Source of the DNA: Patescibacteria group bacterium
GTDB taxonomy: Bacteria > Patescibacteriota > Microgenomatia > UBA1406 > GWC2-37-13
Assembly: GCA_026415975.1 (NCBI GenBank)
Contig: JAOAFZ010000001.1
Coordinates: 1-64,000, forward strand
Length of the DNA: 64,000 bases
Direction of reading: 5' to 3'
Shown: one piece after another, positions 1 to 64,000 of the stretch
How the letters are laid out: each line of letters opens with the position of its first letter
How positions within the stretch are numbered: the first letter of the stretch is position 1
The notes under the pieces: generated by a model
What the model saw: only the letters and a program-made list of their open reading frames with translations
Databases searched by the model: none
What the model was told of the DNA's origin: nothing
Position numbers and translations under genes: made by a program

Positions 1-2
1 CC

Positions 3-964
3 CTTGGTGCTGCGTATGTCTCAGGCGGTAGCGACGGCATGATGCGCCAGATCTTCTCTTCTGATACGCTGGCTGCTCTGGCTGCGTGGGATCTGCCGGT
101 ACTTCTGGGACGGATGCCGGTTGAGCTTGGGGTCTTTGTACTCATGAATATACCGGAAAACCCGGCTGGACTGGCAAAGATACCTGCGGCGTTTGCCGGC
201 ATAACCCGGCTGTCCCGGTACGGGAAGATGGCGGATATGCTCGGCGACCTGCGTACAACGGTGAACGTGCTCAAATCCGTTGGGAAGCTTACGACAAGCG
301 GCGCCCGGTTCCTCCTGCTGGCCGGGCGCGATTTGGCACGGGCTGGAGTAAACGCCGCAGATACCGCGATGGTATCCAGCCCGGATGTGCAGGTACTTGC
401 CGGAATGATGCGTACCCTGCTGCACGGTGATCCGTACACGAGTGGCAACGCCCTGGCATTCGTAAACCGGAGCGGGGATATGCTTGCGGAAACGGGGAGG
501 ATATTCGGGGAAGAGACGGTGGCGCTCGGGGGGAAGCTGAAGGCAGAGGTGATGGGGTAATCTGGAGAGCACGTAGTTGAACTTGAAAACTACCATGCAC
601 GCTCTCATCCTGCAAGTGAACATGTAGGAAAAACAGAATCTCGACTTAAGGCAAGAGTTGCTGATCCGGGGGAACCGAATACTGCATCTAGTTTTACATC
701 ATTTCGAGAGTATGTTGACTCAGTAAATGAGGTGTATGCGACAAATTATAAAGAGATAAGGAAATTTCTTGAAGATCCGAATGCAACAAAATTGGCATTT
801 CGTTCTGAAGGAGTAGAATTCGGAAAGGCATTAAGGTAAATGAAACCAACTCATCAAATGCAAATGATATAGTGATAGTTTTTTCTAAGAATGATTTTGG
901 TCAGTATTTCTTAACAACAAATTACGTAAAACAAGCATATGGAAGACTCTATAAGTCTAGCTAA
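3..964 (+). pseudogene. 3' end of a polymorphic toxin with RNase A-like tip, interrupted
   Basis: The reading frame is already open at the left edge, so only the C-terminal part of a larger protein is present. It runs to a TAA at 558-560. The same frame then continues as SGEHVVELENYHARSHP and a HVGKT...L..R block, followed by an SSF...Y block, up to a second stop at 837. The remainder, ending in a YFLTTNYV-like strand, continues in another frame (836-964). These blocks match what I know of the bacterial RNase A-like toxin tip of CdiA/polymorphic toxins, whose conserved HVGK histidine is catalytic. Upstream residues look like a helical pre-toxin region. One in-frame stop and one frameshift make it a pseudogene, unless they are assembly errors. 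The tip is clearly AT-richer than the part before position 560. Confidence 0.7.
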
Positions 965-1282
965 CAAATACCCTCAACTCGAAATATTCGTATTCGATCT
1001 CAACGAAGACGTAAGCGGCGAACACGATATCGAAAAACTTACGCAGGACTACATGGATGGTCATCTGAAGTATGGCAGGCCTGAATATATCACAGACCTT
1101 ATACGAGACATAGATAATCTTCTGAGCACATATACACCAATGAGGACGAGATTCTGGATGTTCTGCACAATTTGGGGTTGAATCTAGGTTTGAATGAATA
1201 TAGTCGTGCGAGTTCTACGGTCTCTTCACAATGGCTTCGCGATGCAATGAAACGTGCGGAAGTGAAATTGAAAAATGTGTGA
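939..1282 (+). pseudogene. CdiI-like immunity gene, frameshifted
   Basis: The ATG at 939 overlaps the toxin's last codons by 26 bases, the usual toxin-immunity order. The first frame gives about 66 residues (LANKYPQLEIFVFDL ... LIRDIDNLLSTYT). At about 1137 the homologous reading moves to another frame (NEDEILDVLHNLGLNLGL ... SSQWLRDAMKRAE) and stops at 1280-1282. Joined, the product is about 113 residues. The pattern of an N-terminal yPqL segment, an xxIxxLL helix, a dEExLxxLxxLG helix and a terminal WL motif resembles the CdiI_2 family of contact-dependent inhibition immunity proteins. The predicted job is to bind and neutralise the RNase tip. Family placement is from memory of the pattern, not from a search. 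Confidence 0.6.
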
Positions 1283-1306
1283 CGTGTCAAGCCCACGAAT
1301 TAGTAC

Positions 1307-1612
1307 TCACACAGATAAATAAATAAGGCACAGCAATACTGGAACCCATAACCAAGACCACATGCGAAGCTCTGTGCCATCTCCGATATTCGAACGTATC
1401 CCTACGTATAGTATATCGGGGACGGCTCAAACGATGAAGGGATAGAGACACAGTATGAGTCTTGTTTGATACGACTTCATCTTCCACTGTTTCCCTTTAA
1501 GTAGTAGCTCGGTCAAACCAATATAAACTAGCGGTAAAGTGAAGTAAACAAACACGACGACAGGAATATAGAGGGAAAGATACGACAATGCCCGCTGAAA
1601 AAGGTGGCACAT
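1307..1612 (-). pseudogene. possible small membrane protein interrupted by a TGA
   Basis: The stretch 1283-1626 has no convincing intact gene. On the minus strand one frame from an ATG at 1612 gives a 61-residue segment with two strongly hydrophobic stretches (SLYIPVVVFVYFTLPLVYIG and RLILCLYPFIV). It is cut by a TGA at 1427-1429 and continues in the same frame with another hydrophobic stretch (WSWLWVPVLLCLIYLSV) to a TGA at 1307. It could be a decayed two- or three-helix membrane protein. It could also be chance, since short hydrophobic frames arise easily. No family is recognised. Confidence 0.25.
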
Positions 1613-1626
1613 CCGGATAAAACACC

Positions 1627-2556
1627 TTATCCCCGCTGTCCCGCCTCGAATACCTGCACAGCCTCGTCCACACTCTTGCCCTCGATGATGATCGCATAGA
1701 GTGCATTGCAGAAGCGGACTGCCTCGTCTAGCGAGCGCTGGTGAATGTTGCGGCCGGCAGCGGTACCGTGTGCTTTAGCTATGTGCATCTGGTCGTGCAG
1801 CATCTGCAAATACTCGCGGGCACTCGTGTGCGCACCACCGGCGCAGATAAGTCGGGTACGGCCGGCAGCCTCCACGGCCTCGCGGAGGGCTTCGGCGCGG
1901 TTGCCGCCATCGGGTACTTCCGGATAGTTTACCTTTACAAAGTCGGCACCCAGACAGGCGCCCACGCCGGCCGCACCGGCAATGATGTGCGGATCTTTTT
2001 CATGCGGTACGGCTTTGCCGCGGGGGTACATCCAGAAGATAGCCACCATGCCACGGCGATGCGCTTCATAGGCGATCCGGGACGCTTCTTCGTACATGAT
2101 GCTTTCGTGCTCGCTACCGACGTATACCGTGTACCCCACGCCCACGATGTTCAGGCGGCTGGCCTGCATCAGGTTGTCGATCATGGTAAAGTTGGTCCAC
2201 GAACGGGAAATGGATTCCGCCTGAGTAGTGGGAATCAGATGCGTCTTTGAGTTCATCTTAACCACGTACGGGATCGTCGGGTAATCTTTCCCGTAACGCG
2301 AGATCAAGCCGAACTGGGTGGCGAATGCACCGATCTTCGCCTTCGAGGCAATCTCGAACAGATGCCGCGGGTTTGCATTAGCCGGATCAATACCTTCACC
2401 ATAAAAGTCGTCGTTGAGGTGTTCCACCTTCTGGTCCCCGGCAAAGAGGAGCAGGTTGCCGGTACCGGCGGTAATGGTCCGGTAGTTGTGCAGATAAACG
2501 TCTTCGTTTTGCAGGGGAACTTCAGCGGGTACGAAAATGCGGGTATCGGTTGTCAT
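1627..2556 (-). CDS. fbaB: class I fructose-bisphosphate aldolase, DhnA/FbaB (archaeal) type
   Basis: 309 residues. The enzyme cleaves fructose 1,6-bisphosphate to the two triose phosphates of glycolysis through a lysine Schiff base. The FAGDQKVEH segment (about residues 38-46) and the FVKVNYP strand with the predicted Schiff-base Lys208 are typical of the archaeal-type DeoC/LacD-like aldolases. ICAGG (237-241) is a likely phosphate-binding loop. Length fits the family. It stands alone on this strand. A TATACT box ends six bases before the ATG, so the mRNA is probably leaderless. The promoter region is shared with the divergent HIT gene. Reaction class is secure; exact sugar-phosphate preference is inferred. 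Confidence 0.9.
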   Translation of the reverse strand: MTTDTRIFVPAEVPLQNEDVYLHNYRTITAGTGNLLLFAGDQKVEHLNDDFYGEGIDPANANPRHLFEIASKAKIGAFATQFGLISRYGKDYPTIPYVVKMNSKTHLIPTTQAESISRSWTNFTMIDNLMQASRLNIVGVGYTVYVGSEHESIMYEEASRIAYEAHRRGMVAIFWMYPRGKAVPHEKDPHIIAGAAGVGACLGADFVKVNYPEVPDGGNRAEALREAVEAAGRTRLICAGGAHTSAREYLQMLHDQMHIAKAHGTAAGRNIHQRSLDEAVRFCNALYAIIIEGKSVDEAVQVFEAGQRG

Positions 2557-2562
2557 AGGAGT

Positions 2563-2568
2563 AGTATA
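2563..2568 (-). promoter_or_regulatory. -10 box of the aldolase gene
   Basis: TATACT on the minus strand, six bases before the ATG at 2556. This spacing puts transcription start at or beside the start codon. Confidence 0.6.
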
Positions 2569-2573
2569 TCTGG

Positions 2574-2579
2574 TAATAT
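2574..2579 (+). promoter_or_regulatory. -10 box of the HIT gene
   Basis: TAATAT, six bases before the ATG at 2586. It favours that ATG over the in-frame ATG at 2580, which directly abuts the box. Confidence 0.5.
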
Positions 2580-2585
2580 ATGGCT

Positions 2586-2993
2586 ATGCAACGGAGTGTG
2601 TTTAACGATATTGTTGAGGGGAAAGTGCCGTGCCACAAAATATGGGAGGATGAGCAGTATCTAGCGTTTCTTGACATTTACCCCCGGACAAAAGGACATG
2701 CGTTGGTGCTTCCGAAAACACAGTATCGCTGGACTTACGAAGTGCCGGATTTTGGGGGCTATTGGGAGGCTGCCCGCACGGTTTTACGTGGTATAGAGGC
2801 TGCTCTTAAGCCCGTATGGTTCAGTTTTTTTACGTATGGCGCGGTCCCGTATGCCCACATTCATATTCTCCCCAGATACGAAGAAATCGACGATTCCGAA
2901 CAGAATGTTTTGCCACCGGCAGAGCCTGCTGATCCTGAGGAGCTCGCAAAAATTGCAGCAGAGATCAGAACTGCTTTCCAGAACGGTATCTAA
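2586..2993 (+). CDS. HIT-family nucleotide-binding protein
   Basis: 135 residues (137 if the ATG at 2580 is used). HIT proteins hydrolyse or transfer nucleoside monophosphates from dinucleotides and AMP conjugates. The start IVEGKVPCHKIWED, the central FLDIYPRTKGHALVLPK and the YAHIHILPRY loop place it in the family. The usual HxHxHxx triad reads YxHxHxx: the first histidine is tyrosine, but the middle (nucleophile) and third histidines are kept. It is divergent from the aldolase gene, with the two starts about 30 bases apart. Substrate cannot be told from sequence. Confidence 0.88.
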   Translation: MQRSVFNDIVEGKVPCHKIWEDEQYLAFLDIYPRTKGHALVLPKTQYRWTYEVPDFGGYWEAARTVLRGIEAALKPVWFSFFTYGAVPYAHIHILPRYEEIDDSEQNVLPPAEPADPEELAKIAAEIRTAFQNGI

Positions 2994-3006
2994 ATAAACA
3001 ATATAA

Positions 3007-4653
3007 CTATTCTTTGCGGTATAAACGCACATCTCCGAGCGTATTAATCTGTCTGAGACCGCTCACCGTATCCGGGCAATGCTGCGGTATAATCACTTGG
3101 GTTATAAGATACTTCCCCGACCCGATTGATGCTATATCCTGGCATTTTGAACCAATAGTCTCCATATTATAACTCGGAAGAAAATATGCCATAAAATCCG
3201 GAAGTGCGATCAGATAAGTATCTTTCGGTTTTGGCAGGAACAGGATAGTTCCCTGTATGCCGGGTGGCAGTTGTGGCAATTCTTTCGCGAGCTGGGCAGA
3301 AATAGCACCACGTGTTTCGACCGGTTTAATCTGTAAATAGTCATAGTGTGCAAAAACTCCCTCGGTTAAAAGTAATAGCAGTGCTATCTGGAGTATCTTT
3401 ACTGCTGTCTTCGGTAGGGTTCGACTATTTACAAGCATCGTCGCAGTAGCAATAAGAACCGGAAGTATGATTACACTCCGGTGTAACGAAAAATGTATGC
3501 CGTAATAAGAGTATCCGCGCAACAAGATGGAGGCGATAAGCACTCCTGCAGACCACCACCCGATAGCCGCTAGCCGCCAGCCGAATGCTCCCAGACTCAT
3601 ACAGGCGATGAAAAACATCAGGAACCCTTGAAAGAGATAATTGCTGTATAAAAGCGTCTCTGCCTGGTAAAACAGGTGGCGTCCCAGTTGTGCTAGTTCA
3701 AGACCGAAAGATGCCAGAGGTTTATCACCCGAATATATGGTAAAGTCAGTCCGGTAGGTGAATGAGATGGCAACATGCAGACCAACTAGAAGAAGTATCG
3801 CGAATGCTTTCCAGGGGTCAATATGGACCATACCTCTAAGAAAAGCGTGTGCAAGAATGAGTGCAGCGGCAAGCGGTAAAACAGCAAGCCCGGTGGTATA
3901 TCCGTGAACGAGCGTAATCAGCAGGAAAACCATGTACAGTAATGGAGTTCCGGACGGTTTTTCCCTGAACTGGAGATACAGTCCTACCAGAAAAAGTGTA
4001 CTTATCATTGGCAGAATACTTTGCTCGTAGCTATAAAGCAGATAGAGCACATGGGTGACCTGATACATAATGCTAATCCCGATTGCTGTTAACAGGTCAC
4101 GGTGTCTATTCTCCCGGAGCAATCGCAGCATACCTGAGGCAAACATTACTACTGACAGGGTAAAAAGTATCGCAGTTCCGGTTTGAAGTGCCCATACAGA
4201 ACGGTCTGTAAGAATTGTTGGTAATGCGGGTACAAGAAGCTGACGGGCCGGATAACGGGACAAACAGCGTGCATGCCAGCCTGAATCGTCCGCGTTAGCA
4301 AGCTCCTGAAGGATGCAGCCTATCTCGATTGTTGTTTCTCCGCTCACATGACGAGATTCGCGTGCTTCTCCGATAGTTGCTGATGCAAGTAAAAGACAGA
4401 TCACAAAGGTATAAACCGGCAGATGTTTTCGCATGAGTTCTCCGGTGAACGAATGCAAGGTATAGCACAAGAGGGAAAACCAGAGAAAAAGCCATACTAT
4501 AGTTCCGGCTGTGCCGAATCTGCCGTCTATGGGACTGAAGATATCGGCGAGCGTTATGATAGCCAGACCTAGCCCTAGAAATAATGGAACAATGTGGTTC
4601 GGGATTTTCCAGATTAAACGATCAGAAGGGAAACCAATCGGGAAACGGTGCAT
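3007..4653 (-). CDS. polytopic membrane protein, possibly GT-C-like glycosyltransferase
   Basis: 548 residues with about a dozen hydrophobic segments and an extracytoplasmic C-terminal domain of roughly 100 residues after the last segment. The layout, with a long first loop after the second or third helix and a soluble C-terminal tail, resembles the mannosyltransferase-like (GT-C fold) membrane proteins common in these genomes. I see no diagnostic motif, so the role in envelope glycosylation is only a guess. It lies downstream of clpB on the same strand with a 40-base gap, so read-through is possible. A GCTAAT box sits nine bases before the ATG. Confidence 0.6.
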   Translation of the reverse strand: MHRFPIGFPSDRLIWKIPNHIVPLFLGLGLAIITLADIFSPIDGRFGTAGTIVWLFLWFSLLCYTLHSFTGELMRKHLPVYTFVICLLLASATIGEARESRHVSGETTIEIGCILQELANADDSGWHARCLSRYPARQLLVPALPTILTDRSVWALQTGTAILFTLSVVMFASGMLRLLRENRHRDLLTAIGISIMYQVTHVLYLLYSYEQSILPMISTLFLVGLYLQFREKPSGTPLLYMVFLLITLVHGYTTGLAVLPLAAALILAHAFLRGMVHIDPWKAFAILLLVGLHVAISFTYRTDFTIYSGDKPLASFGLELAQLGRHLFYQAETLLYSNYLFQGFLMFFIACMSLGAFGWRLAAIGWWSAGVLIASILLRGYSYYGIHFSLHRSVIILPVLIATATMLVNSRTLPKTAVKILQIALLLLLTEGVFAHYDYLQIKPVETRGAISAQLAKELPQLPPGIQGTILFLPKPKDTYLIALPDFMAYFLPSYNMETIGSKCQDIASIGSGKYLITQVIIPQHCPDTVSGLRQINTLGDVRLYRKE

Positions 4654-4693
4654 GAAAAAAACATTAGCACAGACTGTATTTCGGGAAAAGTGT

Positions 4694-6832
4694 TTAATTT
4701 GCTTTTCTGATTTCTATCTGAATTTTTCCGCCTTTCATGGACAGCTCGATGGTATCGAGCGGTTTGATCTTCCCTTCTATAATCTGCAGTGCAATTTCGT
4801 CCACGATAACTTCATTGATCACACGCTTGAGCGGGCGGGCACCATAGACCTCATCGTAACCGGTGTTCACCAGATATTCCACCACCTGCGGTGTCCACGT
4901 TACCTCGAGATTCTGTTTTTTAAGGCGTGCAGCCACCTTGCCAAGCTGCATCTCGACGATACGGGAGACTGTTTCAGTTGCGAGCGGTTTGAAGAACACG
5001 ATTGAATCAAGGCGATTGATAAACTCTGGTTTGAAAAAACCTTTCACCTTGTCCATGATCACACGTTCTTTTTCAGGGTCTTCAACTTCCATCCGGTAGG
5101 CTTCGCTTCCCAGATTGGATGTTAGAATGATGATAGTATTAGTGAAGTTCACGACTCGGCCTTTTCCATCGGTTAGCCTTCCGTCATCTAGGATCTGAAG
5201 AAAAGCGTTAAAGATCTGCGGATGTGCTTTTTCAACCTCATCGAAGAGTACAACGGAATAAGGTTTGCGGCGAACAGCTTCTGTCAGTTGACCTCCTTCT
5301 TCGTAGCCGACATAACCCGGAGGGGCTCCGATCAGTCGAGCTAGCGAGTGCTGTTCCTGGTATTCGCTCATGTCAATACGCACCATTGCTTTTTCGTCGT
5401 TAAAAAGTGCAAATGCAAGAGCTTTTGCAGTCTCGGTTTTTCCCACACCGGTTGGCCCCAGGAATAGAAACGAACCAATAGGCCTGTTTTCCTCCGAAAG
5501 CCCTGCACGGGAACGGCGGATTGCGTTGGCAATCACGTGAAGTGGTTTGTCCTGTCCAATTACACGTGCCATGAGCTCTTCATCAAGTTTTGCCAGCCGC
5601 TCTGATTCAGAAGACAAAAGACGAGCCACCGGAATACCGGTCCAGCGGGCAACTATTTTTGCGATATCGTCTTCGGTTACTTCCTCGCGGAGAATCCGCT
5701 CTTCATCTGGGATGGCGTTCCATTGCGCCTGTAGTGCGCTAATTTTCTTCTCGGTTTCGGGAATCTTTCCGTACATTAACTCGGCTGCCTTCTCAAGCAG
5801 AGCGTCTCGCTGGGCAATATCCAGCTCTGCTTTTAGCTTGTCGAGCTGAATGCGTGAATCCTGAAGCTTCGAGATTATCTCTTTCTGTGCTTCCCAACGG
5901 GTTTTCAGAGTGTCAAATTCCGCTTGGAGTTTCTTACGTTCCTCCTCCAGTGATTGTTTGCGGGTCTCAAGTCCCTTTTCCCGTTTGAGTGCTGCCAGCT
6001 CGATATCCAGCTGCATGATGCGGCGTTTGATCTGATCCAGCTCGGTGGGCATCGAATCCAGTTCGATCTTCGCACCTGCAGCGGCTTCATCAATCAGATC
6101 GATCGCCTTGTCCGGCAGGAAACGGTCGGGAATGTAGCGGGTAGAAAGGTTAACGGCGGCAATAAGGGCATCGTCTGAGATCTTTATTCCGTGATGCACC
6201 TCATACTTTTCCTTGATACCCCGGAGAATGGCTATACTATCTTCCTGCGATGGTTCATCCACGAAAACCGGTTGAAATCTCCGCTCAAGGGCCGGGTCTT
6301 TTTCGATGTACTTGCGGTATTCGCGCAGTGTAGTAGCACCAATCGCACGAAGCCCGCCGCGGGCAAGGGCAGGCTTGAGCATATTTCCTGCATCCACCGC
6401 ACCCTCCGCACCGCCGGCACCAACTATTGTGTGCAATTCATCAATAAAGAGAATATACTTGCCGGACGATTTCTCAATTTCTTCCAGGAGCCTTTTCAAG
6501 CGCTGCTCGAATTCACCGCGATATGCTGCACCGGCAAGCATGCCGGTCAAGTCGAGGGCGACTACGTGTTTAAGCTTAAGTGTATCCGGCACGTCGCCTG
6601 CCACGATACGCTGAGCCAGACCTTCTACGATGGCGGTTTTTCCCACGCCCGGATCACCCAGGAGAACCGGGTTGTTTTTAGTGCGTCGGGACAAGATCTG
6701 GATAGTGCGACGAATCTCTTTATCACGTCCGATTACCGGATCAATCTTCCCCTCCTTCGCACGGTTGGTTAGATCCAACGTATATTTTTCAAGGACATTA
6801 CCGTCCTCTGGCGGTTGATAGTTCATTTGCAT
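4694..6832 (-). CDS. clpB: ATP-dependent disaggregase ClpB lacking the N-terminal domain
   Basis: 712 residues. ClpB is a hexameric AAA+ machine that works with DnaK to pull apart protein aggregates. The first AAA domain carries GDPGVGKT (59-66) and the Walker B segment ILFIDELHT (127-135). The coiled-coil middle domain spans about 255-375, and the second AAA domain has GPTGVGKT (459-466) and [11 protein letters not shown]. The middle domain separates it from ClpA/ClpC. The protein begins about where the linker after the N-domain would end in full-length ClpB (about 857 residues in E. coli), so the substrate-recruiting N-domain is missing. No upstream extension exists because the promoter and operator lie directly before the ATG. 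Confidence 0.95.
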
Positions 6833-6848
6833 GGCATATTGCTACTGA

Positions 6849-6875
6849 TTAGCAGATAAGTAATTAATTTGCTAA
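6849..6875 (-). promoter_or_regulatory. CIRCE-like HrcA operator of clpB
   Basis: A 27-base inverted repeat with arms TTAGCAAAT and ATCTGCTAA around nine bases. Outer halves (TTAGCA ... TGCTAA, exactly 15 bases apart) match the CIRCE consensus. The inner three bases of each arm differ from the consensus CTC/GAG. It lies just downstream of the -10 box, where a repressor would block transcription start. Confidence 0.7.
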
Positions 6876-6876
6876 C

Positions 6877-6905
6877 ATTGTAAGCAGGGACGTTACATCT
6901 GTCAA
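6877..6905 (-). promoter_or_regulatory. sigma70-type promoter of clpB
   Basis: TTGACA (6905-6900) and TACAAT (6882-6877) on the minus strand are separated by 17 bases. Transcription would start inside the CIRCE-like repeat, giving clpB a leader of roughly 40 bases. Confidence 0.75.
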
Positions 6906-6934
6906 GAGGTGATTTATTTTCATGGTCCAAAAAT

Positions 6935-9172
6935 TCATTCCTGTACCGGGATACCTCCGATTTCAAGGAGTACCGATCCGTCTCGCACAACGGGTGAGAG
7001 TTGTGGAGTTTGTTTTTCCGAATAATACTTTCCCGTACTTACTGCAAAATGAAACCGGTAAATCCGGTCGGGACGCGGCTCAATACTGAGAGGAATTAGA
7101 CTATCGAGGGTTTCAGGGGAAATCAAACCAATTGAAATGATATCTTCGGACTTACCGGCGATTGCATGGGTAAGCTCAAATAAGAGGCGGCCGGTCTCCG
7201 GCTCCGTAAGTCCCAGTTTTTTTCCTATCTGTTCCGAAAACTTAGCGATATCTGCCCGTTGAATTGTCCAGCCGTACTCCGGCATCTTCATATCAACTGG
7301 AAGATATTCGTAATACAGATACTCCCGCTGCCATCCTGTTCCCTTCAGTGCCCCCTGAACCAGGGTGACAGTCCAGCCATTTATTGCAGGGGCCGGTTCT
7401 GCATATGTCAGAGGAAGTTCAGGACGGACGGTGTAGGAGTCGCCGGTGTTTCCATAGAGGAACACTGATGGAGAAAAACCCGTAAGTCTCACAGGACAGC
7501 CCTTTGCACGATCTCCTGCAGATATAAAGCCACGGAGATCTTCCGCAATCCTTTCAGGCGGGCGCAGGTTACCCACACGGCCACGGATTGCCCCGACAAT
7601 ATCGGATACCCATGACAAGAGAGTATCGCGGGGAGGCAGATTGTCAGCGATCATATACCATTGCACACCACCGTCCACCGGATTATTGTCATTCCGGTTT
7701 TCGTAATAACCGAAGGTATACCCCAGCACCGAGAAAGTCCCCAACAATTCGCTTGCAGGGGGATTACAGCCCTGGAACGGTAACTCATACCCCCGGTCTC
7801 TTTGATTGACTGTTGTAGGACGATTTTCAGCACGGGTTGGTGTCGGTGATGGAATTGCCGACTGTTGAGTCCGGGGACTGCGGGTAGGCTCTGCAGGTGC
7901 AAAAGGATCAGTAGGCAGAGGAGTTGGCGGTTCGGGATCCGGGCTGGTTAGGGTTCCCTGCTGTTGTTGCGCAAGTAACGCTCGGTCATTTGCAAATACT
8001 TCCCGGGTAGCTGGAAGTGGAAGATTAATTTCCCGGGCAGCTTCTCCGGCAGACGGAGAAAGAGCAGCAACCGTAGCAACGAATTTAACCCGGTATCCAC
8101 TCTCCAGCTCTCCTGTGCCACGAAAAATCCAGACCGGTTCCATAGTTTCCTGCGGGACGAATCCGGGTGACTGCTCATAGGCAAGCAAACTTTCGTCAAT
8201 ACGTGCATTCCCAATACGGCCGGTATTGCCAGGATACACTTTTGCCGGATCGGGGGAACCTGTTCCGGATGGAAGCGTAGCAAATAATAGCGTGTTCCCG
8301 GATTCGAGCTGCTCCAGAGCTTCTTCATTCGAGAGAACAGGTATATCTTCGCTTGCCCATACAATTCTGCGGTAGTTAGAATCAACCATTACTAGGTATC
8401 CTTCCTCAGAGACTCCAATGGTGACCGTATTAAAGTCAGCAGGTCGAATACGACCATCGGACGCATCCGAGCTTTCATAGATGTCCGGATCAGGTGGTAG
8501 TGTTGCAGACGGTGAAGCATAGCTTATATCAGCAAGCCGCTCATTTTCCTGCAGGTTCAATAAACCAGCGGCATGAAATACAGGTAGCCCGGTATAGCTT
8601 GGATTAAGTCGGTATTCAGTAAACACGATTCCCGGTTCAGAGTATTTCTTATAGGATGCGGTACGAACCATAGTTTCATCCAGAATGCCCAAGCGTCGTA
8701 ATTCTTCTTCCTGGCGGGATGCAAGTGCGGGAAGTTTGAAGCCCCGGGTAGCGGTATACAGCATTCGACCGGTAGCTGTATCAACCACAAACAGTGATGT
8801 ATTATCCGGATCATCGTTGCTGAATGCGATAAAGTCGGAATCCCGGATTGATTCCCCCCGTACATTGAGTCTTCGGGCAATCTGCTCTGCAGATTTCTCA
8901 TCCGGTAGTCCAAAGCGATAACGCCGAAGGAATGCCGGTTCTGAGGCTGGAGGTGAATATGCTTTTGTATAACGTTCTACTTCAATTACCGGAAAGCCTT
9001 CAGCATCTTTTGTAATAGCAGGTTCTGCCGGCGAAGGGATAGCCGGGGATTTTTCCCGTGCTCCGGTAACAAAACGGATATACGCATAAAAGCCACCTAT
9101 GATAAGGAGTACCGTTAGCAGAGCAAGAGCGATAGTCACTCTCCTAGATTGCTTCGGGAAGAGATCATTCAT
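6935..9172 (-). CDS. membrane-anchored extracytoplasmic protein of unknown function
   Basis: 745 residues, family not recognised. A basic N-terminus is followed by one hydrophobic segment (about 12-35) and a long hydrophilic exterior part, so the protein should be anchored with its bulk outside. A Pro/Thr/Ser-rich linker at about 415-465 (PDPEPPTPLPTDPFAPAEP-like) separates two globular regions. The C-terminal one includes the Cys-containing segment around FQGCNPPASELLG and another Cys after it. A TATAAT box ends six bases before the ATG at 9172, supporting this start. yidD lies immediately upstream on the same strand. Confidence 0.8.
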   Translation of the reverse strand: MNDLFPKQSRRVTIALALLTVLLIIGGFYAYIRFVTGAREKSPAIPSPAEPAITKDAEGFPVIEVERYTKAYSPPASEPAFLRRYRFGLPDEKSAEQIARRLNVRGESIRDSDFIAFSNDDPDNTSLFVVDTATGRMLYTATRGFKLPALASRQEEELRRLGILDETMVRTASYKKYSEPGIVFTEYRLNPSYTGLPVFHAAGLLNLQENERLADISYASPSATLPPDPDIYESSDASDGRIRPADFNTVTIGVSEEGYLVMVDSNYRRIVWASEDIPVLSNEEALEQLESGNTLLFATLPSGTGSPDPAKVYPGNTGRIGNARIDESLLAYEQSPGFVPQETMEPVWIFRGTGELESGYRVKFVATVAALSPSAGEAAREINLPLPATREVFANDRALLAQQQQGTLTSPDPEPPTPLPTDPFAPAEPTRSPRTQQSAIPSPTPTRAENRPTTVNQRDRGYELPFQGCNPPASELLGTFSVLGYTFGYYENRNDNNPVDGGVQWYMIADNLPPRDTLLSWVSDIVGAIRGRVGNLRPPERIAEDLRGFISAGDRAKGCPVRLTGFSPSVFLYGNTGDSYTVRPELPLTYAEPAPAINGWTVTLVQGALKGTGWQREYLYYEYLPVDMKMPEYGWTIQRADIAKFSEQIGKKLGLTEPETGRLLFELTHAIAGKSEDIISIGLISPETLDSLIPLSIEPRPDRIYRFHFAVSTGKYYSEKQTPQLSPVVRDGSVLLEIGGIPVQE

Positions 9173-9178
9173 GAAAAA

Positions 9179-9184
9179 ATTATA
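9179..9184 (-). promoter_or_regulatory. -10 box before the 745-residue membrane protein
   Basis: TATAAT on the minus strand, six bases before the ATG at 9172; predicts a leaderless start. Confidence 0.6.
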
Positions 9185-9190
9185 ACTGAA

Positions 9191-9427
9191 TTAAGGCACA
9201 GGATCAAACCCGCCTTTTGACCAGGGTCCGCACCTCAGAACTCGCCGTAATGCCAGAAAACATCCACGACCCGCTCCGTATTTTTTTACCGCATCTGATG
9301 CATACTCGGAACAGGTCGGCCGGAACCGGCAAGTATCGGTTGGTAGATGCAGCTGTGCAGCCAGACTCCGACGTACCGGTTCGGATGCTTTATACCAGTG
9401 AAGTATTCGGAGAACGATACCTTTCAT
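9191..9427 (-). CDS. yidD: YidD, membrane protein insertion efficiency factor
   Basis: 78 residues. YidD is a small membrane-associated helper of YidC/Sec-dependent insertion. The [19 protein letters not shown] segment and the following [19 protein letters not shown] are the hallmark of the family (pfam DUF37/Haemolytic). A longer frame exists upstream, to 9514, but it would run through the start of divergent trmD. The ATG at 9427 has a TACAAT box ending six bases upstream. It is usually next to rnpA/yidC; here it is not. Confidence 0.93.
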
Positions 9428-9433
9428 GGGTAT

Positions 9434-9443
9434 ATTGTAAAAT
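9434..9443. promoter_or_regulatory. overlapping divergent -10 boxes of yidD and trmD
   Basis: TACAAT on the minus strand (9439-9434) is six bases from yidD's ATG. TAAAAT on the plus strand (9438-9443) is six bases from trmD's ATG. The two boxes share two bases, so the two promoters probably exclude each other. Confidence 0.55.
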
Positions 9444-9449
9444 AAGATA

Positions 9450-10277
9450 ATGCAGATTACGATCCTAACACTCTTTCCTGACATGGTGAAACCTTTCTTT
9501 GCGGATAGCATCATAAAGCGGGCTCAGGATAAGGGTCTGGTAAGTGTCAGGGTGGTAAATTTCAGGGATTTTGCCCATGGCAGTCACCGGACGGTTGATC
9601 AGCCACCGTATGGTGGCGGGGCAGGGATGGTGCTGATGGTGGAACCAATTGTTACTGCTCTCCGGAGTCTGAATCTTGGAGGCATCGGACCCTCGGGAGC
9701 GCCAGCTACCTGCGGAATTCCGGGAACCAGAGTACTGCTCACAAGCGTAGCAGGTAGGCGGTATTCTCAGGCAGTTGCACGTGAATACGCCCGTCTGGAC
9801 CACCTTGTTCTAATTGCGGGACATTATGAAGGGGTAGATGACCGGATTTTCGATTATGTCGACGGCGGAGTTTCGATAGGTGATTATGTGATGACCGGAG
9901 GTGAGATTGCCTGTGCGGCCATTGCAGACAGCGTAATCAGGCTGCTACCGGGGGTGTTGTCCAAAGATGGTGCCACCGATGAAGAGAGTTTTTTTACAGT
10001 TACGCTCAAAGAACTCAGAAAGGCGGTGGGGCCCGATGAATATCTTGATGCACTCTCATTTCGCTTCCGGAAAGCCGGTCGCAAAGATGCCGAAGTCCGA
10101 ATTCAACTTCTTGAGTATCCGCATTATACCCGGCCCGAGGAATTTGAGGGAAAGCGTATTCCGCAGATCCTCCTGTCCGGCCATCATCGCAAGATTGCAA
10201 CCTGGCGATTACAGCAAGCATATAAACGGACACGCACTTTCCGTGCCGACCTCCTTGACAAGCTCGCACGTGAGTGA
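9450..10277 (+). CDS. trmD: tRNA (guanine37-N1)-methyltransferase TrmD
   Basis: 275 residues, slightly longer than the usual 230-250. TrmD uses SAM to make m1G37 beside the anticodon, which prevents frameshifting. Visible signatures are the start [17 protein letters not shown], the [16 protein letters not shown] loop, and the trefoil-knot region [21 protein letters not shown] followed by YVMTGGE. The extra length comes from an insertion after MVEPIVTAL and from the C-terminal tail. The gene ends in a plain TGA stop. It stands alone on the plus strand, about 100 bases before sod. Confidence 0.96.
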
Positions 10278-10347
10278 TAAAACTAGCTACAGAATGGGAC
10301 ACATGGTGAATCGGTGCGTCCCGTTCAGGATACGGTTACAATTCAAA

Positions 10348-10370
10348 AAAGATTACATATTTTAATCTTT
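10348..10370 (+). promoter_or_regulatory. palindromic operator overlapping the sod -10 box
   Basis: Inverted repeat AAAGATTA - 7 bases - TAATCTTT. The right arm contains TAATCT (10363-10368), which is six bases before the sod ATG and is the likely -10 box. A protein bound here would cover the promoter. The binding factor is unknown; a metal- or redox-sensing regulator is a reasonable guess given the target. Confidence 0.45.
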
Positions 10371-10374
10371 CGTT

Positions 10375-10983
10375 ATGGCATTTGCGGCTGCACAACCTTT
10401 AACCTTCTCTAATCGTATTTATGAATTGAAAGGCATTTCACGCAAGGCTGTTGAAGAACACCTTACGCTCTATCAGGGATATGTGAAGAAGTTTAATGAG
10501 ATCACAGAAAAGCTGGCTGGACTTACCGATACGGATTACGAGGCAGCAAACCAGACTTACTCGTTAATCCGTGAGCTGAAGGTGGAACTCACCTTCGCTT
10601 ACGGAGGCATTGTGAATCACGAAATTTATTTCGGCCATCTGGGCGGGAACGGCGAAGCTCCCACAGGAGAGCTTATGGCTCAGATCAAGAAAGATTTCGG
10701 TTCTTTTGAGAGGTATCGTCAGGATATGAAGGCGACTGCAGTTGCAGCCCGCGGATGGGTTTGGACGGCATGGAATTATCGTGATAAATGCCTCTTTAAC
10801 TATATCGGAGACGCACAGAACACTTTTCCGGTATGGAACTCGGAGCCGATCGTGGCACTGGATACATACGAACATGCCTACTTTATGGACTTCGGTGCAG
10901 CGCGGGCTAAGTACATTGATGCATTTTTTGAGAATATGGACTGGAAAGCCGTAGAACAGAACTTTAGCAGAATTCAACGCTAA
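10375..10983 (+). CDS. sodB: iron/manganese superoxide dismutase
   Basis: 202 residues, usual length. It converts superoxide to oxygen and hydrogen peroxide. All four metal ligands are visible: His29 (EEHLTLYQGY), His82 (NHEIYFGHL), Asp163 and His167 (DTYEHAYFMDFG). The active-site neighbourhood is divergent. The common HH of the KHHxxYV motif is replaced with one residue lost, and the Trp of DVWEHAYY is Thr/Tyr here. This leaves iron versus manganese use open. It lies 14 bases upstream of the ABC transporter genes. Confidence 0.92.
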   Translation: MAFAAAQPLTFSNRIYELKGISRKAVEEHLTLYQGYVKKFNEITEKLAGLTDTDYEAANQTYSLIRELKVELTFAYGGIVNHEIYFGHLGGNGEAPTGELMAQIKKDFGSFERYRQDMKATAVAARGWVWTAWNYRDKCLFNYIGDAQNTFPVWNSEPIVALDTYEHAYFMDFGAARAKYIDAFFENMDWKAVEQNFSRIQR

Positions 10984-10997
10984 CCAAAGACAGTAAT

Positions 10998-11687
10998 ATG
11001 ATACAACTCACCAATATCACCAAAGAATTCGGTCAGAAACTCGCGGTCAGGGATGTGTCGTTTACCGCAGGTACGGGCGAGATTATCGGTTTTCTTGGTC
11101 CGAATGGGGCCGGGAAAACCACAACAATGCGACTCCTGCTCGGGATCCTTACACCGACACGGGGTTCGGTAAAAGTTCTGGGACGGAACCCCGGCGAAAA
11201 CAGGGTTGGAGTAGTCCGTGATACCGGATATTTACCGGAAAATAATCCGCTGTATCCCGAAATGAAGGTGCGTGAATATCTCGGATTTATTGCAGGCGTA
11301 CGAAGAAAACCCATTCCAGAAGATCTTGCCGCAAATGTGGGTATTGATGATGTTCTGGATGTCAGGATAGAGGAACTATCGCGTGGATACAAGCAGCGTG
11401 TCGGACTCGCGGCAGCTCTCATCGGAGACCCGAAGCTGATAATCCTTGATGAACCGACTTCCGGTCTGGACCCGATTGAGCAGGATCGCATTAAAAATCT
11501 GATCCGCACAGTGGCAAAAGATAAGACCGTGATCTTTTCGACACACATTCTCTCGGAAGTAGAGGATATCGCGTCACGGTTAATCATAATTAACCGCGGG
11601 GAAATTGTGTACGACGGTAAAAAACCTGCCGGAAAGGGTTCTGTCGAAAAACTATTTAAACAGTTGGTGAGGAAAGAAAAGAAATGA
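10998..11687 (+). CDS. ABC transporter ATP-binding subunit, GldA-like
   Basis: 229 residues. Walker A GPNGAGKTT is near residue 35, the signature ELSRGYKQRVGLAAAL is in the second half, and Walker B LIILDEPTSGLDP and the switch His of STHIL follow. This is the ATPase of an ABC-2 type system. It overlaps the next gene by four bases (ATGA) and forms a three-gene set with the permease and a GldG-like auxiliary protein. In gliding bacteroidetes such sets serve gliding; elsewhere they are uncharacterised exporters, so the name indicates family only. Confidence 0.92.
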   Translation: MIQLTNITKEFGQKLAVRDVSFTAGTGEIIGFLGPNGAGKTTTMRLLLGILTPTRGSVKVLGRNPGENRVGVVRDTGYLPENNPLYPEMKVREYLGFIAGVRRKPIPEDLAANVGIDDVLDVRIEELSRGYKQRVGLAAALIGDPKLIILDEPTSGLDPIEQDRIKNLIRTVAKDKTVIFSTHILSEVEDIASRLIIINRGEIVYDGKKPAGKGSVEKLFKQLVRKEKK

Positions 11688-12385
11688 AAGCACTCTATTT
11701 TAAGGAACTTGGTTACTATCTGAAAAACCCGATCGGTTATATAGTAGTGGTACTTTTTGCTGTGTTTGCAAATTTTCTTTTCCTGAAAGATATCTTTGCG
11801 ATAGGTTCTGCCAGTATGCGCCCCTTTTTTGACATGCTGCCATGGCTGTTTATGATTTTTATACCTGCGGTCGCAATGCGGGTGTTCGCAGAAGAACGCC
11901 GTTCGAATACCCTTGAGACCTTGCTTACCCTTCCCGTTTCTGAGACGCAGATTGTTCTTGCAAAATTCTTCGGAGTAGTCACCATAGTAGTACTGGGCCT
12001 TTCATTGACGCTTGGAATCCCGATACTCCTGACAGTTTTGTCAGGGATGGCTATTCAAGAAGTGATGGTGGGCTACCTAGGAGCTCTCCTTCTTGCTTCA
12101 CTCTTTGCCGCAATTTCAATTCTGTTCTCGTCACTTACCAAAAACCAGGTAGTGGCATTCCTCTCGGCAGCTCTGGTTTTATTCTTTCTTGTCCTGTTGA
12201 ACAGTGATTTTACCTCGAATGTAATACCTCGCGAGCTATTGAACCTACTATCTCCGCTGGCCCCGGTTACCCAGTACGACAGCTTTGTTAAAGGCCTGAT
12301 CGACCTCCGTGCTGTTGTGTACATGCTCAGCTTCACCGCACTCTTTATCGGATTAACAGTTATTGATCTGGAAAAGCGCTCCTGA
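11684..12385 (+). CDS. ABC-2 type permease, GldF-like
   Basis: 233 residues with six hydrophobic segments. The N-terminal ALYFKELGYYLKNPIGYI and the cytoplasmic FAEERRSNTLETLLTLPVSE are standard for GldF/NosY-like permeases. The latter is the coupling-helix region that meets the ATPase. The ATG overlaps the stop of the ATPase gene. Substrate unknown. Confidence 0.9.
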   Translation: MKALYFKELGYYLKNPIGYIVVVLFAVFANFLFLKDIFAIGSASMRPFFDMLPWLFMIFIPAVAMRVFAEERRSNTLETLLTLPVSETQIVLAKFFGVVTIVVLGLSLTLGIPILLTVLSGMAIQEVMVGYLGALLLASLFAAISILFSSLTKNQVVAFLSAALVLFFLVLLNSDFTSNVIPRELLNLLSPLAPVTQYDSFVKGLIDLRAVVYMLSFTALFIGLTVIDLEKRS

Positions 12386-12390
12386 TGCGC

Positions 12391-12396
12391 TATAGT
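12391..12396 (+). promoter_or_regulatory. possible internal -10 box before the gldG-like gene
   Basis: TATAGT, four bases before the ATG at 12401 and just after the permease stop. It may give an additional internal start. Confidence 0.3.
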
Positions 12397-12400
12397 CATC

Positions 12401-14041
12401 ATGTCAGACTCACCCGGAAAACAGGAATTAAACAATCGTGCAACAGCTGCTTCTTCAGCACCGCGCAAAAAGCGAAGGTTTAAACTGCCGCCGTTACCGA
12501 AACTTTCGCTGACGAAATTGTTCGGATTGGCGAGGTATAACAAGCCTTATATATTCGCAATCGCTGCTGTGGCAGTTCTTGCTCTGAATATATTGATTAC
12601 CCCCTTTGCGATTCGTATCGATTTATCCAGGAATCGTGCAAATACACTCTCCGAAGGTTCCCAAAAGCTGGTTCGGGCACTGAAAAAACCTGTTACCATA
12701 ACCTTTTTTGTTTCGGATGATATTCCCACTCAGTTATTGCCGCTCAGGCAGGAAGTAAGTGACCTCCTTGCAGAGTATCGCCGGGTATCCTGGGGAAAAG
12801 TGGATATACGGGTACTCAATCCCAAGACGGACGATGACGCCCGGGAGGAGGCTGCTCAGCAGGGAATTCAGGAATTCCGCTTCTCCCAGATACAACAGGA
12901 TAAGTTTAATGTGTCAACCGGGTACTTTGCCCTGCTGGTTAGCTATGACCAGCAAAAACGACCAATTCTTAATCTAAACGATACGGCAAACCTTGAATAC
13001 AATATTACCTCAGCAATATACTCGGTAACCCGAGACCAGACGCCAAAAATAGCTATCCTCGGCGGAGAACCGAGGTTTGGCGGATTTGGACAGCAGAGTG
13101 ATCCCCTGACTCAGATTCGCCAGATTCTCCAGCAGGAATACACTCTGGAGCCTCTGAGCCTTACCGAGCCGCAGACTGAGCCTCCTGTGGAAGGAGTGCC
13201 TACTCCAACGCCGGTAGCCAAGTCAATTGACAGTGGTATAAAAACCATCGTGCTGCTTCCATCAAGAAACCCTGCGGGGTATTCTGATGTGGAGATCGAG
13301 CAACTCTCCGACTACCTGAACCGGAAGGGAAAGATTATCGCGCTCTTCGACGGAATGGGAGTGAATCAGCAGATTCTTGCAACCGAGTCAGGTTCTCTTG
13401 ATTTAGCGAACTTTGCCAAGAACTATGGAATCCAGGTGAGGCCTGACCTAGTGCTCTCCGAGTCTGCGGAAGTGGTAAACTTCGGGGGCGATGTGCAACA
13501 GTTCTTCGTTCCCTACCCATTCTGGATCCGGACCGCCGCATTCACCGGGGACTCCGGGCTTTTCTCGAATGTGGGGTATCTGAACTTTCCCTGGACATCC
13601 TCTCTCAAGGTTACAGAGACGCCAGGTATCAATACCAGGGTACTTGTACGGACTGAAACCGGCTCCTGGGTTCAGGAGGGAACGTTTACGCTTGATCCAC
13701 AAGCAGTGCTTCAGCAACGTCCGCAGAATACCGGTCAGTATGATCTGATTGCAGAGGCGGTGATAAAAGATAAAGGTACGTTGATGGTGATTCCCTCGAG
13801 CCGGTTTATTAATCCGCAATTTCTATCCAGAGAAAGCGGCAACTTGAATTTCTTTCTGAACGTTCTGAGTAACTACGCATCTGACGGTGTATTAAGTGGT
13901 ATACGCTCACGGGCGATCCAGTCATATCCGCTTCCGAATCTACCGGACGCTCAGAAAGATCTGGTAAAATACCTCGCGATGCTTGCTTTGCCGGTACTTG
14001 TAGGAGCGGGAGGAGCATTTTACCTAATCAGACGGAAATAA
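12401..14041 (+). CDS. GldG-like ABC transporter auxiliary protein
   Basis: 546 residues. A short cytoplasmic region rich in Lys/Arg is followed by a membrane helix at about 47-67. The large extracytoplasmic region begins RIDLSRNRANTLSEGSQKLVRALKKP, typical of the ABC_transp_aux/GldG family, and a final membrane helix sits at the C-terminus (LALPVLVGAGGAFYLI). A Pro/Thr-rich loop lies near residues 255-270. It completes the ATPase-permease-auxiliary set. The family is often called 'uncharacterised ABC-type transport system involved in gliding'; motility is not implied here. Confidence 0.88.
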   Translation: MSDSPGKQELNNRATAASSAPRKKRRFKLPPLPKLSLTKLFGLARYNKPYIFAIAAVAVLALNILITPFAIRIDLSRNRANTLSEGSQKLVRALKKPVTITFFVSDDIPTQLLPLRQEVSDLLAEYRRVSWGKVDIRVLNPKTDDDAREEAAQQGIQEFRFSQIQQDKFNVSTGYFALLVSYDQQKRPILNLNDTANLEYNITSAIYSVTRDQTPKIAILGGEPRFGGFGQQSDPLTQIRQILQQEYTLEPLSLTEPQTEPPVEGVPTPTPVAKSIDSGIKTIVLLPSRNPAGYSDVEIEQLSDYLNRKGKIIALFDGMGVNQQILATESGSLDLANFAKNYGIQVRPDLVLSESAEVVNFGGDVQQFFVPYPFWIRTAAFTGDSGLFSNVGYLNFPWTSSLKVTETPGINTRVLVRTETGSWVQEGTFTLDPQAVLQQRPQNTGQYDLIAEAVIKDKGTLMVIPSSRFINPQFLSRESGNLNFFLNVLSNYASDGVLSGIRSRAIQSYPLPNLPDAQKDLVKYLAMLALPVLVGAGGAFYLIRRK

Positions 14042-14048
14042 CAGATTC

Positions 14049-15479
14049 ATGATTCGCACCCGCATCGCCCCATCCCCAACCGGAGACGATATCCATATCG
14101 GCAACTTGTACACTGCCCTCATCAACTGGGCCTGGGCCAAAAAGCACAATGGCCGGTTCGTGGTTCGTATCGAAGATACAGATCGAACCCGTTATGTCGA
14201 GGGAGCCGAACAGAAAATTCTTGAATCCCTTGCCAGCTACGGCCTCAAGAACGATGAAGGTCCTGACGTTGGCGGTCCCTACGCACCTTACCGGCAAAGC
14301 GAGCGACTGGAGCTCTACAAGAGGCACGCCCTTGAGCTGGTCGAAAAAGGCAAAGCGTATTTCTCTTTTGCGACAAAATCAGAACTCGACGATCTTAAAA
14401 AACGGGCTGATACAAAGCTGATTTACCGGCAATTGCTCCGTGATGAATCTCGGGCTGCATTTACGATTGAGGATGCCAACACCCGAATTGCAGCAATGGG
14501 AGAGGGTGCTGAGTACACTATTCGATTATTGGTACCTGCCAATGTGAACATCACCTTCCATGACCTTATCCGCGGCGATATTACCATCAGCACCGACCAG
14601 ATCGACGATCAAGTACTCTTAAAAAGCGACGGCTTTCCCACCTACCATCTTGCCGTTGTTGTAGACGACGTGGCAATGCGAATTAGCCACGTAATTCGCG
14701 CTGAGGAGTGGATTGCCTCTACCCCCAAGCACGTCATGCTCTACGACGCCTTTGGCTGGGAGAAGCCTGTTTTCTGCCACGTTCCGATCCTCCGTAATCC
14801 CGACAAATCCAAGCTCTCGAAGCGAAAAAACCCTGTCTGGGCAGGCTGGTACCTCGAGAATGGGTATCTCCCCGAGGCTATGCTTAACTACCTCTCGCTC
14901 ATGGGCTGGAGTCACCCGGATCAGATCGAAGTCTTTGATCTGGCTGAATTCGTCAAGCAATTCGAGCTGAACGACCTTAGTGCCGTTGGCCCTGTCTTCG
15001 ACCCGAAGAAACTCGAATGGATGAATGGCATGTGGATCCGGAAGATCAGACCCGATGACCTTGCACAGCGACTAGTGAAATTTTACAAAGGCAGGTACGA
15101 TATTGAGTTCGTGCGCAAGACCGTCCCGCTCGTCCAGGAACGCATGCGGACACTTATGGAATATGCACCGTACGTAGAGTTCTTCTTTACCGCCCCTACC
15201 TCCATCCCAACCGAGTTCGAACTCGACATTGCCGGATTTGCCGATATCCTCCAAAAGGTCGCCGTCCGGCTCGAAGCGATCCCAGAAGACATGTGGAAAG
15301 CCGAAAAGATCGGCGAAGAGATGCAGGCTTTATGCGCCGACCTCGAGATGAAGCCGGGCAAGTTCTTTCAGATGCTGCGCGTAGTGATTACCGGAAAGAA
15401 GGTGAGTCCACCGTTAAATGAAAGTATGGAGCTTCTTGGAAAGAAAGAATGCGTTCAGCGAGTTTCCAGGCGAAAGTAG
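14049..15479 (+). CDS. gltX: glutamyl-tRNA synthetase (possibly non-discriminating)
   Basis: 476 residues. It charges tRNA-Glu, and in bacteria lacking GlnRS also tRNA-Gln. The class I motif HIGN (16-19) in PSPTGDDIHIGNLYTAL and the KLSKRKN version of KMSKS are present, as is the VVRIEDTDRTRYVEGAE segment of GluRS. The C-terminal anticodon-binding domain is complete. The gene is seven bases after the gldG-like stop and may be co-transcribed with the transporter genes. Whether it also serves tRNA-Gln cannot be seen from this window. Confidence 0.96.
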   Translation: MIRTRIAPSPTGDDIHIGNLYTALINWAWAKKHNGRFVVRIEDTDRTRYVEGAEQKILESLASYGLKNDEGPDVGGPYAPYRQSERLELYKRHALELVEKGKAYFSFATKSELDDLKKRADTKLIYRQLLRDESRAAFTIEDANTRIAAMGEGAEYTIRLLVPANVNITFHDLIRGDITISTDQIDDQVLLKSDGFPTYHLAVVVDDVAMRISHVIRAEEWIASTPKHVMLYDAFGWEKPVFCHVPILRNPDKSKLSKRKNPVWAGWYLENGYLPEAMLNYLSLMGWSHPDQIEVFDLAEFVKQFELNDLSAVGPVFDPKKLEWMNGMWIRKIRPDDLAQRLVKFYKGRYDIEFVRKTVPLVQERMRTLMEYAPYVEFFFTAPTSIPTEFELDIAGFADILQKVAVRLEAIPEDMWKAEKIGEEMQALCADLEMKPGKFFQMLRVVITGKKVSPPLNESMELLGKKECVQRVSRRK

Positions 15480-15503
15480 GATTCCCAGGTTATCTTTCTT
15501 GTG

Positions 15504-16424
15504 CTAAAGAAATGCCTCGGGAAGCTGTAGACATTTTTCTGCCGGATCACACGTATTCAGAATCTCAAGCTGATTATTCTTCGGGTAGAATCGCCATAGC
15601 CCGGTTGGTACCCCTAAAGAGAGTCCCAAAATATCCAGTTCTTCACCGTTCCAGCGGAATAATGCGGGTGCAAGATCATATGGTTTCCCTGGGGGTGAAG
15701 CCAGGCTCTGCCGGCCGAGGACTCCATTAATCGCTAGATTATACTCGATTTGTCCGGTCACCGACTTTACACGAAATGTAACCGGATATCCTGCCCCGAT
15801 ACCGAGTGAAGAAGCCATAGAGTAAGCTATCCACATTCCATCAGGGGAAAATGCGATCTCCGTAATACATTCTGGTGCGTCCAGAATGTTCTTAACAGCC
15901 CGGGTGGTAAAGTTGAAGATCATTATTTGATTCCGGCCATCACGAAAGGTAACATACGCAACCTCTGACCCGTCGACGCGATACGATGGATTACCTATAA
16001 AACTGTTACAGGGTAAGGTAAACGAGCTAGAATTGAATACAGGACTGGCGGCTTCTGTTGCGGTAAGGTCTTGAGTCCACCCTTCCAGGAGGGATACGAC
16101 CCGAACCACACCATCTTTGGCATAAGTAACAGAACTACCATCCGGGGCGAATACGTAATCTATCACGCCTCCGGAAGAAAATTCATTTTCCAATTGTTCC
16201 CGTTTGAGTGCCGGCGCGATTGCGGGGCTCGGCTCCACGGGTGTTATACCGGGTGTGGGAAGCGTGCCTAGCAGAGATGATTTTTCAGAAGTATATAGCG
16301 ATATGAGAGCAAGAACAACCACAGTGACAATTAAAACAGGAACAATAGTCTTCCAGGCGGTGAAATGACTTTCCGCGGACCGTCCCGTATCATGGTCATT
16401 TCCCCGAGATGGTGTAATGGTCAT
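15504..16424 (-). CDS. membrane-anchored TolB-like beta-propeller protein
   Basis: 306 residues. A hydrophilic N-terminus, one membrane helix (about 26-45) and a Pro-rich spacer (TLPTPGITPVEPSPAIAP) are followed by an exterior domain with WD40-like repeats of the TolB/PD40 type, such as YVFAPDGSSVTYAKDG and IAFSPDGMWIAYSM. At most four or five blades can be counted, so the propeller may be incomplete. It follows the four-helix membrane protein by three bases and is likely in one transcript with it. Its role at the cell surface is unknown. Confidence 0.75.
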   Translation of the reverse strand: MTITPSRGNDHDTGRSAESHFTAWKTIVPVLIVTVVVLALISLYTSEKSSLLGTLPTPGITPVEPSPAIAPALKREQLENEFSSGGVIDYVFAPDGSSVTYAKDGVVRVVSLLEGWTQDLTATEAASPVFNSSSFTLPCNSFIGNPSYRVDGSEVAYVTFRDGRNQIMIFNFTTRAVKNILDAPECITEIAFSPDGMWIAYSMASSLGIGAGYPVTFRVKSVTGQIEYNLAINGVLGRQSLASPPGKPYDLAPALFRWNGEELDILGLSLGVPTGLWRFYPKNNQLEILNTCDPAEKCLQLPEAFL

Positions 16425-16427
16425 GCA

Positions 16428-16883
16428 TTAGCTTCTACCGTGTTTCCGGTTTTTAGAATGCGAAGAGTGCGAAGGTCTCTCAAGGATTTTATATTTATCA
16501 GCCAGCCAGGGAACAATTATAACAACAGACATAGACACTGCGTATGCTACACTCACCGCAATTACCCGGAAGGCGGCATCATAAAATCCTGAAAGAACAA
16601 AAAGGGTGATTACCGTGGGCACGGTAAGACCCATCATGGTAAAGATATCCCGCGCAAACCGGCCGGCCTGCTGATACAGGAGGTAATAGACAATAGCGCC
16701 AACGATTGCCATCGACATTGCACTGAGTGTGACGGCACCGACTGAAGTCTCCGGATAGTATTGACCGGCAATACTTTGCGTTACGATACCAAGGAAATTT
16801 CCGACAGAAGTAGCAATAAAACCCGCGACAATTCCGACCTGAAGAGTTTTTGAAAGGTTGGGTAGGGGTGGATTATTGGCCAT
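16428..16883 (-). CDS. four-helix membrane protein of unknown function
   Basis: 151 residues with four hydrophobic segments and a basic, His/Ser-rich C-terminal tail. No family is recognised. A TATAGT box ends six bases before the ATG at 16883, which fixes the start. It is divergent from the large FecR-domain gene and first in a two-gene unit with the TolB-like protein. Confidence 0.75.
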   Translation of the reverse strand: MANNPPLPNLSKTLQVGIVAGFIATSVGNFLGIVTQSIAGQYYPETSVGAVTLSAMSMAIVGAIVYYLLYQQAGRFARDIFTMMGLTVPTVITLFVLSGFYDAAFRVIAVSVAYAVSMSVVIIVPWLADKYKILERPSHSSHSKNRKHGRS

Positions 16884-16889
16884 GCATTC

Positions 16890-16895
16890 ACTATA
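16890..16895 (-). promoter_or_regulatory. -10 box of the four-helix membrane protein
   Basis: TATAGT on the minus strand, six bases before the ATG at 16883. Confidence 0.55.
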
Positions 16896-17043
16896 ACATA
16901 AAGCATGATCGAGCTGTCAAGACACAAAAACTTCTGGAATTTCGATAAGGAACGTGTACACTACTATAATATACACATTATTTATGTACGCACAACAACT
17001 TTGATAACCAATTCAATTCTTTTCATGGGAATCAAGTTAGAGT

Positions 17044-17063
17044 AGAATGTATTTGCACATTCT
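17044..17063 (+). promoter_or_regulatory. inverted repeat upstream of the FecR-domain gene
   Basis: AGAATG - 8 bases - CATTCT, ending six bases before the -10 box. It occupies the place of a -35 element, for which I see no good match. It is a candidate activator or repressor site. Confidence 0.35.
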
Positions 17064-17068
17064 AAGGT

Positions 17069-17074
17069 TACTAT
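17069..17074 (+). promoter_or_regulatory. -10 box of the FecR-domain gene
   Basis: TACTAT, six bases before the ATG at 17081. Confidence 0.55.
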
Positions 17075-17080
17075 GGTGTC

Positions 17081-20000
17081 ATGATAAAAAAGCGAGTGCT
17101 TTCCGCTTTGTTGGTTGGTTTTGCGGTTGCAGCCCTGATCTCTGTGTCCGTATCAAATAACGCGGAAGGTCGTCCTGGTTCTGTCAAAAATCCTAACAAC
17201 GGGGACTCCGTCCCTGCTCCTATTGTTCTCGAGGTCTTCCACTCCGATGTTTTTATTCTCCGGGGAACTAGTTTGCTGACAGCTAAATCCGGCATTACGG
17301 TCCAGCAGGGTGACAGAATCGAGACCGGTCCGGAGGGACGTGCTCAGATTGTGTACCCCAACGGTACCGTAACACGGTTGGATTCCGGGACTGTAATAAT
17401 TCTCCGTAAAGCACAACTGACACCCCAGCAAATTGAGATACTAATTGAACAGGGACAGGTCTGGTCTCGGATTACAGAACTACAAAAAGATGAAATGTAC
17501 AAGACTCTCTCTAAAAATGTATCGGCGATCGTGCGCGGTACGTCTTACGGCCATTTCGTCTCGAAAAACCGGACTGACCAGATTATGACAACCAAGGGAG
17601 AAGTTTCCGGCACCTGTCTTAACGAGACACAGCGTGCAGTTATTGCACGGAACCAGAAAATTGTTTTCACCTGTGACACCGAAGAAGTATTAATTCGACC
17701 AATAAGTAGTGAAGACCGTGCATCACCGTGGGTTGCGTTCAACCTGGATCAGGATGGGATACTGCTGGATCGGTTTGGTAAGTCGACTTATAAAGATGAA
17801 AGACCTGGTCGTCAGAGTTCAGGTGAAGTCGCGGGGGCCTCCAATTTCCTCCGACGTATCAGAGATACCGCAAGCGAGGTTGTTTCTACGGTAACCACTC
17901 AGGCTTCTGAAATAGTACGATCAGTTTCGTTGGGCATAGTAGCGAGCAATACGGAAACCTCTACAGTCTCGACTTTAGGAAGTAATACCGGTCCTGGTGC
18001 AGCGTCTCCGACTACCATTCCGTCACCTGGGGCTTCTGTGACACCGAAGACAACCGGGGTCCCTGGTGCCGTTGGCAATCCATCTCCGACAAAAATACTG
18101 AATACCCCGACGCCAACCGCGAAACCGCCGCTACCTCCCTCTATACCAACCGCGACACCGACAGAGCTTCCCCCGGAGCCAACTGTACCGCCTGAGCCGC
18201 AGGCAATCGCCCGTGTAAATCCCCAAGGAGGTGCTGCCGTCAAAATTACAGACCCGAGAACAGGTACTTCGGTAATCACGAGAGAGTATACAAACATCAT
18301 CTCTGGTACAACCGTGGAAACCATGAATGGCCATGCAGAAGTTGTATTCGACCAGGGACCGAATGCGGGATGTAGTCTCGATGGTGCTGCGAATAATCGC
18401 TGTAGTATAACCCGTATTGATTCCGGTTCAAAAATAATAGTTAATGGGCAAGTTACCGAATCAAACAACACCAATATTCAAATAATTTTCGGCAGAATAT
18501 GGAATCGAGTCAAAAATCTTACTGGTACCCGGGACACCTTTCAGTCTGAGGATGTGGGTAGTCTGGAGAATGGTATGGTAGCTACCGTGCGTGGGACATC
18601 ATACGGGCATTTAATCTCGGAAGGAGATGATGAGAGAATCAATCAGATCTTTACCTTAGAAGGCAGAGTTAGCGGACGCTGTAGAAATGATAAAAATGTG
18701 CAGGAAATCAACGAGAGGAAAAAAGGGCAATTCAGGTGTCAGGATAATGCAATCAAGACTCTGATTGATGATCTTGCCAAGGTGAAGGATGAAGATCGCG
18801 CCTGGCTCCTTTATAACGCAGAACGTGATATCCCCGATATTGGTAGTAGGAATAATCCGCCGAAGATTTCGATCATCCAGCCGGAAAATAATCAGGAATT
18901 TACGTTTAAGACATCAGATGAAGCATTCATTGATCTGAAAGCAGAAATTGAAGATGATGAATATCCCTTTGGCCCGGCCCGTACATTATGGGTATGCACA
19001 CGTATGCTCAATGGAGTAAGTGTCGCTTGTCCGTTTAACTTTGATGATGTATCAAGCACGGAAACTACTGCTAAAGTCTTTGACGATGGCCAGTACATTT
19101 TCCGGCTTGTAGCAACAGATGTTCTTGCTACAACTCTTGAGGAGGTAACAGTGAACGTAAAGATTGAGGCGAATGCATACAAACCGCCGGTCGCGAATGC
19201 TGGTCCGGATCAGGTAATTTTTCTCGACGAGACAGCCCAGTTGTTCGGAACAGTAACCTATGGTCCGCTTAACCATACCCGTGTGTTAATTAACTCATGG
19301 ACTCTAGTTCGGGGGCCGTTTCCGCTCGTCCATTTCGGGACTCCCATCTCGGTTAATACACTTTCGCCTACCACAACGGCTCAGTTTCTTTTTACGGGTA
19401 CGTACACCATCCGACTTACCTCTATTGATGGTTTGAATGTGGGTACCGATGATGTTCAAGTGGTGGTGCTCCCACGACCTGCTGTGGCAACCGCCACTCC
19501 CACTCCCACTCCTTCGCCGACTCATACTCCAGTGCCGAGTCCCACGGCTACAATAACGCCATCACCATCGCCATCACCATCACCTTCACCATTACCGTCT
19601 CCAGCCGCAACAGTCGAGCTTTCCAGCGATCTTTCCACTGCCAAGCTTCGAGTAACTAATCTGAGCGATCATTTCTCTGTTCTAAAGTACCTATTTACCT
19701 ACACTTCAGATTCAGGCGATCAGGGCATACAAGGACAGAAGTCACCATTGGAAGGAGAAATTTTTGAAGAAACTGTAACTCTGGGCACCTGTTCCTCCGG
19801 AGTATGTACCTATCACCTGAACCCGAGGAACTTTATTTTTGAAGTTGAATTGCAGTCTGCTAAAGGAGAAGAAAAACTGCGTTTAATCGCACCGGCATCT
19901 GATGTTACGACCACGCCCACGCCTACCCCAACAAACATGCCTACGAACACGCCGACCCCCATGCCGACAAGCACTCCCACTTCTACCCCGACCCCCACGC

Positions 20001-20431
20001 CTACCCCGACCCCCATGCCTACAACAACGCCCACGCCCACCCCAACAAACACGCCAACGCCTTCGCCCACCGTTGTTGCATCTCCAACTCCCTCGCCAAC
20101 ACCCACACTGGTACCTGCACCAATTATCTCCAGTGTAACCCGTACCGGCGGAAGTTGCGAAACGCTCCCATTTCTGGTAACTATATGTACTGTTACACTT
20201 GAGGTGACCGGGTTTAATTTCAGTGACGAAGTTATTGTTCAAACACGTAAGACCGGAACGGCGACTTATAATATAAACGGACTGGCAGGGCATGAAAAAT
20301 CGACATTATTACTCAGACCATCGTTTGCAGGATTGAGCCCAAATACTACCTACGATTTTGCAGTTTCTATCCTTGGCGGTCAAAAGGTCGAAAGTATCGG
20401 TGCGTTCAACACCAACTTCAACACCGACTAA
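17081..20431 (+). CDS. large secreted protein with two FecR domains, PKD/Ig-like domains and Thr-Pro linkers
   Basis: 1116 residues. An N-terminal hydrophobic segment (about 7-26) serves as signal or anchor. A FecR-like domain at about 50-200 carries GDRIETGPEGRAQIVYPNGT. A second FecR-like domain at about 385-560 repeats the same plan, including VRGTSYGHxxS in both. Two Ig/PKD-like domains follow (about 590-700 and 705-800, PPVANAGPDQVIFLDE). Two Thr/Pro/Ser linkers surround a small domain, and a final Ig-like domain ends the protein. FecR domains outside iron signalling often act as cell-surface sensors. The next gene is a CHASE2 adenylate cyclase 20 bases downstream, so the two probably work as one sensory pair. 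Whether it binds wall polymer or protein is unknown. Confidence 0.85.
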   Translation: MIKKRVLSALLVGFAVAALISVSVSNNAEGRPGSVKNPNNGDSVPAPIVLEVFHSDVFILRGTSLLTAKSGITVQQGDRIETGPEGRAQIVYPNGTVTRLDSGTVIILRKAQLTPQQIEILIEQGQVWSRITELQKDEMYKTLSKNVSAIVRGTSYGHFVSKNRTDQIMTTKGEVSGTCLNETQRAVIARNQKIVFTCDTEEVLIRPISSEDRASPWVAFNLDQDGILLDRFGKSTYKDERPGRQSSGEVAGASNFLRRIRDTASEVVSTVTTQASEIVRSVSLGIVASNTETSTVSTLGSNTGPGAASPTTIPSPGASVTPKTTGVPGAVGNPSPTKILNTPTPTAKPPLPPSIPTATPTELPPEPTVPPEPQAIARVNPQGGAAVKITDPRTGTSVITREYTNIISGTTVETMNGHAEVVFDQGPNAGCSLDGAANNRCSITRIDSGSKIIVNGQVTESNNTNIQIIFGRIWNRVKNLTGTRDTFQSEDVGSLENGMVATVRGTSYGHLISEGDDERINQIFTLEGRVSGRCRNDKNVQEINERKKGQFRCQDNAIKTLIDDLAKVKDEDRAWLLYNAERDIPDIGSRNNPPKISIIQPENNQEFTFKTSDEAFIDLKAEIEDDEYPFGPARTLWVCTRMLNGVSVACPFNFDDVSSTETTAKVFDDGQYIFRLVATDVLATTLEEVTVNVKIEANAYKPPVANAGPDQVIFLDETAQLFGTVTYGPLNHTRVLINSWTLVRGPFPLVHFGTPISVNTLSPTTTAQFLFTGTYTIRLTSIDGLNVGTDDVQVVVLPRPAVATATPTPTPSPTHTPVPSPTATITPSPSPSPSPSPLPSPAATVELSSDLSTAKLRVTNLSDHFSVLKYLFTYTSDSGDQGIQGQKSPLEGEIFEETVTLGTCSSGVCTYHLNPRNFIFEVELQSAKGEEKLRLIAPASDVTTTPTPTPTNMPTNTPTPMPTSTPTSTPTPTPTPTPMPTTTPTPTPTNTPTPSPTVVASPTPSPTPTLVPAPIISSVTRTGGSCETLPFLVTICTVTLEVTGFNFSDEVIVQTRKTGTATYNINGLAGHEKSTLLLRPSFAGLSPNTTYDFAVSILGGQKVESIGAFNTNFNTD
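19486..19610 (+). repeat. low-complexity Thr/Ser-Pro coding repeat 1
   Basis: Degenerate six-base units coding Thr-Pro and Ser-Pro inside the FecR-domain gene; an extended linker, likely prone to length change. Confidence 0.8.
19905..20115 (+). repeat. low-complexity Thr-Pro coding repeat 2
   Basis: A longer run of ACN-CCN units with occasional Met/Asn/Ser codons, just before the last Ig-like domain of the same gene. It would form a stiff spacer. Confidence 0.8.
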
Positions 20432-20437
20432 AGTAGG

Positions 20438-20443
20438 TACAAT
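20438..20443 (+). promoter_or_regulatory. -10 box before the adenylate cyclase gene
   Basis: TACAAT, eight bases before the ATG at 20452. It suggests that the cyclase can be transcribed separately from the upstream FecR gene. Confidence 0.45.
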
Positions 20444-20451
20444 ACGCATAT

Positions 20452-22422
20452 ATGAAACGCTGGTTGTATGCTCTTGTACTTGCGTCCGTAATTGCCGGGA
20501 TCTTTAGCCTACTCTTTCTCTCAGGGTTTTTTTCTACCTGGCAGGAGCGTGCCTCTGACAGTCTTTTTCTTCAGACTCGATCAAGGCCGGAAATAATTAT
20601 TGTCGGGATAGACGACAAATCAATTCAACAGATCGGTCGTTGGCCCTGGAACCGCGAGTATCACGCCCGACTTCTGGAAATACTGGGTACGCGTCCTGCG
20701 GTGATTGGCTATGATGTCGCTTTTTCGGAGCCGAGTGAGGCATCTGCAGATGCACGACTTGCTACTGCTTTTGGTGCCGCAAGTACTTCATTTGTGCCGG
20801 TAGAGGGCCAGGGTTTTACCTTTACTTCGGAGCCGGTCCCGGTACAAAGGGTAGTTCGGCCAATTTCCGCTATTGAGCAAGTAACAGGTGTTGGTGTGGT
20901 AAATACGATCGCAAGTATGGATAGTATCACGCGGCATATTCCCTTGAGGATTATTACTCCTGAGGGAGAAGTCTATGAACATTTTTCACTCCGGGTAGCA
21001 AGGGCATATCAGTCCAAAAAAGGAATAATAGGAGGTTTCCGGACAATTCCTCTCGAAGACGGTTTGATGAGAATTAATTTTTCAGGACCACCCCGTTCAT
21101 ACCGGACAGTACCGTTTATTGATGTCCTGAATGGTACAATTCCACCTTCTGAGTTTGATGGCAAGATTGTCCTGGTTGGCGCAACTGCAGTTAATCTACG
21201 GGACAACCAGGTAACTGCAGTCTCGGGGCGTGAGCCGATGATGGGTGTTGAAATTTTAGCCAATTCGATTCAGACCATTCTAGAGGAGCGTTTTTTACAA
21301 ATCGAACCTCAGTGGCATAGCATACTGCAAATATGGCTGCTTGCAATTGCAGTAGCTGCGGCAATGTCCATGATGCGACTTGTGTACGCAACAATTGTGA
21401 CGATTCTTCTCGCTGTCTTGCACTTACTTTTTGCGTTTTACTCCTTCGATTCAGGGGTAGTGCGCAACATTACATTTCCCATGCTGGTAGTGAGTGTTAC
21501 ATACAGTTTACTTTCACTTTATCGCGCGCTCTTTGAATACAACCAGCGGGTATTTTTAAAGCGGGCTTTTTCTCTTTACCTGGCACCACCGGTACTCGAG
21601 CAGATTTTACGAAATCCGGATCAGTTACGACTTGGTGGAGAAAAGAAGACGATGACGGTGTTTTTTGCCGATATCGTCGGGTTTACCTCGTTGTCGGAAC
21701 GTCTACCACCAGATGAGCTTTCGGCACTATTGAATGCGTATTTAACCAGAGTTTCGAAGATCATCTTTGCCAACGGGGGAGTAATAGACAAGTTTATTGG
21801 CGATGCGATCATGGCTTTTTGGAATGCACCGCTTACTGATCCAGAGCATGCATTAAACGCTTGTCGGGCAGCGCTTGGTGTAGAAAAAGAGGTAGAGGAG
21901 ATTTCACAGGAATGGAAGCATAAGAACTTGGATGGTTTCTCAGTCCGCATTGGGATTAATACCGGCGAAATGGTTGTTGGGAATATGGGCAGTGAAATGC
22001 GATTTGACTATACTGTCATTGGTGATAGTGTAAATATGGCATCCCGCCTGGAAGGAATTAACAGGGAGTATGGAACTAAAATTCTTATTTCCGGTGGAAC
22101 ATACAGAATCGTAGCAAATCATGTTGTAGCAAGGAAAATCGATAGAGTTGCTCTGAAAGGGAAACGAAAAGGAGACGATATCTATGAGCTGGTGAGAATC
22201 GGAAAACCGACGGCTGCGGAACAGATTTTTTTCCTAAAGTATGAAAAAGCCCTCAGCAGATACCAAAAAGGTGACTTTCATGCTGCTCTTAATGAATTCA
22301 GTTCTCTCGCAAAAGAGCACCCGGAGGATAAACCGGTCAGGGTTCTCATAGCGCGGTGTACACAGTTTATTTCTAGTCCACCCCCGAACTGGGATGGCAT
22401 TTATTATTCAACAGTAAAATGA
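20452..22422 (+). CDS. CHASE2-domain class III adenylate cyclase
   Basis: 656 residues. A first helix (about 5-27), an extracytoplasmic CHASE2 sensor (about 30-285), three further helices (about 292-358) and a cytoplasmic cyclase domain (about 398-580) are visible. Metal-binding Asp407 (FFADIVGFT) and Asp451 (GDAIMAFW), adenine-selecting Lys447 and Asp519 (FDYTVIGD), and transition-state Asn528 and Arg532 (VNMASRLE) are all present. The enzyme should therefore be active and make cAMP rather than cGMP. About 70 C-terminal residues look like a TPR-type tail. It pairs with the upstream FecR protein. A Crp/Fnr regulator lies elsewhere in this window. Confidence 0.92.
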   Translation: MKRWLYALVLASVIAGIFSLLFLSGFFSTWQERASDSLFLQTRSRPEIIIVGIDDKSIQQIGRWPWNREYHARLLEILGTRPAVIGYDVAFSEPSEASADARLATAFGAASTSFVPVEGQGFTFTSEPVPVQRVVRPISAIEQVTGVGVVNTIASMDSITRHIPLRIITPEGEVYEHFSLRVARAYQSKKGIIGGFRTIPLEDGLMRINFSGPPRSYRTVPFIDVLNGTIPPSEFDGKIVLVGATAVNLRDNQVTAVSGREPMMGVEILANSIQTILEERFLQIEPQWHSILQIWLLAIAVAAAMSMMRLVYATIVTILLAVLHLLFAFYSFDSGVVRNITFPMLVVSVTYSLLSLYRALFEYNQRVFLKRAFSLYLAPPVLEQILRNPDQLRLGGEKKTMTVFFADIVGFTSLSERLPPDELSALLNAYLTRVSKIIFANGGVIDKFIGDAIMAFWNAPLTDPEHALNACRAALGVEKEVEEISQEWKHKNLDGFSVRIGINTGEMVVGNMGSEMRFDYTVIGDSVNMASRLEGINREYGTKILISGGTYRIVANHVVARKIDRVALKGKRKGDDIYELVRIGKPTAAEQIFFLKYEKALSRYQKGDFHAALNEFSSLAKEHPEDKPVRVLIARCTQFISSPPPNWDGIYYSTVK

Positions 22423-22491
22423 AGAATTCCCTCTGCTTGAAAGATGCCGTGATTACCTCGGCCGGTAAGATTCATCTGCGAAATTTTTTAC

Positions 22492-22501
22492 CCACATGTG
22501 G
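22492..22501 (+). promoter_or_regulatory. short palindrome in the aquaporin promoter
   Basis: CCACATGTGG sits about 12 bases upstream of the TATAAT box. Ten-base palindromes occur by chance, so this is only a candidate site. Confidence 0.2.
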
Positions 22502-22513
22502 CAATTTGGGGTG

Positions 22514-22519
22514 TATAAT
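22514..22519 (+). promoter_or_regulatory. -10 box of the aquaporin gene
   Basis: TATAAT, 14 bases before the ATG at 22534. An out-of-frame ATG at 22524 is nearer, but its frame gives no recognisable protein. Confidence 0.5.
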
Positions 22520-22533
22520 CTTCATGCACTCAT

Positions 22534-23196
22534 ATGAAAAAAGAGTTGATAGAGTTTATAGGAACATTTTTTCTAGTCCTGGTAATTACCCTTTCAGGAA
22601 ATCCTATCGCAATCGGTGCTGTCCTGGTAGCAATGGTCTATCTGGGAGGTTATATTTCCGGCGCTCACTATAACCCTGCGGTAACCCTTGCTGTGTATCT
22701 TCGAGGAAAAATCGATAAGCAAAGCGCATTAAGATATATGGTATTTCAAATACTCGGTGCCACGAGTGCATCTTTTGTAAGCTACGTTATCACCGGAGAT
22801 GCGGTGGTTCCCCAACCCTCCGGAGATATAACATTTGTCTCGATAATTCTTGTCGAAGCGGTATTTACCTTTGCACTGGCAAGTGTTTTTCTTCATGTAG
22901 CCACCTCCCGCAAGACTGCTCATAATCAGTATTTTGGTGTGGCTATGGGGCTGGTGCTTGTTGCCTCAGCTTATGCTGCGGGCCCCCTTTCCGGTGGAGT
23001 CCTGAATCCGGCAGTTGCAATAGGAACTATGACGGTTGATTTAAGTAACATATCGGTCAATTTCTCTAACATGGTATTCTATGTCGTCGGTTCTACTTTA
23101 GGAGGAGCACTCGCGGCAAGTGTTTACAATACAATCCGCCCTGACGAGAACACGTCTTCAGATGCGGGTCATGCCAAAAAATCTACCATCAATTAA
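22534..23196 (+). CDS. aquaporin / MIP-family channel
   Basis: 220 residues with six membrane helices and both half-helix NPA boxes, SGAHYNPAVTLAVYL and SGGVLNPAVAIGTM. The spacing and length fit an aquaporin passing water or small neutral solutes. The short loop after the second NPA is more like water channels than GlpF, but selectivity cannot be settled by eye. It follows the cyclase gene by 111 bases with its own promoter. Such channels are not widespread in reduced genomes of this type. Confidence 0.93.
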   Translation: MKKELIEFIGTFFLVLVITLSGNPIAIGAVLVAMVYLGGYISGAHYNPAVTLAVYLRGKIDKQSALRYMVFQILGATSASFVSYVITGDAVVPQPSGDITFVSIILVEAVFTFALASVFLHVATSRKTAHNQYFGVAMGLVLVASAYAAGPLSGGVLNPAVAIGTMTVDLSNISVNFSNMVFYVVGSTLGGALAASVYNTIRPDENTSSDAGHAKKSTIN

Positions 23197-23232
23197 CGTG
23201 TATGTTCGCTTTTTTCAGGAATGCGGTATTAG

Positions 23233-23532
23233 TTAGCCCGTGGTTTTCCTAGTAGTTTCGGGAAGAGGCTCAGGACTTATATGCTGCTTATACATACAAC
23301 GGAAGTAGTCTTTAGGAATAAATCTGAATGCAGCATACACCAGTAATCCTACTAGCAGAACATCATCAAGTTGTCCTGTCAGAAGAAGAAAATCTGGTAT
23401 GATATCGAACGGGAGAAGAAAATATGCAAGTGCGCCCCATAAAAGCGTTCGCGCGGAGAACGGGGTTTTAGAACTCCAAAGGAAGCCGAAATATAGCCTA
23501 AGAAATTTGTAAAGCAGGAAAAGAAACTTCAT
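23233..23532 (-). CDS. DUF1232 (YkvA-like) membrane protein
   Basis: 99 residues. The central segment AYFLLPFDIIPDFLLLTGQLDDVLLVGLLVYAAFRFIP is the DUF1232 signature (PiDlIPDfxPxxGxxDD). Two hydrophobic segments flank it. The function of the family is not established. It ends tail-to-tail with the aquaporin gene, and TACAAT lies five bases upstream of its ATG. Confidence 0.88.
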   Translation of the reverse strand: MKFLFLLYKFLRLYFGFLWSSKTPFSARTLLWGALAYFLLPFDIIPDFLLLTGQLDDVLLVGLLVYAAFRFIPKDYFRCMYKQHISPEPLPETTRKTTG

Positions 23533-23537
23533 ACTCC

Positions 23538-23543
23538 ATTGTA
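23538..23543 (-). promoter_or_regulatory. -10 box of the DUF1232 gene
   Basis: TACAAT on the minus strand, five bases before the ATG at 23532. Confidence 0.5.
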
Positions 23544-23597
23544 CTGTTTTTCCAGCAATAGTTACATGAGTCTTGCTACAATGAACGCATAGAGATC

Positions 23598-24638
23598 ATG
23601 TATCACTTTACACCTGATCCCAAACCGAAAGTTGCTACAGTCTTGTGGGGATTACCCTCATTCCATGGGATCATCCGGGCCGTATTCTCCGTTGTTACTA
23701 TTGCCGGAGCTGTATCTCTGGGAATCTGGATTTATATGGCACGTGTTGAGCAAACGCGTGCTATGCTAAACGCTGGTCCGGCTTCTACTGTAGGAGCCGT
23801 AAAAACAGAAGAGGAAGCGATTAAACAGCGCGATACCGGTAGTGGCGAATCGGGGGTGGCGGCGAACGAATATAACAGGTTTAATCTTTCACGATTTAAA
23901 ATAGAACCCAGCCAGAGCCCGGCCCCCACCACTGCAAAACCGACGAAGTTGCCTTCTATAATATCGCCCAAACCTTTAAAGAAACCCGCTTTTCTACCCT
24001 CGAAGACTCCTACTCCAACGACGCGGAAGCCGAGGGCTGTTGCAACATCAACCCCGAAACCGACGTCGACACCAGCATCGGAAGCAACCCCAAAAATCCT
24101 TACCGGCGATGTGAGTAGTAGTACTTATGTTCCTAACCTTGCCGAATCTTCAGCGGCGTGTTTATCTTCGGGGTATTCTGGAAAAGAACTATCTGTACTT
24201 GCCCAGAAGTGCCCGGTATACAAACGCGCAGGCAAAGACGATTTGGTACAGGACATTCTTCTTACCAGTTCCGGCTATGAAATAACCTATGCATCCGGTC
24301 TGAGACATGTCAGAGCGACTCTGAATAAACCGGAAGCAGACGAAACGTATACTTGCGTCCCGGTGTACGGTGACCTACCGGATAGCAAAGGAGGGTGCAG
24401 TTACTATACCACAACCCGGATGTACCCTAACGCGGTCCAACTGATCATCGACGGAAATAACGCCAAGGGTTCAGTTAAGAGGCATTACTCATGCACCGGA
24501 GAAGTATGGGAATCTTGTAGCAAGATAGCGGATGATGTGATCGTTCAGGTAGATGCCGGCCTCTGGCTCGAGATAACGGGAACTGAAGACGTAAGCGAAA
24601 CGCCAGAAATTGCCTATACTCTGGAACGGATTAAGTGA
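23598..24638 (+). CDS. membrane-anchored protein with Cys-rich C-terminal domain
   Basis: 346 residues, family not recognised. A cytoplasmic stub is followed by a membrane helix (about 27-47), a polar region, and a Pro/Thr/Lys-rich linker (about 110-165). The exterior domain of about 170 residues holds six cysteines (in AACLSS, QKCPVY, YTCVPV, GGCSYY, YSCTG, ESCSK). Even spacing and an exterior location suggest three disulfides, which fits the presence of a VKOR in this window. A TACAAT box lies 15 bases before the ATG. Confidence 0.75.
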   Translation: MYHFTPDPKPKVATVLWGLPSFHGIIRAVFSVVTIAGAVSLGIWIYMARVEQTRAMLNAGPASTVGAVKTEEEAIKQRDTGSGESGVAANEYNRFNLSRFKIEPSQSPAPTTAKPTKLPSIISPKPLKKPAFLPSKTPTPTTRKPRAVATSTPKPTSTPASEATPKILTGDVSSSTYVPNLAESSAACLSSGYSGKELSVLAQKCPVYKRAGKDDLVQDILLTSSGYEITYASGLRHVRATLNKPEADETYTCVPVYGDLPDSKGGCSYYTTTRMYPNAVQLIIDGNNAKGSVKRHYSCTGEVWESCSKIADDVIVQVDAGLWLEITGTEDVSETPEIAYTLERIK

Positions 24639-24662
24639 TTAAATAAGCCAACATAACGCGGG

Positions 24663-24736
24663 GGTGACCGACGGGACTTGAACCCGCAACCCTCAGGACC
24701 ACAACCTGATGCTCTACCGATTGAGCTACGGTCACC
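24663..24736 (-). tRNA. tRNA-His (GTG)
   Basis: A full cloverleaf on the minus strand. Acceptor GTGACCG pairs with CGGTCAC, the anticodon stem TCAGG/CCTGA encloses TTGTGGT with anticodon GTG, and the T-loop is TTCAAGT. An extra G at -1 faces C73, the identity mark of tRNA-His. The 3' CCA is not encoded (CCC follows), so it must be added by the CCA enzyme. Confidence 0.95.
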
Positions 24737-24789
24737 AATAGTCCCCCATTATATCATGCCATTTATGTTTCCTGAAAATGAAGCTTGTA

Positions 24790-25692
24790 TCAATAGAAGG
24801 TTTCCTGCCAATGCGGATCAGTCTCTACGGTAAGTTCAAGGAAGATTTTCTTATTGGTACCAAGTTCTATTTCTTTCCGCGCTAGTCGTCCAAGATCCTT
24901 TATTTTTTCTCCACCCTTTCCAATGAGCATCTTTTTATACCGGTCATGAGTAGTCAGAATACGCGCCTTAATAAAAGTTAACCCTTCAGATCTGTCTGTT
25001 ACCTCGTCCACAACAACTGTAGTCGTGTATGGTACTTCCCGTCCGGTATGCAGAAAAATTTTTTCTCTGATAAGCTCGGCAAGAAAGGTAAAGCTGTCAT
25101 AATTCTGTTGTGGAGCAAGTTGGTATCGCGGGCGAGCAGAATCTTTCTTTGCTGAAACCTCTTCCGGAACAACCTGAAAAAGTGCCTCGATCAATGGCTC
25201 AAAGTGCTTACGCTGGAGTGCGGAGATTGCAAAAGCATTGGGGAACTCATCTTCCAGGAATCGATACTGGGCTGCATAGGTTTTCTCTGTCAGGTCGATT
25301 TTGTTGATCACCAGGAACTTTGGGGCAAGCACTTTTCGAACCAGACCAAGAACCTTGCTCTCCTCAAAATCACGCCGTCGGGTGTGATCGATCATATAAA
25401 TCACGGCATCAACCTCTTTATCGAGCTGCTTCATTGTTTTTTCATTGATCCGTTTTGATAGAAAGTCCTCTGCCTTTCCGAATATTCCCGGAGTGTCAAT
25501 GAAGTGCAAGGAGCCACGGTCGTCCTCGTACGTTGCCATTATCGGGAATCGTGTTGTCTGTGGCTTTGGTGAAGTAATAGAGACCTTTGTTCCGATCAAA
25601 TTATTGATAAAGGTTGATTTTCCCACATTAGGACGACCGATCAATAAAACAGTGCCTTCTTTCTTTGCTCGGGCAAGTTGTTTTTCCGCCAT
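24790..25692 (-). CDS. era: GTPase Era
   Basis: 300 residues from the ATG at 25692. Era binds the 3' end of 16S rRNA and assists 30S assembly. G1 GRPNVGKST, G2 TTRFP, G3 DTPG, G4 NKID and the C-terminal KH domain with GKGGEKIKDLG are all visible. A longer frame to 25770 exists, but the ATG at 25692 follows a TACAAT box by six bases and starts a normal Era N-terminus. It lies beside the tRNA-His gene on the same strand. Confidence 0.95.
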   Translation of the reverse strand: MAEKQLARAKKEGTVLLIGRPNVGKSTFINNLIGTKVSITSPKPQTTRFPIMATYEDDRGSLHFIDTPGIFGKAEDFLSKRINEKTMKQLDKEVDAVIYMIDHTRRRDFEESKVLGLVRKVLAPKFLVINKIDLTEKTYAAQYRFLEDEFPNAFAISALQRKHFEPLIEALFQVVPEEVSAKKDSARPRYQLAPQQNYDSFTFLAELIREKIFLHTGREVPYTTTVVVDEVTDRSEGLTFIKARILTTHDRYKKMLIGKGGEKIKDLGRLARKEIELGTNKKIFLELTVETDPHWQETFY

Positions 25693-25698
25693 ACGGGT

Positions 25699-25704
25699 AT
25701 TGTA
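25699..25704 (-). promoter_or_regulatory. -10 box of era
   Basis: TACAAT on the minus strand, six bases before the ATG at 25692; it decides the start codon. Confidence 0.6.
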
Positions 25705-25939
25705 CCACAAAACCGCGTTCCCACGCTCTGTCCCTGGCATGTGTATAAGTATCACAGCGAGGACTGGCACAGCAGTAAGGACATACCAATCTCAACGGCT
25801 GGTGTATTTTAAACTGATATCCGTAAATGCTAGGCTTTTCTTGCAGTGACTTGATACAATAGTAAGCGTTCGAAATCCCGAATTGATCCTAGAACAATAT
25901 ATCAACTCTTTAGAAAAGATTCGCGGAACTATGAACAAC

Positions 25940-26013
25940 TGCCCTGTCGTCTAATGGTAGGACAGCAGCCTTTGGAGCTGCGTATCTTGGTTCGAATCCA
26001 AGCGGGGCAGCCA
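25940..26013 (+). tRNA. tRNA-Gln (TTG)
   Basis: Acceptor TGCCCTG pairs with CGGGGCA (one T-G pair). Anticodon stem GCAGC/GCTGC encloses CTTTGGA with anticodon TTG, and the T-loop is TTCGAAT. Here the 3' CCA is encoded, unlike the neighbouring tRNA-His. Confidence 0.95.
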
Positions 26014-26204
26014 AGCATGACGAAAGGGTCGCAAAGATACCTTTTTGGTTGAACCATCGGGCAAGTACTCGTAAGCCACCATTCCTCCATTTAGAGCCAT
26101 TTTGGTGAAGATTAAGCTGATAAGCCCTCGTTGCTTCTTTCAGAGGCGACAGTTTGGCTTGTGGATAAATCTCATTTGCCTACTGGGAGACTATACTACC
26201 GGCT

Positions 26205-26432
26205 ATGGCACATACAGCTCGTGAGATTAAACAGGAAAGGTACTGGAGCGAATAAAAAAGAGTGATACGGTATGAGCTTTGTAGCATATTACACCCCCCA
26301 AAATCAGGAATCGGATTACACGAACGAAGCCTACACAAACCTTCTTCCTGAGCTTGGTCTACCGATATCTATGAGTAAAAAAAGGAGTCTGTCCCTGGGA
26401 GAGGAGAATGGTACCGAATCCATACCACCTTG
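26205..26432 (+). other. two small open frames in a gene-poor stretch
   Basis: The stretch 26014-26841 holds no clear gene. A TATACT box at 26192-26197 is followed seven bases later by an ATG (26205) that opens a 16-codon frame. A second frame of about 54 codons begins near 26271 (MSFVAYYTPQNQESDYTNEA). Neither is recognised. They could be a short leader peptide plus small protein, or the remains of a gene. Confidence 0.2.
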
Positions 26433-26798
26433 AAAAGAACACCATATCAGCACAAATTACTCTATCAAAACCAATTCTCAGAAAAAAAGTACTTAAAAAA
26501 CTAGGTGTTTGACACTCGTACTGTCTAGGATGATTAAGTCGCATCAACTCGTGCCGATCTCTCGTTCCAAAATGTAAAGATGGTTCCCTCGAGCGTAAGG
26601 TTTATTCGTAGCAACCGAGTATGGTCTGAGGATGTTCCAGAGGTTTTAACCGGTCATAGCCGAGGTTTCTGTGTCATTTGTATGCTCTGAACCTTCTCAT
26701 TCATGTGTTTACCATATGCATCAGGAAGATGTGTCATACCACCGATTTTCGCACAGAAGAAAAAAGCGATCAACTGTCGACCGAATGATATTTTCGAC

Positions 26799-26841
26799 CC
26801 AATAACCGCGCTTCGGGGGTACCTCCCGAAGCGCTTATTGG
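26799..26841. terminator. long GC-rich hairpin after the Spy-like gene
   Basis: CCAATAA and GCGCTTCGGG pair with CCCGAAGCGC and TTATTGG around a short loop, with one or two unpaired bases. It begins directly at the stop codon of the minus-strand Spy-like gene and probably ends that operon. There is no T-run after it in either direction, so it is not a canonical intrinsic terminator. It might instead protect mRNA ends. Coordinates may be off by one base. Confidence 0.55.
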
Positions 26842-27351
26842 TTACTTTGAGGAAGCGTCTCCGCCACTCATACCTTTCCCTCGACCGAAGCCGAAACCAT
26901 GGTTGCGAAGCAAGGATGGATCTATGCCTTGAGACTGTGCCCAGGCATCCAATTCTGCCCGCTTCTTTTCACGGATTGCTTGCCGCTCTTGGGGAGTTTT
27001 TTTCCACATTTCCGCGGAATTATTTAAGTTTCGCAGCTCATTTTGTTTTGCGATAATCGCCTGTTTCTGAGCTTCGGTTAGCTTTCCCTCGGCAACGAGC
27101 TTTGAGAGGTACTCCTCACGACGTTTGAGCATTTCCACTTGACGTGCCGCATGGTGCTCTGCCTGCCATTCGTTGACGACTGTCTCAACTTGTTTGGGGT
27201 TGAGATTGAACGCCTGCATTAGCTTCTGTACCAGCAACTGAATTGGATTCTGCTCCTGAGTGGCGCTTTGAGCTTGTACCGGCTGTCCCAAAAAAAGCAG
27301 GACTCCAAGTGCAGTTATGGCAACAAGTGCACTAGATCTGAGTCTTTTCAT
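26842..27351 (-). CDS. secreted helical protein, Spy/CpxP-like
   Basis: 169 residues. A signal peptide with an AQA-type cleavage region (about residue 28) is followed by an all-helical, Gln/Glu/Lys-rich body (QKLMQAFNLNPKQVETVV, LVAEGKLTEAQKQAIIAKQ) and a Gly-rich tail. The LxxgkLTeeQ motif is common in Spy/CpxP and DUF2680-like envelope proteins. It is the last gene after a response regulator and sensor kinase. In E. coli CpxP restrains its kinase, and a similar feedback role is possible. It starts within the 3' end of the kinase gene and has a perfect Shine-Dalgarno (GGAGGTGAT), unlike the leaderless first gene. A GTG nine bases upstream is an alternative start. Confidence 0.75.
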   Translation of the reverse strand: MKRLRSSALVAITALGVLLFLGQPVQAQSATQEQNPIQLLVQKLMQAFNLNPKQVETVVNEWQAEHHAARQVEMLKRREEYLSKLVAEGKLTEAQKQAIIAKQNELRNLNNSAEMWKKTPQERQAIREKKRAELDAWAQSQGIDPSLLRNHGFGFGRGKGMSGGDASSK

Positions 27352-28426
27352 TTTTATCACCTCCTTTCATGCCCCATCGTACCACTAGATTCTGAAGAGG
27401 AGCTGAACGTGGAAGGGTAACCGTAAACCGAGCACCTCCGTTGTCCACGTTCATAGCTTGAATAGTACCGGAATGTGCCTCTACGATCTGTCTGGCGATC
27501 GCAAGTCCTAGTCCGAAGCCTGCCCCTGAGGTACGGGCCCTATCGGCACGGTAAAACCGCTTGAAGATGTGCGGCAGATCTTGGGGATCGATTCCAATAC
27601 CGTGGTCAGTAACTGAAACTGAAACACGGGTTGGTTCAAGAACAGTATCTATTGTTACTGGTTTACCGTTTGGACTATACTTGACCGCGTTTTCCAAGAG
27701 TATTTCGAATACTCGGGTAAGCTCTTCTTGATTTCCGTAAACGAAAACTTCGCCTTCGAAATCGTGTATCGTAATTGTGTGGGAATGTGCTATCCGAGAG
27801 ACTTGATTTACTGCCGCCTGCAGAATCGAACGAAGAGAAACGCGCTTGCGTCTCTGCGCTGTAGAAAACTCGGTACGCGCGAGCTCAAGAAGTGACTCGG
27901 TGAGTGTTTGCAATCTGGATACATCTTTCAGTGCATCTTTCACGAGTTGGTAAGCATCTGCTTTGGTATGCGAGCGCTCCCGAAGAAATACCTCAAGAGA
28001 ACTCTTCAGTGCAGTAAGTGGGGTCCGTAGTTCGTGGGATGCATCACTGACAAAACGTTTCTGGTCGCGAACCATCCTTTGAATAGGTGCTAGTGTTCGT
28101 CCTGCCAAAAAGTAGCCGAGCCCTGCTCCAAGCATCACTATTCCACCATTAATCATGACCAAAATCAAGAGAATTCGCCTGCGGGCCTCTACCAAGAGTT
28201 CAGGTGATGGCGGCGGCAAACCACCTCGGTTCAGGAAACGACGCATTGGTCTGTCGCTAGTATCTGACATCGCAAATGAACGTTCCAACCGAAATCGCTG
28301 CATGCGCTCGAATCGCTCGATCTCTGAGACAGAGGCACGATAGATTATCCCGGAAAACACTAAACTGACAATTAGTATCGATAAGGCATACCACGCGGTG
28401 AGAATAATACGGGCGGATCGGAACAT
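27332..28426 (-). CDS. sensor histidine kinase
   Basis: 364 residues. A first helix (about 8-28), an exterior loop of about 55 residues and a second helix (about 84-108) are followed by the DHp helix with His131 in SHELRTPLTAL. The ATPase domain carries the N box (ENAVKYS), G1 (DHGIGI), F box (FKRFYRADR) and G2 (GAGFGLGLAI). It autophosphorylates and passes phosphate to the regulator encoded one base upstream. There is little room for a HAMP domain. The small sensor loop and the Spy-like partner suggest sensing of envelope stress. Confidence 0.95.
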   Translation of the reverse strand: MFRSARIILTAWYALSILIVSLVFSGIIYRASVSEIERFERMQRFRLERSFAMSDTSDRPMRRFLNRGGLPPPSPELLVEARRRILLILVMINGGIVMLGAGLGYFLAGRTLAPIQRMVRDQKRFVSDASHELRTPLTALKSSLEVFLRERSHTKADAYQLVKDALKDVSRLQTLTESLLELARTEFSTAQRRKRVSLRSILQAAVNQVSRIAHSHTITIHDFEGEVFVYGNQEELTRVFEILLENAVKYSPNGKPVTIDTVLEPTRVSVSVTDHGIGIDPQDLPHIFKRFYRADRARTSGAGFGLGLAIARQIVEAHSGTIQAMNVDNGGARFTVTLPRSAPLQNLVVRWGMKGGDKNEKTQI

Positions 28427-28427
28427 A

Positions 28428-29102
28428 TTATGGATCTATCGTATACCCAAAGCCACGAACAGTACGGATAACAGGTGGCAACTCGGGCTCTGGCGATGAG
28501 AGTTTTGAACGAAGTTTTCCGATAAACACCTCCACCGTATTGGGAAGAACATCGGCGTCGAACTCCCAAACAGTATCAATCAGTTTCTGCTTCGTGATTA
28601 CGAACCCGGCGTTTCGCATCAAGTACTCAAGGAGATCGTACTCACGCGCGGTGAGGGGGATTTTATGACCGTTGCGGTAGACTGCTGAAGATTTCGGATG
28701 TAATTCAAGGTCGCGTATCTTGAGTATGGGAGGTTCTATTCTCGGTGGCCTGCGACACAGGGCACGAAGACGGGCGAGTAGCTCCTCGAACGAGAAAGGC
28801 TTTCCCAAATAATCGTCCGCACCGCCATCTAAGCCCTCTACCCGATCGGAGAGTTGGCTTTTTGCGGTGAGCATTAGTATGGGGGTCTGATTGCCGGAAG
28901 AACGTAAATTCTGACACACTGTTAGACCATCCATGCCGGGCAACATGCGGTCAAGGATTATCACGTCGTACGACTCCGATGAAGCCAGATCGAATCCATC
29001 CGGGCCAGTAGTTGCAAGATCCACAACATATCGTTCGAGTTCCAGCCCTTTTTTTAGCGACCTTGCAATACGCGGTTCGTCTTCTACAACGAGGATGCGC
29101 AT
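28428..29102 (-). CDS. OmpR/PhoB-family response regulator
   Basis: 224 residues. The receiver domain has the acidic pair (VVEDEP), phosphoacceptor Asp51 (VIILDRMLPGMDG), and the conserved Thr and Lys (LTAK, GKPF). The C-terminal winged helix shows LTAREYDLLEYLMRNAG and the RTVRGFGYTI wing. It is first in the three-gene operon with the kinase and the Spy-like protein. A TATACT box ends six bases before its ATG. Confidence 0.96.
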   Translation of the reverse strand: MRILVVEDEPRIARSLKKGLELERYVVDLATTGPDGFDLASSESYDVIILDRMLPGMDGLTVCQNLRSSGNQTPILMLTAKSQLSDRVEGLDGGADDYLGKPFSFEELLARLRALCRRPPRIEPPILKIRDLELHPKSSAVYRNGHKIPLTAREYDLLEYLMRNAGFVITKQKLIDTVWEFDADVLPNTVEVFIGKLRSKLSSPEPELPPVIRTVRGFGYTIDP

Positions 29103-29108
29103 AGCGCA

Positions 29109-29114
29109 AGTATA
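29109..29114 (-). promoter_or_regulatory. -10 box of the two-component operon
   Basis: TATACT on the minus strand, six bases before the ATG at 29102. Confidence 0.6.
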
Positions 29115-29224
29115 CCCTATATACCTGAAATACCGCTTAAAAAATAGTTACAATCACATTTTTAATTGTCTAAAAAGTCGTTTAGACGGATTGGTACATG
29201 GATATGGTATAGTCTTCTTAAAGC

Positions 29225-30328
29225 ATGAATATTGATAGCAGGGTGGCAAATGCCGGGGAAGCAGCAGGTTTTTCCTACCAGCCCGAAACAGAGCGGATTA
29301 AAGGAAATTATCCTGTGTATGATGGCTTTATTTCTGCGGTTTCTTTTTTCGAGAATCAAATACGCCCTGTATTAGAGCGTTCACCTGCTGCATCGAGACT
29401 GACTATCAGGTTGTTCTGCTCGCCTGCTGGAGAAGAGAAACTGATTGCTACACTTCCTGACAGCTGGAACGGGTTTTTGCTGCGTAAAGAAGCATCTGTC
29501 GAGCCGTTTCCCGGTTTCCGATGGGTCTGGATCGGGGGAAACCGTCCTGAGCGTATGACGCAGACAGAACTCCTCTCCACCCTGAAAACGAAATATTTCG
29601 CGTGCGCCAGACCGGAAGCGGGGGACCCGGGAAGGTACCGGATTGTCCGCCTCGTGCACAAGACGGTTCCAGCACTACCGGGAACCCGGCAAAAAGAAAG
29701 GATTGCTTTTTCCAGTTTGAGTTCCGGCTTGTTGGAGGGCGTACCGGTAAATCCCATCTTGGTAGAACAGGCAGCTGCACTTGCCGGTCTGTATGCCAGG
29801 CGTATTCCGCAGAATGTCACGCCCAATCACCGGAGCCAGTTTATAACGGAATCGCTTGCAGGCTCGGTGTGTACTGCGCTCTATGTACTTATTGATCCGG
29901 AAACTTCCATTCCGCAGGCGGCAGTTGTAAACGAGTTTACTGATTATCCGGTTACCGGTTTTCCAGGTATTCATTCGGTGCGAATTTGCGAAAGTAACGA
30001 CTGGGTAAAAGCTCAGAAAGTATCTCGGTCCGCATTTGTCGCGCTTATCCGGCAGGCACGAAAAGAAGCATTTTCCGCCGGGGCCGTGCTGGTAGAAGCA
30101 GAATGTCTTCCTTCGGCGTTTCGGGTGGCATCTGCATCGGGATTCAGTCCTGCCGGAGAGCCTCTTATACGCGCAACGTGTTTGCGCACCGACATTCCTA
30201 ACCCTGAACACAACGATACTTCGTGTGATCCCCGGTTCCGCCACTTTGTTTCTTTGTTCCTCTATTACTGTCTTCCCGAAAGAAATCCTGATACCCACGA
30301 AGTTGCTGCTTGCCCCAGCTCATCATGA
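29225..30328 (+). CDS. unknown protein, possibly GNAT acetyltransferase-like
   Basis: 367 residues with no hydrophobic segment, so probably cytoplasmic. The last third (VSRSAFVALIRQARKEAFSAG ... ECLPSAFRVASASGFSPAGE) has the helix, 'xxAFxxAxxxGF' and final strand seen at the end of GNAT folds such as AblB-like acetyltransferases. The N-terminal 150 residues are not recognised. Its 3' end overlaps the opposite-strand deacetylase gene by 64 bases. TATAGT lies 11 bases before the ATG. The family call is tentative. Confidence 0.45.
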   Translation: MNIDSRVANAGEAAGFSYQPETERIKGNYPVYDGFISAVSFFENQIRPVLERSPAASRLTIRLFCSPAGEEKLIATLPDSWNGFLLRKEASVEPFPGFRWVWIGGNRPERMTQTELLSTLKTKYFACARPEAGDPGRYRIVRLVHKTVPALPGTRQKERIAFSSLSSGLLEGVPVNPILVEQAAALAGLYARRIPQNVTPNHRSQFITESLAGSVCTALYVLIDPETSIPQAAVVNEFTDYPVTGFPGIHSVRICESNDWVKAQKVSRSAFVALIRQARKEAFSAGAVLVEAECLPSAFRVASASGFSPAGEPLIRATCLRTDIPNPEHNDTSCDPRFRHFVSLFLYYCLPERNPDTHEVAACPSSS

Positions 30329-31242
30329 TAGCCACCCTCTAGAACTGCAATGGTAGGCAGATGTAAACGGGCAATTCGGGAAGCAATCACCGAGTAATCC
30401 TCATGATCAAGTGAAAAGCTACCGAGTGGATCACGGTGGAATGTGTCAAAACCAAGCGACACTACCAGAGCTGCCGGGGCAAAAGTACGAATGCTTGCGA
30501 GAGCATCTTCAAGAACTGAACAATATTCTTTTCCGAAGACATTATCCAGCAGTATGAAATTTCGGTTCGTGCCGTATCCTTTTCCTTCACCCTTTTCTGT
30601 TTCAAATCCTGAAGTAAAAGGATAGTGCTTGCGCGGATCACCATGAATTGAGATAGTAAGGACATCTGGATCGGTATAAAACAATTCCTGGGTTCCGTCT
30701 CCGTGGTGAAAATCAAGATCAAGAACTGCAATCCGTCCCGATTTCCGGAGAAGGATTACTGCGAGGGCAGAATTCGCAAGATAGCAGAACCCACCCATCT
30801 TTGAGCGTCCGGCATGGTGTCCCGGAGGGCGGGCAAGCGCAAATGCGAATTGACTACTGCTTTTTCTTACAGTTTTAACAGCATCTACCACCGTATTAGC
30901 ACTAGAAAGTGCAGTTCGCCAGATTGATGGAAAGGGATAAACAGAGGAATCCTTAATGAAAGGATTCATGGAAGGATCTAAATGATGATAATGATGATCC
31001 TTCCACTCGTTAGCGGAGCTCAGTGACTCAAGAGATTTCAGAAAACTCAGATACTCACTGCTATGTAGTTCGGTAAGTGAAGGAATCTCATCGGCTTCTG
31101 ATTTAAACAACACTGCGAGACCGCTCTTTTCTAGCGCACCTGCAATCAAGGTAATCCGTTCGGGTGTTTCCGGGCAATTCTCCGGCGGGTGATACCGGTG
31201 GTGTCCTGCCGGTATATATACCGGAACCCGATTGTTACTCAT
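30265..31242 (-). CDS. HDAC-family deacetylase (acetylpolyamine amidohydrolase-like)
   Basis: 325 residues from the ATG at 31242. Members remove acetyl groups from acetyl-lysine or acetylpolyamines using zinc. Visible residues are the HH pair (RPPGHHAGRSKMGGFCYLAN), the zinc Asp/His in LDLDFHHGDGTQE and the later zinc Asp in LGFDTFHRDPLG. The chosen start overlaps the stop of the upstream EpmA-like gene by eight bases; the frame could extend to 31305. Substrate is not predictable. The GNAT-like gene on the other strand makes an acetylation/deacetylation pair conceivable. Confidence 0.9.
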   Translation of the reverse strand: MSNNRVPVYIPAGHHRYHPPENCPETPERITLIAGALEKSGLAVLFKSEADEIPSLTELHSSEYLSFLKSLESLSSANEWKDHHYHHLDPSMNPFIKDSSVYPFPSIWRTALSSANTVVDAVKTVRKSSSQFAFALARPPGHHAGRSKMGGFCYLANSALAVILLRKSGRIAVLDLDFHHGDGTQELFYTDPDVLTISIHGDPRKHYPFTSGFETEKGEGKGYGTNRNFILLDNVFGKEYCSVLEDALASIRTFAPAALVVSLGFDTFHRDPLGSFSLDHEDYSVIASRIARLHLPTIAVLEGGYHDELGQAATSWVSGFLSGRQ

Positions 31243-32236
31243 ACTGTATAACAGCCAGATCGCGGATAGAACTAACTCCGGCAAATACCATTGCCAATCG
31301 CTCAACTCCTAGCGCAATCCCTGCTGTGGGTGGCATCTTCTCAAGAACATCCGCAAATTCAAAATCAGGGATATGTATGTTCATTCCCCTCTCTTTACGA
31401 ATGCGGTCTTCGTCACGAAGCCGTTTCTCCATAGCGGTTCTATCACGGTTATCAGAAGATGCATTTCCGCAGTTACCCAGTTCCAAACCTTCGATGTAGA
31501 TCTCCATTCGCTTTGCCGTTCCGGTTACCGGATCAATTTCAGCTGTGGCGGCGAGTGGTTGCGGATACTCGTATAGTATAGTTGGTTGACCATTGGTACC
31601 AAGATATGGCTCCACTTCCTGAGCATATATCTGCGACCAGACGTCTGTGTATGAAAACCCCTCTGTTGTGTACCCTTTTTTCCTGGCGCATTGCATAAAT
31701 TCCATTTCATCGTGGACATTGCCAATCCCGGCATATTCCCGGAATGCATCTGCAACTGTAATCTTTTCATACGCATCGAAACGAACCGTTTTCCCGTTGT
31801 ACAGGATCGTATCCGTACCGGAGAGTTTCTGCGCCAGCATACGAAACAGATGCAAGATATCAGTGGCGACGTCAAAATAGTCGCCCGCTACCTTGTAAAG
31901 TTCCAGCATAGTAAACTCACCGGAGTGACGGTCCGAATCCTGTTCACCATTGCGATAGCAGCGCATCAGAGCGTAGCAGCTACCCGCTCCAGCCGCAATC
32001 AGTCGCTTCAGGTACAGCTCGGGAGAGGGGGAAAGGTAACGGGGTACCCGGTTTGTCCCATAACGGTATTCGGTTGTATATATTTCCAGGTATGATTCGG
32101 GAATCAAGGCGGGAGTAAGAACGGGAACTTCAAAGCGTTCATACCCAAGCTCAGGGAGTACCGCATCAATTATTCGAAGCGTCTTTATGAGTGTACGGTG
32201 TGCAATAAAATGATCCGGTAAAGCAACAATAGACAT
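31235..32236 (-). CDS. epmA: EpmA/PoxA-like lysyl-tRNA synthetase paralog
   Basis: 333 residues, close to E. coli EpmA (325). It has only the class II catalytic core. There is no N-terminal anticodon-binding OB domain, which argues against an ordinary LysRS. Motif 2 (YALMRCYRNGEQDSDRHSGEFTMLELYK) and motif 3 (GIALGVERLAMVF) are clear. EpmA attaches beta-lysine to a lysine of elongation factor P. The partner genes epmB and efp are not in this window, so the target is inferred. A TATAAT box lies five bases before the ATG. The gene is co-directional and overlapping with the deacetylase. Confidence 0.85.
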   Translation of the reverse strand: MSIVALPDHFIAHRTLIKTLRIIDAVLPELGYERFEVPVLTPALIPESYLEIYTTEYRYGTNRVPRYLSPSPELYLKRLIAAGAGSCYALMRCYRNGEQDSDRHSGEFTMLELYKVAGDYFDVATDILHLFRMLAQKLSGTDTILYNGKTVRFDAYEKITVADAFREYAGIGNVHDEMEFMQCARKKGYTTEGFSYTDVWSQIYAQEVEPYLGTNGQPTILYEYPQPLAATAEIDPVTGTAKRMEIYIEGLELGNCGNASSDNRDRTAMEKRLRDEDRIRKERGMNIHIPDFEFADVLEKMPPTAGIALGVERLAMVFAGVSSIRDLAVIQYE

Positions 32237-32241
32237 AGCCG

Positions 32242-32247
32242 ATTATA
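32242..32247 (-). promoter_or_regulatory. -10 box of the epmA-like gene
   Basis: TATAAT on the minus strand, five bases before the ATG at 32236. Confidence 0.55.
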
Positions 32248-32267
32248 CCAAAATCCCATTACTCTTA

Positions 32268-32289
32268 AAATGTGATCTAGATCACTTAT
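32268..32289 (+). promoter_or_regulatory. CRP-type operator of the aspA-pfl operon
   Basis: TGTGA-N6-TCACT with a 14-base perfect palindrome GTGATCTAGATCAC (32272-32285), flanked by AAA on the left. It differs from the ideal E. coli CRP site only in the right flank. Its centre (32278.5) is about 41.5 bases upstream of the start expected from the -10 box at 32308. That is the class II activator position, replacing the -35 element. It also lies upstream of the divergent epmA-like gene. Confidence 0.75.
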
Positions 32290-32307
32290 AGTTTCGTACC
32301 TTACCGT

Positions 32308-32313
32308 TACTAT
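32308..32313 (+). promoter_or_regulatory. -10 box of the aspA-pfl operon
   Basis: TACTAT, seven bases before the ATG at 32321. No -35 match is seen; the CRP-type operator covers that place. Confidence 0.55.
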
Positions 32314-32320
32314 ATCGTTT

Positions 32321-33643
32321 ATGAAACAGTCAAACCTGTATGGCGAGCAGACACGCATGGCAGTCAACAACTTTCCCTATCCGGTGCATCCGGTACGCCG
32401 TGAGCTTATATACGCTATTGCTGAGGTAAAAAAAGCGGCAGCGATTGCAAATTTACGTGCCGGGAATCTGGATGAGTCGAGAGCGCAGGCGATTGCCAAA
32501 GCGGCCGATGAAGTTTCGGCAGGAATGCACGACGAGCAGTTCATTACCCCCTCGATACAGGGTGGAGCCGGAACTTCTATGCACATGAATGTGAACGAGG
32601 TTTTGGCAGCCCGTGCAGAACAGATCCTTCGCCGTAAAGGAATTTCGGTAAAGGTACATCCCAATGATCATGTTAACATGTCGCAGTCTACCAATGACGT
32701 TAACCCCAGTGCTCTCAGAATTGCTACGATCCGATTGGGATGTGATTTGATTGCTACTATAGGTCAGCTTACGGCTGCACTGCGCAAAAAAGCGGATGAG
32801 TTTGCGGGTGTCAAAAAGCTTGCACGGACGCATATGCAGGACGCGGTTCCGACCACCCTTGGCGCGGAGTTCCGTTCATATGCCGATATTGTCGCCCGGA
32901 ATCAACGCCGGATCGAGGAAGCGCTCGCATATCTCTACGAGCTGAATCTGGGAGGGACAGCAATCGGAAACTCTATAAACGCAAGCGAGGCATATCGTGA
33001 GCATGTATACTATGAATTGCAGAAGATCGTCAAAATTCCTGTCTGTCCTGCAGAAAACATGATGCCGGGCACGAGCAGCGGACAGGATTTCTGCCATCTC
33101 TCCGCCACACTCACCATCATGTCAACGGACCTGTCAAAGATATCCACAGATATCCGCTTTCTCTCCAGCGGGCCCCGAGGTGGTATCGGGGAGATACGTC
33201 TCAAAGCATTGCAACCGGGTTCTTCGATTATGCCCGGCAAAGTAAATCCGGTCATCCCCGAAAGTATGAATCAGATTCATTATTATATTTCAGGAAAGAA
33301 CCTGACGATCCACCAGGCTGCAGAAGGTGCCCATCTGGAACTTGGTATTATGTTCCCGGTCATTGCAGACAGTATTCTTTCTCAACTTACCGTGCTGAAT
33401 GCAGGAATTGCCGCATTTACCGAGAACTGTATCCTGCCAATGGAAGCAGACACGCAGCGTTGCAGCAAACTCCTCGAAGAATCGTCGGCTTATGCCACCC
33501 TGCTCACACCGGAGCTTGGGTACGACACAGTATCCAGGGTGGTCAAGAAAGCAATAGAAACAAAAAAGACTATCCGCGAAACCCTAGTTGAGGACGGGTT
33601 GATTGATCAAGATAGATTTGACCGTATTGTTAGCATTTTATAA
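32321..33643 (+). CDS. aspA: aspartate ammonia-lyase (aspartase/fumarase superfamily)
   Basis: 440 residues. Aspartase splits aspartate into fumarate and ammonia. The [15 protein letters not shown] segment follows the aspartase pattern (QxGAGTSxxMNxNEV) rather than the fumarase QTGSGTQSNMN, and [15 protein letters not shown] is the superfamily signature with the catalytic serine loop. It is slightly shorter than E. coli AspA (478). It is the first gene of an operon with pflB, pflA and the VKOR-PyrD fusion; pflB starts four bases after its stop. Fumarase activity is not excluded. Confidence 0.88.
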
Positions 33644-33647
33644 TCCT

Positions 33648-35843
33648 ATGAAAAGAACTATCGATGTCGGCGCCTTTGTCAGCAAACACATACGTCCCTA
33701 TGATGGTGACGAATCATTCCTTTCCGGGCCTTCCGAGAAGACCCGGAAACTTTGGAAGATCTGTGTTTCTCTCTTTAAGAAAGAGCGCGAAAAAGGAGGA
33801 ATACTTGCGGTAGATACCAAAACGATCTCTTCTATTACCAGTCATTCCCCAGGTTATATTGACAAGGAACTCGAATGCATTGTCGGACTTCAGACCGATG
33901 CGCCGTTGAAACGGGCAATAAAACCTTTCGGCGGAGTACGCGTAGTAGAGCAGGCCTGTGCAGAAAACGGGCTCAAGCTTGACCCTTCAGTTTCGAAGCT
34001 TTTCCGGACGTACCGGAAGTCACATAATGACGGTGTTTTTGATGTTTATACCGACGAAATGCGTCTTTTCCGTTCTACCGGCCTTCTTACAGGCCTCCCC
34101 GACAACTATGCCCGCGGCCGGATCATCGGAGACTACCGTCGGGTGGCGTTATACGGCACCGATGTCCTGATTCAGGCTAAAAAAGATGATCTGCGTAAAC
34201 TTGATGGCCCGATGTCTGATGAGCGCATTCGGCTGCGGGAAGAGGTTAGTGAACAGATACGGGCTCTTTCCCTGATGGCCGAAATGGCTAAAGGATATGG
34301 TTTTGATATTACAAAACCTGCCCGTAATGCCAAAGAGGCTGTTCAGTGGACGTATTTTGCGTTTCTGGCCGCACTTAAAGAGCATGATGGTGCCGCAATG
34401 TCTCTCGGCAATGTGAGTAGCTTTCTGGATATATTTATCGAACGGGATTTATCCAGAGGAATTCTGACAGAAGAAGAAGCGCAGGAACTTATCGATCATT
34501 TCGTCATGAAGTTGCGGCTTGTACGCCATCTTCGCATGGATGAGTATAATAAACTGTTTTCCGGAGATCCGACCTGGTTGACAGAATCAATCGGCGGGAT
34601 GTTTCGCGACGGTAGGCACAAGGTAACAAAAACCTCATATCGTTTCCTTCAGACACTGTATAATCTCGGGCCGTCTCCCGAGCCGAATCTCACCGTGCTC
34701 TGGTCTCCGCGGCTTCCTCTGGCCTTTCGCCGGTTTTGTGCGAAGGTATCGGTAGACACGTCTTCGATTCAGTATGAGAATGATGACCTGATGCAGGAGT
34801 GCTCCGGCTCCGACGATTATGGCATTAGTTGCTGCGTTTCCCAGTTAAAAACCGGGAAACAAATGCAGTATTTTGGTGCCCGCTGTAACCTTGCCAAAGC
34901 GCTCCTGCTGGCAATAAATGCCGGAAGAGATGAGCACACCGGGAAAATGCTGGTGCCTGAGATTCAACCCCTTCCGGATGGTCCACTTGATTACCAGGAA
35001 GTAATGAAGCGATTTCGTGTCGTTATGGCTCATGTAGCGCGCACGTACGTAAACACGATGAATGTCATACATTACATGCATGACAAGTACTATTACGAGC
35101 GGGCTCAGATGGCATTACTTGATACTGATGTAGAACGGGTGATGGCATTTGGTATTGCCGGTCTTTCGGTTGTTGCGGACTCATTGTCAGCGATCAGATA
35201 CGCCAAAGTAACTGCAGAACGCAATGAGGAAGGCTTAAGCATTGCGTTTACCGCCGATGGAGAGTTTCCATGCTTCGGGAATGATGATGACCGTGTTGAT
35301 CTAATAGCCCGTGAGCTGGTTGTTCAATTTATGGAAGAGCTGCGGAAACATCATGTATACCGTAATGCAACACCCACCCTCTCGATACTTACAATTACCT
35401 CCAATGTAGTATACGGGAAAAAAACCGGAGCTACTCCGGATGGCAGGGCAGCAGGCGAACCATTTGCACCCGGTGCGAATCCAATGCACGGGCGCGATAC
35501 GCATGGGGCGATTGCATCTTTAAATAGTGTTACTAAGCTGCCTTATGAGTTTGCACGTGACGGGATCTCCAATACATTTTCAGTCGTGCCCAAAGCATTG
35601 GGTTCCGATCGGGAGGAGCAGATTTCCAACCTGGTCGCACTAATCGACGGCTACTTCATTAAAAAGGCACAGCATTTAAATGTCAACGTTTTGAGCCGTG
35701 ATATTCTGATGCGTGCTATGGAACATCCCGAAGAGTATCCGCAGCTGACTATCCGGGTTTCAGGGTACGCCGTAAACTTTATAAAGTTGACGAGGGAGCA
35801 GCAACAGGAAGTACTGTCGCGCAGCTTCTTCGAACACATGTAA
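33648..35843 (+). CDS. pflB: pyruvate formate-lyase
   Basis: 731 residues from the ATG at 33648. A longer frame into aspA exists but is not a plausible start. The enzyme turns pyruvate and CoA into acetyl-CoA and formate without oxygen. The adjacent active cysteines in GISCCVSQL and the glycyl-radical motif [10 protein letters not shown] with Gly706, 25 residues from the end, agree with E. coli PflB rather than diol dehydratases. The activase follows two bases later. The acetyl-CoA could feed the mevalonate operon. Confidence 0.94.
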
Positions 35844-35845
35844 GC

Positions 35846-36583
35846 GTGGGTACCCTTCCGCTCAAGGTTCACTCGTTTGAATCTCTCGGCACGCACGAAG
35901 GGCCGGGAATCAGGCTCGTCGTGTTTTTGCAGGGATGCCACCTGCGCTGTTTGTACTGCCACAACCCTGACACCTGGCATCTGGAGGGTGGTACCTTCGT
36001 TATGCCGGAAGAAATCCTGACAATGCTGGAAAAAGAGCGGCCGTATTTTTCTTCCGGAGGGGGCTTGACAGTGTCCGGGGGTGAACCGCTTATACAGCGC
36101 CATGCTCTTTATGACCTTTTTTCTATGGCCCGCAAGGCCGGATTCAATACCGCTCTCGATACCAACGGCGCGATTCTGGACGATGCAACTAGAAATCTCT
36201 TAACTGAGACCGATTTGGTACTTCTGGATCTAAAAGATGTTCGTGAAGAGCATCATAAAAAACTAACCGGCGTATCAAATTATGTTCCCCTCGCTTTTGC
36301 AGATTACCTGGAGAAAATCGGGAAGCGATATTGGGTACGTCATGTACTGGTTCCCGGCTACACCTTGCAGCCTGAGCACCTGCATTTACTTGGGAGGCGG
36401 CTAGCCGGCCGAAAGGCGCTTGAGCGCCTGGAGATTTTACCGTACCATACCTATGGAGTCTATAAATATAAAGAACTCGGTATTCCTTATCAGTTGTCAG
36501 GTCTGCAGCCGCCCGGCCCCGAACAGGTAGCGGAAGCGAAGCAGATCCTGCAGCAGTACATTCCTGATGTCCGTATTCGCTAG
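35846..36583 (+). CDS. pflA: pyruvate formate-lyase activating enzyme
   Basis: 245 residues, GTG start. A radical-SAM enzyme that forms the glycyl radical on PflB. The 4Fe-4S ligands Cys31, Cys35 and Cys38 lie in CHLRCLYCHNPDTW, and TVSGGEPL is the SAM-binding GGE motif. There is no extra ferredoxin insert, so it is the short PflA type. The start is two bases after pflB. The 3' end overlaps the next gene by 17 bases, which implies translational coupling. Confidence 0.95.
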   Translation: MGTLPLKVHSFESLGTHEGPGIRLVVFLQGCHLRCLYCHNPDTWHLEGGTFVMPEEILTMLEKERPYFSSGGGLTVSGGEPLIQRHALYDLFSMARKAGFNTALDTNGAILDDATRNLLTETDLVLLDLKDVREEHHKKLTGVSNYVPLAFADYLEKIGKRYWVRHVLVPGYTLQPEHLHLLGRRLAGRKALERLEILPYHTYGVYKYKELGIPYQLSGLQPPGPEQVAEAKQILQQYIPDVRIR

Positions 36584-38123
36584 TGCCTTGGTATCACTAC
36601 TGCTTGCATTGACTGGTCTGGCGGATTCGGCATACCTGACCTGGGAACATTTTAACCCGTCTCCGATTCCCTGTAGTGATCTGCCGTTCACCAATTGCGG
36701 CGCAGTTCTCTCCAGTGATTATGCCATGGTGTTCGGGATTGTACCTCTTGCAGTTCTCGGAGTGCTATATTACGCAACATTTGCGGTATCAGCTCTCGTG
36801 TACCTGATCAGACCACGCATTGTATTGCTTCGTTGGCTTTTTCTCTTGAGTAGCGCGGGATTTCTGGCATCCCTGTGGTTCGTTTTCTTACAACTTGTAG
36901 TAATCAAAGCGATCTGCATCTACTGTATGATCTCGGCAGTAACTAGTTGTGCGCAATTTCTCTGGTTACGAATTACCCGCTTCCATGAGTACCGGCTGAC
37001 TATAATTTTCGTGCTCGGATTTACCTATCGCCATCTAGTAAAAAGGATCTTTTTTCTGATTGACCCGGAGTATATTCACCACGTTCTTACCGGATTCGGC
37101 GAACTTCTAGGCGCAATCCGGCCGGTTAAGGCGGTACTGCGTATCATTTTGGGAACCCGGTATCCTGTACTGGAGCAGGTCGTTGCTGGGATTACTTTTC
37201 ACAGTCCGGTAGGACTCGCAGCTGGATTTGATTATGAAGCAAAGCTGACACAGACTCTGGAGCCGCTCGGTTTCGGTTTTCAGACAGTAGGAACCATTAC
37301 TAATCAGCCCTGCGAGGGCAATCCTAGACCACGTCTCGGACGGCTTCCCATGTCCCGTTCTTTACTGGTGAACAAAGGGTTCAGGAATCCGGGGGCGAAG
37401 GCAATAATCAGGAAATTACGAAAGCAGTCTTTTCCAATTCCTCTTGGAGTGAGCATCGGTACTACAAATTCATCTTCCATAACGACATTAGAAGAGGCAG
37501 TGGATGATATTATCAGCGCATTCCAACTCTTTGAGGCATCGAAAGTTCAGCACGCGTACTACGAACTTAACATCAGCTGCCCAAATCTTCAGGTAGGTGT
37601 TTCGTTTTATGATACAGGACATCTTGATACACTGCTAACTGCACTGGACAAACTCAAGCTTAAAAAACCCGTATTCGTAAAAATGCCGATCGAACTTGAT
37701 GATGCGCCCTTTATTGCGCTCCTGGATGTAATCGTAACGCATTCACCGGCAGGTGTCATTATCGGAAATCTATTAAAAAACCGCAAGGATAAGGCACTTC
37801 GCCGTGAAGAAGTACGTAAGTGCGGCAAAGGTAACTTCAGCGGCAAACCTACTGAATCCCGATCAAATGAACTGATACAGCTTTCATACACGCACACCGG
37901 AGGGAATATGATAATTATCGGTTGTGGTGGAATCTTCAGCGCAGATGATGCGTATCGGAAAATTACGCTGGGTGCTTCACTGGTTCAGTTAATTTCGGGT
38001 ATGATATTCCAGGGTCCGCAGCTAGTTTCCGAGATCAATGCGGGGCTCGTGGAGCGCCTGCGGAAAGATGGTTATATTTACATTTCAGAGGCAGTAGGCA
38101 CCAGGGCTACCAAGAAGAAATAA
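36567..38123 (+). CDS. fusion of VKOR thiol oxidase and dihydroorotate dehydrogenase
   Basis: 518 residues in one uninterrupted frame. Residues 1-140 are a four-helix VKOR domain with the loop cysteines Cys36 and Cys44 and the active CxxC pair Cys117/Cys120 (CIYC). VKOR passes electrons from new disulfides to quinone. Residues about 150-505 are PyrD with a class 2-like N-terminal helical segment (DPEYIHHVL), SPVGLAAGFD, and the FMN phosphate site GCGGIFSADDAYRKITLGASLVQ. The catalytic base position in NISCPN is Cys338, as in class 1 enzymes; class 2 enzymes have Ser. The Lys of the AAGxDK motif is also replaced (AAGFDY). PyrD oxidises dihydroorotate to orotate in pyrimidine synthesis. The electron acceptor here is uncertain. 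Confidence 0.88.
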   Translation: MSVFASALVSLLLALTGLADSAYLTWEHFNPSPIPCSDLPFTNCGAVLSSDYAMVFGIVPLAVLGVLYYATFAVSALVYLIRPRIVLLRWLFLLSSAGFLASLWFVFLQLVVIKAICIYCMISAVTSCAQFLWLRITRFHEYRLTIIFVLGFTYRHLVKRIFFLIDPEYIHHVLTGFGELLGAIRPVKAVLRIILGTRYPVLEQVVAGITFHSPVGLAAGFDYEAKLTQTLEPLGFGFQTVGTITNQPCEGNPRPRLGRLPMSRSLLVNKGFRNPGAKAIIRKLRKQSFPIPLGVSIGTTNSSSITTLEEAVDDIISAFQLFEASKVQHAYYELNISCPNLQVGVSFYDTGHLDTLLTALDKLKLKKPVFVKMPIELDDAPFIALLDVIVTHSPAGVIIGNLLKNRKDKALRREEVRKCGKGNFSGKPTESRSNELIQLSYTHTGGNMIIIGCGGIFSADDAYRKITLGASLVQLISGMIFQGPQLVSEINAGLVERLRKDGYIYISEAVGTRATKKK

Positions 38124-38134
38124 TTTATTTTCGG

Positions 38135-38785
38135 TTATACTCCAAGCAACATTTCTTCAAGTTTTTCGAGGTTGTTAACAATTATGCAACCCTCTTGAAT
38201 AGTAATCAGATTCTCATTTTCAAGTTTTTTTATCTCGCGGCTGAAAGTTTCGCGAGATGTGCCCGATAACGTAGCCAGATCTTTATGCGTAATACGAAGC
38301 GGTATCCGAGTTCCCCCAGGTGTTGGTTCGCCAAACCGGTATGCGGCATTCAGGATGGTATATACAACCTTCATCGTGGCACTTCCGGTAAGAGCATACT
38401 CCAGCCGCAGCAATAGACCGTCGGTTCCACGGTAAACCCTGGAAAGCAGGTCAAGCAGGATTTCCGGCTTGCGGCTGATGTATTGAATCACGTCAGCCCC
38501 CGGCGCCAGTCGATACGAAACCGGAGTGATTGCTACGAAATAATACCGGTTTTTTGTTTCATTCAAAATTAAAGACATCGGAAAGTAGGCGAACGGCTTA
38601 AACAGGTTTACGGTTACTTCTTCACCCTTCCGGGTAATTGCATACTCCCGGACGATACCACTGGTTAGATAGATAATTCCAGGTGGAGCGTCGCCGGCAT
38701 GAATGAGCGTTGTGCCTTTTTCTTTTGAATACTCCGGATAGCGGGAGAAAAAGATATCTAGCTGTGAAACGATATCCGGTTTCAT
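38135..38785 (-). CDS. Crp/Fnr-family transcription regulator
   Basis: 216 residues. A cyclic-nucleotide-binding-type beta barrel (about 20-110) is followed by the long dimer helix and a winged helix (about 150-215). The recognition helix TSRETFSREIKKLE contains Arg178, Glu179 and Arg183, the equivalents of the three residues with which E. coli CRP reads GTGA half-sites. The pocket differs from CRP: the Gly-Glu pair is Pro-Met (FPMSLIL) and the Arg-Ser pair is Arg-Tyr. Only one cysteine is present, so it is not an Fe-S Fnr. The effector may be cAMP bound differently, another ligand, or none. It lies 12 bases from the end of the convergent VKOR-PyrD gene and is divergent from ldhA. Confidence 0.9.
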   Translation of the reverse strand: MKPDIVSQLDIFFSRYPEYSKEKGTTLIHAGDAPPGIIYLTSGIVREYAITRKGEEVTVNLFKPFAYFPMSLILNETKNRYYFVAITPVSYRLAPGADVIQYISRKPEILLDLLSRVYRGTDGLLLRLEYALTGSATMKVVYTILNAAYRFGEPTPGGTRIPLRITHKDLATLSGTSRETFSREIKKLENENLITIQEGCIIVNNLEKLEEMLLGV

Positions 38786-38793
38786 GTGCCTTG

Positions 38794-38799
38794 ATTATA
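38794..38799 (-). promoter_or_regulatory. -10 box of the Crp/Fnr gene
   Basis: TATAAT on the minus strand, eight bases before the ATG at 38785. Confidence 0.5.
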
Positions 38800-38856
38800 C
38801 CTTACTTTTTCAGCTTGAACCCGGGCAAACTGAATGCTTTGCGGAGTACGGTTTAG

Positions 38857-38862
38857 TATACT
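38857..38862 (+). promoter_or_regulatory. -10 box of the D-lactate dehydrogenase gene
   Basis: TATACT, six bases before the ATG at 38869. Confidence 0.6.
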
Positions 38863-38868
38863 GGTTGC

Positions 38869-39861
38869 ATGAAGCAGTATATATTTGAAGCTAAACCATG
38901 GGAAGCGGATATTCTCCGGGAGCAGTTTCCGGATGCAACCTTTATAGATGAACCGCTAACAGAAGATAACGCAGGCAATTTTGGCGATGCAACAATTGTA
39001 TCGGTATTTGTAAATTCCCGTGTTACCCGTGCTGCACTTGAAGCATTGCCGGGGTTACAATGCATTGCCACCCGCTCTACCGGGTTTGATCATATTGATA
39101 CCGGGTATGCAAAAGAAAGGGGTATCGTCGTGTGTAATGTTCCCGAATATGGCAGCAGGACGGTGGCGGAGTTTACCTTCGGATTACTGCTGACACTTAC
39201 GAGAAAGATTTTTTCCGGAATCCGGCAATCGAAAGAGTGCATTTTCGATACCAGTACGCTGCAAGGAACGGATCTCTTTGGCAAGACGATCGGAGTTATC
39301 GGAATGGGTAGGATCGGCAGTGAGGTGATAAAACTTGCTCATGGCTTCGGAATGAACGTACTGGTGTATACCGCACATCCCCGTCCTGAACAGGCAGAAG
39401 AGTTGAACTTCCGGTTTATGTCACTGGAAGATCTTTTGGCACACTCCGATGTAGTAACTTTGCACTTGCCGCTTACTCCCGAAACTACACACATTCTGAA
39501 TAAAGATACCATGGCGAAGATAAAAAAAGGCGCCTACCTGATTAACACTGCCCGTGGACCCCTTATTGATACCGAAGCCCTCCTGGTGGCTCTTGAGGAC
39601 GGCACCCTCGCCGGTGCCGGTCTGGATGTGCTTGAGGAGGAAAAAGAGATTAATGACGAGCTTGAACTCTTAACCTCGCATGACAAACACAATGTAGACT
39701 TTAAAACAATGTGTATAGATCATGCACTCATGCATCATCCACGGGTAGTAGTAACACCACACAATGCGTTTAATACCAAAGAAGCATTGGAACGGATACT
39801 GCATACCACGATCGATAACATCAAAAAGTTTCTCGAAGGTCAGGCGCAGAATCGGGTTTAG
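38869..39861 (+). CDS. ldhA: D-lactate dehydrogenase / D-2-hydroxyacid dehydrogenase
   Basis: 330 residues, usual for LdhA. It reduces pyruvate to D-lactate and regenerates NAD+. The Rossmann motif GVIGMGRIG (about 142-150), catalytic Arg in INTARGPLID, Glu in GLDVLEEE and His in TPHNAF are present. The C-terminal pattern with an insertion after the Glu motif suits D-LDH more than glycerate dehydrogenase, but substrate remains an inference. It sits beside the Crp/Fnr gene and the pfl operon, in keeping with a fermentation cluster. Confidence 0.88.
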   Translation: MKQYIFEAKPWEADILREQFPDATFIDEPLTEDNAGNFGDATIVSVFVNSRVTRAALEALPGLQCIATRSTGFDHIDTGYAKERGIVVCNVPEYGSRTVAEFTFGLLLTLTRKIFSGIRQSKECIFDTSTLQGTDLFGKTIGVIGMGRIGSEVIKLAHGFGMNVLVYTAHPRPEQAEELNFRFMSLEDLLAHSDVVTLHLPLTPETTHILNKDTMAKIKKGAYLINTARGPLIDTEALLVALEDGTLAGAGLDVLEEEKEINDELELLTSHDKHNVDFKTMCIDHALMHHPRVVVTPHNAFNTKEALERILHTTIDNIKKFLEGQAQNRV

Positions 39862-39864
39862 AAC

Positions 39865-41562
39865 TTAACGCTGTAGCCAGATACACCCATACGGACCTAG
39901 CTTTATGGTGTCACCTGAAAATGAGGCTTCATTCACTGTCAGCATAGTTTCTCCATTCGTAAAGCTACGTTTGAGTTTTTTCTCCTGTTCGGAAATGTTT
40001 ATAACCATGAGCAACTCTGAAATACCGTAAGAGTAGCTTATCGCAAAAACCTGATTGTCTGACATGTCTACAATTTCAGGACGTACATTCAGATAATAGC
40101 TATGAAAACGGCGGGTCTTAATTATTTCCTGCATCTTACTGCATATACGCAAACTTTCCTGATCATTCCGTTTACGGATTGATAGAACACCACGATTAAT
40201 ATTACGGGTATCTATGCGGTCGGCCTCGGGAATATCATTCAAGGGAACATTTTCCATCCCAAGTTCGTCTCCGTACGGAATTCCGAGCGTGCCAGGTATA
40301 GATGCAAGCAGGGTATATGCCATCAGGTGTCGTTTTGGATCGTTCCCAAGCAGAGAAAAAGTCCGTCCGGCAATTGCATGTCCTCCCCTGAAGGGGGCAC
40401 CCAGCGGAATCAAAGAATTTACGATTTCACGTTGTGATGCCTCGTCAATGAACGCGATACTGAGTTCATCATGATTGCGCAGGAAATTGATCCACTCGGC
40501 ATGTACCGGAACTGCTTGTGTGGTTCTGGCTATAGCGGCAAACGGGGAAACATCTTTCCGGATAAGGGAAAGCCATAGGTTCGTACAGAGGTGAAAATTA
40601 TACGCCATTGTAGCCTCGGGCTGGTTGGTAGTTCCAAAGTAGCGTGTAATACCATCAAGATGCTCGTAACTCTCCACGAGAAGCGAGCAGTTCGGATTGA
40701 TAAGCCGGGTTAACTCATAGAGTGCCTGGACAATCAGGTGGGTGTTGGTGTCGTCGTTTGCAAAGTCCTTGTAAATCCCTTTTCCGACAAATGGGATTGC
40801 ATCGAGTCGAAAATGAAAGCCAAAACTGGCCCAGTGGGTAATTATCTTGACGAACTCGAAAAAGACATCCGGATTAAACCAGTTAATGTCGAGCTGTTGC
40901 GGATAAAACGTGTGATAATACCAGTTGCCGTCTTTACCCTGTCGCCAGTGGGGAATTTCTCCGGCAGTCTCAGGAAACACTATATATACCTGCTTCAGCT
41001 CCCCGTCGATTTCATATTCAGCCATGACTCCATACTCGGTATGAATGCGCCTGATAAACTTCGGCTTCTCGGTGGTCCAGAAGAAATAGTTGCGGTAGTA
41101 TTCGTCACCTTCTTCTGCTTTCCGAAACCACTCGTGTTGATCAGATACATGATTAAATACCAGGTCCATAAAAACCTGTAGTCCAAGTTCCCGTGCCCGG
41201 TCCTGCACTGCAAGCAGATCGTTCAATTCTCCCAGGTCCGGGCGGACAGTATAAAAGTTGCTGATATCAAAGCCCTTATCGATCATCGGCGAATCCAGAA
41301 AAGGCAAAACATGCACTGCATTACATCCAAGATCTTTCACCCAGTCAAGATGATCACGCAGGTTATGTAGGGGAATAGGTGAATCTCCCTCAATACCGTC
41401 GGGATACACTATATAAAAATTCAGATTCTTATGCCAGTTCGGCTCTTTCTGGAAGCTCATCGAACGGGGAAGCTCGGTAAGATGCTTGCGGATTCGATCA
41501 TCAAGGCTAAGTCCGCGATCGTTTCCGTATAATCTGGTGAGGATTGTTGTCAGGTTTCTCAT
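39865..41562 (-). CDS. GH13 alpha-amylase-family enzyme, trehalose synthase/sucrose phosphorylase-like
   Basis: 565 residues. Region I (MDLVFNHVS, about 132-140), nucleophile Asp254 (FRLDAI), acid/base Glu297 (LLVESYEH) and Asp365 (LRNHDEL) make a complete GH13 active site. A C-terminal beta domain ends the protein. The layout resembles amylosucrase/trehalose-synthase-like members that act on short alpha-glucosides. No signal peptide is seen, so it should act on internal glucans or disaccharides. It ends tail-to-tail with ldhA, three bases apart. Exact reaction unknown. Confidence 0.85.
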   Translation of the reverse strand: MRNLTTILTRLYGNDRGLSLDDRIRKHLTELPRSMSFQKEPNWHKNLNFYIVYPDGIEGDSPIPLHNLRDHLDWVKDLGCNAVHVLPFLDSPMIDKGFDISNFYTVRPDLGELNDLLAVQDRARELGLQVFMDLVFNHVSDQHEWFRKAEEGDEYYRNYFFWTTEKPKFIRRIHTEYGVMAEYEIDGELKQVYIVFPETAGEIPHWRQGKDGNWYYHTFYPQQLDINWFNPDVFFEFVKIITHWASFGFHFRLDAIPFVGKGIYKDFANDDTNTHLIVQALYELTRLINPNCSLLVESYEHLDGITRYFGTTNQPEATMAYNFHLCTNLWLSLIRKDVSPFAAIARTTQAVPVHAEWINFLRNHDELSIAFIDEASQREIVNSLIPLGAPFRGGHAIAGRTFSLLGNDPKRHLMAYTLLASIPGTLGIPYGDELGMENVPLNDIPEADRIDTRNINRGVLSIRKRNDQESLRICSKMQEIIKTRRFHSYYLNVRPEIVDMSDNQVFAISYSYGISELLMVINISEQEKKLKRSFTNGETMLTVNEASFSGDTIKLGPYGCIWLQR

Positions 41563-41692
41563 ACTTGTTGGTTGTCAGGATAATGTACCGTGCTGATTGT
41601 ACCTGAAACAGTCAGGCATTATCTCTGGTTGTGCTTTTTATTAGTATCTTCTAAAACAAATGCACTTGCTGGACATTATACGCGAAGACTCC

Positions 41693-41698
41693 TATACT
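41693..41698 (+). promoter_or_regulatory. -10 box that fixes the start at 41705
   Basis: TATACT, six bases before the ATG at 41705. It excludes the in-frame ATG at 41660, which lies upstream of it. Confidence 0.55.
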
Positions 41699-41704
41699 TT
41701 TCTC

Positions 41705-42175
41705 ATGGACGAGAAGACTACCGGGTACATACTTCTTACTTTGGGCATAGTTGTGATGATATTCGGATTGTTACAGATGGGTCTTACGATAACACGGGTC
41801 ATTAAACCGTTTCCGACTTTCCGTTTTGAGGAAGTCTTTGTTCGCTTGCCGGAAAATACAAAGACTGCAGATGCAGATGCGAAAACACGGGATTCCAGCA
41901 CTACAACGATCCGACGGGTAAATGGTGAAATAGAACAGCTGCAGCGCTCCGATGTGGCAGTGAGTCCGGACGTGGTAAACGATATTCTGAATACGGCTCT
42001 TTACATACTCTTTGCAAGCCTGTTGAGCTCAATCGGCTATAAGATCGCGCAGCTTGGCGTCCGTCTTATCCGACCGATACAGGTAACGGTAAACGCCAGC
42101 GATATTGAGTTTGGAAAGCCAGGAGCGCCTCCAACCTATGTTGCCCCAAAGGCGCAGACAACACCCTTTGCCTGA
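41705..42175 (+). CDS. two-helix membrane protein of unknown function
   Basis: 156 residues. Hydrophobic segments lie at about 7-30 and 95-115, with a polar, charged region of about 60 residues between them that includes many Thr/Asp/Arg. The C-terminal 40 residues are polar. No family is recognised. The start is chosen from the promoter spacing. The gene is followed by a stretch of seven T (42179-42185) that may help end transcription. Confidence 0.65.
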   Translation: MDEKTTGYILLTLGIVVMIFGLLQMGLTITRVIKPFPTFRFEEVFVRLPENTKTADADAKTRDSSTTTIRRVNGEIEQLQRSDVAVSPDVVNDILNTALYILFASLLSSIGYKIAQLGVRLIRPIQVTVNASDIEFGKPGAPPTYVAPKAQTTPFA

Positions 42176-42214
42176 CGGTTTTTTTCGGGGCTAGACATGT
42201 ACCCTCTCGTAGGG

Positions 42215-42220
42215 TATAGT
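42215..42220 (+). promoter_or_regulatory. -10 box of the coiled-coil gene
   Basis: TATAGT, seven bases before the ATG at 42228. Confidence 0.5.
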
Positions 42221-42227
42221 GGTTCCC

Positions 42228-42893
42228 ATGCAAGACGAAAACACTTCCACGAAAACCTCTCTCAGAGATATAAATCTGCAGGTACCTAGCGCAACTTTGC
42301 TAGGGCAAACCGACACAGCTCCACGGCAAACCGACACCCCGCCGGAGGAACCGCAGAATGGGGGTGTGCCCATGATAAATCAGCAGCAAAACCAACCGGA
42401 AGTGACTCCTGCAGAAGTGTCTCTTTCAGAGGTTGACCCCGATGAATTGGCTTTAACAGATAATTCCCCGGAAACAACTCCTGAAGAAAACTCCAGTAAC
42501 CCTGACCGGGATAAAGCACTCTCTATAATGCAGGTTGAGGATCTGATCAACCGCCAGATGGCAGATATAGAAAAAATGCGCGATGAGGTAAAGTTACTCA
42601 AGAGTTCCTACGAGGATATCTTTAAAAATGATGCGAAGTACCGCGAATTAGACGAAAAAGTCAAGGAATCCACAAAGCTCAAAAAGCAATACATGCGGGC
42701 GATGTCGAAAGACCCTTCAGTAACTAAGGCAGCTGAAGATTATCAGCGAAAACGGGAAGAATTGAAAGATCTGCAGATCGGTTTGTCGGACTATCTGCGT
42801 GAATACAATCGTGTTTCGGGACTCTCTCAGTTTGAGACTCAGGATGGAAGACTTCTGGAAATTGTGCAGGTTTTCAAACTTGTAAAAAAGTAA
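42228..42893 (+). CDS. acidic coiled-coil protein of unknown function
   Basis: 221 residues, no signal or membrane segment. The first 100 residues are acidic and rich in Thr, Pro, Glu and Gln, probably disordered. About 105-200 is a helical, heptad-rich region (VEDLINRQMADIEKMRDEVKL onward) likely to form a coiled coil. A small conserved-looking end (LSQFETQDGRLLEIVQVF) closes it. A GTG nine bases upstream overlaps the -10 box and is not favoured. Function unknown. Confidence 0.65.
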   Translation: MQDENTSTKTSLRDINLQVPSATLLGQTDTAPRQTDTPPEEPQNGGVPMINQQQNQPEVTPAEVSLSEVDPDELALTDNSPETTPEENSSNPDRDKALSIMQVEDLINRQMADIEKMRDEVKLLKSSYEDIFKNDAKYRELDEKVKESTKLKKQYMRAMSKDPSVTKAAEDYQRKREELKDLQIGLSDYLREYNRVSGLSQFETQDGRLLEIVQVFKLVKK

Positions 42894-42916
42894 TTGCAGA
42901 TTTACCTCAGATCTCT

Positions 42917-42922
42917 TATCAT
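42917..42922 (+). promoter_or_regulatory. -10 box of the holin-IV-like gene
   Basis: TATCAT, six bases before the ATG at 42929. The intervening bases include AAGGA, so a short ribosome binding site is an alternative reading. Confidence 0.35.
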
Positions 42923-42928
42923 TAAGGA

Positions 42929-43264
42929 ATGAAAATTCTCCTTAATGTCCTGGTAAGTGCAATAGCGGTTTATGTAACCGTTTGGCTGCTTCCCGGCGCG
43001 GAGATAACTTCGCTGGGGGATACTCTCATAGTCGCAATCGTGCTGGGAATCGTAAATATGTTCGTCAAACCTGTAATTAGTGTTCTTACGTTGCCGATCA
43101 CAATTCTTACCCTGGGTTTGTTTTCTCTGGTTGTAAATGCGCTTATTATCCTTCTCGTCGACTGGCTGGTACCCGGATTCACGGTCGACGGGTTTCTCTG
43201 GGCACTTGCGTTCGCCCTCGTACTCTCGATGGTAAATGCATTCTTCAATAAAATTACCAATTGA
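42929..43264 (+). CDS. four-helix membrane protein, phage holin family IV-like
   Basis: 111 residues with four membrane helices. The pattern VLGIVNMFVKPVISVLTLPITILTLGLFSLVVNALI is typical of the widespread bacterial 'mycobacterial four-TMS phage holin' family (pfam Phage_holin_4_2), which is chromosomal and not a sign of prophage. Function is not established. The next gene starts a few bases after its stop. Confidence 0.85.
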   Translation: MKILLNVLVSAIAVYVTVWLLPGAEITSLGDTLIVAIVLGIVNMFVKPVISVLTLPITILTLGLFSLVVNALIILLVDWLVPGFTVDGFLWALAFALVLSMVNAFFNKITN

Positions 43265-43269
43265 ATAAT

Positions 43270-43929
43270 ATGGCAGATCAGGTCCGCGACCGTGATCCTC
43301 ACGCTCTCGAGCACTCGCGACTCGTTTCTGCGTTTTCCCGGGTATCTCGGGCTGTTGTGTATTTCCCCCTCGGAATCCTGGCACTTGGATTACTTCTTGC
43401 GTGGGGACAATACCGAGAGGCACTGGAGAACAGAGAACGGGAACGTGCTGCACTGGTAGTCTCGCCAACCCGGAAACCGGTCCCAACACTTCTTACTCTC
43501 CAGAAAGAGGCTTCTCCATCTGTTACATTCTCGCTTGCCGGACCGATCAGTTGCCGGTACGAAACCAAAGAAGCAACGATAAGTGCAGCAGTAAAAAACC
43601 GCAAAATTGGTTTCCGGTATGATACTGCAACCCTTTCAGCCCGGATGGTTGTCCGTGATGATTGTCTGTATTCCTGGTATAGCAATGAGCGTATCGGCCA
43701 AAAACAATGCGGTATCGGCCCTCTGTTGCAGATGCTCGAGTTTATGGCTGCGCTTAAGGCAGTGAATCCAACAGAACTGCTTTCCCAGATGCAGCCACGT
43801 ATAAGCAAACAGAAAACAGGAACTGGCTCCGAATTGAAAGAGTTGATGAAACGATGTACAAGCGATGAACCGGACAAAGACGCGTTCGATATTCCCGAAG
43901 CGATTCGGTTTGAAGAGGTGCAAGGCTAA
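43270..43929 (+). CDS. membrane-anchored exterior protein with four cysteines
   Basis: 219 residues from the ATG at 43270; a TTG nine bases upstream overlaps the previous gene. One membrane helix at about 25-45 is followed by an exterior domain with cysteines in ISCRYE, DDCLYS, QKCGIG and KRCTSD. They could form two disulfides. Family not recognised. The gene ends about five bases before the 5S rRNA gene, which is on the other strand. Confidence 0.65.
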   Translation: MADQVRDRDPHALEHSRLVSAFSRVSRAVVYFPLGILALGLLLAWGQYREALENRERERAALVVSPTRKPVPTLLTLQKEASPSVTFSLAGPISCRYETKEATISAAVKNRKIGFRYDTATLSARMVVRDDCLYSWYSNERIGQKQCGIGPLLQMLEFMAALKAVNPTELLSQMQPRISKQKTGTGSELKELMKRCTSDEPDKDAFDIPEAIRFEEVQG

Positions 43930-43934
43930 AAAAA

Positions 43935-44052
43935 CCTGGCAACAACCTATTTTCCCCGTACCGCGATTTGCAGCGAGTATCGTCGGTGTGAAGTCGTTTC
44001 ACGGTCCTGTTCGGGATGGGAAGGGGTGTTACCGACTCACTAAGTCACCAGG
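43935..44052 (-). rRNA. rrf: 5S ribosomal RNA
   Basis: A 118-base 5S rRNA on the minus strand. The terminal helix CCTGG/CCAGG, the ACACCCCTTCCCATCCCGAACAGG region (loop B/C) and the GGTAC segment near the 3' end are diagnostic. It is not linked to 16S or 23S genes in this window. It has its own promoter upstream. Its 3' helix is directly followed by seven T on the minus strand, so the terminal stem itself can act with the T-run as terminator. Confidence 0.95.
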
Positions 44053-44057
44053 ACATC

Positions 44058-44086
44058 ATTATACTCGAGGCATCCGCGATCTGCAA
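44058..44086 (-). promoter_or_regulatory. promoter of the 5S rRNA gene
   Basis: TTGCAG (44086-44081), a 17-base spacer and TATAAT (44063-44058) on the minus strand. The 5S 5' end at 44052 begins six bases past the -10 box, which agrees with direct initiation at the mature end. Confidence 0.8.
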
Positions 44087-44120
44087 GGGCTATTTTATAC
44101 CGTTTCAGTGTCTTTCAGAG

Positions 44121-44126
44121 TATAAT
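44121..44126 (+). promoter_or_regulatory. -10 box of the PH-domain gene
   Basis: TATAAT, ten bases before the ATG at 44137. The box overlaps the in-frame ATG at 44125, so that earlier start is unlikely. Confidence 0.5.
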
Positions 44127-44136
44127 GAAGATAACT

Positions 44137-44700
44137 ATGGAAGATGAACTGCGGCAAAGTAGCAGATATATGAATGCACTCTGTGTGTACCCCCGAATAC
44201 GATTCGATATACAGCGGGAAAATGAGAAGGTCATACTTTTGATAAGAGAACATCCGGTTACACAGATTCCGTGGGTGCTCCAGTCAGTCGGGATGCTGCT
44301 AATACTGTTTCTGCTAAACCTTATTATTCCTGATATTTTTAATGTCTGGCAGGTTCTCTTCTTTAACCTTTTCTCCCTTGCAGCAATTGCTGCATTCATC
44401 TGGCTGAATTACTTACGTTGGAATTACCATGTGGGACTGATAACTAACGAGCGGATTCTTGATATTGATTTTAAGTCTGCCCTCTATAAGGAGGTATCGA
44501 TTGCGAAGCTCTCAAATGTCGAAGAGATTTCTTCTGCAAGTGCGGGCTATGCCGGTACGCTGTTTAACTATGGGGATATTAGTGTTATGACAGCCGGTGC
44601 TGATGTAAATATCGAGTTTCGGCATGCGCCGGATCCGTCATTTATCGTAAAACTTATCAATCGCCTCTCCCACGACAAGAATGGAAACAATAATAATTAA
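44137..44700 (+). CDS. bacterial PH-domain membrane protein
   Basis: 187 residues. Two membrane helices (about 50-95) are followed by a bPH-type domain (NYHVGLITNERILDIDFKSALYKEVSIAKLSNVEEISS). This arrangement is typical of the YdbS/bPH_2-like families. Function unknown. It is first in a compact plus-strand run: it overlaps the DUF5657-like gene by 20 bases, which leads to the PP2C-like and sigma genes. Confidence 0.8.
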   Translation: MEDELRQSSRYMNALCVYPRIRFDIQRENEKVILLIREHPVTQIPWVLQSVGMLLILFLLNLIIPDIFNVWQVLFFNLFSLAAIAAFIWLNYLRWNYHVGLITNERILDIDFKSALYKEVSIAKLSNVEEISSASAGYAGTLFNYGDISVMTAGADVNIEFRHAPDPSFIVKLINRLSHDKNGNNNN

Positions 44701-44935
44701 TCTGTTTGATGGATTAATGAATCTCTCTGATATTGAGATTATTTACTTTTTTTTCAAAGCATTTTCAGTTGTGTTTTCTCTCCTGTTTCTGGTGTACGCA
44801 GTGATTATGGTAAGGCAGACTGCGGTGCTTCGGGATACCTTATCCACGAGTAATGACGGTCTCTTTGCGTTTTTGAGTAATGTACAATTAATTGTAGCGG
44901 TGATTCTGATTCTCTATTCTCTGATATTGTTGTAA
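44681..44935 (+). CDS. small two-helix membrane protein, DUF5657-like
   Basis: 84 residues. Two hydrophobic segments (about 22-44 and 65-84) enclose a short polar loop (MVRQTAVLRDTLSTSNDG). The pattern is like DUF5657 proteins common in this radiation. It overlaps the upstream PH-domain gene and is three bases from the PP2C-like gene. Confidence 0.7.
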   Translation: METIIINLFDGLMNLSDIEIIYFFFKAFSVVFSLLFLVYAVIMVRQTAVLRDTLSTSNDGLFAFLSNVQLIVAVILILYSLILL

Positions 44936-44938
44936 CCT

Positions 44939-47065
44939 ATGATTCAAGCCCAAACAGCAGTCTTCACCGGTAAGGACCGTTCAAGAGTTTTCCGTGACTG
45001 CATCGCGGAGAAGACTTTTTTCCTTGTACTCGAGATATACGATGGGGTCACTAAATCAGAGGGTGCGCGGATAATGAAAGCATTGTCGGAAGCATACGCC
45101 GGTGTTAGTCCGCTGATGAAGATGGATCACTTCGAATCATGGTTGCAAGACGCCCTGTTAAACGCAGAAGCACCGGAGAGCTGTTCTGTTGCTGCAGGGA
45201 TCATCACCGGCAATATAATCTACATCAAGACTATTGGTGACGGTGAGATACACATGCGACGCGGAAAGAAATTCGTGCGGCTTATTCACGGTACAAAGGT
45301 GGCTTCCGGATACGTAAAACCTGATGATTTACTTGTTTTTACTACCGCTTCATTTCGCGCGCTGATCGAGGAAGAAGAGGCACTTAAGAAACCTCTCGAC
45401 ACTGGAACTCCCGAAAAAATAGTTGAAAAGCTCGAGGCATTTTACAGTGAAAAAGCGGATCATGCCACTATGGCTGTTTTTGCTAGAATGGTTGAAGTTG
45501 CAGAAGACGATTTAAAAACCGGTGAAAATACTACTGTTGTTCCTCTTACCCGTCCTGCGGATCCGCTAGCCCGGGCACATGTTGAAATGGTCGCCGTACC
45601 CGTAAGATCGGATGAAGACGGCAGTATACCGGTTAACTCAGTCTCCGGAAAGACAGCTCAGCCGCCGAACTATGCCCAGAACGCCACGCTTAATACGGAG
45701 ATCGATGATGAAACTGACAGCCAGGATTTTCCGTTGCCATCATCTTTGCCAACCACACCTTCCGCGACGTCTGCCAGTGCAGTCTCAGATACCGGGTTCG
45801 CGAGAGCAGGCGGAGGAAGGTCGGTATTGTCGAGCAGCAGATTATCAGGAAGTGGTATCCGGCCTTTGGACGAGAGTGAAGGCAGTGTGTTGCCACCGGA
45901 CTCCCCGCTCGGTAAACCAAATGCATCGACAGTTACTATCGCTGCTGCAAAGAAAGGCTTAGGCGGTAAAACCAGAAAAACGATTACGTTTGTTGTTGTA
46001 TTAGTAATTCTCGGTATATTCATATGGAGTGTTGTATTCGGTTATCAACGGCGTCAGGCAGCCGAAAACCGAAAGAAAATCGATGCGGTTTCCCAGCTGG
46101 TAGAGCAAAAAACCACTGAAGCAGAGGAGATCTCATTTTTGAATATGGAGCGTGCCCTGGCACTTTTAAATGAGTCAAAAGTAGCGGTTTCCTCGTTGAA
46201 AAAAGAGATAGGCAACGGGTATGACTCCGAGATCGGTTTACTGGAGCAGAAGATAACCGAAAAGGAAAATGCGATCGTTCAGAAAGAGGAGTCCGAGCCG
46301 GAGGAGTTTTATGATCTTGCCCTTGAGGATAAAAATGCAAAGGGCGATAGAATGTTTCTTGAGGGGGACAAGATTGCAATTCTGGATACTGTTGCCAAAA
46401 CTGTCTATAACTTTGATGCCGACCGGAAATCACTGAAAAGCAGTAAAAATGCAGTTGTAGGAACAGCAACGGAAGTTGGTCTCGTGAATGGTGCGATCTA
46501 TATTTTTGTACCTGACCAGGGCGTATTTGTTTTTGATGATGACACAAAAGTACGAAATGTCATAAAGAATGACCCTGAGTGGGGCAATATTACCGATATG
46601 GCCTTCTTCGGAGGTAATATATATCTCCTTGACTCCGGTAAAGGGGATGTCTATAAATATGTTTCGGCAGGGGTCGGGTACGGGAAAAAGTCTTCATATT
46701 TCACCGGAACCGCACCCGATATTTCCGGAGCCACCTCGCTCAAAATTGATGCTTCAGTGTATGTGAGCATGCCATCAAAAGTTTTGAAGTTTACGCGGGG
46801 GACAGCCGATGAGTTTCAAACCAGTTTTCCGACGAAACAGGTCGAAATTAATGGCGTATATACCGACGAAAATACAGAGTTTGTATATGTTTGGGATAAA
46901 AAAAATGCAACTATCTTCGTTCTTGATAAAAAAGGAGGGTATAATCGTCAAATCAAGTCACCTGCGCTTGCAAAAGCCAGCGACTTCTTGGTTTACAACG
47001 GACGGATACTCCTTCTGTCGGGTTCCAAGATCTATGCATTGACAGAGAAAGATTTAAAAGAATGA
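44939..47065 (+). CDS. PP2C-like protein with membrane helix and exterior beta-propeller-like domain
   Basis: 708 residues. The first 195 residues follow the PP2C fold plan (LEIYDGVTKSEGARIM in place of the DG motif, SCSVAAGIITGNIIYIKTIGDGEIHMRRG, DDLLVFTTASFRALI). Most metal-binding aspartates are missing, so phosphatase activity is doubtful. A Ser/Thr/Pro-rich linker (about 200-345), one membrane helix (about 352-372), a helical segment (about 375-450) and repeated beta-rich units (about 465-705) follow. It is directly upstream of an ECF-type sigma factor gene with a four-base overlap. A role in signal transfer across the membrane is possible. Confidence 0.7.
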   Translation: MIQAQTAVFTGKDRSRVFRDCIAEKTFFLVLEIYDGVTKSEGARIMKALSEAYAGVSPLMKMDHFESWLQDALLNAEAPESCSVAAGIITGNIIYIKTIGDGEIHMRRGKKFVRLIHGTKVASGYVKPDDLLVFTTASFRALIEEEEALKKPLDTGTPEKIVEKLEAFYSEKADHATMAVFARMVEVAEDDLKTGENTTVVPLTRPADPLARAHVEMVAVPVRSDEDGSIPVNSVSGKTAQPPNYAQNATLNTEIDDETDSQDFPLPSSLPTTPSATSASAVSDTGFARAGGGRSVLSSSRLSGSGIRPLDESEGSVLPPDSPLGKPNASTVTIAAAKKGLGGKTRKTITFVVVLVILGIFIWSVVFGYQRRQAAENRKKIDAVSQLVEQKTTEAEEISFLNMERALALLNESKVAVSSLKKEIGNGYDSEIGLLEQKITEKENAIVQKEESEPEEFYDLALEDKNAKGDRMFLEGDKIAILDTVAKTVYNFDADRKSLKSSKNAVVGTATEVGLVNGAIYIFVPDQGVFVFDDDTKVRNVIKNDPEWGNITDMAFFGGNIYLLDSGKGDVYKYVSAGVGYGKKSSYFTGTAPDISGATSLKIDASVYVSMPSKVLKFTRGTADEFQTSFPTKQVEINGVYTDENTEFVYVWDKKNATIFVLDKKGGYNRQIKSPALAKASDFLVYNGRILLLSGSKIYALTEKDLKE

Positions 47066-47616
47066 TTGATATCAACGACGAAAAGTCACTGGTAAAACGA
47101 ATACTTGCTAAAGACGAGCAGGCGTTTCTCCTCTTTGTTCGCGCAAACGAGACAAATCTGTTTCACTATGTATACCGGCAGATTAATGACCGGGATGCTG
47201 CAGAGGAAATTGTTCAGGATGTTTTTGTGGATTTTCTGGAAGCACTGCGGAGCTTTCATTTTCAGTGCAGTTTGAAAACGTACCTGTTCTCAATTGCCAA
47301 GTTCAAGGTGATTGATGCTATTAGAAAGAAAAAAATAAAAAAAGTAATATTTTCCGCACTCCCGGATTATGTTGTTGAGGGGCTTTCGCCGGTAATAATA
47401 GATGATACACTTGAAAAGAAAGAGCTTGCAGACAAGATACACGCCGTTATTGCCGCTTTGCCGCATGAATATCAGGTTATATTACGACTGAAGTATGTAG
47501 ACGAGGTCCGGGTGAAGGCGATTGCCGAGAGGCTATCACTCACCTTTAAGGCAACAGAGAGCCTGTTATTCCGCGCCAGGAAGGCATTTATCAAGTTGTT
47601 TCACCAGACTGTATGA
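47062..47616 (+). CDS. ECF-type RNA polymerase sigma factor
   Basis: 184 residues with region 2 (FHYVYRQINDRDAAEEIVQDVFVDFLEAL ... KTYLFSIAKFKVIDAIRKK) and region 4 (LPHEYQVILRLKYVDEVRVKAIAERLSLTFKATESLLFRARKAF). It lacks regions 1 and 3, as ECF sigma factors do. It overlaps the PP2C-like gene upstream and, by an ATGA, a small membrane-protein gene downstream that could be its anti-sigma factor. Its target promoters are unknown. Confidence 0.92.
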   Translation: MIDINDEKSLVKRILAKDEQAFLLFVRANETNLFHYVYRQINDRDAAEEIVQDVFVDFLEALRSFHFQCSLKTYLFSIAKFKVIDAIRKKKIKKVIFSALPDYVVEGLSPVIIDDTLEKKELADKIHAVIAALPHEYQVILRLKYVDEVRVKAIAERLSLTFKATESLLFRARKAFIKLFHQTV

Positions 47617-47858
47617 ACAATGCCGCGACACACAATCCGAAGAACTGGCGGAGCCGGATGGACGATATCTTAAGTCTGGAGCCGAACGACCTCATGTTTC
47701 AGCCTCTCACAACAGCGTATAAGCTGGTTACCCGCCGGCTGAAGGTGTGGCCGTTTCTGTATATTATTCCGCTTTCTTTTGCTGCCGCTGCACTGCTTTA
47801 TGCGACATTCGGGTCCAGTGTGGTAAAGCTCACCAGTCTCCTGCAGTATGGATTTTAG
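47613..47858 (+). CDS. small one-helix membrane protein after the sigma factor (possible anti-sigma)
   Basis: 81 residues. The first 45 residues are soluble and charged and the rest contains one clear helix (VWPFLYIIPLSFAAAALLYATFG). Position (ATGA overlap with an ECF sigma gene) and layout suggest an anti-sigma factor. I see no ZAS motif (HxxxCxxC), so this is only positional. Confidence 0.5.
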   Translation: MNNAATHNPKNWRSRMDDILSLEPNDLMFQPLTTAYKLVTRRLKVWPFLYIIPLSFAAAALLYATFGSSVVKLTSLLQYGF

Positions 47859-48459
47859 CAGGGCTTTTACTTCCATACTTGCTTCTGTAATTATTGTAGC
47901 TAGGCGAAGCGTGGCACTTATCTTTTATCCGTATAAGACGATGCGTGAAATCGCTCGCGAAGATGATTTTTTACAGATAGGAATACTATTCACGATTATT
48001 TTGATTTACTATCTTGGTGTTAACACTATACGGGATACTGCCTGGCACCCGTTAATTCAGTTTCTCTTCGTCGGTATTAATTATACCGGTACTATTTTTT
48101 TCACCTACATTTTTGCACAAATACATCGTACCGGAGCTTCTTTACGTCCGTACTTTTTTCTGTTTTCATACGCTATGATTCCAACAATTATCTGGTTTTA
48201 TATGAATTCACTCTTATATGTTGCCCTGCCTCCGCCACGAAACATTACTCTCACCGGCAAAGTTTTTAGTCTGGTTTTTATTACTCTGTCGGTTAGTCTA
48301 CTTACATGGAAGATCTTACTGTGGTATTTGGCAGTCCGTTATGCTACCCGGCTTAAGTTTTATGATATTCTTTTGATTGGAGTGCTGTTTTTTGCATTCC
48401 TCCTCCCCTATGCATTGCTATTGTATAATCTCTCGTTATTCCGGATTCCATTTATATAA
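47848..48459 (+). CDS. five- or six-helix membrane protein, Yip1-like
   Basis: 203 residues with five or six hydrophobic segments. The start (FYPYKTMREIAREDDFLQIGILF) resembles bacterial Yip1/YIPF-domain proteins. It overlaps the preceding small gene by 11 bases, so it belongs to the sigma-factor operon. Function unknown. Confidence 0.6.
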   Translation: MDFSRAFTSILASVIIVARRSVALIFYPYKTMREIAREDDFLQIGILFTIILIYYLGVNTIRDTAWHPLIQFLFVGINYTGTIFFTYIFAQIHRTGASLRPYFFLFSYAMIPTIIWFYMNSLLYVALPPPRNITLTGKVFSLVFITLSVSLLTWKILLWYLAVRYATRLKFYDILLIGVLFFAFLLPYALLLYNLSLFRIPFI

Positions 48460-48462
48460 GTT
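48457..48462 (+). promoter_or_regulatory. possible -10 box of the mevalonate operon
   Basis: TAAGTT, six bases before the ATG at 48469, overlapping the end of the upstream gene. A weak match; read-through from the sigma operon is the alternative. Confidence 0.3.
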
Positions 48463-48468
48463 ATATAG

Positions 48469-49647
48469 ATGGATGTCCTGAAGCATTCCCTTAAGCGTGA
48501 TTTTCTTTCCGCTTCCGACCAATACTGCATGACTCTCCGATCTCTTAATCCTGTATCCCGACGTGAGTATCTTTGTACTGAGCTGGGGGTTTCATTACCT
48601 GCAATCGAAAGGGCCCTTGCTGATACTGAAGATAGTGTCAGAATAGAAAATTTGGTTGGCGCAGTATCGATCCCGCTGGGAGTTGCCGGACCGGTTCAAA
48701 TTCATGGTGAATCTGTGTCAGGCAAACGATTTGTTCCCCTTGCAACAACCGAGGGTGCCCTGGTTGCATCGGTTAATCGTGGTTGTAAGGCGATCACAGA
48801 TTCCGGTGGCGTGTTTACTGCCTCTGATGATACCGGCATGACCCGGGGACCGGTTTTTGTTACTGCATCACTTGCAGACAGCCGCAAACTGGAAGCTTGG
48901 CTAGCCAGGAATGAGAACCTGATCCGGGAAGCGGCTGAATCGACGTCTGCCCACCTTTCCTATGTCTCGATGCAGGTACGTGCTCTCGCACGCTCAGTCT
49001 ACGTCAGATTCGTATTCCGGACCGGGCAGGCAATGGGGATGAACATGGTAACCTTAGCAACTCAAAAAATTGTTGAACTAGTGGAGGACAAGACGAACGC
49101 ACGATGTGTAGCAGTTGCAGGTAACTATGACATCGACAAAAAGCCGGCCTGGCTCAATGTTATTGAAAACAGGGGAAAAAGAGTCCGTGCGGAAGCGGTG
49201 ATTCATTCTACTGTCATTTCATCTGTTCTAAAGACTTCTGCATCGGCAATCAACGAGACCTGGGTAGAAAAATGTGTACAGGGATCGTATCTTGCCGGAT
49301 CACTTGGCTTTAACTGTCAATTTGCAAATATCGTTGCCGCAGTTTTTGCTGCCACTGGACAGGATCTTGCTCACGTGGTAGAGGGCAGTGCCGGCATCAC
49401 GACAGTTCAGGTCCTTGAGGGTGGAGATCTGTATTGTGCAGTCTATCTTCCGGCGGTGCTTACCGCAACAGTCGGCGGAGGAACAAAATACAAGACTCAG
49501 CAGGAGGCACATGCCATTCTTGGCAATCCAGATGCATCCGGACTTGCGGAAATTATCGGAGCTGCTGTGCTTGCAGGTGAGTTGTCATTGCTTGCATCGT
49601 TATCAGTGCATACCCTTGCTCGGTCGCACCGGGAGTTAGGCAGGTAA
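48469..49647 (+). CDS. hydroxymethylglutaryl-CoA reductase, class I
   Basis: 392 residues. It reduces HMG-CoA to mevalonate with NADPH and commits carbon to isoprenoids. Catalytic Glu95 (TTEGALVAS), a Lys in YDIDKKPAW (224 or 225), Asp299 (GQDLAHVVEGS) and His387 (near the C-terminus) are present. Sequence style (EGALVASVNRGCKA, GMNMV) is that of class I, as in archaea and eukaryotes. No membrane anchor. It heads a seven-gene operon and its stop is two bases before the HMG-CoA synthase ATG. Confidence 0.95.
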   Translation: MDVLKHSLKRDFLSASDQYCMTLRSLNPVSRREYLCTELGVSLPAIERALADTEDSVRIENLVGAVSIPLGVAGPVQIHGESVSGKRFVPLATTEGALVASVNRGCKAITDSGGVFTASDDTGMTRGPVFVTASLADSRKLEAWLARNENLIREAAESTSAHLSYVSMQVRALARSVYVRFVFRTGQAMGMNMVTLATQKIVELVEDKTNARCVAVAGNYDIDKKPAWLNVIENRGKRVRAEAVIHSTVISSVLKTSASAINETWVEKCVQGSYLAGSLGFNCQFANIVAAVFAATGQDLAHVVEGSAGITTVQVLEGGDLYCAVYLPAVLTATVGGGTKYKTQQEAHAILGNPDASGLAEIIGAAVLAGELSLLASLSVHTLARSHRELGR

Positions 49648-49649
49648 TT

Positions 49650-50669
49650 ATGGCAGGCATCATATCCTACGGATTTTATATACCCAGATCACGTATCCTG
49701 GTTCAAGAGATCGCCCGTCATCATCGGAAAAATGCGAATGACATAATCAGTTCACTGGGTGTATTTTCGAAGACAGTTGCAGCCCGTGACGAAGATACCG
49801 CTACGCTAGCACTCGAAGCAGCAACGATGGCGCTCGGAAAGGGAGATCCGACACTGATCGATGCAGTGTATGCCGGATCAGAGACTCACCCGTACGCAGT
49901 AAAACCCACTGCGACCATCGTTGCCGAATGGCTGGGAATCGGCAACGAGTATGCGGCATTCGATACGCAGTTTGCTTGCAAAGCAGCAACAGGAGCGCTT
50001 ATTGCCGCATTCGGTCAGGTGAAATCAGGTGATATCAAGCAAGCACTGATAATCGGAGCCGATAAAGCAACGGGAAAGCCCGGAGATGCGCTTGAGTATA
50101 CGGCAGCCTCGGCAGCAGTTGCTTTGATTATTGGCAATCAGGATACCATCCTTGATCTTGAGGGAAGCTACTCGTTTACTTCTGACACTCCGGATTTCTG
50201 GCGTCGGCACGGGGTAAAGTACCCGTCTCACGGAGGCCGGTTTACCGGAAAACCAGCGTATTTTACTCATGTAGCGGGAGCAGTGAACGGCTTGCTTGCT
50301 AAACTGGGCCGGAAGCCCGATGATTTTGACCACGTTGCATTCCATTCGCCAAACGGCAGATTCCCGCGCGAAGCTGCAACTGCGCTCAACTTTTCTCAGG
50401 CACAACTGGAGAACTCGCTGGTTGTTACAGAACTTGGTAATTCGTATGCAGCCTGTTCTTTGATGGCCTTAACTGCAGTTCTTGATGTTGCAGAGCCAGG
50501 TCAGAGAATCCTCCTGGTATCATATGGGTCAGGAGCAGGCTCAGACGCGTTTTCTTTTACGGTAACCGGGCGGCTTCCCGCAATGAGACACAATCTGCGC
50601 AAGAAAATGAAAAATTATGAAATCATAGACTATGGCACATACCTGCGCCAGTTACATCTTATTGTATGA
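49650..50669 (+). CDS. hydroxymethylglutaryl-CoA synthase, archaeal type
   Basis: 339 residues. It condenses acetyl-CoA and acetoacetyl-CoA. Nucleophile Cys110 (TQFACKAATG), the Glu of GSETHPYAVKP (about 78) and His232 (VAFHSPNGRFP) are seen. Short length and the GSETHPYAVKPT motif mark the archaeal-type synthase. It overlaps the thiolase gene by four bases. In archaea this enzyme, a thiolase and a DUF35 protein form one complex that channels acetoacetyl-CoA, and the same three genes are adjacent here. Confidence 0.95.
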   Translation: MAGIISYGFYIPRSRILVQEIARHHRKNANDIISSLGVFSKTVAARDEDTATLALEAATMALGKGDPTLIDAVYAGSETHPYAVKPTATIVAEWLGIGNEYAAFDTQFACKAATGALIAAFGQVKSGDIKQALIIGADKATGKPGDALEYTAASAAVALIIGNQDTILDLEGSYSFTSDTPDFWRRHGVKYPSHGGRFTGKPAYFTHVAGAVNGLLAKLGRKPDDFDHVAFHSPNGRFPREAATALNFSQAQLENSLVVTELGNSYAACSLMALTAVLDVAEPGQRILLVSYGSGAGSDAFSFTVTGRLPAMRHNLRKKMKNYEIIDYGTYLRQLHLIV

Positions 50670-51826
50670 GCAATAAATACGTTATCGGTTATAGCACGAC
50701 CAAATTCGGAGAACTCTGGGACTATTCGCTCTATGATCTGGTACAGACGGTAACCGGTTCTGTCCTTGAAAAGACAAAGTTAGAGGCTGCTCAGGTTGAT
50801 GCTGTTTTCTATGGAAACATGATGGCCGGGATCATAGAGAATAACCTGCATTCGGGTGCAAAACTTGCTGAACTGCTCGGAACTCATGTTCCTGTGTATC
50901 GTACTGAAAGTGCGTGTGCTTCAGGAGGTATGGCTTTTCACTTGGCGACAATGTACCTTGATGCCCATCCTGATAGTACGGTGCTTGTCATTGGTGCCGA
51001 GAAAATGACTGATGTATCTCCACCCGATGTTACAAGCGCACTCCAGGCTGCCGCTTCCGGTGAAGAGCAGCTTGCAGGGCTGACATTTCCCGGACTGTAC
51101 GCAATGCTTGCCCGCATGTATATGGAAACCTACAACTATACGGAAGAACACCTTGCTCATGTCCCGGTGAAGAATCATTTTCATGCGGTCAGAAATCCGT
51201 ACGCCCAATTCCGACGGGAGATTACAATAAATCAGGTTCTCAAAAGCCCCTATATTGCCACTCCCCTGAAAGTACTTGATAGTTCGCCCATATCGGATGG
51301 TGCGGCAGCAGTTTTGCTAACTAATAGCCCAAATATCCGTAAGCGCGTCGCATATTCAGTTCGGGTACTTGCATCAGAGGTCGCAACCGATACAATTTCT
51401 ATCAAACACCGCCGACGAATGGATACCCTGCAAGCGAGTGTCGTTGCGAGTAATAAAGCATATGCAGCTTGTGGGATAACGGCGAAAGAAATATCCGTTG
51501 CAGAAGTGCATGACTGTTTTTCGATTGCGGAACTGTTGGCAATGGAGGATCTCGGTTTTTGGGCGAAAGGCGAAGCCGGTAGCCGGATAGTTACCGGTGA
51601 GACGCGTCTTGATGCGGGGGGTAGTCTGGTGGTCAATGCTTCAGGCGGTTTGAAAGCCTCCGGACATCCGGTGGGTGCAACCGGAATAAAACAAATCGGA
51701 GAGCTGTTTCTGCAGTTAACCGGACAAGCAGATAGCAGACAGGTTGCAAAAGCCCGTTACGGCCTTGCACAGAATGTCGGAGGTTCGGGAGGAACTGCTG
51801 TGGTTACTATTCTTGGTCAGGTTTAA
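50666..51826 (+). CDS. acetoacetyl-CoA thiolase, archaeal type
   Basis: 386 residues. It joins two acetyl-CoA to acetoacetyl-CoA. Nucleophile Cys84 (ESACASGG), the EVHDCFSIAE segment and GHPVGATG are visible. The HDCF and GHPVGATG pattern suits the archaeal/SCP-x-like thiolases that partner with DUF35. It is between HMG-CoA synthase (four-base overlap) and the DUF35 gene (one base apart). Confidence 0.94.
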   Translation: MSNKYVIGYSTTKFGELWDYSLYDLVQTVTGSVLEKTKLEAAQVDAVFYGNMMAGIIENNLHSGAKLAELLGTHVPVYRTESACASGGMAFHLATMYLDAHPDSTVLVIGAEKMTDVSPPDVTSALQAAASGEEQLAGLTFPGLYAMLARMYMETYNYTEEHLAHVPVKNHFHAVRNPYAQFRREITINQVLKSPYIATPLKVLDSSPISDGAAAVLLTNSPNIRKRVAYSVRVLASEVATDTISIKHRRRMDTLQASVVASNKAYAACGITAKEISVAEVHDCFSIAELLAMEDLGFWAKGEAGSRIVTGETRLDAGGSLVVNASGGLKASGHPVGATGIKQIGELFLQLTGQADSRQVAKARYGLAQNVGGSGGTAVVTILGQV

Positions 51827-51827
51827 C

Positions 51828-52139
51828 ATGAACAATCCTATCCGTAACTGGCGTCGTCAGAAAAAAATACACCAGTTCCGCAACCGCATCGGTACGGTTG
51901 AGACGTGGACAGAGATTATTGCACCCCCAGCGCAGTTTGCAGGTGAGGCACCATACGTTGTCGCTCTGGTACGCATGGATGATGGCGGATTTCAGTATGG
52001 AATGATCACAGATATTAACTCGGAAGATATTGTAAAAGGTATGAAGGTTCGTGCTACCGTCCGTGTGGTCTCGACCGGAGCAGCCGCCGAAGATATAATC
52101 ACCTACGGTCTCAAGTTTGTTCCGGTAGACCCAGTATGA
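51828..52139 (+). CDS. DUF35 OB-fold scaffold protein of the thiolase-HMG-CoA synthase complex
   Basis: 103 residues from the ATG at 51828, one base after the thiolase stop. The OB-fold part (APYVVALVRMDDGGFQYGMITDI ... KVRATVRVV) fits DUF35. The zinc ribbon (four cysteines) usual before the OB fold is absent: the N-terminal segment is only NPIRNWRRQKKIHQFRNRIG with no cysteine. In archaea DUF35 holds the shared CoA site of the complex. Overlaps the mevalonate kinase gene by four bases. Confidence 0.85.
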   Translation: MNNPIRNWRRQKKIHQFRNRIGTVETWTEIIAPPAQFAGEAPYVVALVRMDDGGFQYGMITDINSEDIVKGMKVRATVRVVSTGAAAEDIITYGLKFVPVDPV

Positions 52140-53083
52140 CAGAGGTTACGTATGCCGCACCCGGGAAGGTTATCCTTGCCGGTGAGCATGCGGTTGTTTA
52201 TGGAAAGCCGGCGTTATTGTCGGCAATCGGTAGCTACTGTTATGTTACGGTAGCTTCAGGTTCTCCTGATAAGCCGGTTCCCGACTATATTGAAACTGTT
52301 GCCGGAATAGTAGAGTCATATCTCAATGCGCAGGAAAGCGGCTTTCGAGCGAAACCTTTTCGGATCAGTGTAACCCTTGATTTTCCGATGGGAAGAGGGC
52401 TCGGATCCTCTGCAGCTTTTGCGGTTGCGGCTGTTGCAGCCCTTCTTCATTTCCATACCGGAACAGAACCTGCAAAAGAAACGATCAATACACTAGCCTA
52501 TCAGGCAGAGAAAAAGTTTCACGGGAAACCCTCAGGTGCTGATAATACTGCCTGTTGTTACGGGGGGCTTATTTACTATCGTAAGGAATTTGAATTCTTG
52601 AAAACGATTTCTGCACTCAATGCAAAATTACCGAGAGTCTTCGAAGAAAAATTACTTCTGATTGACACCGGCAAGCCGGTCGAAACTACAGCTGAAATGG
52701 TCCAAAACGTCGCGGAGGCGTATAACCGGAACTCTGCTACAACCGAAACTATTATGAGCGCGATAGAAAAACTTACGAAACGAACTGTTGTTTCTGTGGT
52801 AACAGAAAACCTTAACCTGTTTACCCGTTGTCTGCATGATACTCAGGAAGAACTCCAACGACTGGGAATCGTGTCAGAAAAAACAGCGAACCTTATAAGC
52901 GAATTTGCGGAGTTTGGAACCGGCAAAGTGACCGGTGCCGGTGGCCTCCGGGAAGGTTCAGGCTACATCCTTTTTTTGGCAAAGGATCGGAGTGCTCTCG
53001 AAAAAGAGTTAACGCGCCGTGGTATTCCCTTTATTCCATTTACCCAGGATTTCCATGGAGTTCACTGTATCAAGCCCGTCTAA
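52136..53083 (+). CDS. mvk: mevalonate kinase
   Basis: 315 residues, GHMP kinase. Motifs: APGKVILAGEHAVVYGKPAL near the N-terminus, the phosphate loop MGRGLGSSAAF (about 84-94), and TGAGGLREGSGYILF near the C-terminus. The GKPSGADNTACCYGG segment fits mevalonate kinase rather than galactokinase. The product is mevalonate 5-phosphate. Its 3' end overlaps the decarboxylase gene by 29 bases. Confidence 0.93.
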   Translation: MTEVTYAAPGKVILAGEHAVVYGKPALLSAIGSYCYVTVASGSPDKPVPDYIETVAGIVESYLNAQESGFRAKPFRISVTLDFPMGRGLGSSAAFAVAAVAALLHFHTGTEPAKETINTLAYQAEKKFHGKPSGADNTACCYGGLIYYRKEFEFLKTISALNAKLPRVFEEKLLLIDTGKPVETTAEMVQNVAEAYNRNSATTETIMSAIEKLTKRTVVSVVTENLNLFTRCLHDTQEELQRLGIVSEKTANLISEFAEFGTGKVTGAGGLREGSGYILFLAKDRSALEKELTRRGIPFIPFTQDFHGVHCIKPV

Positions 53084-54047
53084 TATTGCGTTCATAAAGT
53101 ACTGGGGCCAGCGCGACTCTGATCTTGTGCTGCCGATTCATGATTCATTTTCCATGAATCTGTCCGCCTGTACTACCGAGATTATCGCAGAATTGGTCGA
53201 TAATCCTGCAGTGCAGGAAATGACTATTCGGGAATATGGCTCTTCGGAATACCTGCCTGCAACCGGGTCTGAACTGGCGAAGTTTTGTACATTTTATGAG
53301 CGCGCGCGCCTTTTTCTCAAAAGCAATCGTCAATTCGGTTTCAGGTTGCGGACACGGAATACCTTTCCCAAAAAGGCGGGCATTGCCTCATCAGCATCTT
53401 TTTTTTCGGCTGCTGCTCTTGTGCTTGCCCGGGGATTTGAAGTAGAGCTTGATATCCGGCAACTCTCTATTCTTGCGCGGCTTTCCGGTTCCGGGTCCGC
53501 ATGCCGATCAATTCCGGACGGATTTGTCTGGTGGCATGCTGGATCCAGCTCTGAAACTTCATATGCTGAACAAATCGCAGCACCGGAATACTGGCAGATT
53601 GCAGATGTGGTTGTGGTGGTATCTACCGGAGAAAAAGTCGTATCTTCGCAACGAGGCCATGCCGGTGCAGCGAGTAGTCCCTACTTTACCTCGCGCATCG
53701 CTGATGTTACGCGTGTTGCGGTAGAGATGCGTGCGGCCTTTGAAAGGAAGGATTTTACGCAGTTCGGTACCGCGCTTGAAAAAGAATGTTTTAATTTTCA
53801 TTCGATTCTCATGACTCAATCACCGCCGCTCGTTTTCTGGTCGGAGCGAACCATTGCTGTGATTCATGAAGCTCATGCGCTTCGCCGCAAAGGAATCGAG
53901 GTGTATCTGACCATTGATGCAGGTGAAAATGTCCATCTTATCTGTGAGGCCGCATCTGTTCCGGCGGTTTGTAAGCGAATAGCTACCTTATCCGGAGTAC
54001 GGGAAACAATTGTAAATTACCCGGCAATCGGGAGCAGACTCCTATGA
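53055..54047 (+). CDS. mvaD: mevalonate (di)phosphate decarboxylase
   Basis: 330 residues from the ATG at 53055, the start that gives the family's N-terminus (VSSPSNIAFIKYWG). The frame can extend 12 codons upstream inside mvk. SGSACRSIPDGFVWW and the TIDAGENVH segment with the catalytic aspartate are intact. The conserved Lys after KYWG (KYWGKRD) is Gln here (KYWGQRD). No phosphomevalonate kinase gene is present and isopentenyl phosphate kinase follows, so the real substrate may be mevalonate 5-phosphate, giving isopentenyl phosphate. That is a context-based inference. Confidence 0.88.
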   Translation: MEFTVSSPSNIAFIKYWGQRDSDLVLPIHDSFSMNLSACTTEIIAELVDNPAVQEMTIREYGSSEYLPATGSELAKFCTFYERARLFLKSNRQFGFRLRTRNTFPKKAGIASSASFFSAAALVLARGFEVELDIRQLSILARLSGSGSACRSIPDGFVWWHAGSSSETSYAEQIAAPEYWQIADVVVVVSTGEKVVSSQRGHAGAASSPYFTSRIADVTRVAVEMRAAFERKDFTQFGTALEKECFNFHSILMTQSPPLVFWSERTIAVIHEAHALRRKGIEVYLTIDAGENVHLICEAASVPAVCKRIATLSGVRETIVNYPAIGSRLL

Positions 54048-54859
54048 GATCATCAAGGAGGGCTACACCAGTTACTTTGCTGAAATTTGGCGGGAGTCTG
54101 ATAACAGAAAAAACCAGAGCAATGACACCGCGTGCGGCGATAATTATGTCATTAGCACTACAGATAGCAAAAATTCGTGAAGCAAGACCGTTATTGCAGC
54201 TCGTTATTGGAAACGGTGCCGGTTCTTTCGGTCATTTTCAGGTGCTGCAGCACGGACTGGACAAAGGCATGCAAAAAAAAACCCAGCGAATCGGGTTTGC
54301 TGAAGTACGTGATTCTACCGCTGTTCTGAACCGTCTGGTTGTCCGGAGCCTGATAGATGCCGGGGTCCCGGCAATTGCAGTCTCTCCGCCTGTTGATTTC
54401 GGGACTGCTGATCCGGAGCGAAAAGGATGGCCTGAAGTTGTAGCCGCTTCATTGAAGGCCGGTCTGGTGCCGGTTGTCTATGGAGATATCGTGCTTGATA
54501 GTCGCTCCGGCTGCCGGATTATTTCCACTGAACAGCTTTTTGAGCGTTTACTCGATACACTTCCCGTTACCGGGTATGTACCCGATAGGATAATTCACCT
54601 TGGCCGGGTAGCTGGGGTGCTTGACAGTGCGGGTACGGTGATTCCCGAGATAACTCCCGATACCTGGCATAGTGTGCGCAGTTTCCTAACAGACATTGAG
54701 GGTTTTGATGTGACTGGCGGCATGAAACATAAAATAGAGTCGGCATTAGAGGCTGTTTCCAGCGGAGTAACCACTATAATTGCTAGTGGAGAGTCTGACA
54801 ACATCATCGAGCAAGTACTTGGAAACGGGGTATTAAGTGGAACCGTTATCCGGAGTTAA
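54044..54859 (+). CDS. ipk: isopentenyl phosphate kinase
   Basis: 271 residues of the amino-acid kinase fold. Lys14 (LLKFGGSLI), the catalytic His64 in GNGAGSFGHF and the DVTGGMKHKIE segment near the end identify IPK rather than acetylglutamate or uridylate kinase. It phosphorylates isopentenyl phosphate to isopentenyl diphosphate, the last step of archaeal-type mevalonate pathways. It overlaps the decarboxylase gene by four bases and closes the operon. No IPP isomerase is in the window. Confidence 0.94.
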   Translation: MRSSRRATPVTLLKFGGSLITEKTRAMTPRAAIIMSLALQIAKIREARPLLQLVIGNGAGSFGHFQVLQHGLDKGMQKKTQRIGFAEVRDSTAVLNRLVVRSLIDAGVPAIAVSPPVDFGTADPERKGWPEVVAASLKAGLVPVVYGDIVLDSRSGCRIISTEQLFERLLDTLPVTGYVPDRIIHLGRVAGVLDSAGTVIPEITPDTWHSVRSFLTDIEGFDVTGGMKHKIESALEAVSSGVTTIIASGESDNIIEQVLGNGVLSGTVIRS

Positions 54860-54894
54860 CGAATATTGATACCGTCTTCTTAGCCTGCTGGCAG

Positions 54895-55353
54895 TTAGTT
54901 GCCGACACTAGGAAGTTCAAAAATAAGATTGCCCGCTGCATCGCGTTTTACAATGCCTAGCACATCGGAGGCGATAACCGAAAATACCGCCAGCCCTACA
55001 AAAAAAAGTACCATACCGATGATCGCATATGTAATAGTGTTTCGTGCTGTGGCTGCCTTTTCTTCGTCACCTCCAGAGGTAATATATAAAAACGCTCCGT
55101 AAAAAAGATACCCGAGAAGTAAAAGACCGCCGATAAACAGTGATCCCTGAATTCCAAAACTGATAAGTTGCGAAAATCCGGATCCGGGTTCAGAAAGTGC
55201 CTTCGGACCTGGAGGCTTTACTGTACCAAATATATCTTTTACTTCCTGTCCCTGCTGTGCCTCTGCAAATAATCTGCCAAGCGGCGGGAGTGCAGCGGGG
55301 AGTATATCATGCACTATCCGGACAGAGATTGGCAAGAGTACTCCGGCGATCAT
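54895..55353 (-). CDS. VirB2/TrbC-like pilin-type membrane protein (copy 2)
   Basis: 152 residues. An N-terminal hydrophobic segment is followed by a polar region and two helices (about 62-87 and 103-130) joined by YITSGGDEEKAATARNTITYAIIG. The [helix-TSxGDxxKxxxAxxTxxYAIxG-helix] plan is that of VirB2-like proteins abundant in this radiation, often near type IV secretion or pilus genes. Its ATG overlaps the stop of the upstream paralog. Role in secretion or DNA uptake is inferred. Confidence 0.65.
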   Translation of the reverse strand: MIAGVLLPISVRIVHDILPAALPPLGRLFAEAQQGQEVKDIFGTVKPPGPKALSEPGSGFSQLISFGIQGSLFIGGLLLLGYLFYGAFLYITSGGDEEKAATARNTITYAIIGMVLFFVGLAVFSVIASDVLGIVKRDAAGNLIFELPSVGN

Positions 55354-55679
55354 ATTGGCAGGTTTAACTGGAAAACATACTCGATGATGCGTACTATTAG
55401 AAAGCTGATCATAATAAGTACTAGCCCCAGAATTGCATAGGTGGCAATATTCCGCGCTTCTACAACTTTATCAGGATCACCCTGGGAGGTCAGGTAAATA
55501 AAAGACGCGTAGATAAGCATTGCAAGCAATCCAAGAGTAGCTACCATTACCAGTGCCGGCACTATAACATCGAGGAGGCTGCCAATATCTGTAAAGTAAC
55601 GTGCCGGAGGAAAGTATGAAGGGAGTGTCGTTGCGTTAATACCTTCACGAGACTGAGCTATAAAAACAGAGCTGGACAT
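55350..55679 (-). CDS. VirB2/TrbC-like pilin-type membrane protein (copy 1)
   Basis: 109 residues with the same central plan as its neighbour: a helix, YLTSQGDPDKVVEARNIATYAILG, and a second helix. The two genes are evidently a tandem duplication, joined by a four-base overlap. TAGACT lies seven bases before the ATG. No other secretion genes are visible here. Confidence 0.65.
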   Translation of the reverse strand: MSSSVFIAQSREGINATTLPSYFPPARYFTDIGSLLDVIVPALVMVATLGLLAMLIYASFIYLTSQGDPDKVVEARNIATYAILGLVLIMISFLIVRIIEYVFQLNLPI

Positions 55680-55686
55680 TTTCTTC

Positions 55687-55692
55687 AGTCTA
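55687..55692 (-). promoter_or_regulatory. -10 box of the VirB2-like pair
   Basis: TAGACT on the minus strand, seven bases before the ATG at 55679. Confidence 0.35.
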
Positions 55693-55736
55693 GTTCAAAT
55701 GATTTTGTCTGTCAATAAGACTACTGTATTACATCT

Positions 55737-56423
55737 ATGGCAGCACCATCTCATGTAGCAATCATTCCTGACGGTAACCGCCGGTGGGCAAGAAAGCATA
55801 ATCTGCCGGAGTTTGAGGGACATCGTATTTCTGCTGAAAAAATACTCCCCAGCATCATTGACTCTCTTATGGCAGAAGGAGTAGAGTACTTTACCTTCTG
55901 GGCACTTTCTACAGAAAATGTAACAAGACGCTCTCCCCGGGAGTATGCAAATCTGGTTAATCTTATGCGCATGTTTTTGCGCAAACGGACCCACGAACTC
56001 AATAAAAAGAATATTCGCATGAAGATAATCGGTGACGTAACAATTTTCCCGGACGATATTCGCAAGCTGATTGATGATGCTATCGAGAAAACTAAAAATA
56101 ATACTGGGATGACTGTAATATTCGGGATCAACTATGGGGGTCGTGATGAAATACTCAGGGCAATCCGTAAACTTACTGCAGGTAATACAACTGCGGAAAT
56201 AACCTGCGAAAAATTTCGGGAGTATCTTGACACGAAAGATGTTCCTGACCCTGATTTAATTATCCGTACCGGAGGAGAGCACCGTATCAGCGGATTTATG
56301 CTGTGGCAGTCCGAATATGCAGAATATGCTTTTATGGATAAACTCTTTCCCGAAATTACCGAAGCGGACTGTAAAGGAGTAATTAAAAACTTTCTGAGTC
56401 GCGAAAGGAGATACGGTAAATAA
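55737..56423 (+). CDS. uppS: undecaprenyl diphosphate synthase (cis-prenyltransferase)
   Basis: 228 residues. It extends farnesyl diphosphate with isopentenyl diphosphate to make the C55 carrier lipid of wall and glycan synthesis. The catalytic motif HVAIIPDGNRRWARK, ALSTENVTRRSPRE and the IRTGGEHRISGFMLWQSEYAE region are diagnostic. It uses the product of the nearby mevalonate operon. Divergent from the VirB2-like pair. A TACTGT box lies nine bases before the ATG. Confidence 0.95.
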   Translation: MAAPSHVAIIPDGNRRWARKHNLPEFEGHRISAEKILPSIIDSLMAEGVEYFTFWALSTENVTRRSPREYANLVNLMRMFLRKRTHELNKKNIRMKIIGDVTIFPDDIRKLIDDAIEKTKNNTGMTVIFGINYGGRDEILRAIRKLTAGNTTAEITCEKFREYLDTKDVPDPDLIIRTGGEHRISGFMLWQSEYAEYAFMDKLFPEITEADCKGVIKNFLSRERRYGK

Positions 56424-56692
56424 GTCAGAGCACTAGTGTAGTGTTGGTATCGCGATAAATTCGTTTTTAAAGAAATACTGCTGCTGTCGCCCGCTATGCT
56501 TGTTCCTCGGAAGCGGTATTTTTTCAGAGCTTCAGGTAATCAGGCGGTTATGTGTATCTCCTACGATAGTTTCACAAGCTGAAAGATAGATTTCTTTCCC
56601 GTGAGCACGCACTTCCCATCAATACACTCGGAGATTGATGTCATAGCACAGGTGCAGCAAATTATTTCCCGCACAAAAACCGCCTCTTAGTC

Positions 56693-56698
56693 TATAAT
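56693..56698 (+). promoter_or_regulatory. -10 box of the Fic-ligase unit
   Basis: TATAAT, eight bases before the ATG at 56707. The 283-base gap before it holds no gene that I can see; a weak stem followed by six T near 56518-56523 could end the uppS transcript. Confidence 0.55.
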
Positions 56699-56706
56699 GG
56701 AGTCCT

Positions 56707-57750
56707 ATGTTCAATCCCAACTACGTAATTACGCATCGGATGCTCGTTGATATATCGCGTATCCAGGCTGTAGAAGAGTTGATTCGAAATGCCCCAATCC
56801 TTCCCCTGTGGGAAAAGAAGTTCAAAGAAGATGCAATTGTCCGTGCAGTCTACCATGGGACGCATCTGGAAGGAAATATGCTTAAGAAAGATGAAGCCCA
56901 TGACGTTTTGCTTGGAAAAGATGTTATTGCCCGGCCGCGCGATATACAGGAGGTAATCAATTACCGGCGAGTGATCGATTATATTGATGAAGAAGCAAAA
57001 AAACAAATCGGAAAGATTACGGAGCAAATTATAAAGAAGCTGCACCGGATCATCACTGATTCCATTTTACCTCCTGATGAACTGGGGGAGTATCGTCGAA
57101 AGCAGGTGGTAATCCGTAACTCTGAAACCGGGGAAGTTACATTCCGTCCACCCCCTGCGATTGAGGTGCCTTTTCTGATGCGTGAGTTTGTATATTGGCT
57201 CAATCGCTATGGAGCGGATGAGATTCATCCGATAATTAAAGCGGGAATTGCCCATCATGAACTCGTCCGCATTCATCCCTTTATTGACGGGAATGGCCGG
57301 GTTGCACGGACACTCTCTACGCTTATCATGTTCATAGGCGGATATGACATTCGACGCTTTTTCTCGCTGGAAGAATACTACGATAAAGATGCGTATTCTT
57401 ATTACGAAAACCTGCAGAAAGCTACAAACGGTGATCTGAATTCGTGGCTTGAATACTTTATTCGTGGGGCAGCTGTTGAATTTGAACGGGTAAAGGAAAA
57501 AATCATGCGGCTTTCCAAAGATGCCAAAATGAAGGAACGTTTCGGTGGTCAACAGATTTTCCTGACTGAAAGACAAATGAGAATTGTGGAGTATGTCCAG
57601 GAGATTGGCTATATTCAGAATCGCATGTTTGAGAGCGTCTTTCCCGATGTGTCCGAGGATACAGTACTCCGGGATATTCAGGATTTGGTCAAAAAGGGTA
57701 TCCTTAAAAAAATAGGCTCCACCAAATCAGCTCGGTATGTTATGGTTTAA
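56707..57750 (+). CDS. Fic-domain protein, probable AMP transferase, with C-terminal winged helix
   Basis: 347 residues. The Fic motif HPFIDGNGR (190-198) is complete, so AMPylation is possible. An N-terminal helix with HLEGN (53-57) resembles the inhibitory motif of class II Fic proteins, whose Glu blocks ATP placement. The last 75 residues (TERQMRIVEYVQEIGYIQNRMF ... LVKKGILKKIG) are a winged helix, a common companion in chromosomal Fic proteins. It ends three bases before the DNA ligase ATG. Target unknown. Confidence 0.9.
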   Translation: MFNPNYVITHRMLVDISRIQAVEELIRNAPILPLWEKKFKEDAIVRAVYHGTHLEGNMLKKDEAHDVLLGKDVIARPRDIQEVINYRRVIDYIDEEAKKQIGKITEQIIKKLHRIITDSILPPDELGEYRRKQVVIRNSETGEVTFRPPPAIEVPFLMREFVYWLNRYGADEIHPIIKAGIAHHELVRIHPFIDGNGRVARTLSTLIMFIGGYDIRRFFSLEEYYDKDAYSYYENLQKATNGDLNSWLEYFIRGAAVEFERVKEKIMRLSKDAKMKERFGGQQIFLTERQMRIVEYVQEIGYIQNRMFESVFPDVSEDTVLRDIQDLVKKGILKKIGSTKSARYVMV

Positions 57751-57753
57751 GCT

Positions 57754-59541
57754 ATGAAATTCTCTACACTGGCTAGGTACTTTGAACGGCTTGAACAAAC
57801 CACTTCCCGGTTGGAGATTACGCAAATACTCGCGGAGGCGTTCCAACATATGACGCCCGATGAGGTTGCTAAGACAGCGTATCTTCTCCAGGGACGGGTA
57901 GCTCCCCGATACGTGAAAGCTGACTTCGGCATGCAGGAGAAGATGGTGGTAAAGGCCGTGGTGACAGCACTTCAGCTCGATGAGACAGCGTTCAAACGAG
58001 ATCTCGCAACAAGCGGGGACCTGGGGACTACAGTAGAACGCTACCGGGCCGAGTCAATGACGCTCGAAACTAGTGATCCGGATATTGCCGACGTCTTTGC
58101 CGACCTTCAGGGGATCACGAAACAATCAGGTCCGGGATCTCAGGAAACCAAACAACGACTGCTTGCCCGTCTGGTGCTTGAAACTGACGCACGCTCAGCC
58201 CGGTACCTGGTACGAATTCCTACCGGAGTGCTGCGTCTGGGTCTTTCCGATATGACGATACTGGATGCATACTCCTGGATGCTTACCGGGGGAAAGTCTT
58301 TGCGGAAAAAAATTGAGGCGGCTTATCATGTTCGTCCGGATCTGGGTTTTATCGGAAAACGTTTGAAAGAGTCGGGAATAGAAGGTCTGGCCGATACAAA
58401 ACCGGAGCTCTTCACTCCGATCCTTATGATGCGTGCTGAACGGTTGTCGTCGGGAGAAGAGATTCTTGAGAAAATCGGCCCCTGTGCTATTGAACCAAAG
58501 TTTGACGGTATCCGTTTACAAGTGCATTACAGCAGGAAATCCGGCACTGCGCTGTTTACCCGAGGGTTGGAGAGTGTTGCAGATACATATCCTGATATTG
58601 TCGAAGCGGTAGCTCGCGAATTGGATGTAGATGATATTATCTTTGAAGGTGAAGCAATTGGGTATGTGCCTGAGACCAGAGAGTTTCTTCCCTTTCAAGA
58701 AACGGTACAGCGTAAGCGGAAACATAATGTAGCACAGAAGGCCAAGGAAATCCCGCTCAAGATGTTTGTATTCGAGCTGTTGTATTTAAATGGGGAAAGT
58801 TATATCGATCGTCCTTATGTTGAACGCCGTCAACGAATCAATGAGATCATGGGAAACGGGCATGATAAACATATCCGGAACACTATTATTCCTGCCGAGA
58901 GTATTGTTTTGAATGACGCCTCTGCCATCGAACATAAGTTCGAGGAGTCCGTAACAGAAGGGCTAGAGGGAATTATTGCGAAAAAGCTTGACGGGGTTTA
59001 CCAAGCAGGTGCCCGCGGGTATAACTGGGTTAAATTCAAGCGAAGCTATGCGACTTCTGCATTAAAAGACACCCTAGATTGTGTAGTAATGGGATACGAC
59101 TTCGGGAAGGGAAAACGTTCCGCGTTCGGAATCGGCGCGTTTCTGGTCGGAGTGTACGATGAAGCCGAAGATGTCTATAAAACTGTAGCCAAGATCGGAA
59201 CAGGATTGACTGACAATGAGTGGCGTGAATTAAAAGACCGTGCTGATCGCCTGAAAACGGAAACGAAACCGGCTCGATATGAAACCGACGACCGCATGTC
59301 AGTAGATGTCTGGATTAAACCTGAGATTGTTGTCGAGATACTAGCTGATGAGATAACCCGTTCACCAATGCATACCGCCGGACGCACTCTTAAACCATCA
59401 AAATCAGGGAAGGCGTTTGAGGTTGACGTACCGGGATATGCTCTCAGATTTCCCCGGCTTCAACGCTTCCGAGATGATAAACGGGTGGAAGATGTTACAA
59501 CCCTTGCGGAAATTCAGGCAATCTCCGGCATGGCAGTATAA
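57754..59541 (+). CDS. lig: ATP-dependent DNA ligase, archaeal type
   Basis: 595 residues. The N-terminal DNA-binding domain (about 1-215) precedes the adenylation domain with catalytic Lys249 in IEPKFDGIR. It then has FEGEAIGY, EGIIAKK and KFKR motifs and the C-terminal OB domain. Size and domain order match LigI/archaeal replicative ligases, not the small bacterial LigC/D types. Most bacteria use NAD-dependent LigA as main ligase; whether ligA also exists cannot be seen here. It is probably co-transcribed with the Fic gene. Confidence 0.94.
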   Translation: MKFSTLARYFERLEQTTSRLEITQILAEAFQHMTPDEVAKTAYLLQGRVAPRYVKADFGMQEKMVVKAVVTALQLDETAFKRDLATSGDLGTTVERYRAESMTLETSDPDIADVFADLQGITKQSGPGSQETKQRLLARLVLETDARSARYLVRIPTGVLRLGLSDMTILDAYSWMLTGGKSLRKKIEAAYHVRPDLGFIGKRLKESGIEGLADTKPELFTPILMMRAERLSSGEEILEKIGPCAIEPKFDGIRLQVHYSRKSGTALFTRGLESVADTYPDIVEAVARELDVDDIIFEGEAIGYVPETREFLPFQETVQRKRKHNVAQKAKEIPLKMFVFELLYLNGESYIDRPYVERRQRINEIMGNGHDKHIRNTIIPAESIVLNDASAIEHKFEESVTEGLEGIIAKKLDGVYQAGARGYNWVKFKRSYATSALKDTLDCVVMGYDFGKGKRSAFGIGAFLVGVYDEAEDVYKTVAKIGTGLTDNEWRELKDRADRLKTETKPARYETDDRMSVDVWIKPEIVVEILADEITRSPMHTAGRTLKPSKSGKAFEVDVPGYALRFPRLQRFRDDKRVEDVTTLAEIQAISGMAV

Positions 59542-59713
59542 GCTACACACCTCTCCTCCTAACTACTCTCGAAAAGTGCTGCTGAGTATTCCACCCTTCC
59601 TCGTTGCACATACCCTTCTTCCCTCGCCAGCTCCATCACCCCTTATATCTGCACGGCTTCATTTCTAAAAAGGTATTTCCAAGGCTCTAAAGAGGTTTAT
59701 AACTATAAGTCAA

Positions 59714-59774
59714 CCCTATAGAATTTACATATATCACTATAGGGCTTGACAGATAGGCAATGCTCTATTACCAT
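59714..59774 (+). promoter_or_regulatory. promoter with adjacent inverted repeat in a gene-free gap
   Basis: CCCTATAG - 15 bases - CTATAGGG (59714-59744), then TTGACA (59746-59751), 17 bases and TACCAT (59769-59774). Good spacing and an exact -35 suggest a true, possibly regulated promoter pointing into a stretch with no coding frame on this strand. Confidence 0.5.
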
Positions 59775-59780
59775 TTCCTC

Positions 59781-59943
59781 GAGTTCGATCGGGAAGCCCT
59801 TAACCCGGTAGGCGACGAAAATTAGCTGCTGGGACTTTAAACAAGTAGGGAAAGTGTGCGAAACTCAGCTGAATTAGGAAAGACCGGAATACAACAAAAA
59901 AAGCATCACTACCGCTCGTATAGGGGACGACGAGTAGTAATGC
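59781..59943 (+). ncRNA. candidate small RNA
   Basis: The gap 59542-60025 contains no gene that I recognise. The promoter at 59746-59774 would begin a transcript near 59781 that reaches the hairpin at 59903-59943. There is no ATG-led frame of note in it. It does not show the signatures of tmRNA, RNase P RNA, SRP RNA or 6S RNA. On the minus strand a roughly 45-codon frame here (AYRVKGFPIELEEMVIEHC) might be a gene remnant instead. Confidence 0.3.
59896..59943 (-). terminator. intrinsic terminator of the DUF2298 gene
   Basis: On the minus strand the stem GCATTACTAC..TCGT pairs with ACGAGCGGTAGTGATGC (a few bulges) and is followed by seven T. It lies about 85 bases past the stop at 60026. On the plus strand the same hairpin is followed by TTTCCCTTTCG, so weak two-way use is possible. 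Confidence 0.75.
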
Positions 59944-60025
59944 TTTCCCTTTCGTTTTCCTATGGTGGAAAACGATACCTAAAACGATACCAGCATTTAC
60001 AACCCGTGTCAAGGGTTTATCTTTT

Positions 60026-62425
60026 TTAGCGGTTAACTTTATATATAACCCCTACACCGTTTTCTGTTTTGAAAACTGGTGAAGCGATTTTTGCAATCTT
60101 CGACTCGTAAAGGGTCTTGTACTTTTCACGCTCAAGCTTACTTACAATAATGTACTCAACATTATATTTGTCAATAAGCTGTCGGGAATACTCTGCATCC
60201 GGTGACTGATAGATAGCCTCAATATCCGGGATTCGCCGTCCTACGACGTCCGGAGAACCACGCCATAACCACTGATGTACCCACCACCCGGCAACAGTCG
60301 GGAGCCCGGTATACGCGCTGATATGATTGTAATCGGTGTAGGAATCACCCTGGGCTTCAAGAATCACCGGTTGTCCCTTTACATTCTCATTAAACCAGCG
60401 CACGATTTCGGCGTTTGCAGGCATTTCGCGTTTAAGCCATGCGATTCCGTCGAGGTTTACCGGTCTGGTGTAGGTAGCTTCGTCAAAGAGACCGGGGTAG
60501 TAAGACGGGAAGGCAAAAAAAGGATAGATTGCCGGAAAAAATGCAAACACAAACCACACGGCCTTAAGCGCATAACGTCGTGCGGAGAACAGTAATCTGA
60601 CTCTAAACAGTGTTATTGTGACAGCCAGAGATAGCATGATAAACGCCTGATAACCAAGCTTAAACATCGTGTTGGCACGAAAATGATCAGGGTAGATATC
60701 TTTAACATAGAAAAATTCCGGAACGGTAATCAGGAAAAAACCATAGGCATATAACAGCATTGTGAAAAGATCAACCGCACTAAGCCGTACTTTTTTCCGC
60801 AATATGGTTATTGAATACCGGCTTTCCCGGATTTCATTTTTACCCCAGAGTGCGGCAATGTACAGTACGAAACCGACAAAGAAAAATCCCCATAACACAA
60901 AGAGCATCCACCATTCAGAAATCTGGCAATTACCCCTCTCGAAAAGAAAGGGACCCAGTTTCCCGATATCGGTCAGGAACGATGGAGCACAGTTTATACC
61001 GACCCCTGATGCAAACGGGATGAAATAGGAGGAAAACGGATAGGAAAATACGAAAAATGAAAAAGCCAGGAGTATGGCAAAGGTGATGAAGCGGATTGTT
61101 GGACCAAAAAGCAGGAAAAGTACCGTCAGAGAGGCGAGAATATAAATAGGACCGTTCAAGGCGTTTGTCATGTAATGCACTGCGGTCATGAAGCCCAGTA
61201 ACAGTACGTACAACATCTCAGCCCGAGGCTTGAAGGAGATCGATTTTTCCGTGACAGATATTCCAATAGAGCCAATAAATCCGCGTGAAAAGGAATGGAC
61301 TGTTGTAAAGACGTGGCGTGAGAGAGAGTAGCGCTCGTTTGAATGCTTTTTAACATGTTGCTCAGAAACTGCTGGAGAGGTTTTTTTTCGTCGCAGGGAT
61401 AAGCCATAGAGAAATAAGGTAAAAACCACAGCCAGGGTAAATAGTACAAACGGAATATCAAAAACATGTCCATGCAAATCTGCTACCACGTAGGAATATG
61501 ACGGAAACTCATGAATCGTCTTCGGAATAAATCGGGTTGCGTTCGGATACCAGTATGTAGATGCCCGGTCGGGATTAAAGAGCTCGGAAAACGGTAACAG
61601 TATCTGCCAGAAGGGCACCGGCTCATCGGGATTATAGCCTCGTGTGAAGGCGTAGACTGAATGCAAATTTCCGCCGAGATTGATCAGATACGAGCCGATC
61701 AAACCATAAATCGCAAGGCGGAACCTGCTGATCCGGTCATCATCGAACATATGCCGCTTGAAGTTGTAAATGAGATTCGCTGACAATGAAAACGCGAGCG
61801 TTACTCCTTGGGCAAAGAGCGTTCCGAGAACCAGGTTATATCCGATCTCAGGGGCTGACCTGGTAAGTTTTATCAGGAAAGAACCGGTTAAATGGCCGAA
61901 GTAGTAGTAGTTAATGAAATACCCTGCTGGTTGCACATTATCCGCAGAAAGCCACATGTCAAGTGGAGGAAAATATTCTGTCCGCAGGATTGACATCATG
62001 AAACCGTAATCCATGAACTTTTCGAGTCCCCGAATCGATGGCTCCTGTCCACGGACAAACATATAGGCAAAAAGTGCTATCACAAACAGAATCTCTTCCA
62101 TGACGATGAAGGTCATTGTTTTCGGTTCTTTCAGGAACGAGAAGCTTCCGTTTTTCCGTTTCCACCCCCAGACCAGCAGTCCGTTGAGTACAGCCATTGC
62201 AAACAGAACGACAAGAATTCCTTGGTAACTAAAGGGAAGTATGCGTAACTCTCCCAAGACCAGCATGAGATATGAGAGGACGATAATTGCGACTGTTTTT
62301 GCAAAGGGGTATCCCCGGTCGAAGAAAAACCGCCCGAGAATAAGCCTGACAACCGGTACAAATACAATTCCTATGCCAAGCAGTGCTAAATACCAGGAGA
62401 GTGTCTCGGAAAGCCAGTTCGTCAT
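60026..62425 (-). CDS. DUF2298 polytopic membrane protein
   Basis: 799 residues with about 14-16 membrane helices and a C-terminal soluble domain of about 120 residues. GYPFAK near the N-terminus and the loop QEPSIRGLEKFMDYGFMMSILRTEYFPPLDMWLSADNVQPAGYFINYYYFGHL are the DUF2298 (YYY membrane protein) signature. The Tyr-rich YYYFGH and the acidic loop make a GT-C-type glycosyltransferase likely, but no reaction is proven for the family. A clear terminator follows the gene. Confidence 0.88.
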   Translation of the reverse strand: MTNWLSETLSWYLALLGIGIVFVPVVRLILGRFFFDRGYPFAKTVAIIVLSYLMLVLGELRILPFSYQGILVVLFAMAVLNGLLVWGWKRKNGSFSFLKEPKTMTFIVMEEILFVIALFAYMFVRGQEPSIRGLEKFMDYGFMMSILRTEYFPPLDMWLSADNVQPAGYFINYYYFGHLTGSFLIKLTRSAPEIGYNLVLGTLFAQGVTLAFSLSANLIYNFKRHMFDDDRISRFRLAIYGLIGSYLINLGGNLHSVYAFTRGYNPDEPVPFWQILLPFSELFNPDRASTYWYPNATRFIPKTIHEFPSYSYVVADLHGHVFDIPFVLFTLAVVFTLFLYGLSLRRKKTSPAVSEQHVKKHSNERYSLSRHVFTTVHSFSRGFIGSIGISVTEKSISFKPRAEMLYVLLLGFMTAVHYMTNALNGPIYILASLTVLFLLFGPTIRFITFAILLAFSFFVFSYPFSSYFIPFASGVGINCAPSFLTDIGKLGPFLFERGNCQISEWWMLFVLWGFFFVGFVLYIAALWGKNEIRESRYSITILRKKVRLSAVDLFTMLLYAYGFFLITVPEFFYVKDIYPDHFRANTMFKLGYQAFIMLSLAVTITLFRVRLLFSARRYALKAVWFVFAFFPAIYPFFAFPSYYPGLFDEATYTRPVNLDGIAWLKREMPANAEIVRWFNENVKGQPVILEAQGDSYTDYNHISAYTGLPTVAGWWVHQWLWRGSPDVVGRRIPDIEAIYQSPDAEYSRQLIDKYNVEYIIVSKLEREKYKTLYESKIAKIASPVFKTENGVGVIYKVNR

Positions 62426-62481
62426 GGGATAATCGAATTTGATATAATGACAAAATTATAATTGCTCACGATTCCATTGTC

Positions 62482-64000
62482 ATGGAGAAACGCTATAATC
62501 ATTCAGCGCAGGAGCCGCGCATATTTGAATTCTGGGAACGACGGAAACTCTTTGAAGCACGTATCTCTCCAGACAAAAAGCCTTTCACGATTATACTTCC
62601 GCCTCCGAATGCAAACGCTGATCTGCATGTGGGGCATGCCATGTATGTTTACGAGGATATAATGATCCGCTTCAATAAGTTGCGTGGCAGGGAAGTACTC
62701 TGGCTTCCCGGCTTTGATCACGCTGGTTTTGAGACGCAGTTTGTATTCGAAAAACATCTGAAAAAACAGGGGAAAAGCCGTCTGGATTTCGACCGCGAAA
62801 CGCTGTATCAAATGATCTGGGACTTTGTCGAAGAAAATAAGCCGAAGATGCGCGCGCAGCTTAAGCGGCTGGGATTTGCTCTGGACTGGAGTAAAGAACG
62901 CTTTACGATTGCCCCGGAAGTGGTTCGGGTAGTATACGATACATTCAAGCGGCTCTTTGATGCCGGGCTTCTGTACCGCAAAGAAAGACTGGTAAATTAT
63001 TGCTGGGTTGATGGCACCTCTTTTTCTGATCTTGAAGTGGATTATGTGGAAAGGCAGACAAAACTCTGGTATCTCAAATATCCGGTGAAAGGTGAGCCCG
63101 GAGCGTATCTAACGATTGCTACCACCCGTCCAGAGACGATGCTTGGCGATACTGCAGTCGCGGTAAATCCGAAAGACAAGCGGTATGCGGGATTCATCGG
63201 AAAAACCTTGATACTGCCCGTGGTTAATCGGGAGATTCCCGTTATCGCGGATGAAATGGTAGATCCGGAGTTTGGTACCGGTGCAGTAAAGATTACCCCG
63301 GCACATGATGAAAACGACTGGCAGGTGGCCCAGCGTAAAAACCTGCCTTTGATTCAGGTGATAGGCTTTGACGGCAGGTTGATTCAGGAAGCTGGGCGTT
63401 TTGCCGGTTTAAAGATCAATGTAGCACGCGAGGCAATCCTCGAGGTACTGAAAGAATCGGGTGCTCTGGAAAAAGAGCAGGACTATACCCATCGGGTTGG
63501 CGTGTGCTATAAGTGTGGAACTATAATAGAGCCCTTACCGCTTGAGCAATGGTTTATCGCTATAAAACCGCTTGCCCTGAAGGCAATCAAACGGATAAAA
63601 GATGACGAAATAACGTTTTATCCTAAAAAGTTTAAACGTCAGGCGATCCAGATTCTAGAAAGATATCACGACTGGAATATTTCCCGCCAGACAGTGTGGG
63701 GGATTCGTATACCGGCCTTCCGGAAAAATGGTGGTAAGTGGATCGTAGAGCTGGATCCGGAAAAACAGAAGCAACTGCTTGCGGACGGGTTTGAACAGGA
63801 TCCCGACACATTCGATACCTGGTTTTCGTCGGGTCAGTGGCCCTTTGCTACGCTCCTCTCGCTGGACGGATCCACAAACCCATCCGAGGGGGGGGAGCTT
63901 TTTAAGTACTTCTATCCGACGTCGGTGATGGAGACCGGTCATGACATTCTTCGCGCCTGGGTAGCGCGTATGATTATGCTTGGAGACTTTGCTACAGGGA
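62482..64000 (+). CDS. valS: valyl-tRNA synthetase, 5' part
   Basis: The frame from the ATG at 62482 stays open to the right edge (about 506 residues), so the gene is cut by the window. Class I HIGH motif as HVGH in LPPPNANADLHVGHAM, the editing-domain segments ATTRPETMLGDTAVAVNP and GTGAVKITPAHDENDW, and ISRQTVWGIRIPAF identify ValRS rather than IleRS or LeuRS. A zinc-type CYKCG pair is seen near residue 345. The KMSKS region lies beyond the edge. TATAAT (about 62455-62460) is around 20 bases upstream, so this mRNA has a short leader. Confidence 0.95.
   Translation, partial: MEKRYNHSAQEPRIFEFWERRKLFEARISPDKKPFTIILPPPNANADLHVGHAMYVYEDIMIRFNKLRGREVLWLPGFDHAGFETQFVFEKHLKKQGKSRLDFDRETLYQMIWDFVEENKPKMRAQLKRLGFALDWSKERFTIAPEVVRVVYDTFKRLFDAGLLYRKERLVNYCWVDGTSFSDLEVDYVERQTKLWYLKYPVKGEPGAYLTIATTRPETMLGDTAVAVNPKDKRYAGFIGKTLILPVVNREIPVIADEMVDPEFGTGAVKITPAHDENDWQVAQRKNLPLIQVIGFDGRLIQEAGRFAGLKINVAREAILEVLKESGALEKEQDYTHRVGVCYKCGTIIEPLPLEQWFIAIKPLALKAIKRIKDDEITFYPKKFKRQAIQILERYHDWNISRQTVWGIRIPAFRKNGGKWIVELDPEKQKQLLADGFEQDPDTFDTWFSSGQWPFATLLSLDGSTNPSEGGELFKYFYPTSVMETGHDILRAWVARMIMLGDFATG

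What the first reader, a model, noticed from the sequence alone, without database searches (positions are those of the whole stretch)
32268..32321. Near-ideal CRP operator at class II position before the pfl operon
TGTGATCTAGATCACT is almost the ideal E. coli CRP site and is centred about 41.5 bases before the expected transcription start, with no -35 element. The local Crp/Fnr protein (38135-38785) keeps the Arg/Glu/Arg reading residues, and an adenylate cyclase lies 10 kb away. This suggests a complete CRP-type regulon controlling fermentation.
Basis: partly seen in the sequence, partly recalled or inferred. Interest (0 to 1): 0.75.

Follow-up and report, generated by a model that had tools for sequence, protein, structure and literature searches.

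The report
CRP-type operator, apparently not cAMP-controlled
A very small-genome bacterium has a textbook "CRP" DNA switch in front of its fermentation genes, and it looks like a real activator site, but the protein that should bind it seems to have lost the pocket for cAMP and probably answers to another signal, perhaps redox state.

Summary
32268-32289 reads AAATGTGATCTAGATCACTTAT; TGTGATCTAGATCAC occurs once in the 1.31-Mb genome, and two other perfect TGTGATCnnGATCACA sites exist where 0.005 are expected. The site centre (32278.5) is the exact midpoint between two divergent start codons: epmA-like (32236, -) and aspA (32321, +), which heads aspA-pfl-pflA-VKOR/pyrD. TACTAT 21 bp past the site gives class II geometry (-41.5) with a leaderless mRNA. 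In genomes whose Crp homolog keeps R-E-x3-R, such sites are enriched (50 vs 5 control), and a -10 exactly 21 bp past the site recurs 9 times against 1.35 expected (control sites: once). The operator and a CRP-like mechanism are well supported in silico. The cAMP part is not: the only CNBD regulator in the genome has lost most cAMP contacts (G71>P, E72>M, T127>L, S128>L), and 17 of 19 genomes with this regulator have no class III cyclase. Neighbours point to thiol/redox control: crp lies beside or near a VKOR-type gene in six genomes. The pfl placement is unique to this genome; no sampled pfl or aspA relative carries the site. New member of a known kind, effector unknown.

The parts
32268..32289 (.). 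CRP-type operator; core TGTGATCTAGATCACT at 32271-32286, centre 32278.5
32308..32313 (+). -10 element TACTAT of aspA, starting 21 bp after the operator (centre at -41.5)
   Evidence: spacing tested
32242..32247 (-). -10 element TATAAT of the epmA-like gene, 5 nt before its ATG, 23 bp from the operator
32321..33643 (+). aspA: aspartate ammonia-lyase / class II fumarase family, first gene of the operon
   Evidence: start supported by the N-termini of relatives
33648..35843 (+). pfl: pyruvate formate-lyase (likely start ATG at 33648; the ORF opens with TTG at 33603)
35846..36583 (+). pflA: pyruvate formate-lyase activating enzyme
36567..38123 (+). VKOR domain fused to quinone-dependent dihydroorotate dehydrogenase
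31235..32236 (-). EpmA-like lysine ligase (LysRS paralog), divergent gene sharing the operator
38135..38785 (-). the only Crp/Fnr-type regulator in the genome; helix SRETFSR (R178, E179, R183), pocket remade (P69, M70, N79, R80)
20452..22422 (+). CHASE2 + class III nucleotide cyclase (proposed source of cAMP; link to the operator not supported)

Best explanation
32271-32286 is a genuine operator of the genome's single Crp/Fnr-superfamily regulator (38135-38785). As a dimer with a CRP-like recognition helix it binds TGTGAT-N4-ATCACA and activates aspA-pfl-pflA-VKOR/pyrD from a class II position (centre -41.5, no usable -35, leaderless transcript). Because the site is the midpoint of the divergent promoters, it may also act on the epmA-like gene. 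Shown in silico: the site, its genome-wide recurrence, its association with R-E-x3-R regulators and the -41.5 spacing. Inferred: binding, activation and the signal. The signal is probably not cAMP. A thiol/oxygen/redox-related cue is the best guess, from neighbours and targets (VKOR, DsbD-like, FeS-assembly gene, O2-sensitive PFL).
For: Two more perfect sites in the genome. One Crp-type HTH protein over cut-off and one CNBD protein in the genome. Enrichment 50 vs 5 control in nine genomes with a RETxSR helix; 17 vs 15 in nine with other helices (one repeat-rich genome left out); 75 vs 39 in 38 without the protein (Mann-Whitney P 0.005, or 0.014 without this genome; on data). -10 at 21 bp: 9 vs mean 1.35, Poisson P 4e-6; control sites 1. 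Sites upstream of crp itself in relatives (L025, L027). VKOR-type gene beside or near crp in G001, G006, G013, G035, G047 and here, with class II sites at two of them. Pocket substitutions G71>P, E72>M, T127>L, S128>L. No class III cyclase in 17 of 19 genomes with the regulator.
Against: No binding or expression data. The locus is unique to this genome, so this particular site has no phylogenetic footprint. Only three strong sites in the genome: one lies at -30.5 before an FeS-assembly gene (repressor-like position) and one at the 3' end of ung, far from a start codon. No site before this genome's own crp. Several sites with up to 1 mismatch in relatives lie inside genes. The redox reading rests on gene neighbourhood only. 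Cyclases of other classes were not searched.
Confidence: 0.7

Rival explanations
1. Classical cAMP-CRP: the CHASE2 cyclase makes cAMP, the local regulator binds it and activates fermentation genes at this site.
For: A cyclase with a complete-looking catalytic domain is present; this regulator is the only CNBD protein in the genome, so it is the only candidate receptor of that kind; R80 could stand in for the cassette arginine (alignment ambiguous by one residue).
Against: An invariant Pro replaces the cassette Gly, whose main-chain N-H contacts the ligand (PMC12937710); E72, T127 and S128 are lost; 17 of 19 genomes with the regulator have no class III cyclase.
Confidence: 0.17
2. The regulator needs no ligand (like SdrP or DdrI), or binds a small acid as NtcA binds 2-oxoglutarate, and its level or another metabolite sets the response at the same operator.
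For: NtcA is the best PDB match by profile (E 1.8e-35) and among the best by fold; ligand-free members are known (PMC12937710).
Against: The NtcA Arg129 position is not Arg here and the cassette Gly is Pro; no direct evidence for any effector.
Confidence: 0.35
3. The site acts mainly on the divergent epmA-like gene, or represses both promoters, rather than activating aspA-pfl.
For: Equal distance to both ATGs; epmA has the better -10 (TATAAT); other sites of the family sit at repressor-like positions (L037, L168).
Against: Only the aspA side has the recurrent 21-bp spacing; the epmA side has 23 bp.
Confidence: 0.2
4. Chance palindrome without function.
For: 11 of 100 shuffled windows contain a match at up to 1 mismatch; not conserved at this locus because the locus itself is not conserved.
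Against: Two more perfect copies in the genome, exact placement between divergent promoters, class II spacing shared with other sites.
Confidence: 0.08

Closest known systems
E. coli CRP (CAP) and class II CRP-dependent promoters
   Same: Operator TGTGA-N6-TCACA, R-E-x3-R recognition helix, centre at -41.5, no usable -35
   Different: cAMP contacts G71, E72, T127, S128 not kept; leaderless transcripts; very small genome with few sites
NtcA (cyanobacterial 2-oxoglutarate-responsive regulator)
   Same: Closest solved relative by profile and close in predicted fold
   Different: Site is TGTGA type rather than GTA-N8-TAC (recalled); Arg129 ligand contact not kept; cassette Gly is Pro
Clp / SdrP-type family members that do not use cAMP as activator
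   Same: CRP/FNR fold with a non-cAMP signal or none (PMC12937710); Clp also reads a CRP-like site (recalled)
   Different: c-di-GMP binding or cavity salt bridges not tested here; different neighbourhood (VKOR, 2-hydroxyacid dehydrogenase)

Membership tests
CRP/FNR superfamily | N-terminal cNMP-type beta-barrel plus C-terminal Crp HTH | tested here: met
   PF00027 and PF13545 over cut-off; AlphaFold model pLDDT 86.8; Foldseek to MtbCRP, GlxR, NtcA
CRP-type DNA specificity | R-E-x3-R recognition helix and TGTGA half-sites | tested here: met
   R178, E179, R183; sites clearly enriched only with this helix
cAMP receptor protein (CRP proper) | phosphate binding cassette (Gly-Glu...Arg-Ser) and Thr/Ser contacts to adenine | tested here: not met
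   G71>P, E72>M, R82>N or R (ambiguous), S83>R or Y, T127>L, S128>L; below the NCBIfam CRP cut-off, 38 vs 266 bits
cAMP receptor protein (CRP proper) | binds cAMP | not testable with these tools
   needs purified protein
class II CRP-dependent promoter | activator centred at -41.5 with a -10 and no good -35 | tested here: met
   21-bp spacing to the -10, recurrent across genomes; the transcription start itself is not mapped
FNR (oxygen sensor) | Cys ligands for a 4Fe-4S cluster, TTGAT half-sites | tested here: not met
   a single Cys in the protein, near the C-terminus; sites are TGTGAT
NtcA | 2-oxoglutarate contacts Arg88, Arg129, Glu134 | tested here: inconclusive
   Arg129 position is not Arg; R80 may equal Arg88; far below the NCBIfam NtcA cut-off, 53 vs 245 bits

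The most novel reading that the evidence does not exclude
A lineage of very small-genome bacteria runs a CRP-coded regulon (same operator, same recognition residues, same class II geometry) with a rebuilt, non-cAMP pocket that reports disulfide/quinone redox state alongside its constant partner VKOR, and this genome has recruited a laterally gained aspA-pfl fermentation operon into it.
Probability: 0.25. Interest if true: 0.7.

Novelty: new member of a known kind. Interest (0 to 1): 0.45.

Why it matters
Transcription control in bacteria with such reduced genomes is hardly described in the open papers searched. This gives a concrete operator motif, a regulator whose helix predicts the motif across genomes, a promoter geometry and a short target list, all cheap to test in vitro. 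It also warns against inferring cAMP control from an ideal CRP site plus a nearby cyclase.

Tried and rejected
Footprinting at the same locus failed: aspA relatives lie mostly in pyrimidine operons or alone and carry no site, and pfl relatives in other families carry none. The 19 matches in G037 were rejected as sites because most belong to a dispersed repeat with paired TGTGAGCCTCATCACA / TGTGATGTACTTCACA. An early count with TGTGATCnnGATCACA at up to 2 mismatches also showed excess in Crp-positive genomes (64 vs 16), but that sum includes G037. FNR-type Fe-S sensing was rejected for lack of cysteines. The script printed centres one base too close to the start; the true value is -(20.5 + spacing), as used here. 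Paper searches on regulators of this phylum found nothing usable.

Full report
Observation. The window reads AAATGTGATCTAGATCACTTAT at 32268-32289, 20 of 22 letters of the symmetric CRP consensus (recalled). The window alone is weak evidence: one match to TGTGATNNNNATCACA at up to 1 mismatch, 0.13 expected, 11 of 100 shuffles reach one. The whole genome (1.31 Mb, 96.6% complete) is stronger. The exact 15-mer occurs only here, but two other perfect palindromes of the same subtype, TGTGATCTTGATCACA and TGTGATCTCGATCACA, are present, where 0.005 copies of TGTGATCnnGATCACA are expected.

Surroundings. The site lies in an 84-bp gap between an EpmA-like gene (31235-32236, -) and aspA (32321-33643, +), followed by pfl, pflA and a VKOR-dihydroorotate dehydrogenase fusion. 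Its centre, 32278.5, is exactly midway between the two ATGs. Both promoters look leaderless: TATAAT ends 5 nt before the epmA ATG and TACTAT ends 7 nt before the aspA ATG; crp and the 2-hydroxyacid dehydrogenase gene beside it show the same layout. The distance from operator to TACTAT is 21 bp, which is the class II spacing (-41.5); on the epmA side it is 23 bp.

The regulator. 38135-38785 is the only protein in the genome over the Crp-HTH cut-off and the only one with a cyclic-nucleotide-type domain. It has SRETFSR, matching the CRP reading residues R180/E181/R185. Homologs occur in 19 of 57 relatives, this genome included. Counting TGTGATNNNNATCACA at up to 1 mismatch against the reversed pattern gives 50 vs 5 in nine genomes whose homolog has RETxSR, 17 vs 15 in nine with other helices, and 75 vs 39 in 38 without it. 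One further genome, G037, was left out because its matches are mostly a repeat. The helix groups were assigned after the alignment was seen, and the genomes are related, so the P values (0.005, and 0.014 without this genome) are indicative only.

Promoter geometry. Over 34 mostly intergenic sites in RETxSR genomes, a -10-like TAxxxT (at least 4 of 6) starts exactly 21 bp after the site nine times, against a mean of 1.35 per position (Poisson P 4e-6). At control sites (in genes, or in genomes without the regulator or with another helix) it does so once. One of the nine is the site that prompted the test. This supports class II activation, including at VKOR genes in G013 and G047. Other sites sit near -20 to -30 and would repress, as CRP-family proteins often do. 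Some relatives carry a site before crp itself; this genome does not.

The signal. Aligned to E. coli CRP, the protein has P for G71, M for E72, N or R for R82, and L for T127 and S128. The Pro and the Phe before it are invariant in 21 homologs. In CRP and NtcA the main-chain N-H of the cassette Gly contacts the ligand (PMC12937710), which a Pro cannot do. A CHASE2 class III cyclase does exist at 20452-22422, but only two of the 19 genomes with the regulator have one. cAMP is thus unlikely, though not excluded, since no other receptor candidate is visible. Nearest solved relatives are NtcA by profile and MtbCRP, GlxR and NtcA by fold.

Likely role. In G001, G006 and G035 a short VKOR-like gene follows crp (all three score below Pfam's cut-off, 20-25 vs 27.5 bits, E 2e-5 to 7e-4); in G013 and G047 a full VKOR lies next to or one gene from crp and carries a site; here VKOR is part of the fourth gene of the operon, which ends beside crp. 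A DsbD-like gene in G006 and G035, and an FeS-assembly gene here, also lie at sites. A 2-hydroxyacid dehydrogenase (51% identical) diverges from crp both here and in G013. Together with oxygen-sensitive PFL this suggests redox-linked control; this step is inference.

Limits. aspA and pfl relatives in 372 genomes of the class carry no site where upstream DNA was read, pfl was found in no other sampled member of the family, and no close relative is held, so this one site cannot be footprinted.

Noticed in passing
36567-38123: One 518-aa ORF joins a VKOR domain (residues 9-132) to a quinone-dependent dihydroorotate dehydrogenase (from about residue 153): two quinone-linked enzymes in one chain.
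   Followed up: partly
G037 contigs C2, C12, C25, C27, C28, C31, C38, C39, C43; L186: A dispersed repeat with paired palindromes TGTGAGCCTCATCACA and TGTGATGTACTTCACA, often 9 bp apart, in a relative; mimics CRP sites.
   Followed up: no
17081-22422: FecR-domain protein with proline/threonine-rich stretches directly upstream of a CHASE2 class III cyclase; PF00211 is rare among relatives (3 of 57).
   Followed up: no
48469-51826: HMG-CoA reductase, HMG-CoA synthase-like and thiolase-like genes in a row, suggesting a mevalonate-type pathway in a 1.3-Mb genome.
   Followed up: no
window, several genes (e.g. 6935-9172, 28428-29102, 38135-38785, 38869-39861): -10 elements 5-8 nt before start codons and few Shine-Dalgarno motifs, suggesting widespread leaderless transcripts.
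   Followed up: partly
33603-35843: pfl has 67-73% identity to pfl of other families in the class and was not found in other sampled members of its own family, suggesting lateral gain.
   Followed up: partly

Follow-up and report, generated by a model that had tools for sequence, protein, structure and literature searches.

The window, i.e., the whole stretch of 64,000 nucleotides of Patescibacteria DNA that was analysed, encodes a protein in which a VKOR is joined in one chain to a flavodomain of the dihydroorotate dehydrogenase (DHODH) type. We tentatively read this protein as a thiol-oxidising membrane VKOR that is hard-wired to a cytoplasmic, DHODH-derived flavoprotein and whose electrons pass to an acceptor other than orotate, a reading to which we would give a little less than an even chance. 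The fusion suggests a disposal route for disulfide-making electrons that operates without respiration. The gene and its neighbours are arranged as follows:

33603..35843, + strand: pflB, pyruvate formate-lyase (TIGR01255, 1134 bits), ending 2 nt before pflA
35846..36583, + strand: pflA, pyruvate formate-lyase activating enzyme (TIGR02493, 279.7 bits), upstream of the fusion gene and overlapping it
36567..38123, + strand: VKOR/DHODH-like fusion gene, 518 aa, overlapping the pflA 3' end by 17 nt
38135..38785, - strand: CRP/FNR-type regulator (PF13545 and PF00027), convergent with the fusion gene

The fusion frame starts with ATG and contains zero internal stops, and none interrupts positions 36980-37050, where the two domains meet. 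These features and the profile matches given below confirm the initial annotation, which had described a four-cysteine VKOR and a PyrD-type domain in one open frame. A missed stop or frameshift between the domains was considered and is excluded by the one-frame fusions kept in many genomes: among 116 relatives examined, the same architecture was found in 33 other genomes at roughly 50% identity (in 32 over nearly full length, and additionally in G006 as a single ORF). It also occurs in Woesebacteria RIFCSPHIGHO2_01_FULL_39_32 (MGGJ01000001, L034), Pacebacteria CG_4_10_14_0_8_um_filter_42_14 (PFLP01000009, L039) and the unclassified MAG DBS2-1.bin136 (L036), the named records suggesting that the window's genome lies near Woesebacteria, and more distant versions are present in other families (G405 in f34, G118 in f37 and G122 in f41). 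Thus, the VKOR-DHODH fusion is old and conserved. The earlier statement that no enzyme of this kind had been described agrees with the open-licence literature searched, in which no paper on such a fusion was found.

The VKOR half and its connection to the flavodomain comprise the following features:

36591..36962, + strand: VKOR domain with a four-transmembrane (TM) core (PF07884, residues 9-132; AlphaFold2 helices; charge pattern)
36672..36716, + strand: predicted extracytoplasmic loop with C36 (36672-36674), C44 (36696-36698) and S50 (36714-36716)
36915..36926, + strand: CxxC of TM4, C117 and C120 (CIYC), invariant in 17 fusions
36978..37052, + strand: inter-domain join, where TM4 runs on into helix 139-162 (pLDDT >90)

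The PF07884 match reaches 90.6 bits against a cut-off of 27.5, and C36, C44, S50, C117 and C120 are unchanged in 17/17 aligned fusions. When an alignment of proteins from the window and from relatives' contigs was supplied to AlphaFold2, the full fusion was modelled as one well-defined unit (pLDDT 93.2, pTM 0.89), with helices 3-28, 59-81, 85-113 and 118-137 forming the VKOR TM core. Helix 139-162 follows directly after TM4 (118-137) and is succeeded by the DHODH membrane helices, with no disordered linker between the domains in this model. Positive-inside charges in the 17 fusions mark the N-terminus, the TM2-3 loop and the post-TM4 segment as cytoplasmic, which places the cysteine loops outside and the flavodomain inside. 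As predicted by charge pattern and model together, both VKOR cysteine pairs are extracytoplasmic and the flavodomain is cytoplasmic.

Paired cysteines are expected to give proteins even cysteine numbers. In the window's genome, even and odd counts stand at 80:17 among exported proteins versus 152:140 among cytoplasmic ones (OR 4.3, P=5e-8), as counted in crude ORFs from 1.22 Mb of this one genome (the window and L275-L333) that were split by hydrophobicity and limited to proteins of >=120 aa with 2-11 Cys; the Trp, Met, His, Gln and Tyr counts of the same protein sets show no comparable parity bias. The fused VKOR is the sole VKOR found in this genome (a 1.31 Mb assembly), although a few relatives hold a second one besides the fusion (G002, G051, G058 and G043). 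The window's genome also encodes two N-terminally anchored DsbA-like proteins, whose motifs are CPAC and CPFC, and a rough filter over 93% of this genome gave no convincing DsbB candidate. Collectively, the parity bias, the single VKOR and the two DsbA-like proteins indicate that the VKOR half most likely runs in the oxidising direction, and both the DsbA-like partners and the cysteine parity fit its putative oxidation of a DsbA-like protein.

The second half carries these features (E. coli numbering for the reference positions; canonical, class 2 DHODHs):

37026..38102, + strand: class-2-type DHODH-like flavodomain, residues 154-512, with membrane-binding N-terminal helices and barrel
37233..37235, + strand: Y223, aligned with the orotate/FMN lysine K66; all 20 fusions have Y and all 19 canonical sequences K
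37368..37370, + strand: V268, aligned with the orotate contact N111; of 20 fusions, 19 have V and one has A, and all 19 canonical sequences have N
37578..37580, + strand: C338, aligned with S175, the catalytic base; all 20 fusions have C, and 18 of 19 canonical sequences have S
37770..37772, + strand: L402, aligned with T247; all 20 fusions have L and all 19 canonical sequences T

By profile, this half looks like PyrD: it matches DHO_dh (PF01180) over residues 202-498 with 180.9 bits against a cut-off of 27, TIGR01036 (pyrD_sub2) over residues 156-512 with 240.5 bits against an equivalog cut-off of 200, and NF003652 with 293.9 bits against a cut-off of 267, the remaining PRK05286 models scoring below cut-off. 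Likewise, its top Foldseek match is the class 2 DHODH of M. tuberculosis (PDB 8ofw; TMt 0.96, rmsd 1.7). The pocket was compared by aligning 20 fusions with 19 canonical class 2 sequences, including E. coli PyrD. For some positions, residue roles in this alignment follow the human contact residues Lys100, Asn145, Ser215, Asn212 and Asn284 (PMC12197698). The other roles are general background on the family. Besides the four listed positions, N139, T245 and Y318 are replaced in 20/20 fusions (by S, G and I, respectively), and one of the 19 canonical sequences has a Cys base as well. N172, N177, K217, N246, G268, G297 and R102 are kept in the 20 fusions; despite the altered pocket, the tunnel R102 and positions that contact FMN, among them K217, G268 and G297, are thus retained. 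The loss of the orotate contacts K66, N111 and T247 in all 20 fusions suggests that the fused domain resembles PyrD but is probably no longer PyrD.

The initial annotation had tied the fusion to pyrimidine synthesis, a claim that the altered pocket, the presence of a separate PyrD and the fusion genomes without PyrB above cut-off all speak against. In the window's genome, a separate 360-aa PyrD that keeps the K, N, NxxCPN and NT motifs is encoded on another contig, divergently from pyrC. The pyr operons of G036, G059, G060, G043 and G010 hold their own PyrD, and that of G058 holds PyrD and PyrK, with the fusion located elsewhere in each case. Aspartate transcarbamoylase (PyrB) scores over the family cut-off in 21 of the 40 family genomes that carry the fusion whole or in pieces and does not in the other 19, and no pyr gene adjoins the fusion in the neighbourhoods examined. 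We think it quite unlikely that the flavodomain is a genuine quinone-dependent DHODH that works in pyrimidine synthesis and is joined to VKOR, even though its TIGR01036 score exceeds the cut-off, the fusion is weakly associated with PyrB (21/40 vs 8/32, P=0.03, kinship ignored) and Cys-base class 2 DHODHs are active in anaerobic fungi (PMC8520639). A role as genuine PyrD is further favoured by the PyrB-bearing G019, G030, G046 and G064, in which, as in G068, no other PF01180-type PyrD was found. The pyr clusters of G019, G030 and G068, however, contain an SdhA/FrdA-like gene, so the missing second PyrD supports the fusion as PyrD only weakly; G046 and G064 have PyrB and yielded neither another PyrD nor an SdhA/FrdA-like gene, and the contigs there are indecisive. 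With the pocket residues lost and a dedicated PyrD elsewhere, the fusion as a true PyrD was rejected as the main reading. At the other extreme, the flavodomain could be catalytically silent and do no more than anchor VKOR to the membrane from the cytoplasmic side or act as its scaffold, in line with an ancestral substrate pocket that is kept in part only. This we regard as highly improbable, because across the family the flavodomain is more conserved relative to the window protein (about 49-60% identity) than the VKOR half (about 35-46%) and has numerous positions without any variation, the acid/base Cys among them.

The SdhA/FrdA-like flavoprotein that occurs in the pyr cluster of PyrB genomes in which no PF01180-type PyrD was found is closest to TfrA and is a candidate non-homologous replacement for PyrD. 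It was observed at four loci:

L198 (G019), 15041-18721: SdhA/FrdA-like gene with an SdhB-like FeS subunit, adjoining dihydroorotase
L199 (G030), 10190-13191: SdhA/FrdA-like locus
L202 (G068), 513-2192: SdhA/FrdA-like locus
L215 (G100), 10215-13411: SdhA/FrdA-like locus

AspA-like genes also lie within the pyr clusters of G059, G060 and G019, where they possibly supply fumarate to a class-1 PyrD.

In a tree of 93 domains, 18 canonical class 2 sequences fall on one side of a branch with support 100/99, and on the other side fused and standalone DHODH-like forms are intermixed. The VKOR label requires at least 11 changes across this tree, which implies separations or repeated joinings of the halves and shows that these can exist apart. 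Like the fusions, the standalone relatives, from Patescibacteria and DPANN, have V, C and L at the N111, S175 and T247 positions, respectively, and at the K66 position 14 have K and 8 have Y. The wider family lies by membrane and envelope redox proteins and not by pyr genes: unfused relatives adjoin NDH-2-like, Fer4_5, DsbD-like/glutaredoxin, DoxX, cupredoxin or BacA genes, these neighbours being picked and mostly single cases, with the exception of three fusions to PAP2. In the latter (G330, G388 and G413 of f82; L236, L237 and L238), the chain begins with a PAP2-family phosphatase and continues into the altered DHODH-like domain; the phosphatase was identified by profile in L236 and by sequence motif in L237 and L238. 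Additionally, a DHODH-like gene begins 3 nt past a Fer4_5 membrane protein in a Woesearchaeota contig (L052, 210-2849), and in Saccharibacteria (L053, 9773-12915) such a gene is followed by one small gene and then an NDH-2-like oxidoreductase.

The immediate surroundings of the fusion vary. In the window, an AspA/FumC-like lyase and then pyruvate formate-lyase and its activase precede it (32321-36583), an arrangement that was discarded as a general link to the fusion since it occurs in the window alone; correspondingly, pflB does not adjoin the fusion in the relatives' neighbourhoods. Because this context is confined to the window, fumarate as the acceptor of the flavodomain is a guess. A conserved operon as a clue to the substrate was likewise rejected, as the adjoining genes differ and the recurring NUDIX (12/85 genes adjacent to f1 fusions) and PNPOx-like (4/85) genes point to no substrate. 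PNPOx-type split-barrel genes were observed within 25 nt of fused or unfused DHODH-like genes at four loci:

L034, 11516-11977: PNPOx-type gene adjoining a DHODH-like gene
L051, 9505-9972: PNPOx-type gene adjoining a DHODH-like gene
L140, 4384-5244: PNPOx-type gene adjoining a DHODH-like gene
L145, 8735-9202: PNPOx-type gene adjoining a DHODH-like gene

Both parent families are quinone-reactive, as the initial annotation had stated in calling the halves normally quinone-reducing. The shared quinone pool that it proposed fares less well, for no outlet was identified. Searches for heme-copper and bd oxidases found none in 116 genomes, with positive control searches, and thus no quinol oxidase of these types; in the window's genome, no FrdA/SdhA-type FAD_binding_2 match was found. 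Two UbiA-family proteins are encoded there, and taking them as a sign of quinone synthesis was rejected, given that their best matches are non-quinone models: for one, decaprenyl-phosphate phosphoribosyltransferase models below their cut-offs; the other is a prenyltransferase beside carotenoid genes. A carotenoid-type cluster in the same genome (L207, G000:C10, 989-5279) comprises a CrtI-family desaturase, a phytoene/squalene synthase-like protein, a polyprenyl synthase and a UbiA-family prenyltransferase. CPR bacteria have been described as chiefly fermenters that lack an electron transport chain (PMC5220378). The CxxC+4 residue of VKOR is required for quinone binding (PMC11208910) and is Ala in the fusion, but several standalone VKORs also have Ala, so that a fusion-specific loss of quinone binding was dismissed.

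Our proposal for how the fusion works is a single-chain conduit that leads electrons of outside thiols through VKOR and the repurposed flavodomain to a soluble cytoplasmic acceptor, replacing the respiratory chain as a sink; we hold this as possible and somewhat doubtful. DsbA-like proteins, having formed disulfides in exported proteins, would hand electrons to the VKOR cysteines, and VKOR would pass them to a lipid-soluble carrier, either a scavenged quinone or another lipid. A carrier is assumed because, judging from the topology, the distance from FMN to the outer CxxC would be too great for direct transfer. The carrier would then reduce an FMN putatively bound by the flavodomain, which has kept the helices that bind the membrane, the tunnel arginine, the acid/base cysteine and most of the positions in contact with flavin; both the nature of the carrier and this direction of flow are presumed. 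Finally, FMN would deliver the electrons to a cytoplasmic acceptor other than orotate. The thiols of DsbA lie at about -120 mV. The FMN of ordinary DHODHs lies below this, at -242 to -330 mV (PMC8520639), and electrons would therefore have to move against the potential on their way from thiol to FMN if the changed pocket did not lift that of the flavin. Our guess is that the replaced positions around the flavin, N139, T245 and Y318, could do so. Against this reading also stand the halves' ability to exist apart, as seen in the tree, and the second VKOR of a few fusion genomes.

This low potential of DHODH-bound FMN (PMC8520639) would agree with electrons moving the other way, i.e., the flavodomain oxidising a cytoplasmic substrate and, through the carrier, driving VKOR in reverse to reduce extracytoplasmic disulfides in the manner of DsbD/CcdA. 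Such an export of reductant is also in line with an unfused relative in G111 that adjoins a glutaredoxin/DsbD-like protein and a rhodanese, yet we consider it unlikely, as the even-cysteine bias of the exported proteins indicates net oxidation of the envelope and the fused VKOR is the only one found in the window's genome. We find it equally improbable that the halves reduce one quinone pool independently, the flavodomain drawing on a non-pyrimidine substrate, so that the fusion merely co-localises them. Descent of both from quinone reductases speaks for this parallel arrangement, and the PAP2 fusions of three f82 genomes suggest that partners of the flavodomain are swappable; it is at odds with the lack of detected oxidases in 116 genomes and of FrdA/SdhA and quinone-type UbiA in the window's genome, though quinones may be scavenged or exchanged.

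The proposed thiol-to-acceptor conduit can be compared with several described systems. Bacterial VKORs (Mycobacterium, Actinomyces and cyanobacteria, with DsbA/MdbA as partner) share the 4-TM core, the two cysteine pairs, the topology, a Ser six residues past the second loop Cys and the presence of DsbA-like partners in the genome, but they end there or continue into an outside thioredoxin or DsbA, whereas the C-terminus of the fusion enters a cytoplasmic flavodomain. VKOR-DsbA and VKOR-thioredoxin fusions, such as the clostridial VKOR-DsbA (PMC12453122), likewise combine VKOR with a redox partner, which lies outside the membrane and upstream in electron flow, in contrast to the cytoplasmic flavoprotein on the opposite side described here. 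Class 2 DHODH (PyrD) shares the fold with N-terminal membrane helices, most FMN-contact positions and the tunnel arginine, and differs from the fused domain, in which K66, N111, N139, T247 and Y318 are replaced, the base is Cys and a separate clade is formed (100/99). The Cys base and the anaerobic setting recur in SjUra9 and ArUra9 of anaerobic fungi (PMC8520639), which are working DHODHs, whereas the fused domain has also lost substrate contacts (the fungal sequences being compared by description only). The DHODH-like dihydrouracil oxidases of moulds (PMC10395836) offer a case of a DHODH fold with another activity in hosts that keep another DHODH, but these enzymes are class-1A-like and use O2.

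What VKOR does in fermenting anaerobes that have neither oxidases nor quinone synthesis is a standing question; its presence in clostridia has been called 'intriguing' for this reason, and scavenged quinones have been proposed (PMC12453122). Dozens of such genomes are now seen to encode a VKOR in one chain with a cytoplasmic flavoprotein, and in one of them the exported proteins show a clear disulfide signature, making the electron route testable with one protein. Additionally, the wider DHODH-type family, which is common across Patescibacteria and extends to some DPANN archaea, is scored as PyrD by standard models but is probably not PyrD; pathways reconstructed automatically for these groups may thus be wrong. 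If true, the conduit would let non-respiring, quinone-poor bacteria form disulfide bonds.

Follow-up and report, generated by a model that had tools for sequence, protein, structure and literature searches.

Which protein controls the ECF sigma factor encoded at this locus, and which genes does the sigma factor serve? These questions are raised by the genes at positions 44137-48459 of the window, by which we mean the whole stretch of 64,000 nucleotides that was analysed. The preliminary description had proposed that a PP2C-like membrane protein with an exterior propeller could act as the switch that releases the sigma factor. To our knowledge, little is known about transcriptional control in candidate-phyla bacteria, and our literature search on this subject turned up nothing.

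Structure and active site of the PP2C-fold protein

All window features given here lie on the forward (+) strand. The 708-aa PP2C-fold/NHL propeller protein (44939-47065) follows the genes for a bacterial PH-like membrane protein (44125-44700; bPH_2 E 0.015, below the cut-off) and a small DUF5657 membrane protein (44681-44935; PF18901, 3.9e-14), and the PH-like gene precedes the DUF5657-PP2C pair also in relatives from the class. The ATG at 44137, given earlier as the start, is the second in-frame ATG of the PH-like gene.

No Pfam PP2C model matched the 708-aa protein and a profile of the PP2C family found nothing significant among PDB sequences; the fold match comes from structure alone. An AlphaFold2 model (mean pLDDT 81) was used for structure searches, in which residues 1-190 (44939-45508) were found to have a PP2C fold, with PstP as the best PDB match (2cm1, E 3e-9) and RsbX and SpoIIE also among the matches. 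Residues 194-344 are modelled as a disordered linker, which is followed by a membrane helix (approximately 45971-46132), and residues 449-702 (46283-47044) as a six-bladed NHL propeller (best matches Z 22-25, including the extracellular domain of PknD). The model thereby bears out the membrane-linked PP2C-like domain with a beta-rich domain that had been described. The same domain had been said to lack most metal aspartates. In the alignment of three motif positions the SDG aspartate is indeed gone (TAS), but the window protein retains D35 and D174. Among 44 aligned family members an aspartate is found at D35 in 10, at D174 in 31 and at the SDG column in 6, and none of the 44 has the full SDG triad at that column; wider relatives keep D35 in 2/41 and D174 in 12/41. 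Judging from these alignments the PP2C-fold domain is likely a pseudophosphatase.

Linkage of the PP2C module to the sigma gene

In the window the PP2C-like gene overlaps the ECF sigma gene by 4 nt (ATGA, 47062-47065), as had been described. The overlap favours the proposed switch, in which the sigma factor would stay bound to the degenerate PP2C domain until the exterior propeller triggers release. The gene arrangement is not a chance one, because the same module recurs in relatives. A search for relatives seeded with the window PP2C protein alone found none. Both genes are present in 44 of the 72 genomes of the window's family (relatives of Ca. Roizmanbacteria), at most 200 nt apart in 20, 0.2-5 kb apart in 16 and on separate contigs in 8, and the 36/44 genomes with a distance within 5 kb also speak for such a switch. 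So do the mirror-tree analysis of 20 loci, in which the sigma-PP2C partial correlation (0.52) was the highest of the sigma factor's pairs, and the precedent of Tt-TolB, described in the available part of PMC3397946 as an anti-sigma factor with a TolB-type domain. In the same analysis the sigma-P81 value was -0.12, the test being weak for a protein of 81 residues.

Against the PP2C protein as the sigma factor's switch stands its distribution. Taking the class sample of 372 genomes as one common set across searches, the PP2C/propeller protein is found in 333 genomes and a close sigma factor in 77 (among the matches listed, to E ~9e-17, with genome G545 counted), and 22 genomes of the family itself carry the PP2C gene without this sigma gene. 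In 10 of the 24 fetched family loci with both, a gene on the opposite strand lies between them. Outside the family, a PP2C position is available among the matches listed (for PP2C to E ~2e-29) for 39 of the 51 close sigma genes; the remaining 12 have none there. The two share a contig in 19 cases, of which 0 have PP2C within 5 kb of sigma (among the matches listed, G545 excluded); on 17 of these 19 contigs they lie 9-17 kb apart, a looser neighbourhood that is still in favour of a connection. G545, a genome outside the family with the two genes 0.9 kb apart, was left out of the 51-gene count; its matches equal in score those of the family genome G329, and it is therefore probably contamination.

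The proximity that the gene-neighbourhood check was meant to reveal is thus kept, among the matches listed, apparently in the window's family only. PH-DUF5657-PP2C/propeller is a separate class-wide module that came to lie upstream of the sigma gene in this family. The PP2C protein as the conserved partner of the sigma factor was rejected on gene neighbourhood, with the mirror-tree result pointing the other way, and we regard a PP2C-driven switch as very improbable.

The sigma-P81-P203 cassette

The ECF sigma factor itself (184 aa, 47062-47616), the core of the cassette, matches Sigma70_r2 (2.9e-12, residues 26-91), Sigma70_r4_2 (3.9e-9, residues 124-175) and TIGR02937 (75.6 bits vs a cut-off of 42.9). 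Only regions 2 and 4 are matched and the other sigma regions are not, which places it among the ECF (sigma-70 group 4) factors. Matches at E <= 1e-20 were found in 45 of the 72 family genomes. For the neighbourhood analysis 101 loci (the window and 100 fetched ones) were picked as best sigma or PP2C matches, not at random, and 52 close sigma loci were found among them.

Directly after the sigma gene, in 51 of these 52 loci, comes a homologue of P81, an 81-aa single-pass membrane protein and candidate anti-sigma factor (47613-47858). The 81-residue protein that had been pointed out as a possible partner is thereby confirmed as a conserved neighbour. Among 11 more distant sigma loci 6 have it as well, and within the phylum it is present in 4 of 239 genomes (the window's included), all four from the class. 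AlphaFold2 predicts helices at residues 10-20, 30-45, 47-66 (the membrane helix) and 69-80. No Pfam family matched more than 2 of 26 P81 members, none significantly and no anti-sigma domain among them, and a fold search against the PDB gave no match.

The next gene encodes P203 (203 aa, 47848-48459), a multi-pass membrane protein of the Yip1 family and candidate sensor or co-regulator, which recurs in 49 of the 52 loci. Its assignment rests on five hydrophobic segments and on relatives, 18 of 33 aligned members matching Yip1 (PF04893, best 1.8e-11); the window's own P203 alone gave no PF04893 match. Invariant positions are PY..R, PT, PPPR, W and R. The sigma domains and the adjoining membrane proteins agree with the membrane-linked ECF sigma system that had been proposed for the locus, and from gene content the three genes sigma-P81-P203 would constitute a regulatory cassette belonging to the Microgenomates class, with P81 or P203 as the putative anti-sigma factor.

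P203 could also be the anti-sigma factor by itself, like the multi-pass CarR for CarQ, with P81 as an accessory subunit. CarR, in the available text of PMC8156234, is a six-helix membrane anti-sigma factor of a carotenoid ECF sigma, and in the mirror-tree of 38 loci the partial correlation was higher for sigma-P203 (0.34) than for sigma-P81 (0.18). Four loci (L257, L258, L261, L262) moreover have a short P203-like ORF after the sigma gene where P81 was not found. The reverse holds in L174, L260, L268, L271 and L272, where P81 is present without a clear P203, and it is P81 that adjoins the sigma gene almost throughout the close loci; we consider P203 as the anti-sigma factor rather unlikely.

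Isoprenoid genes behind the cassette

Behind P203 the window carries the mevalonate pathway. HMG-CoA reductase (TIGR00533, 1.6e-111) was listed as an ORF from 48469, and the ATG at 48529 is the likelier start (48529-49647): TIGR00533 aligns only from residue 31 of the longer version onwards, and a 372-aa ORF is left past the promoter-like element described below. It is followed by HMG-CoA synthase of the archaeal type (49650-50669), an acetyl-CoA acetyltransferase-type thiolase (50666-51826) with an OB-fold (ChsH2_C) protein beside it (51744-52139; PF01796, 1e-12), mevalonate kinase (52136-53083; TIGR00549), (di)phosphomevalonate decarboxylase (53019-54047; TIGR01240) and isopentenyl phosphate kinase (54044-54859; NF040647), the last three scoring over the cut-off. 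Further on lies uppS (55737-56423; TIGR00055, over the cut-off), encoding the undecaprenyl pyrophosphate synthase of lipid-carrier synthesis.

Of the 52 loci, 51 have isoprenoid genes among the 11 predicted genes that follow sigma. Mevalonate genes with HMG-CoA reductase lie behind sigma in 38 loci, MEP genes in 5 (L138, L140, L142, L144, L168), UppS, IPK or mevalonate-kinase-type genes in 7 and IDI in 1; L175 has none. On a tree of sigma and P203, MEP versus other requires at least four changes, with support of 0.96-0.999 around two of them. At least 76 of the 113 genomes with HMG-CoA reductase in the class sample (the window's included) have the sigma gene within 5 kb, always upstream, on the same strand in 71 and on the opposite strand in 5, four of these within 121 nt; in the other 37 no sigma was seen within 5 kb among the matches listed. 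Much of the co-linearity among mevalonate users may be inheritance. As far as gene annotation tells, the cassette nevertheless sits before isoprenoid pathways that are not homologous to each other.

A promoter-like element before the isoprenoid genes

A promoter-like element was first derived from three loci in other families where the sigma and HMG-CoA reductase genes stand head to head. For this derived motif 16 of the 49 regions after P203 scored at least 12/15; among shuffles 0.2% did so, and among 717 other gene starts 1.5%. The family consensus is AATGATTT-N12/13-CGACTA. In refined form it was found before HMG-CoA reductase in 19/23, IspH in 4/5, UppS in 4/12 and unlabelled genes in 16/361 cases; this refined consensus was settled once the loci behind the 49 regions had been inspected, and only the 49-region test uses a pattern from other loci. 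The exact consensus had 26 matches in 72 genomes vs 5 for the reversed control, in a search that includes loci already seen in the earlier motif steps. Just before HMG-CoA reductase (15) or IspH (2) lie 17 of the 26, all in sigma-bearing genomes, and 9 lie away from these starts. The predicted element thus stands mainly before the first isoprenoid gene, and we infer that the sigma factor reads it.

In the window, the predicted sigma-dependent promoter before HMG-CoA reductase (48496-48521, CGTGATTT-N12-CGACCA) has 2 mismatches, and the ATG lies 13 nt past the first base of CGACCA. A second predicted promoter (55698-55723, AATGATTT-N12-AGACTA), with the uppS ATG 19 nt past the first base of AGACTA, is the best match in the window (1 mismatch in 13). 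A scan of the window with up to 3 mismatches gave 16 matches vs 19.9 expected, without overall enrichment. In the window's own genome the loose pattern TGATTTN{12,13}CGAC had 10 matches vs 5 for the control, one before a long ORF (HMG-CoA reductase) and one (L276) before an 87-aa ORF; no target was seen for the remaining matches.

Operons are often inherited whole, and the cassette might lie beside the operon by inheritance only, while the element would serve the housekeeping polymerase or some other regulator. This would fit two loci of family f3 (L256, L269) with the element before HMG-CoA reductase and no sigma found in the fetched stretch, as well as the collinear families (L169-L188), in which the element was found before HMG-CoA reductase in 0/15 loci. 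It was also not found in 5 of 10 further loci with sigma adjacent. However, the exact element is very rare apart from these genes, its -10-like part reads CGAC and not TATAAT, and it is kept when the pathway behind it changes. It was also not seen in 8 of 10 HMG-CoA reductase loci where the cassette was not found. We regard this alternative as improbable.

ECF sigma factors usually regulate their own genes. Here only 1 of 32 sigma genes has the element in front, so that the usual autoregulation is not seen. The element is rare before PP2C (2/34) and absent before PH (0/35), a further point against the PP2C-driven switch. A dyad search before sigma-first operons found nothing shared above shuffles. 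AGTGTAG was tried as an autoregulatory box, being enriched (7 sequences vs 0.2 expected), and was dropped for its inconsistent positions. By eye, TATAAT-like boxes were noticed near the start codon of several sigma-first operons.

Proposed mechanism

We are fairly confident in a membrane-controlled ECF sigma switch, formed by P81 and perhaps P203, that would drive isoprenoid and lipid-carrier supply from the predicted promoters, with the PP2C module as a separate unit. P81, perhaps with the Yip1-like P203, would hold the sigma factor at the membrane until a change in a membrane signal frees it. The freed sigma factor would then transcribe from its predicted promoters and switch on the isoprenoid precursor genes, of the mevalonate pathway or, in other lineages, of the MEP pathway, and in some genomes uppS. 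Lipid-carrier (polyprenyl phosphate) supply would in this way be matched to demand. Two non-homologous pathways are preceded by the same cassette and promoter, which suggests that control is aimed at what they make, an isoprenoid precursor or the lipid carrier, and not at any single enzyme.

The signal may be polyprenyl phosphate or a related lipid. A more specific version, which we put forward as possible but tentative, is a Microgenomates lipid-carrier homeostat: P81/P203 would sense polyprenyl phosphate through the invariant arginines and the PPPR loop of P203 and release the isoprenoid-driving sigma factor, and cassette and promoter would have been retained through several exchanges of mevalonate and MEP genes behind them. 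We found no description of an ECF sigma factor before isoprenoid operons in Microgenomates, judged by titles and the openings of abstracts in a collection that excludes bioRxiv and many subscription papers. The locus offers a complete circuit that can be tested, in which the sigma factor and its likely membrane partners are joined by a target operon and a predicted promoter.

Comparison with known systems

SigM with YhdL-YhdK of Bacillus subtilis is among the closest known systems. In the available part of PMC11081497 SigM responds to UndP and controls ispD and ispF, the authors expecting a modest effect from the isoprenoid genes. In both systems two genes for membrane proteins come after the ECF sigma gene, and there is a link to isoprenoid genes, whereas the Microgenomates cassette heads a whole precursor operon. 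Our best reading, by analogy of gene order and pathway, is that the cassette would be functionally like SigM-YhdLK. The same part of that paper holds it likely that other bacteria have analogous undecaprenyl phosphate distribution systems awaiting discovery; the cassette is a candidate for such a UndP-homeostasis pathway, and would be one if the homeostat reading is true.

CarQ-CarR (carQRS) of Myxococcus xanthus is comparable in that a multi-pass membrane anti-sigma factor restrains the ECF sigma factor of an isoprenoid-derived pathway. It differs in serving carotenoid genes, in responding to light and singlet oxygen and in that CarQ activates its own operon; CarR belongs to DUF1109, whereas P203 is Yip1-like (for CarQ-CarR, the available part of PMC8156234).

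Tt-RpoE1/Tt-TolB of Thermoanaerobacter tengcongensis has the TolB-type anti-sigma factor that a PP2C/propeller model would need. Its gene comes after the sigma gene, whereas the window's propeller gene comes before it and also encodes a PP2C-fold domain. The 39 N-terminal residues of Tt-TolB are enough to bind its sigma factor (this and the gene order from the available part of PMC3397946), and the candidate counterpart of this short domain in the window would be P81. The folds of the window protein's two domains are those of PstP (PP2C) and PknD (NHL sensor domain) of M. tuberculosis; in contrast to these, the window protein has both folds in one chain, with the phosphatase site degraded.

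Gene organization of the window

The genome of the host has a size of 1.31 Mb in 10 contigs and is 97% complete. From 44125 to 54859 the genes are located on a single strand, with ORFs that overlap or lie a few nucleotides apart. This run starts with a PH-like gene (44125-44700), a DUF5657 gene (44681-44935) and the gene for a 708-aa PP2C/propeller protein (44939-47065), and continues with a cassette of an ECF sigma factor (47062-47616, plus strand), a small single-pass membrane protein (P81, 47613-47858) and a Yip1-family membrane protein (P203, 47848-48459). HMG-CoA reductase, HMG-CoA synthase, thiolase, an OB-fold protein, mevalonate kinase, decarboxylase and isopentenyl phosphate kinase (IPK) follow, and uppS starts downstream of the run at 55737. 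Directly ahead of the PH-like gene is a 5S rRNA (43934-44052, minus strand). Clusters of unlabelled opposite-strand ORFs have a similar position in many relatives from the class (Microgenomates) and may be rRNA genes. A Fic-domain protein (56707-57750) and an ATP-dependent DNA ligase (57754-59541) are encoded downstream of uppS, a pair also located after uppS in one relative from the window's family (L031, 1402-4309). Positions 60026-62425 encode a large Chlor_Arch_YYY-type membrane protein.

The PP2C/propeller protein and its linkage to the sigma factor

The preliminary description regarded the PP2C/propeller protein as a possible transmembrane switch releasing the sigma factor. Its anatomy of a PP2C-like domain, a membrane helix and a beta-rich domain agrees with an AlphaFold2 model based on a 44-sequence alignment, which predicts a PP2C fold for residues 1-190, followed by a disordered linker, a long membrane-crossing helix and an NHL propeller. 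Structural matches (Foldseek, VIA-align) were PstP for the PP2C part and Brat, Pizza and PknD for the propeller. None of the 44 aligned family members has the full SDG triad, the window having TAS there, and the aspartates D35 and D174 are retained in 10 and 31 of them, respectively.

The conserved neighbourhood expected for such a switch did not hold up. Among the 72 genomes of the window's family (Candidatus Roizmanbacteria relatives) the sigma factor was found in 45, the PP2C gene in 66 and both in 44, and 22 had the PP2C gene without the sigma factor. Of the 44 genomes with both, 36 have them within 5 kb (20 at less than 200 nt, 16 at 0.2-5 kb) and 8 on separate contigs. Outside the family, 39 of 51 close sigma genes have a PP2C place among the matches listed, 19 of them on the same contig; none of these 19 pairs was closer than 5 kb, and in 17 the sigma gene lay 9-17 kb upstream of the PP2C gene on the same strand. 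Genome G545, with a distance of 0.9 kb, was left out of this count as a probable contaminant, since its hits score the same as those of family genome G329; the identical sigma and PP2C scores are on its contig 4, and the genome is filed in family f7. Based on these counts the PP2C module and the sigma cassette are not a single unit, and what they have in common is a wider neighbourhood.

In ten family loci the two modules are separated by a gene on the opposite strand, coding for about 280-304 aa (L144, 6968-7846; similar in L130, L133, L135, L136, L137, L149, L150, L167 and L168), and the one scanned, that of L144, encodes a DUF4340 protein.

The PP2C/propeller family is widespread and independent of the sigma factor, with matches in 173 of 286 genomes from the phylum and in 333 of 372 from the class. 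The family-alignment search gave 58 named loci, 34 of them titled Candidatus Roizmanbacteria (Microgenomates) and 9 being short matches to the propeller in Chloroflexota-type genomes. Among the relatives fetched from the rest of the class, the PP2C gene is often found behind genes for SpoIID/LytB (20 loci), a PH-like protein and DUF5657, with smpB downstream in 21 loci.

The sigma cassette and the isoprenoid genes

The small membrane protein noted earlier behind the sigma factor is a steady neighbour in the close loci: of 52 sigma members in 101 loci, 51 have P81 next downstream and 49 are accompanied by P203. P81 (about 77 residues) consists of two short helices, one membrane helix and a final helix with a conserved LLQYGF at its end. 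P203 is assigned to the Yip1 family through matches in 18 of 33 members, and its invariant positions are PY..R, PT, PPPR, W and R. Another 11 sigma loci at HMG-CoA reductase, more distant ones, had P81 in 6, with none detected in the others, and a P203-like ORF (E <0.01, mostly short) in 7. The cassette looks class-specific, as the four genomes with P81 among 239 from the phylum all belong to the class. A mirror-tree test did not favour the pairing of sigma and P81.

HMG-CoA reductase is located behind the cassette in 38 of the 52 loci. Five have genes of the MEP route instead (IspH, Dxr, YjbQ, IspD, IspF, IspE and IspG, in varying orders), and in seven (L031, L153, L155, L156, L176, L177 and L188) the next 11 predicted genes include UppS, IPK or mevalonate-kinase/decarboxylase-type ones, in L188 only from the sixth gene on. 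L174 has isopentenyl-diphosphate isomerase, and in L175 no isoprenoid gene was found within the next 11 predicted genes. In the class sample HMG-CoA reductase was present in 113 of 372 genomes, as compared to 63 of 77 sigma genomes at a strict sigma cut-off. At least 76 of the 113 have the sigma gene within 5 kb among the matches listed, upstream on the same strand in 71 and on the other strand in 5.

On a tree of sigma and P203, MEP versus other genes requires at least four changes, with support of 0.96-0.999 for L144 versus L133/L134 and L138/L142 versus L131, and weak remaining nodes. Behind the cassette, two family loci have hybrid operons: in L144 (9300-16001) mevalonate-kinase- and decarboxylase-like genes come after the MEP genes, and in L130 (1434-7036) IspG comes after the upper mevalonate genes. 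These may be steps of a pathway swap.

A promoter-like element ahead of isoprenoid genes

Three head-to-head loci from families other than the window's (L260, L267, L268) have in common CGAATGATTAT-N11-CGAC, located in the spacer that separates the sigma gene from the divergent HMG-CoA reductase gene and pointing towards the latter. Unchanged, this motif scored at least 12/15 in 16 of 49 regions after P203, in 0.2% of shuffles and in 1.5% of 717 other gene starts. A refined element, AATGATTT-N12/13-CGACTA, was scored in the window's family and order with a threshold of at least 11/14. It was detected ahead of HMG-CoA reductase in 19 of 23 cases, IspH in 4 of 5, UppS in 4 of 12 and unlabelled genes in 16 of 361, and in L140 ahead of YjbQ, the first MEP gene of that locus. 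Ahead of PH and PP2C genes it was found in 0 of 35 and 2 of 34, respectively, and sigma autoregulation was looked for and not found (1 of 32 sigma genes). In the collinear families (L169-L188) none of 15 HMG-CoA reductase genes had the element.

Exact matches to the element numbered 26 across the 72 family genomes, as compared to 5 for the reversed control. Seventeen precede HMG-CoA reductase (15) or IspH (2) and 9 are elsewhere. The sigma factor is present in all 17 genomes concerned, and in every case the C of CGAC is followed by an ATG at a distance of 13-17 nt, so that the mRNA would be nearly leaderless. Among 21 further HMG-CoA reductase loci the element (at least 11/14, a score reached by 100 of 3000 random windows) was found in 5 of the 10 that have an adjacent sigma gene, three of them the motif-source loci, and in 2 of the 10 where no sigma gene was found, both from family f3; L264 has the element and its contig ends at that point. 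For the two f3 loci (L256, L269) no sigma gene was found in the fetched stretch, and each of their genomes contains a listed sigma-family match, in which case control would be exerted from a distance.

In the window a predicted promoter, CGTGATTT-N12-CGACCA, is located ahead of HMG-CoA reductase (48496-48521) and is weaker than the family consensus. Its CGACCA starts 13 nt before the ATG at 48529, which suggests this ATG, rather than position 48469, as the start of the enzyme (372 aa). The best match in the window, with one mismatch, is the predicted promoter ahead of uppS (55698-55723). Transcription of the isoprenoid genes can also start further upstream, together with the PH-like, DUF5657 and PP2C/propeller genes.

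Proposed control and comparison with known systems

The most economical reading of the gene order and the element is that the ECF sigma factor would be held at the membrane and would drive isoprenoid supply. The presence of the cassette and the element before either of two unrelated pathways argues that the isoprenoid product would be what is controlled. Which membrane protein would bind the sigma factor, and which signal would act, we infer. A working precedent is SigM-YhdL-YhdK, which combines an ECF sigma gene with two following membrane-protein genes and is tied to undecaprenyl phosphate (PMC11081497). CarQ-CarR sets a precedent for an isoprenoid branch under ECF control (PMC8156234). In Tt-TolB, 39 residues suffice as an anti-sigma domain (PMC3397946), in comparison to about 46 residues in the presumed cytoplasmic part of P81.
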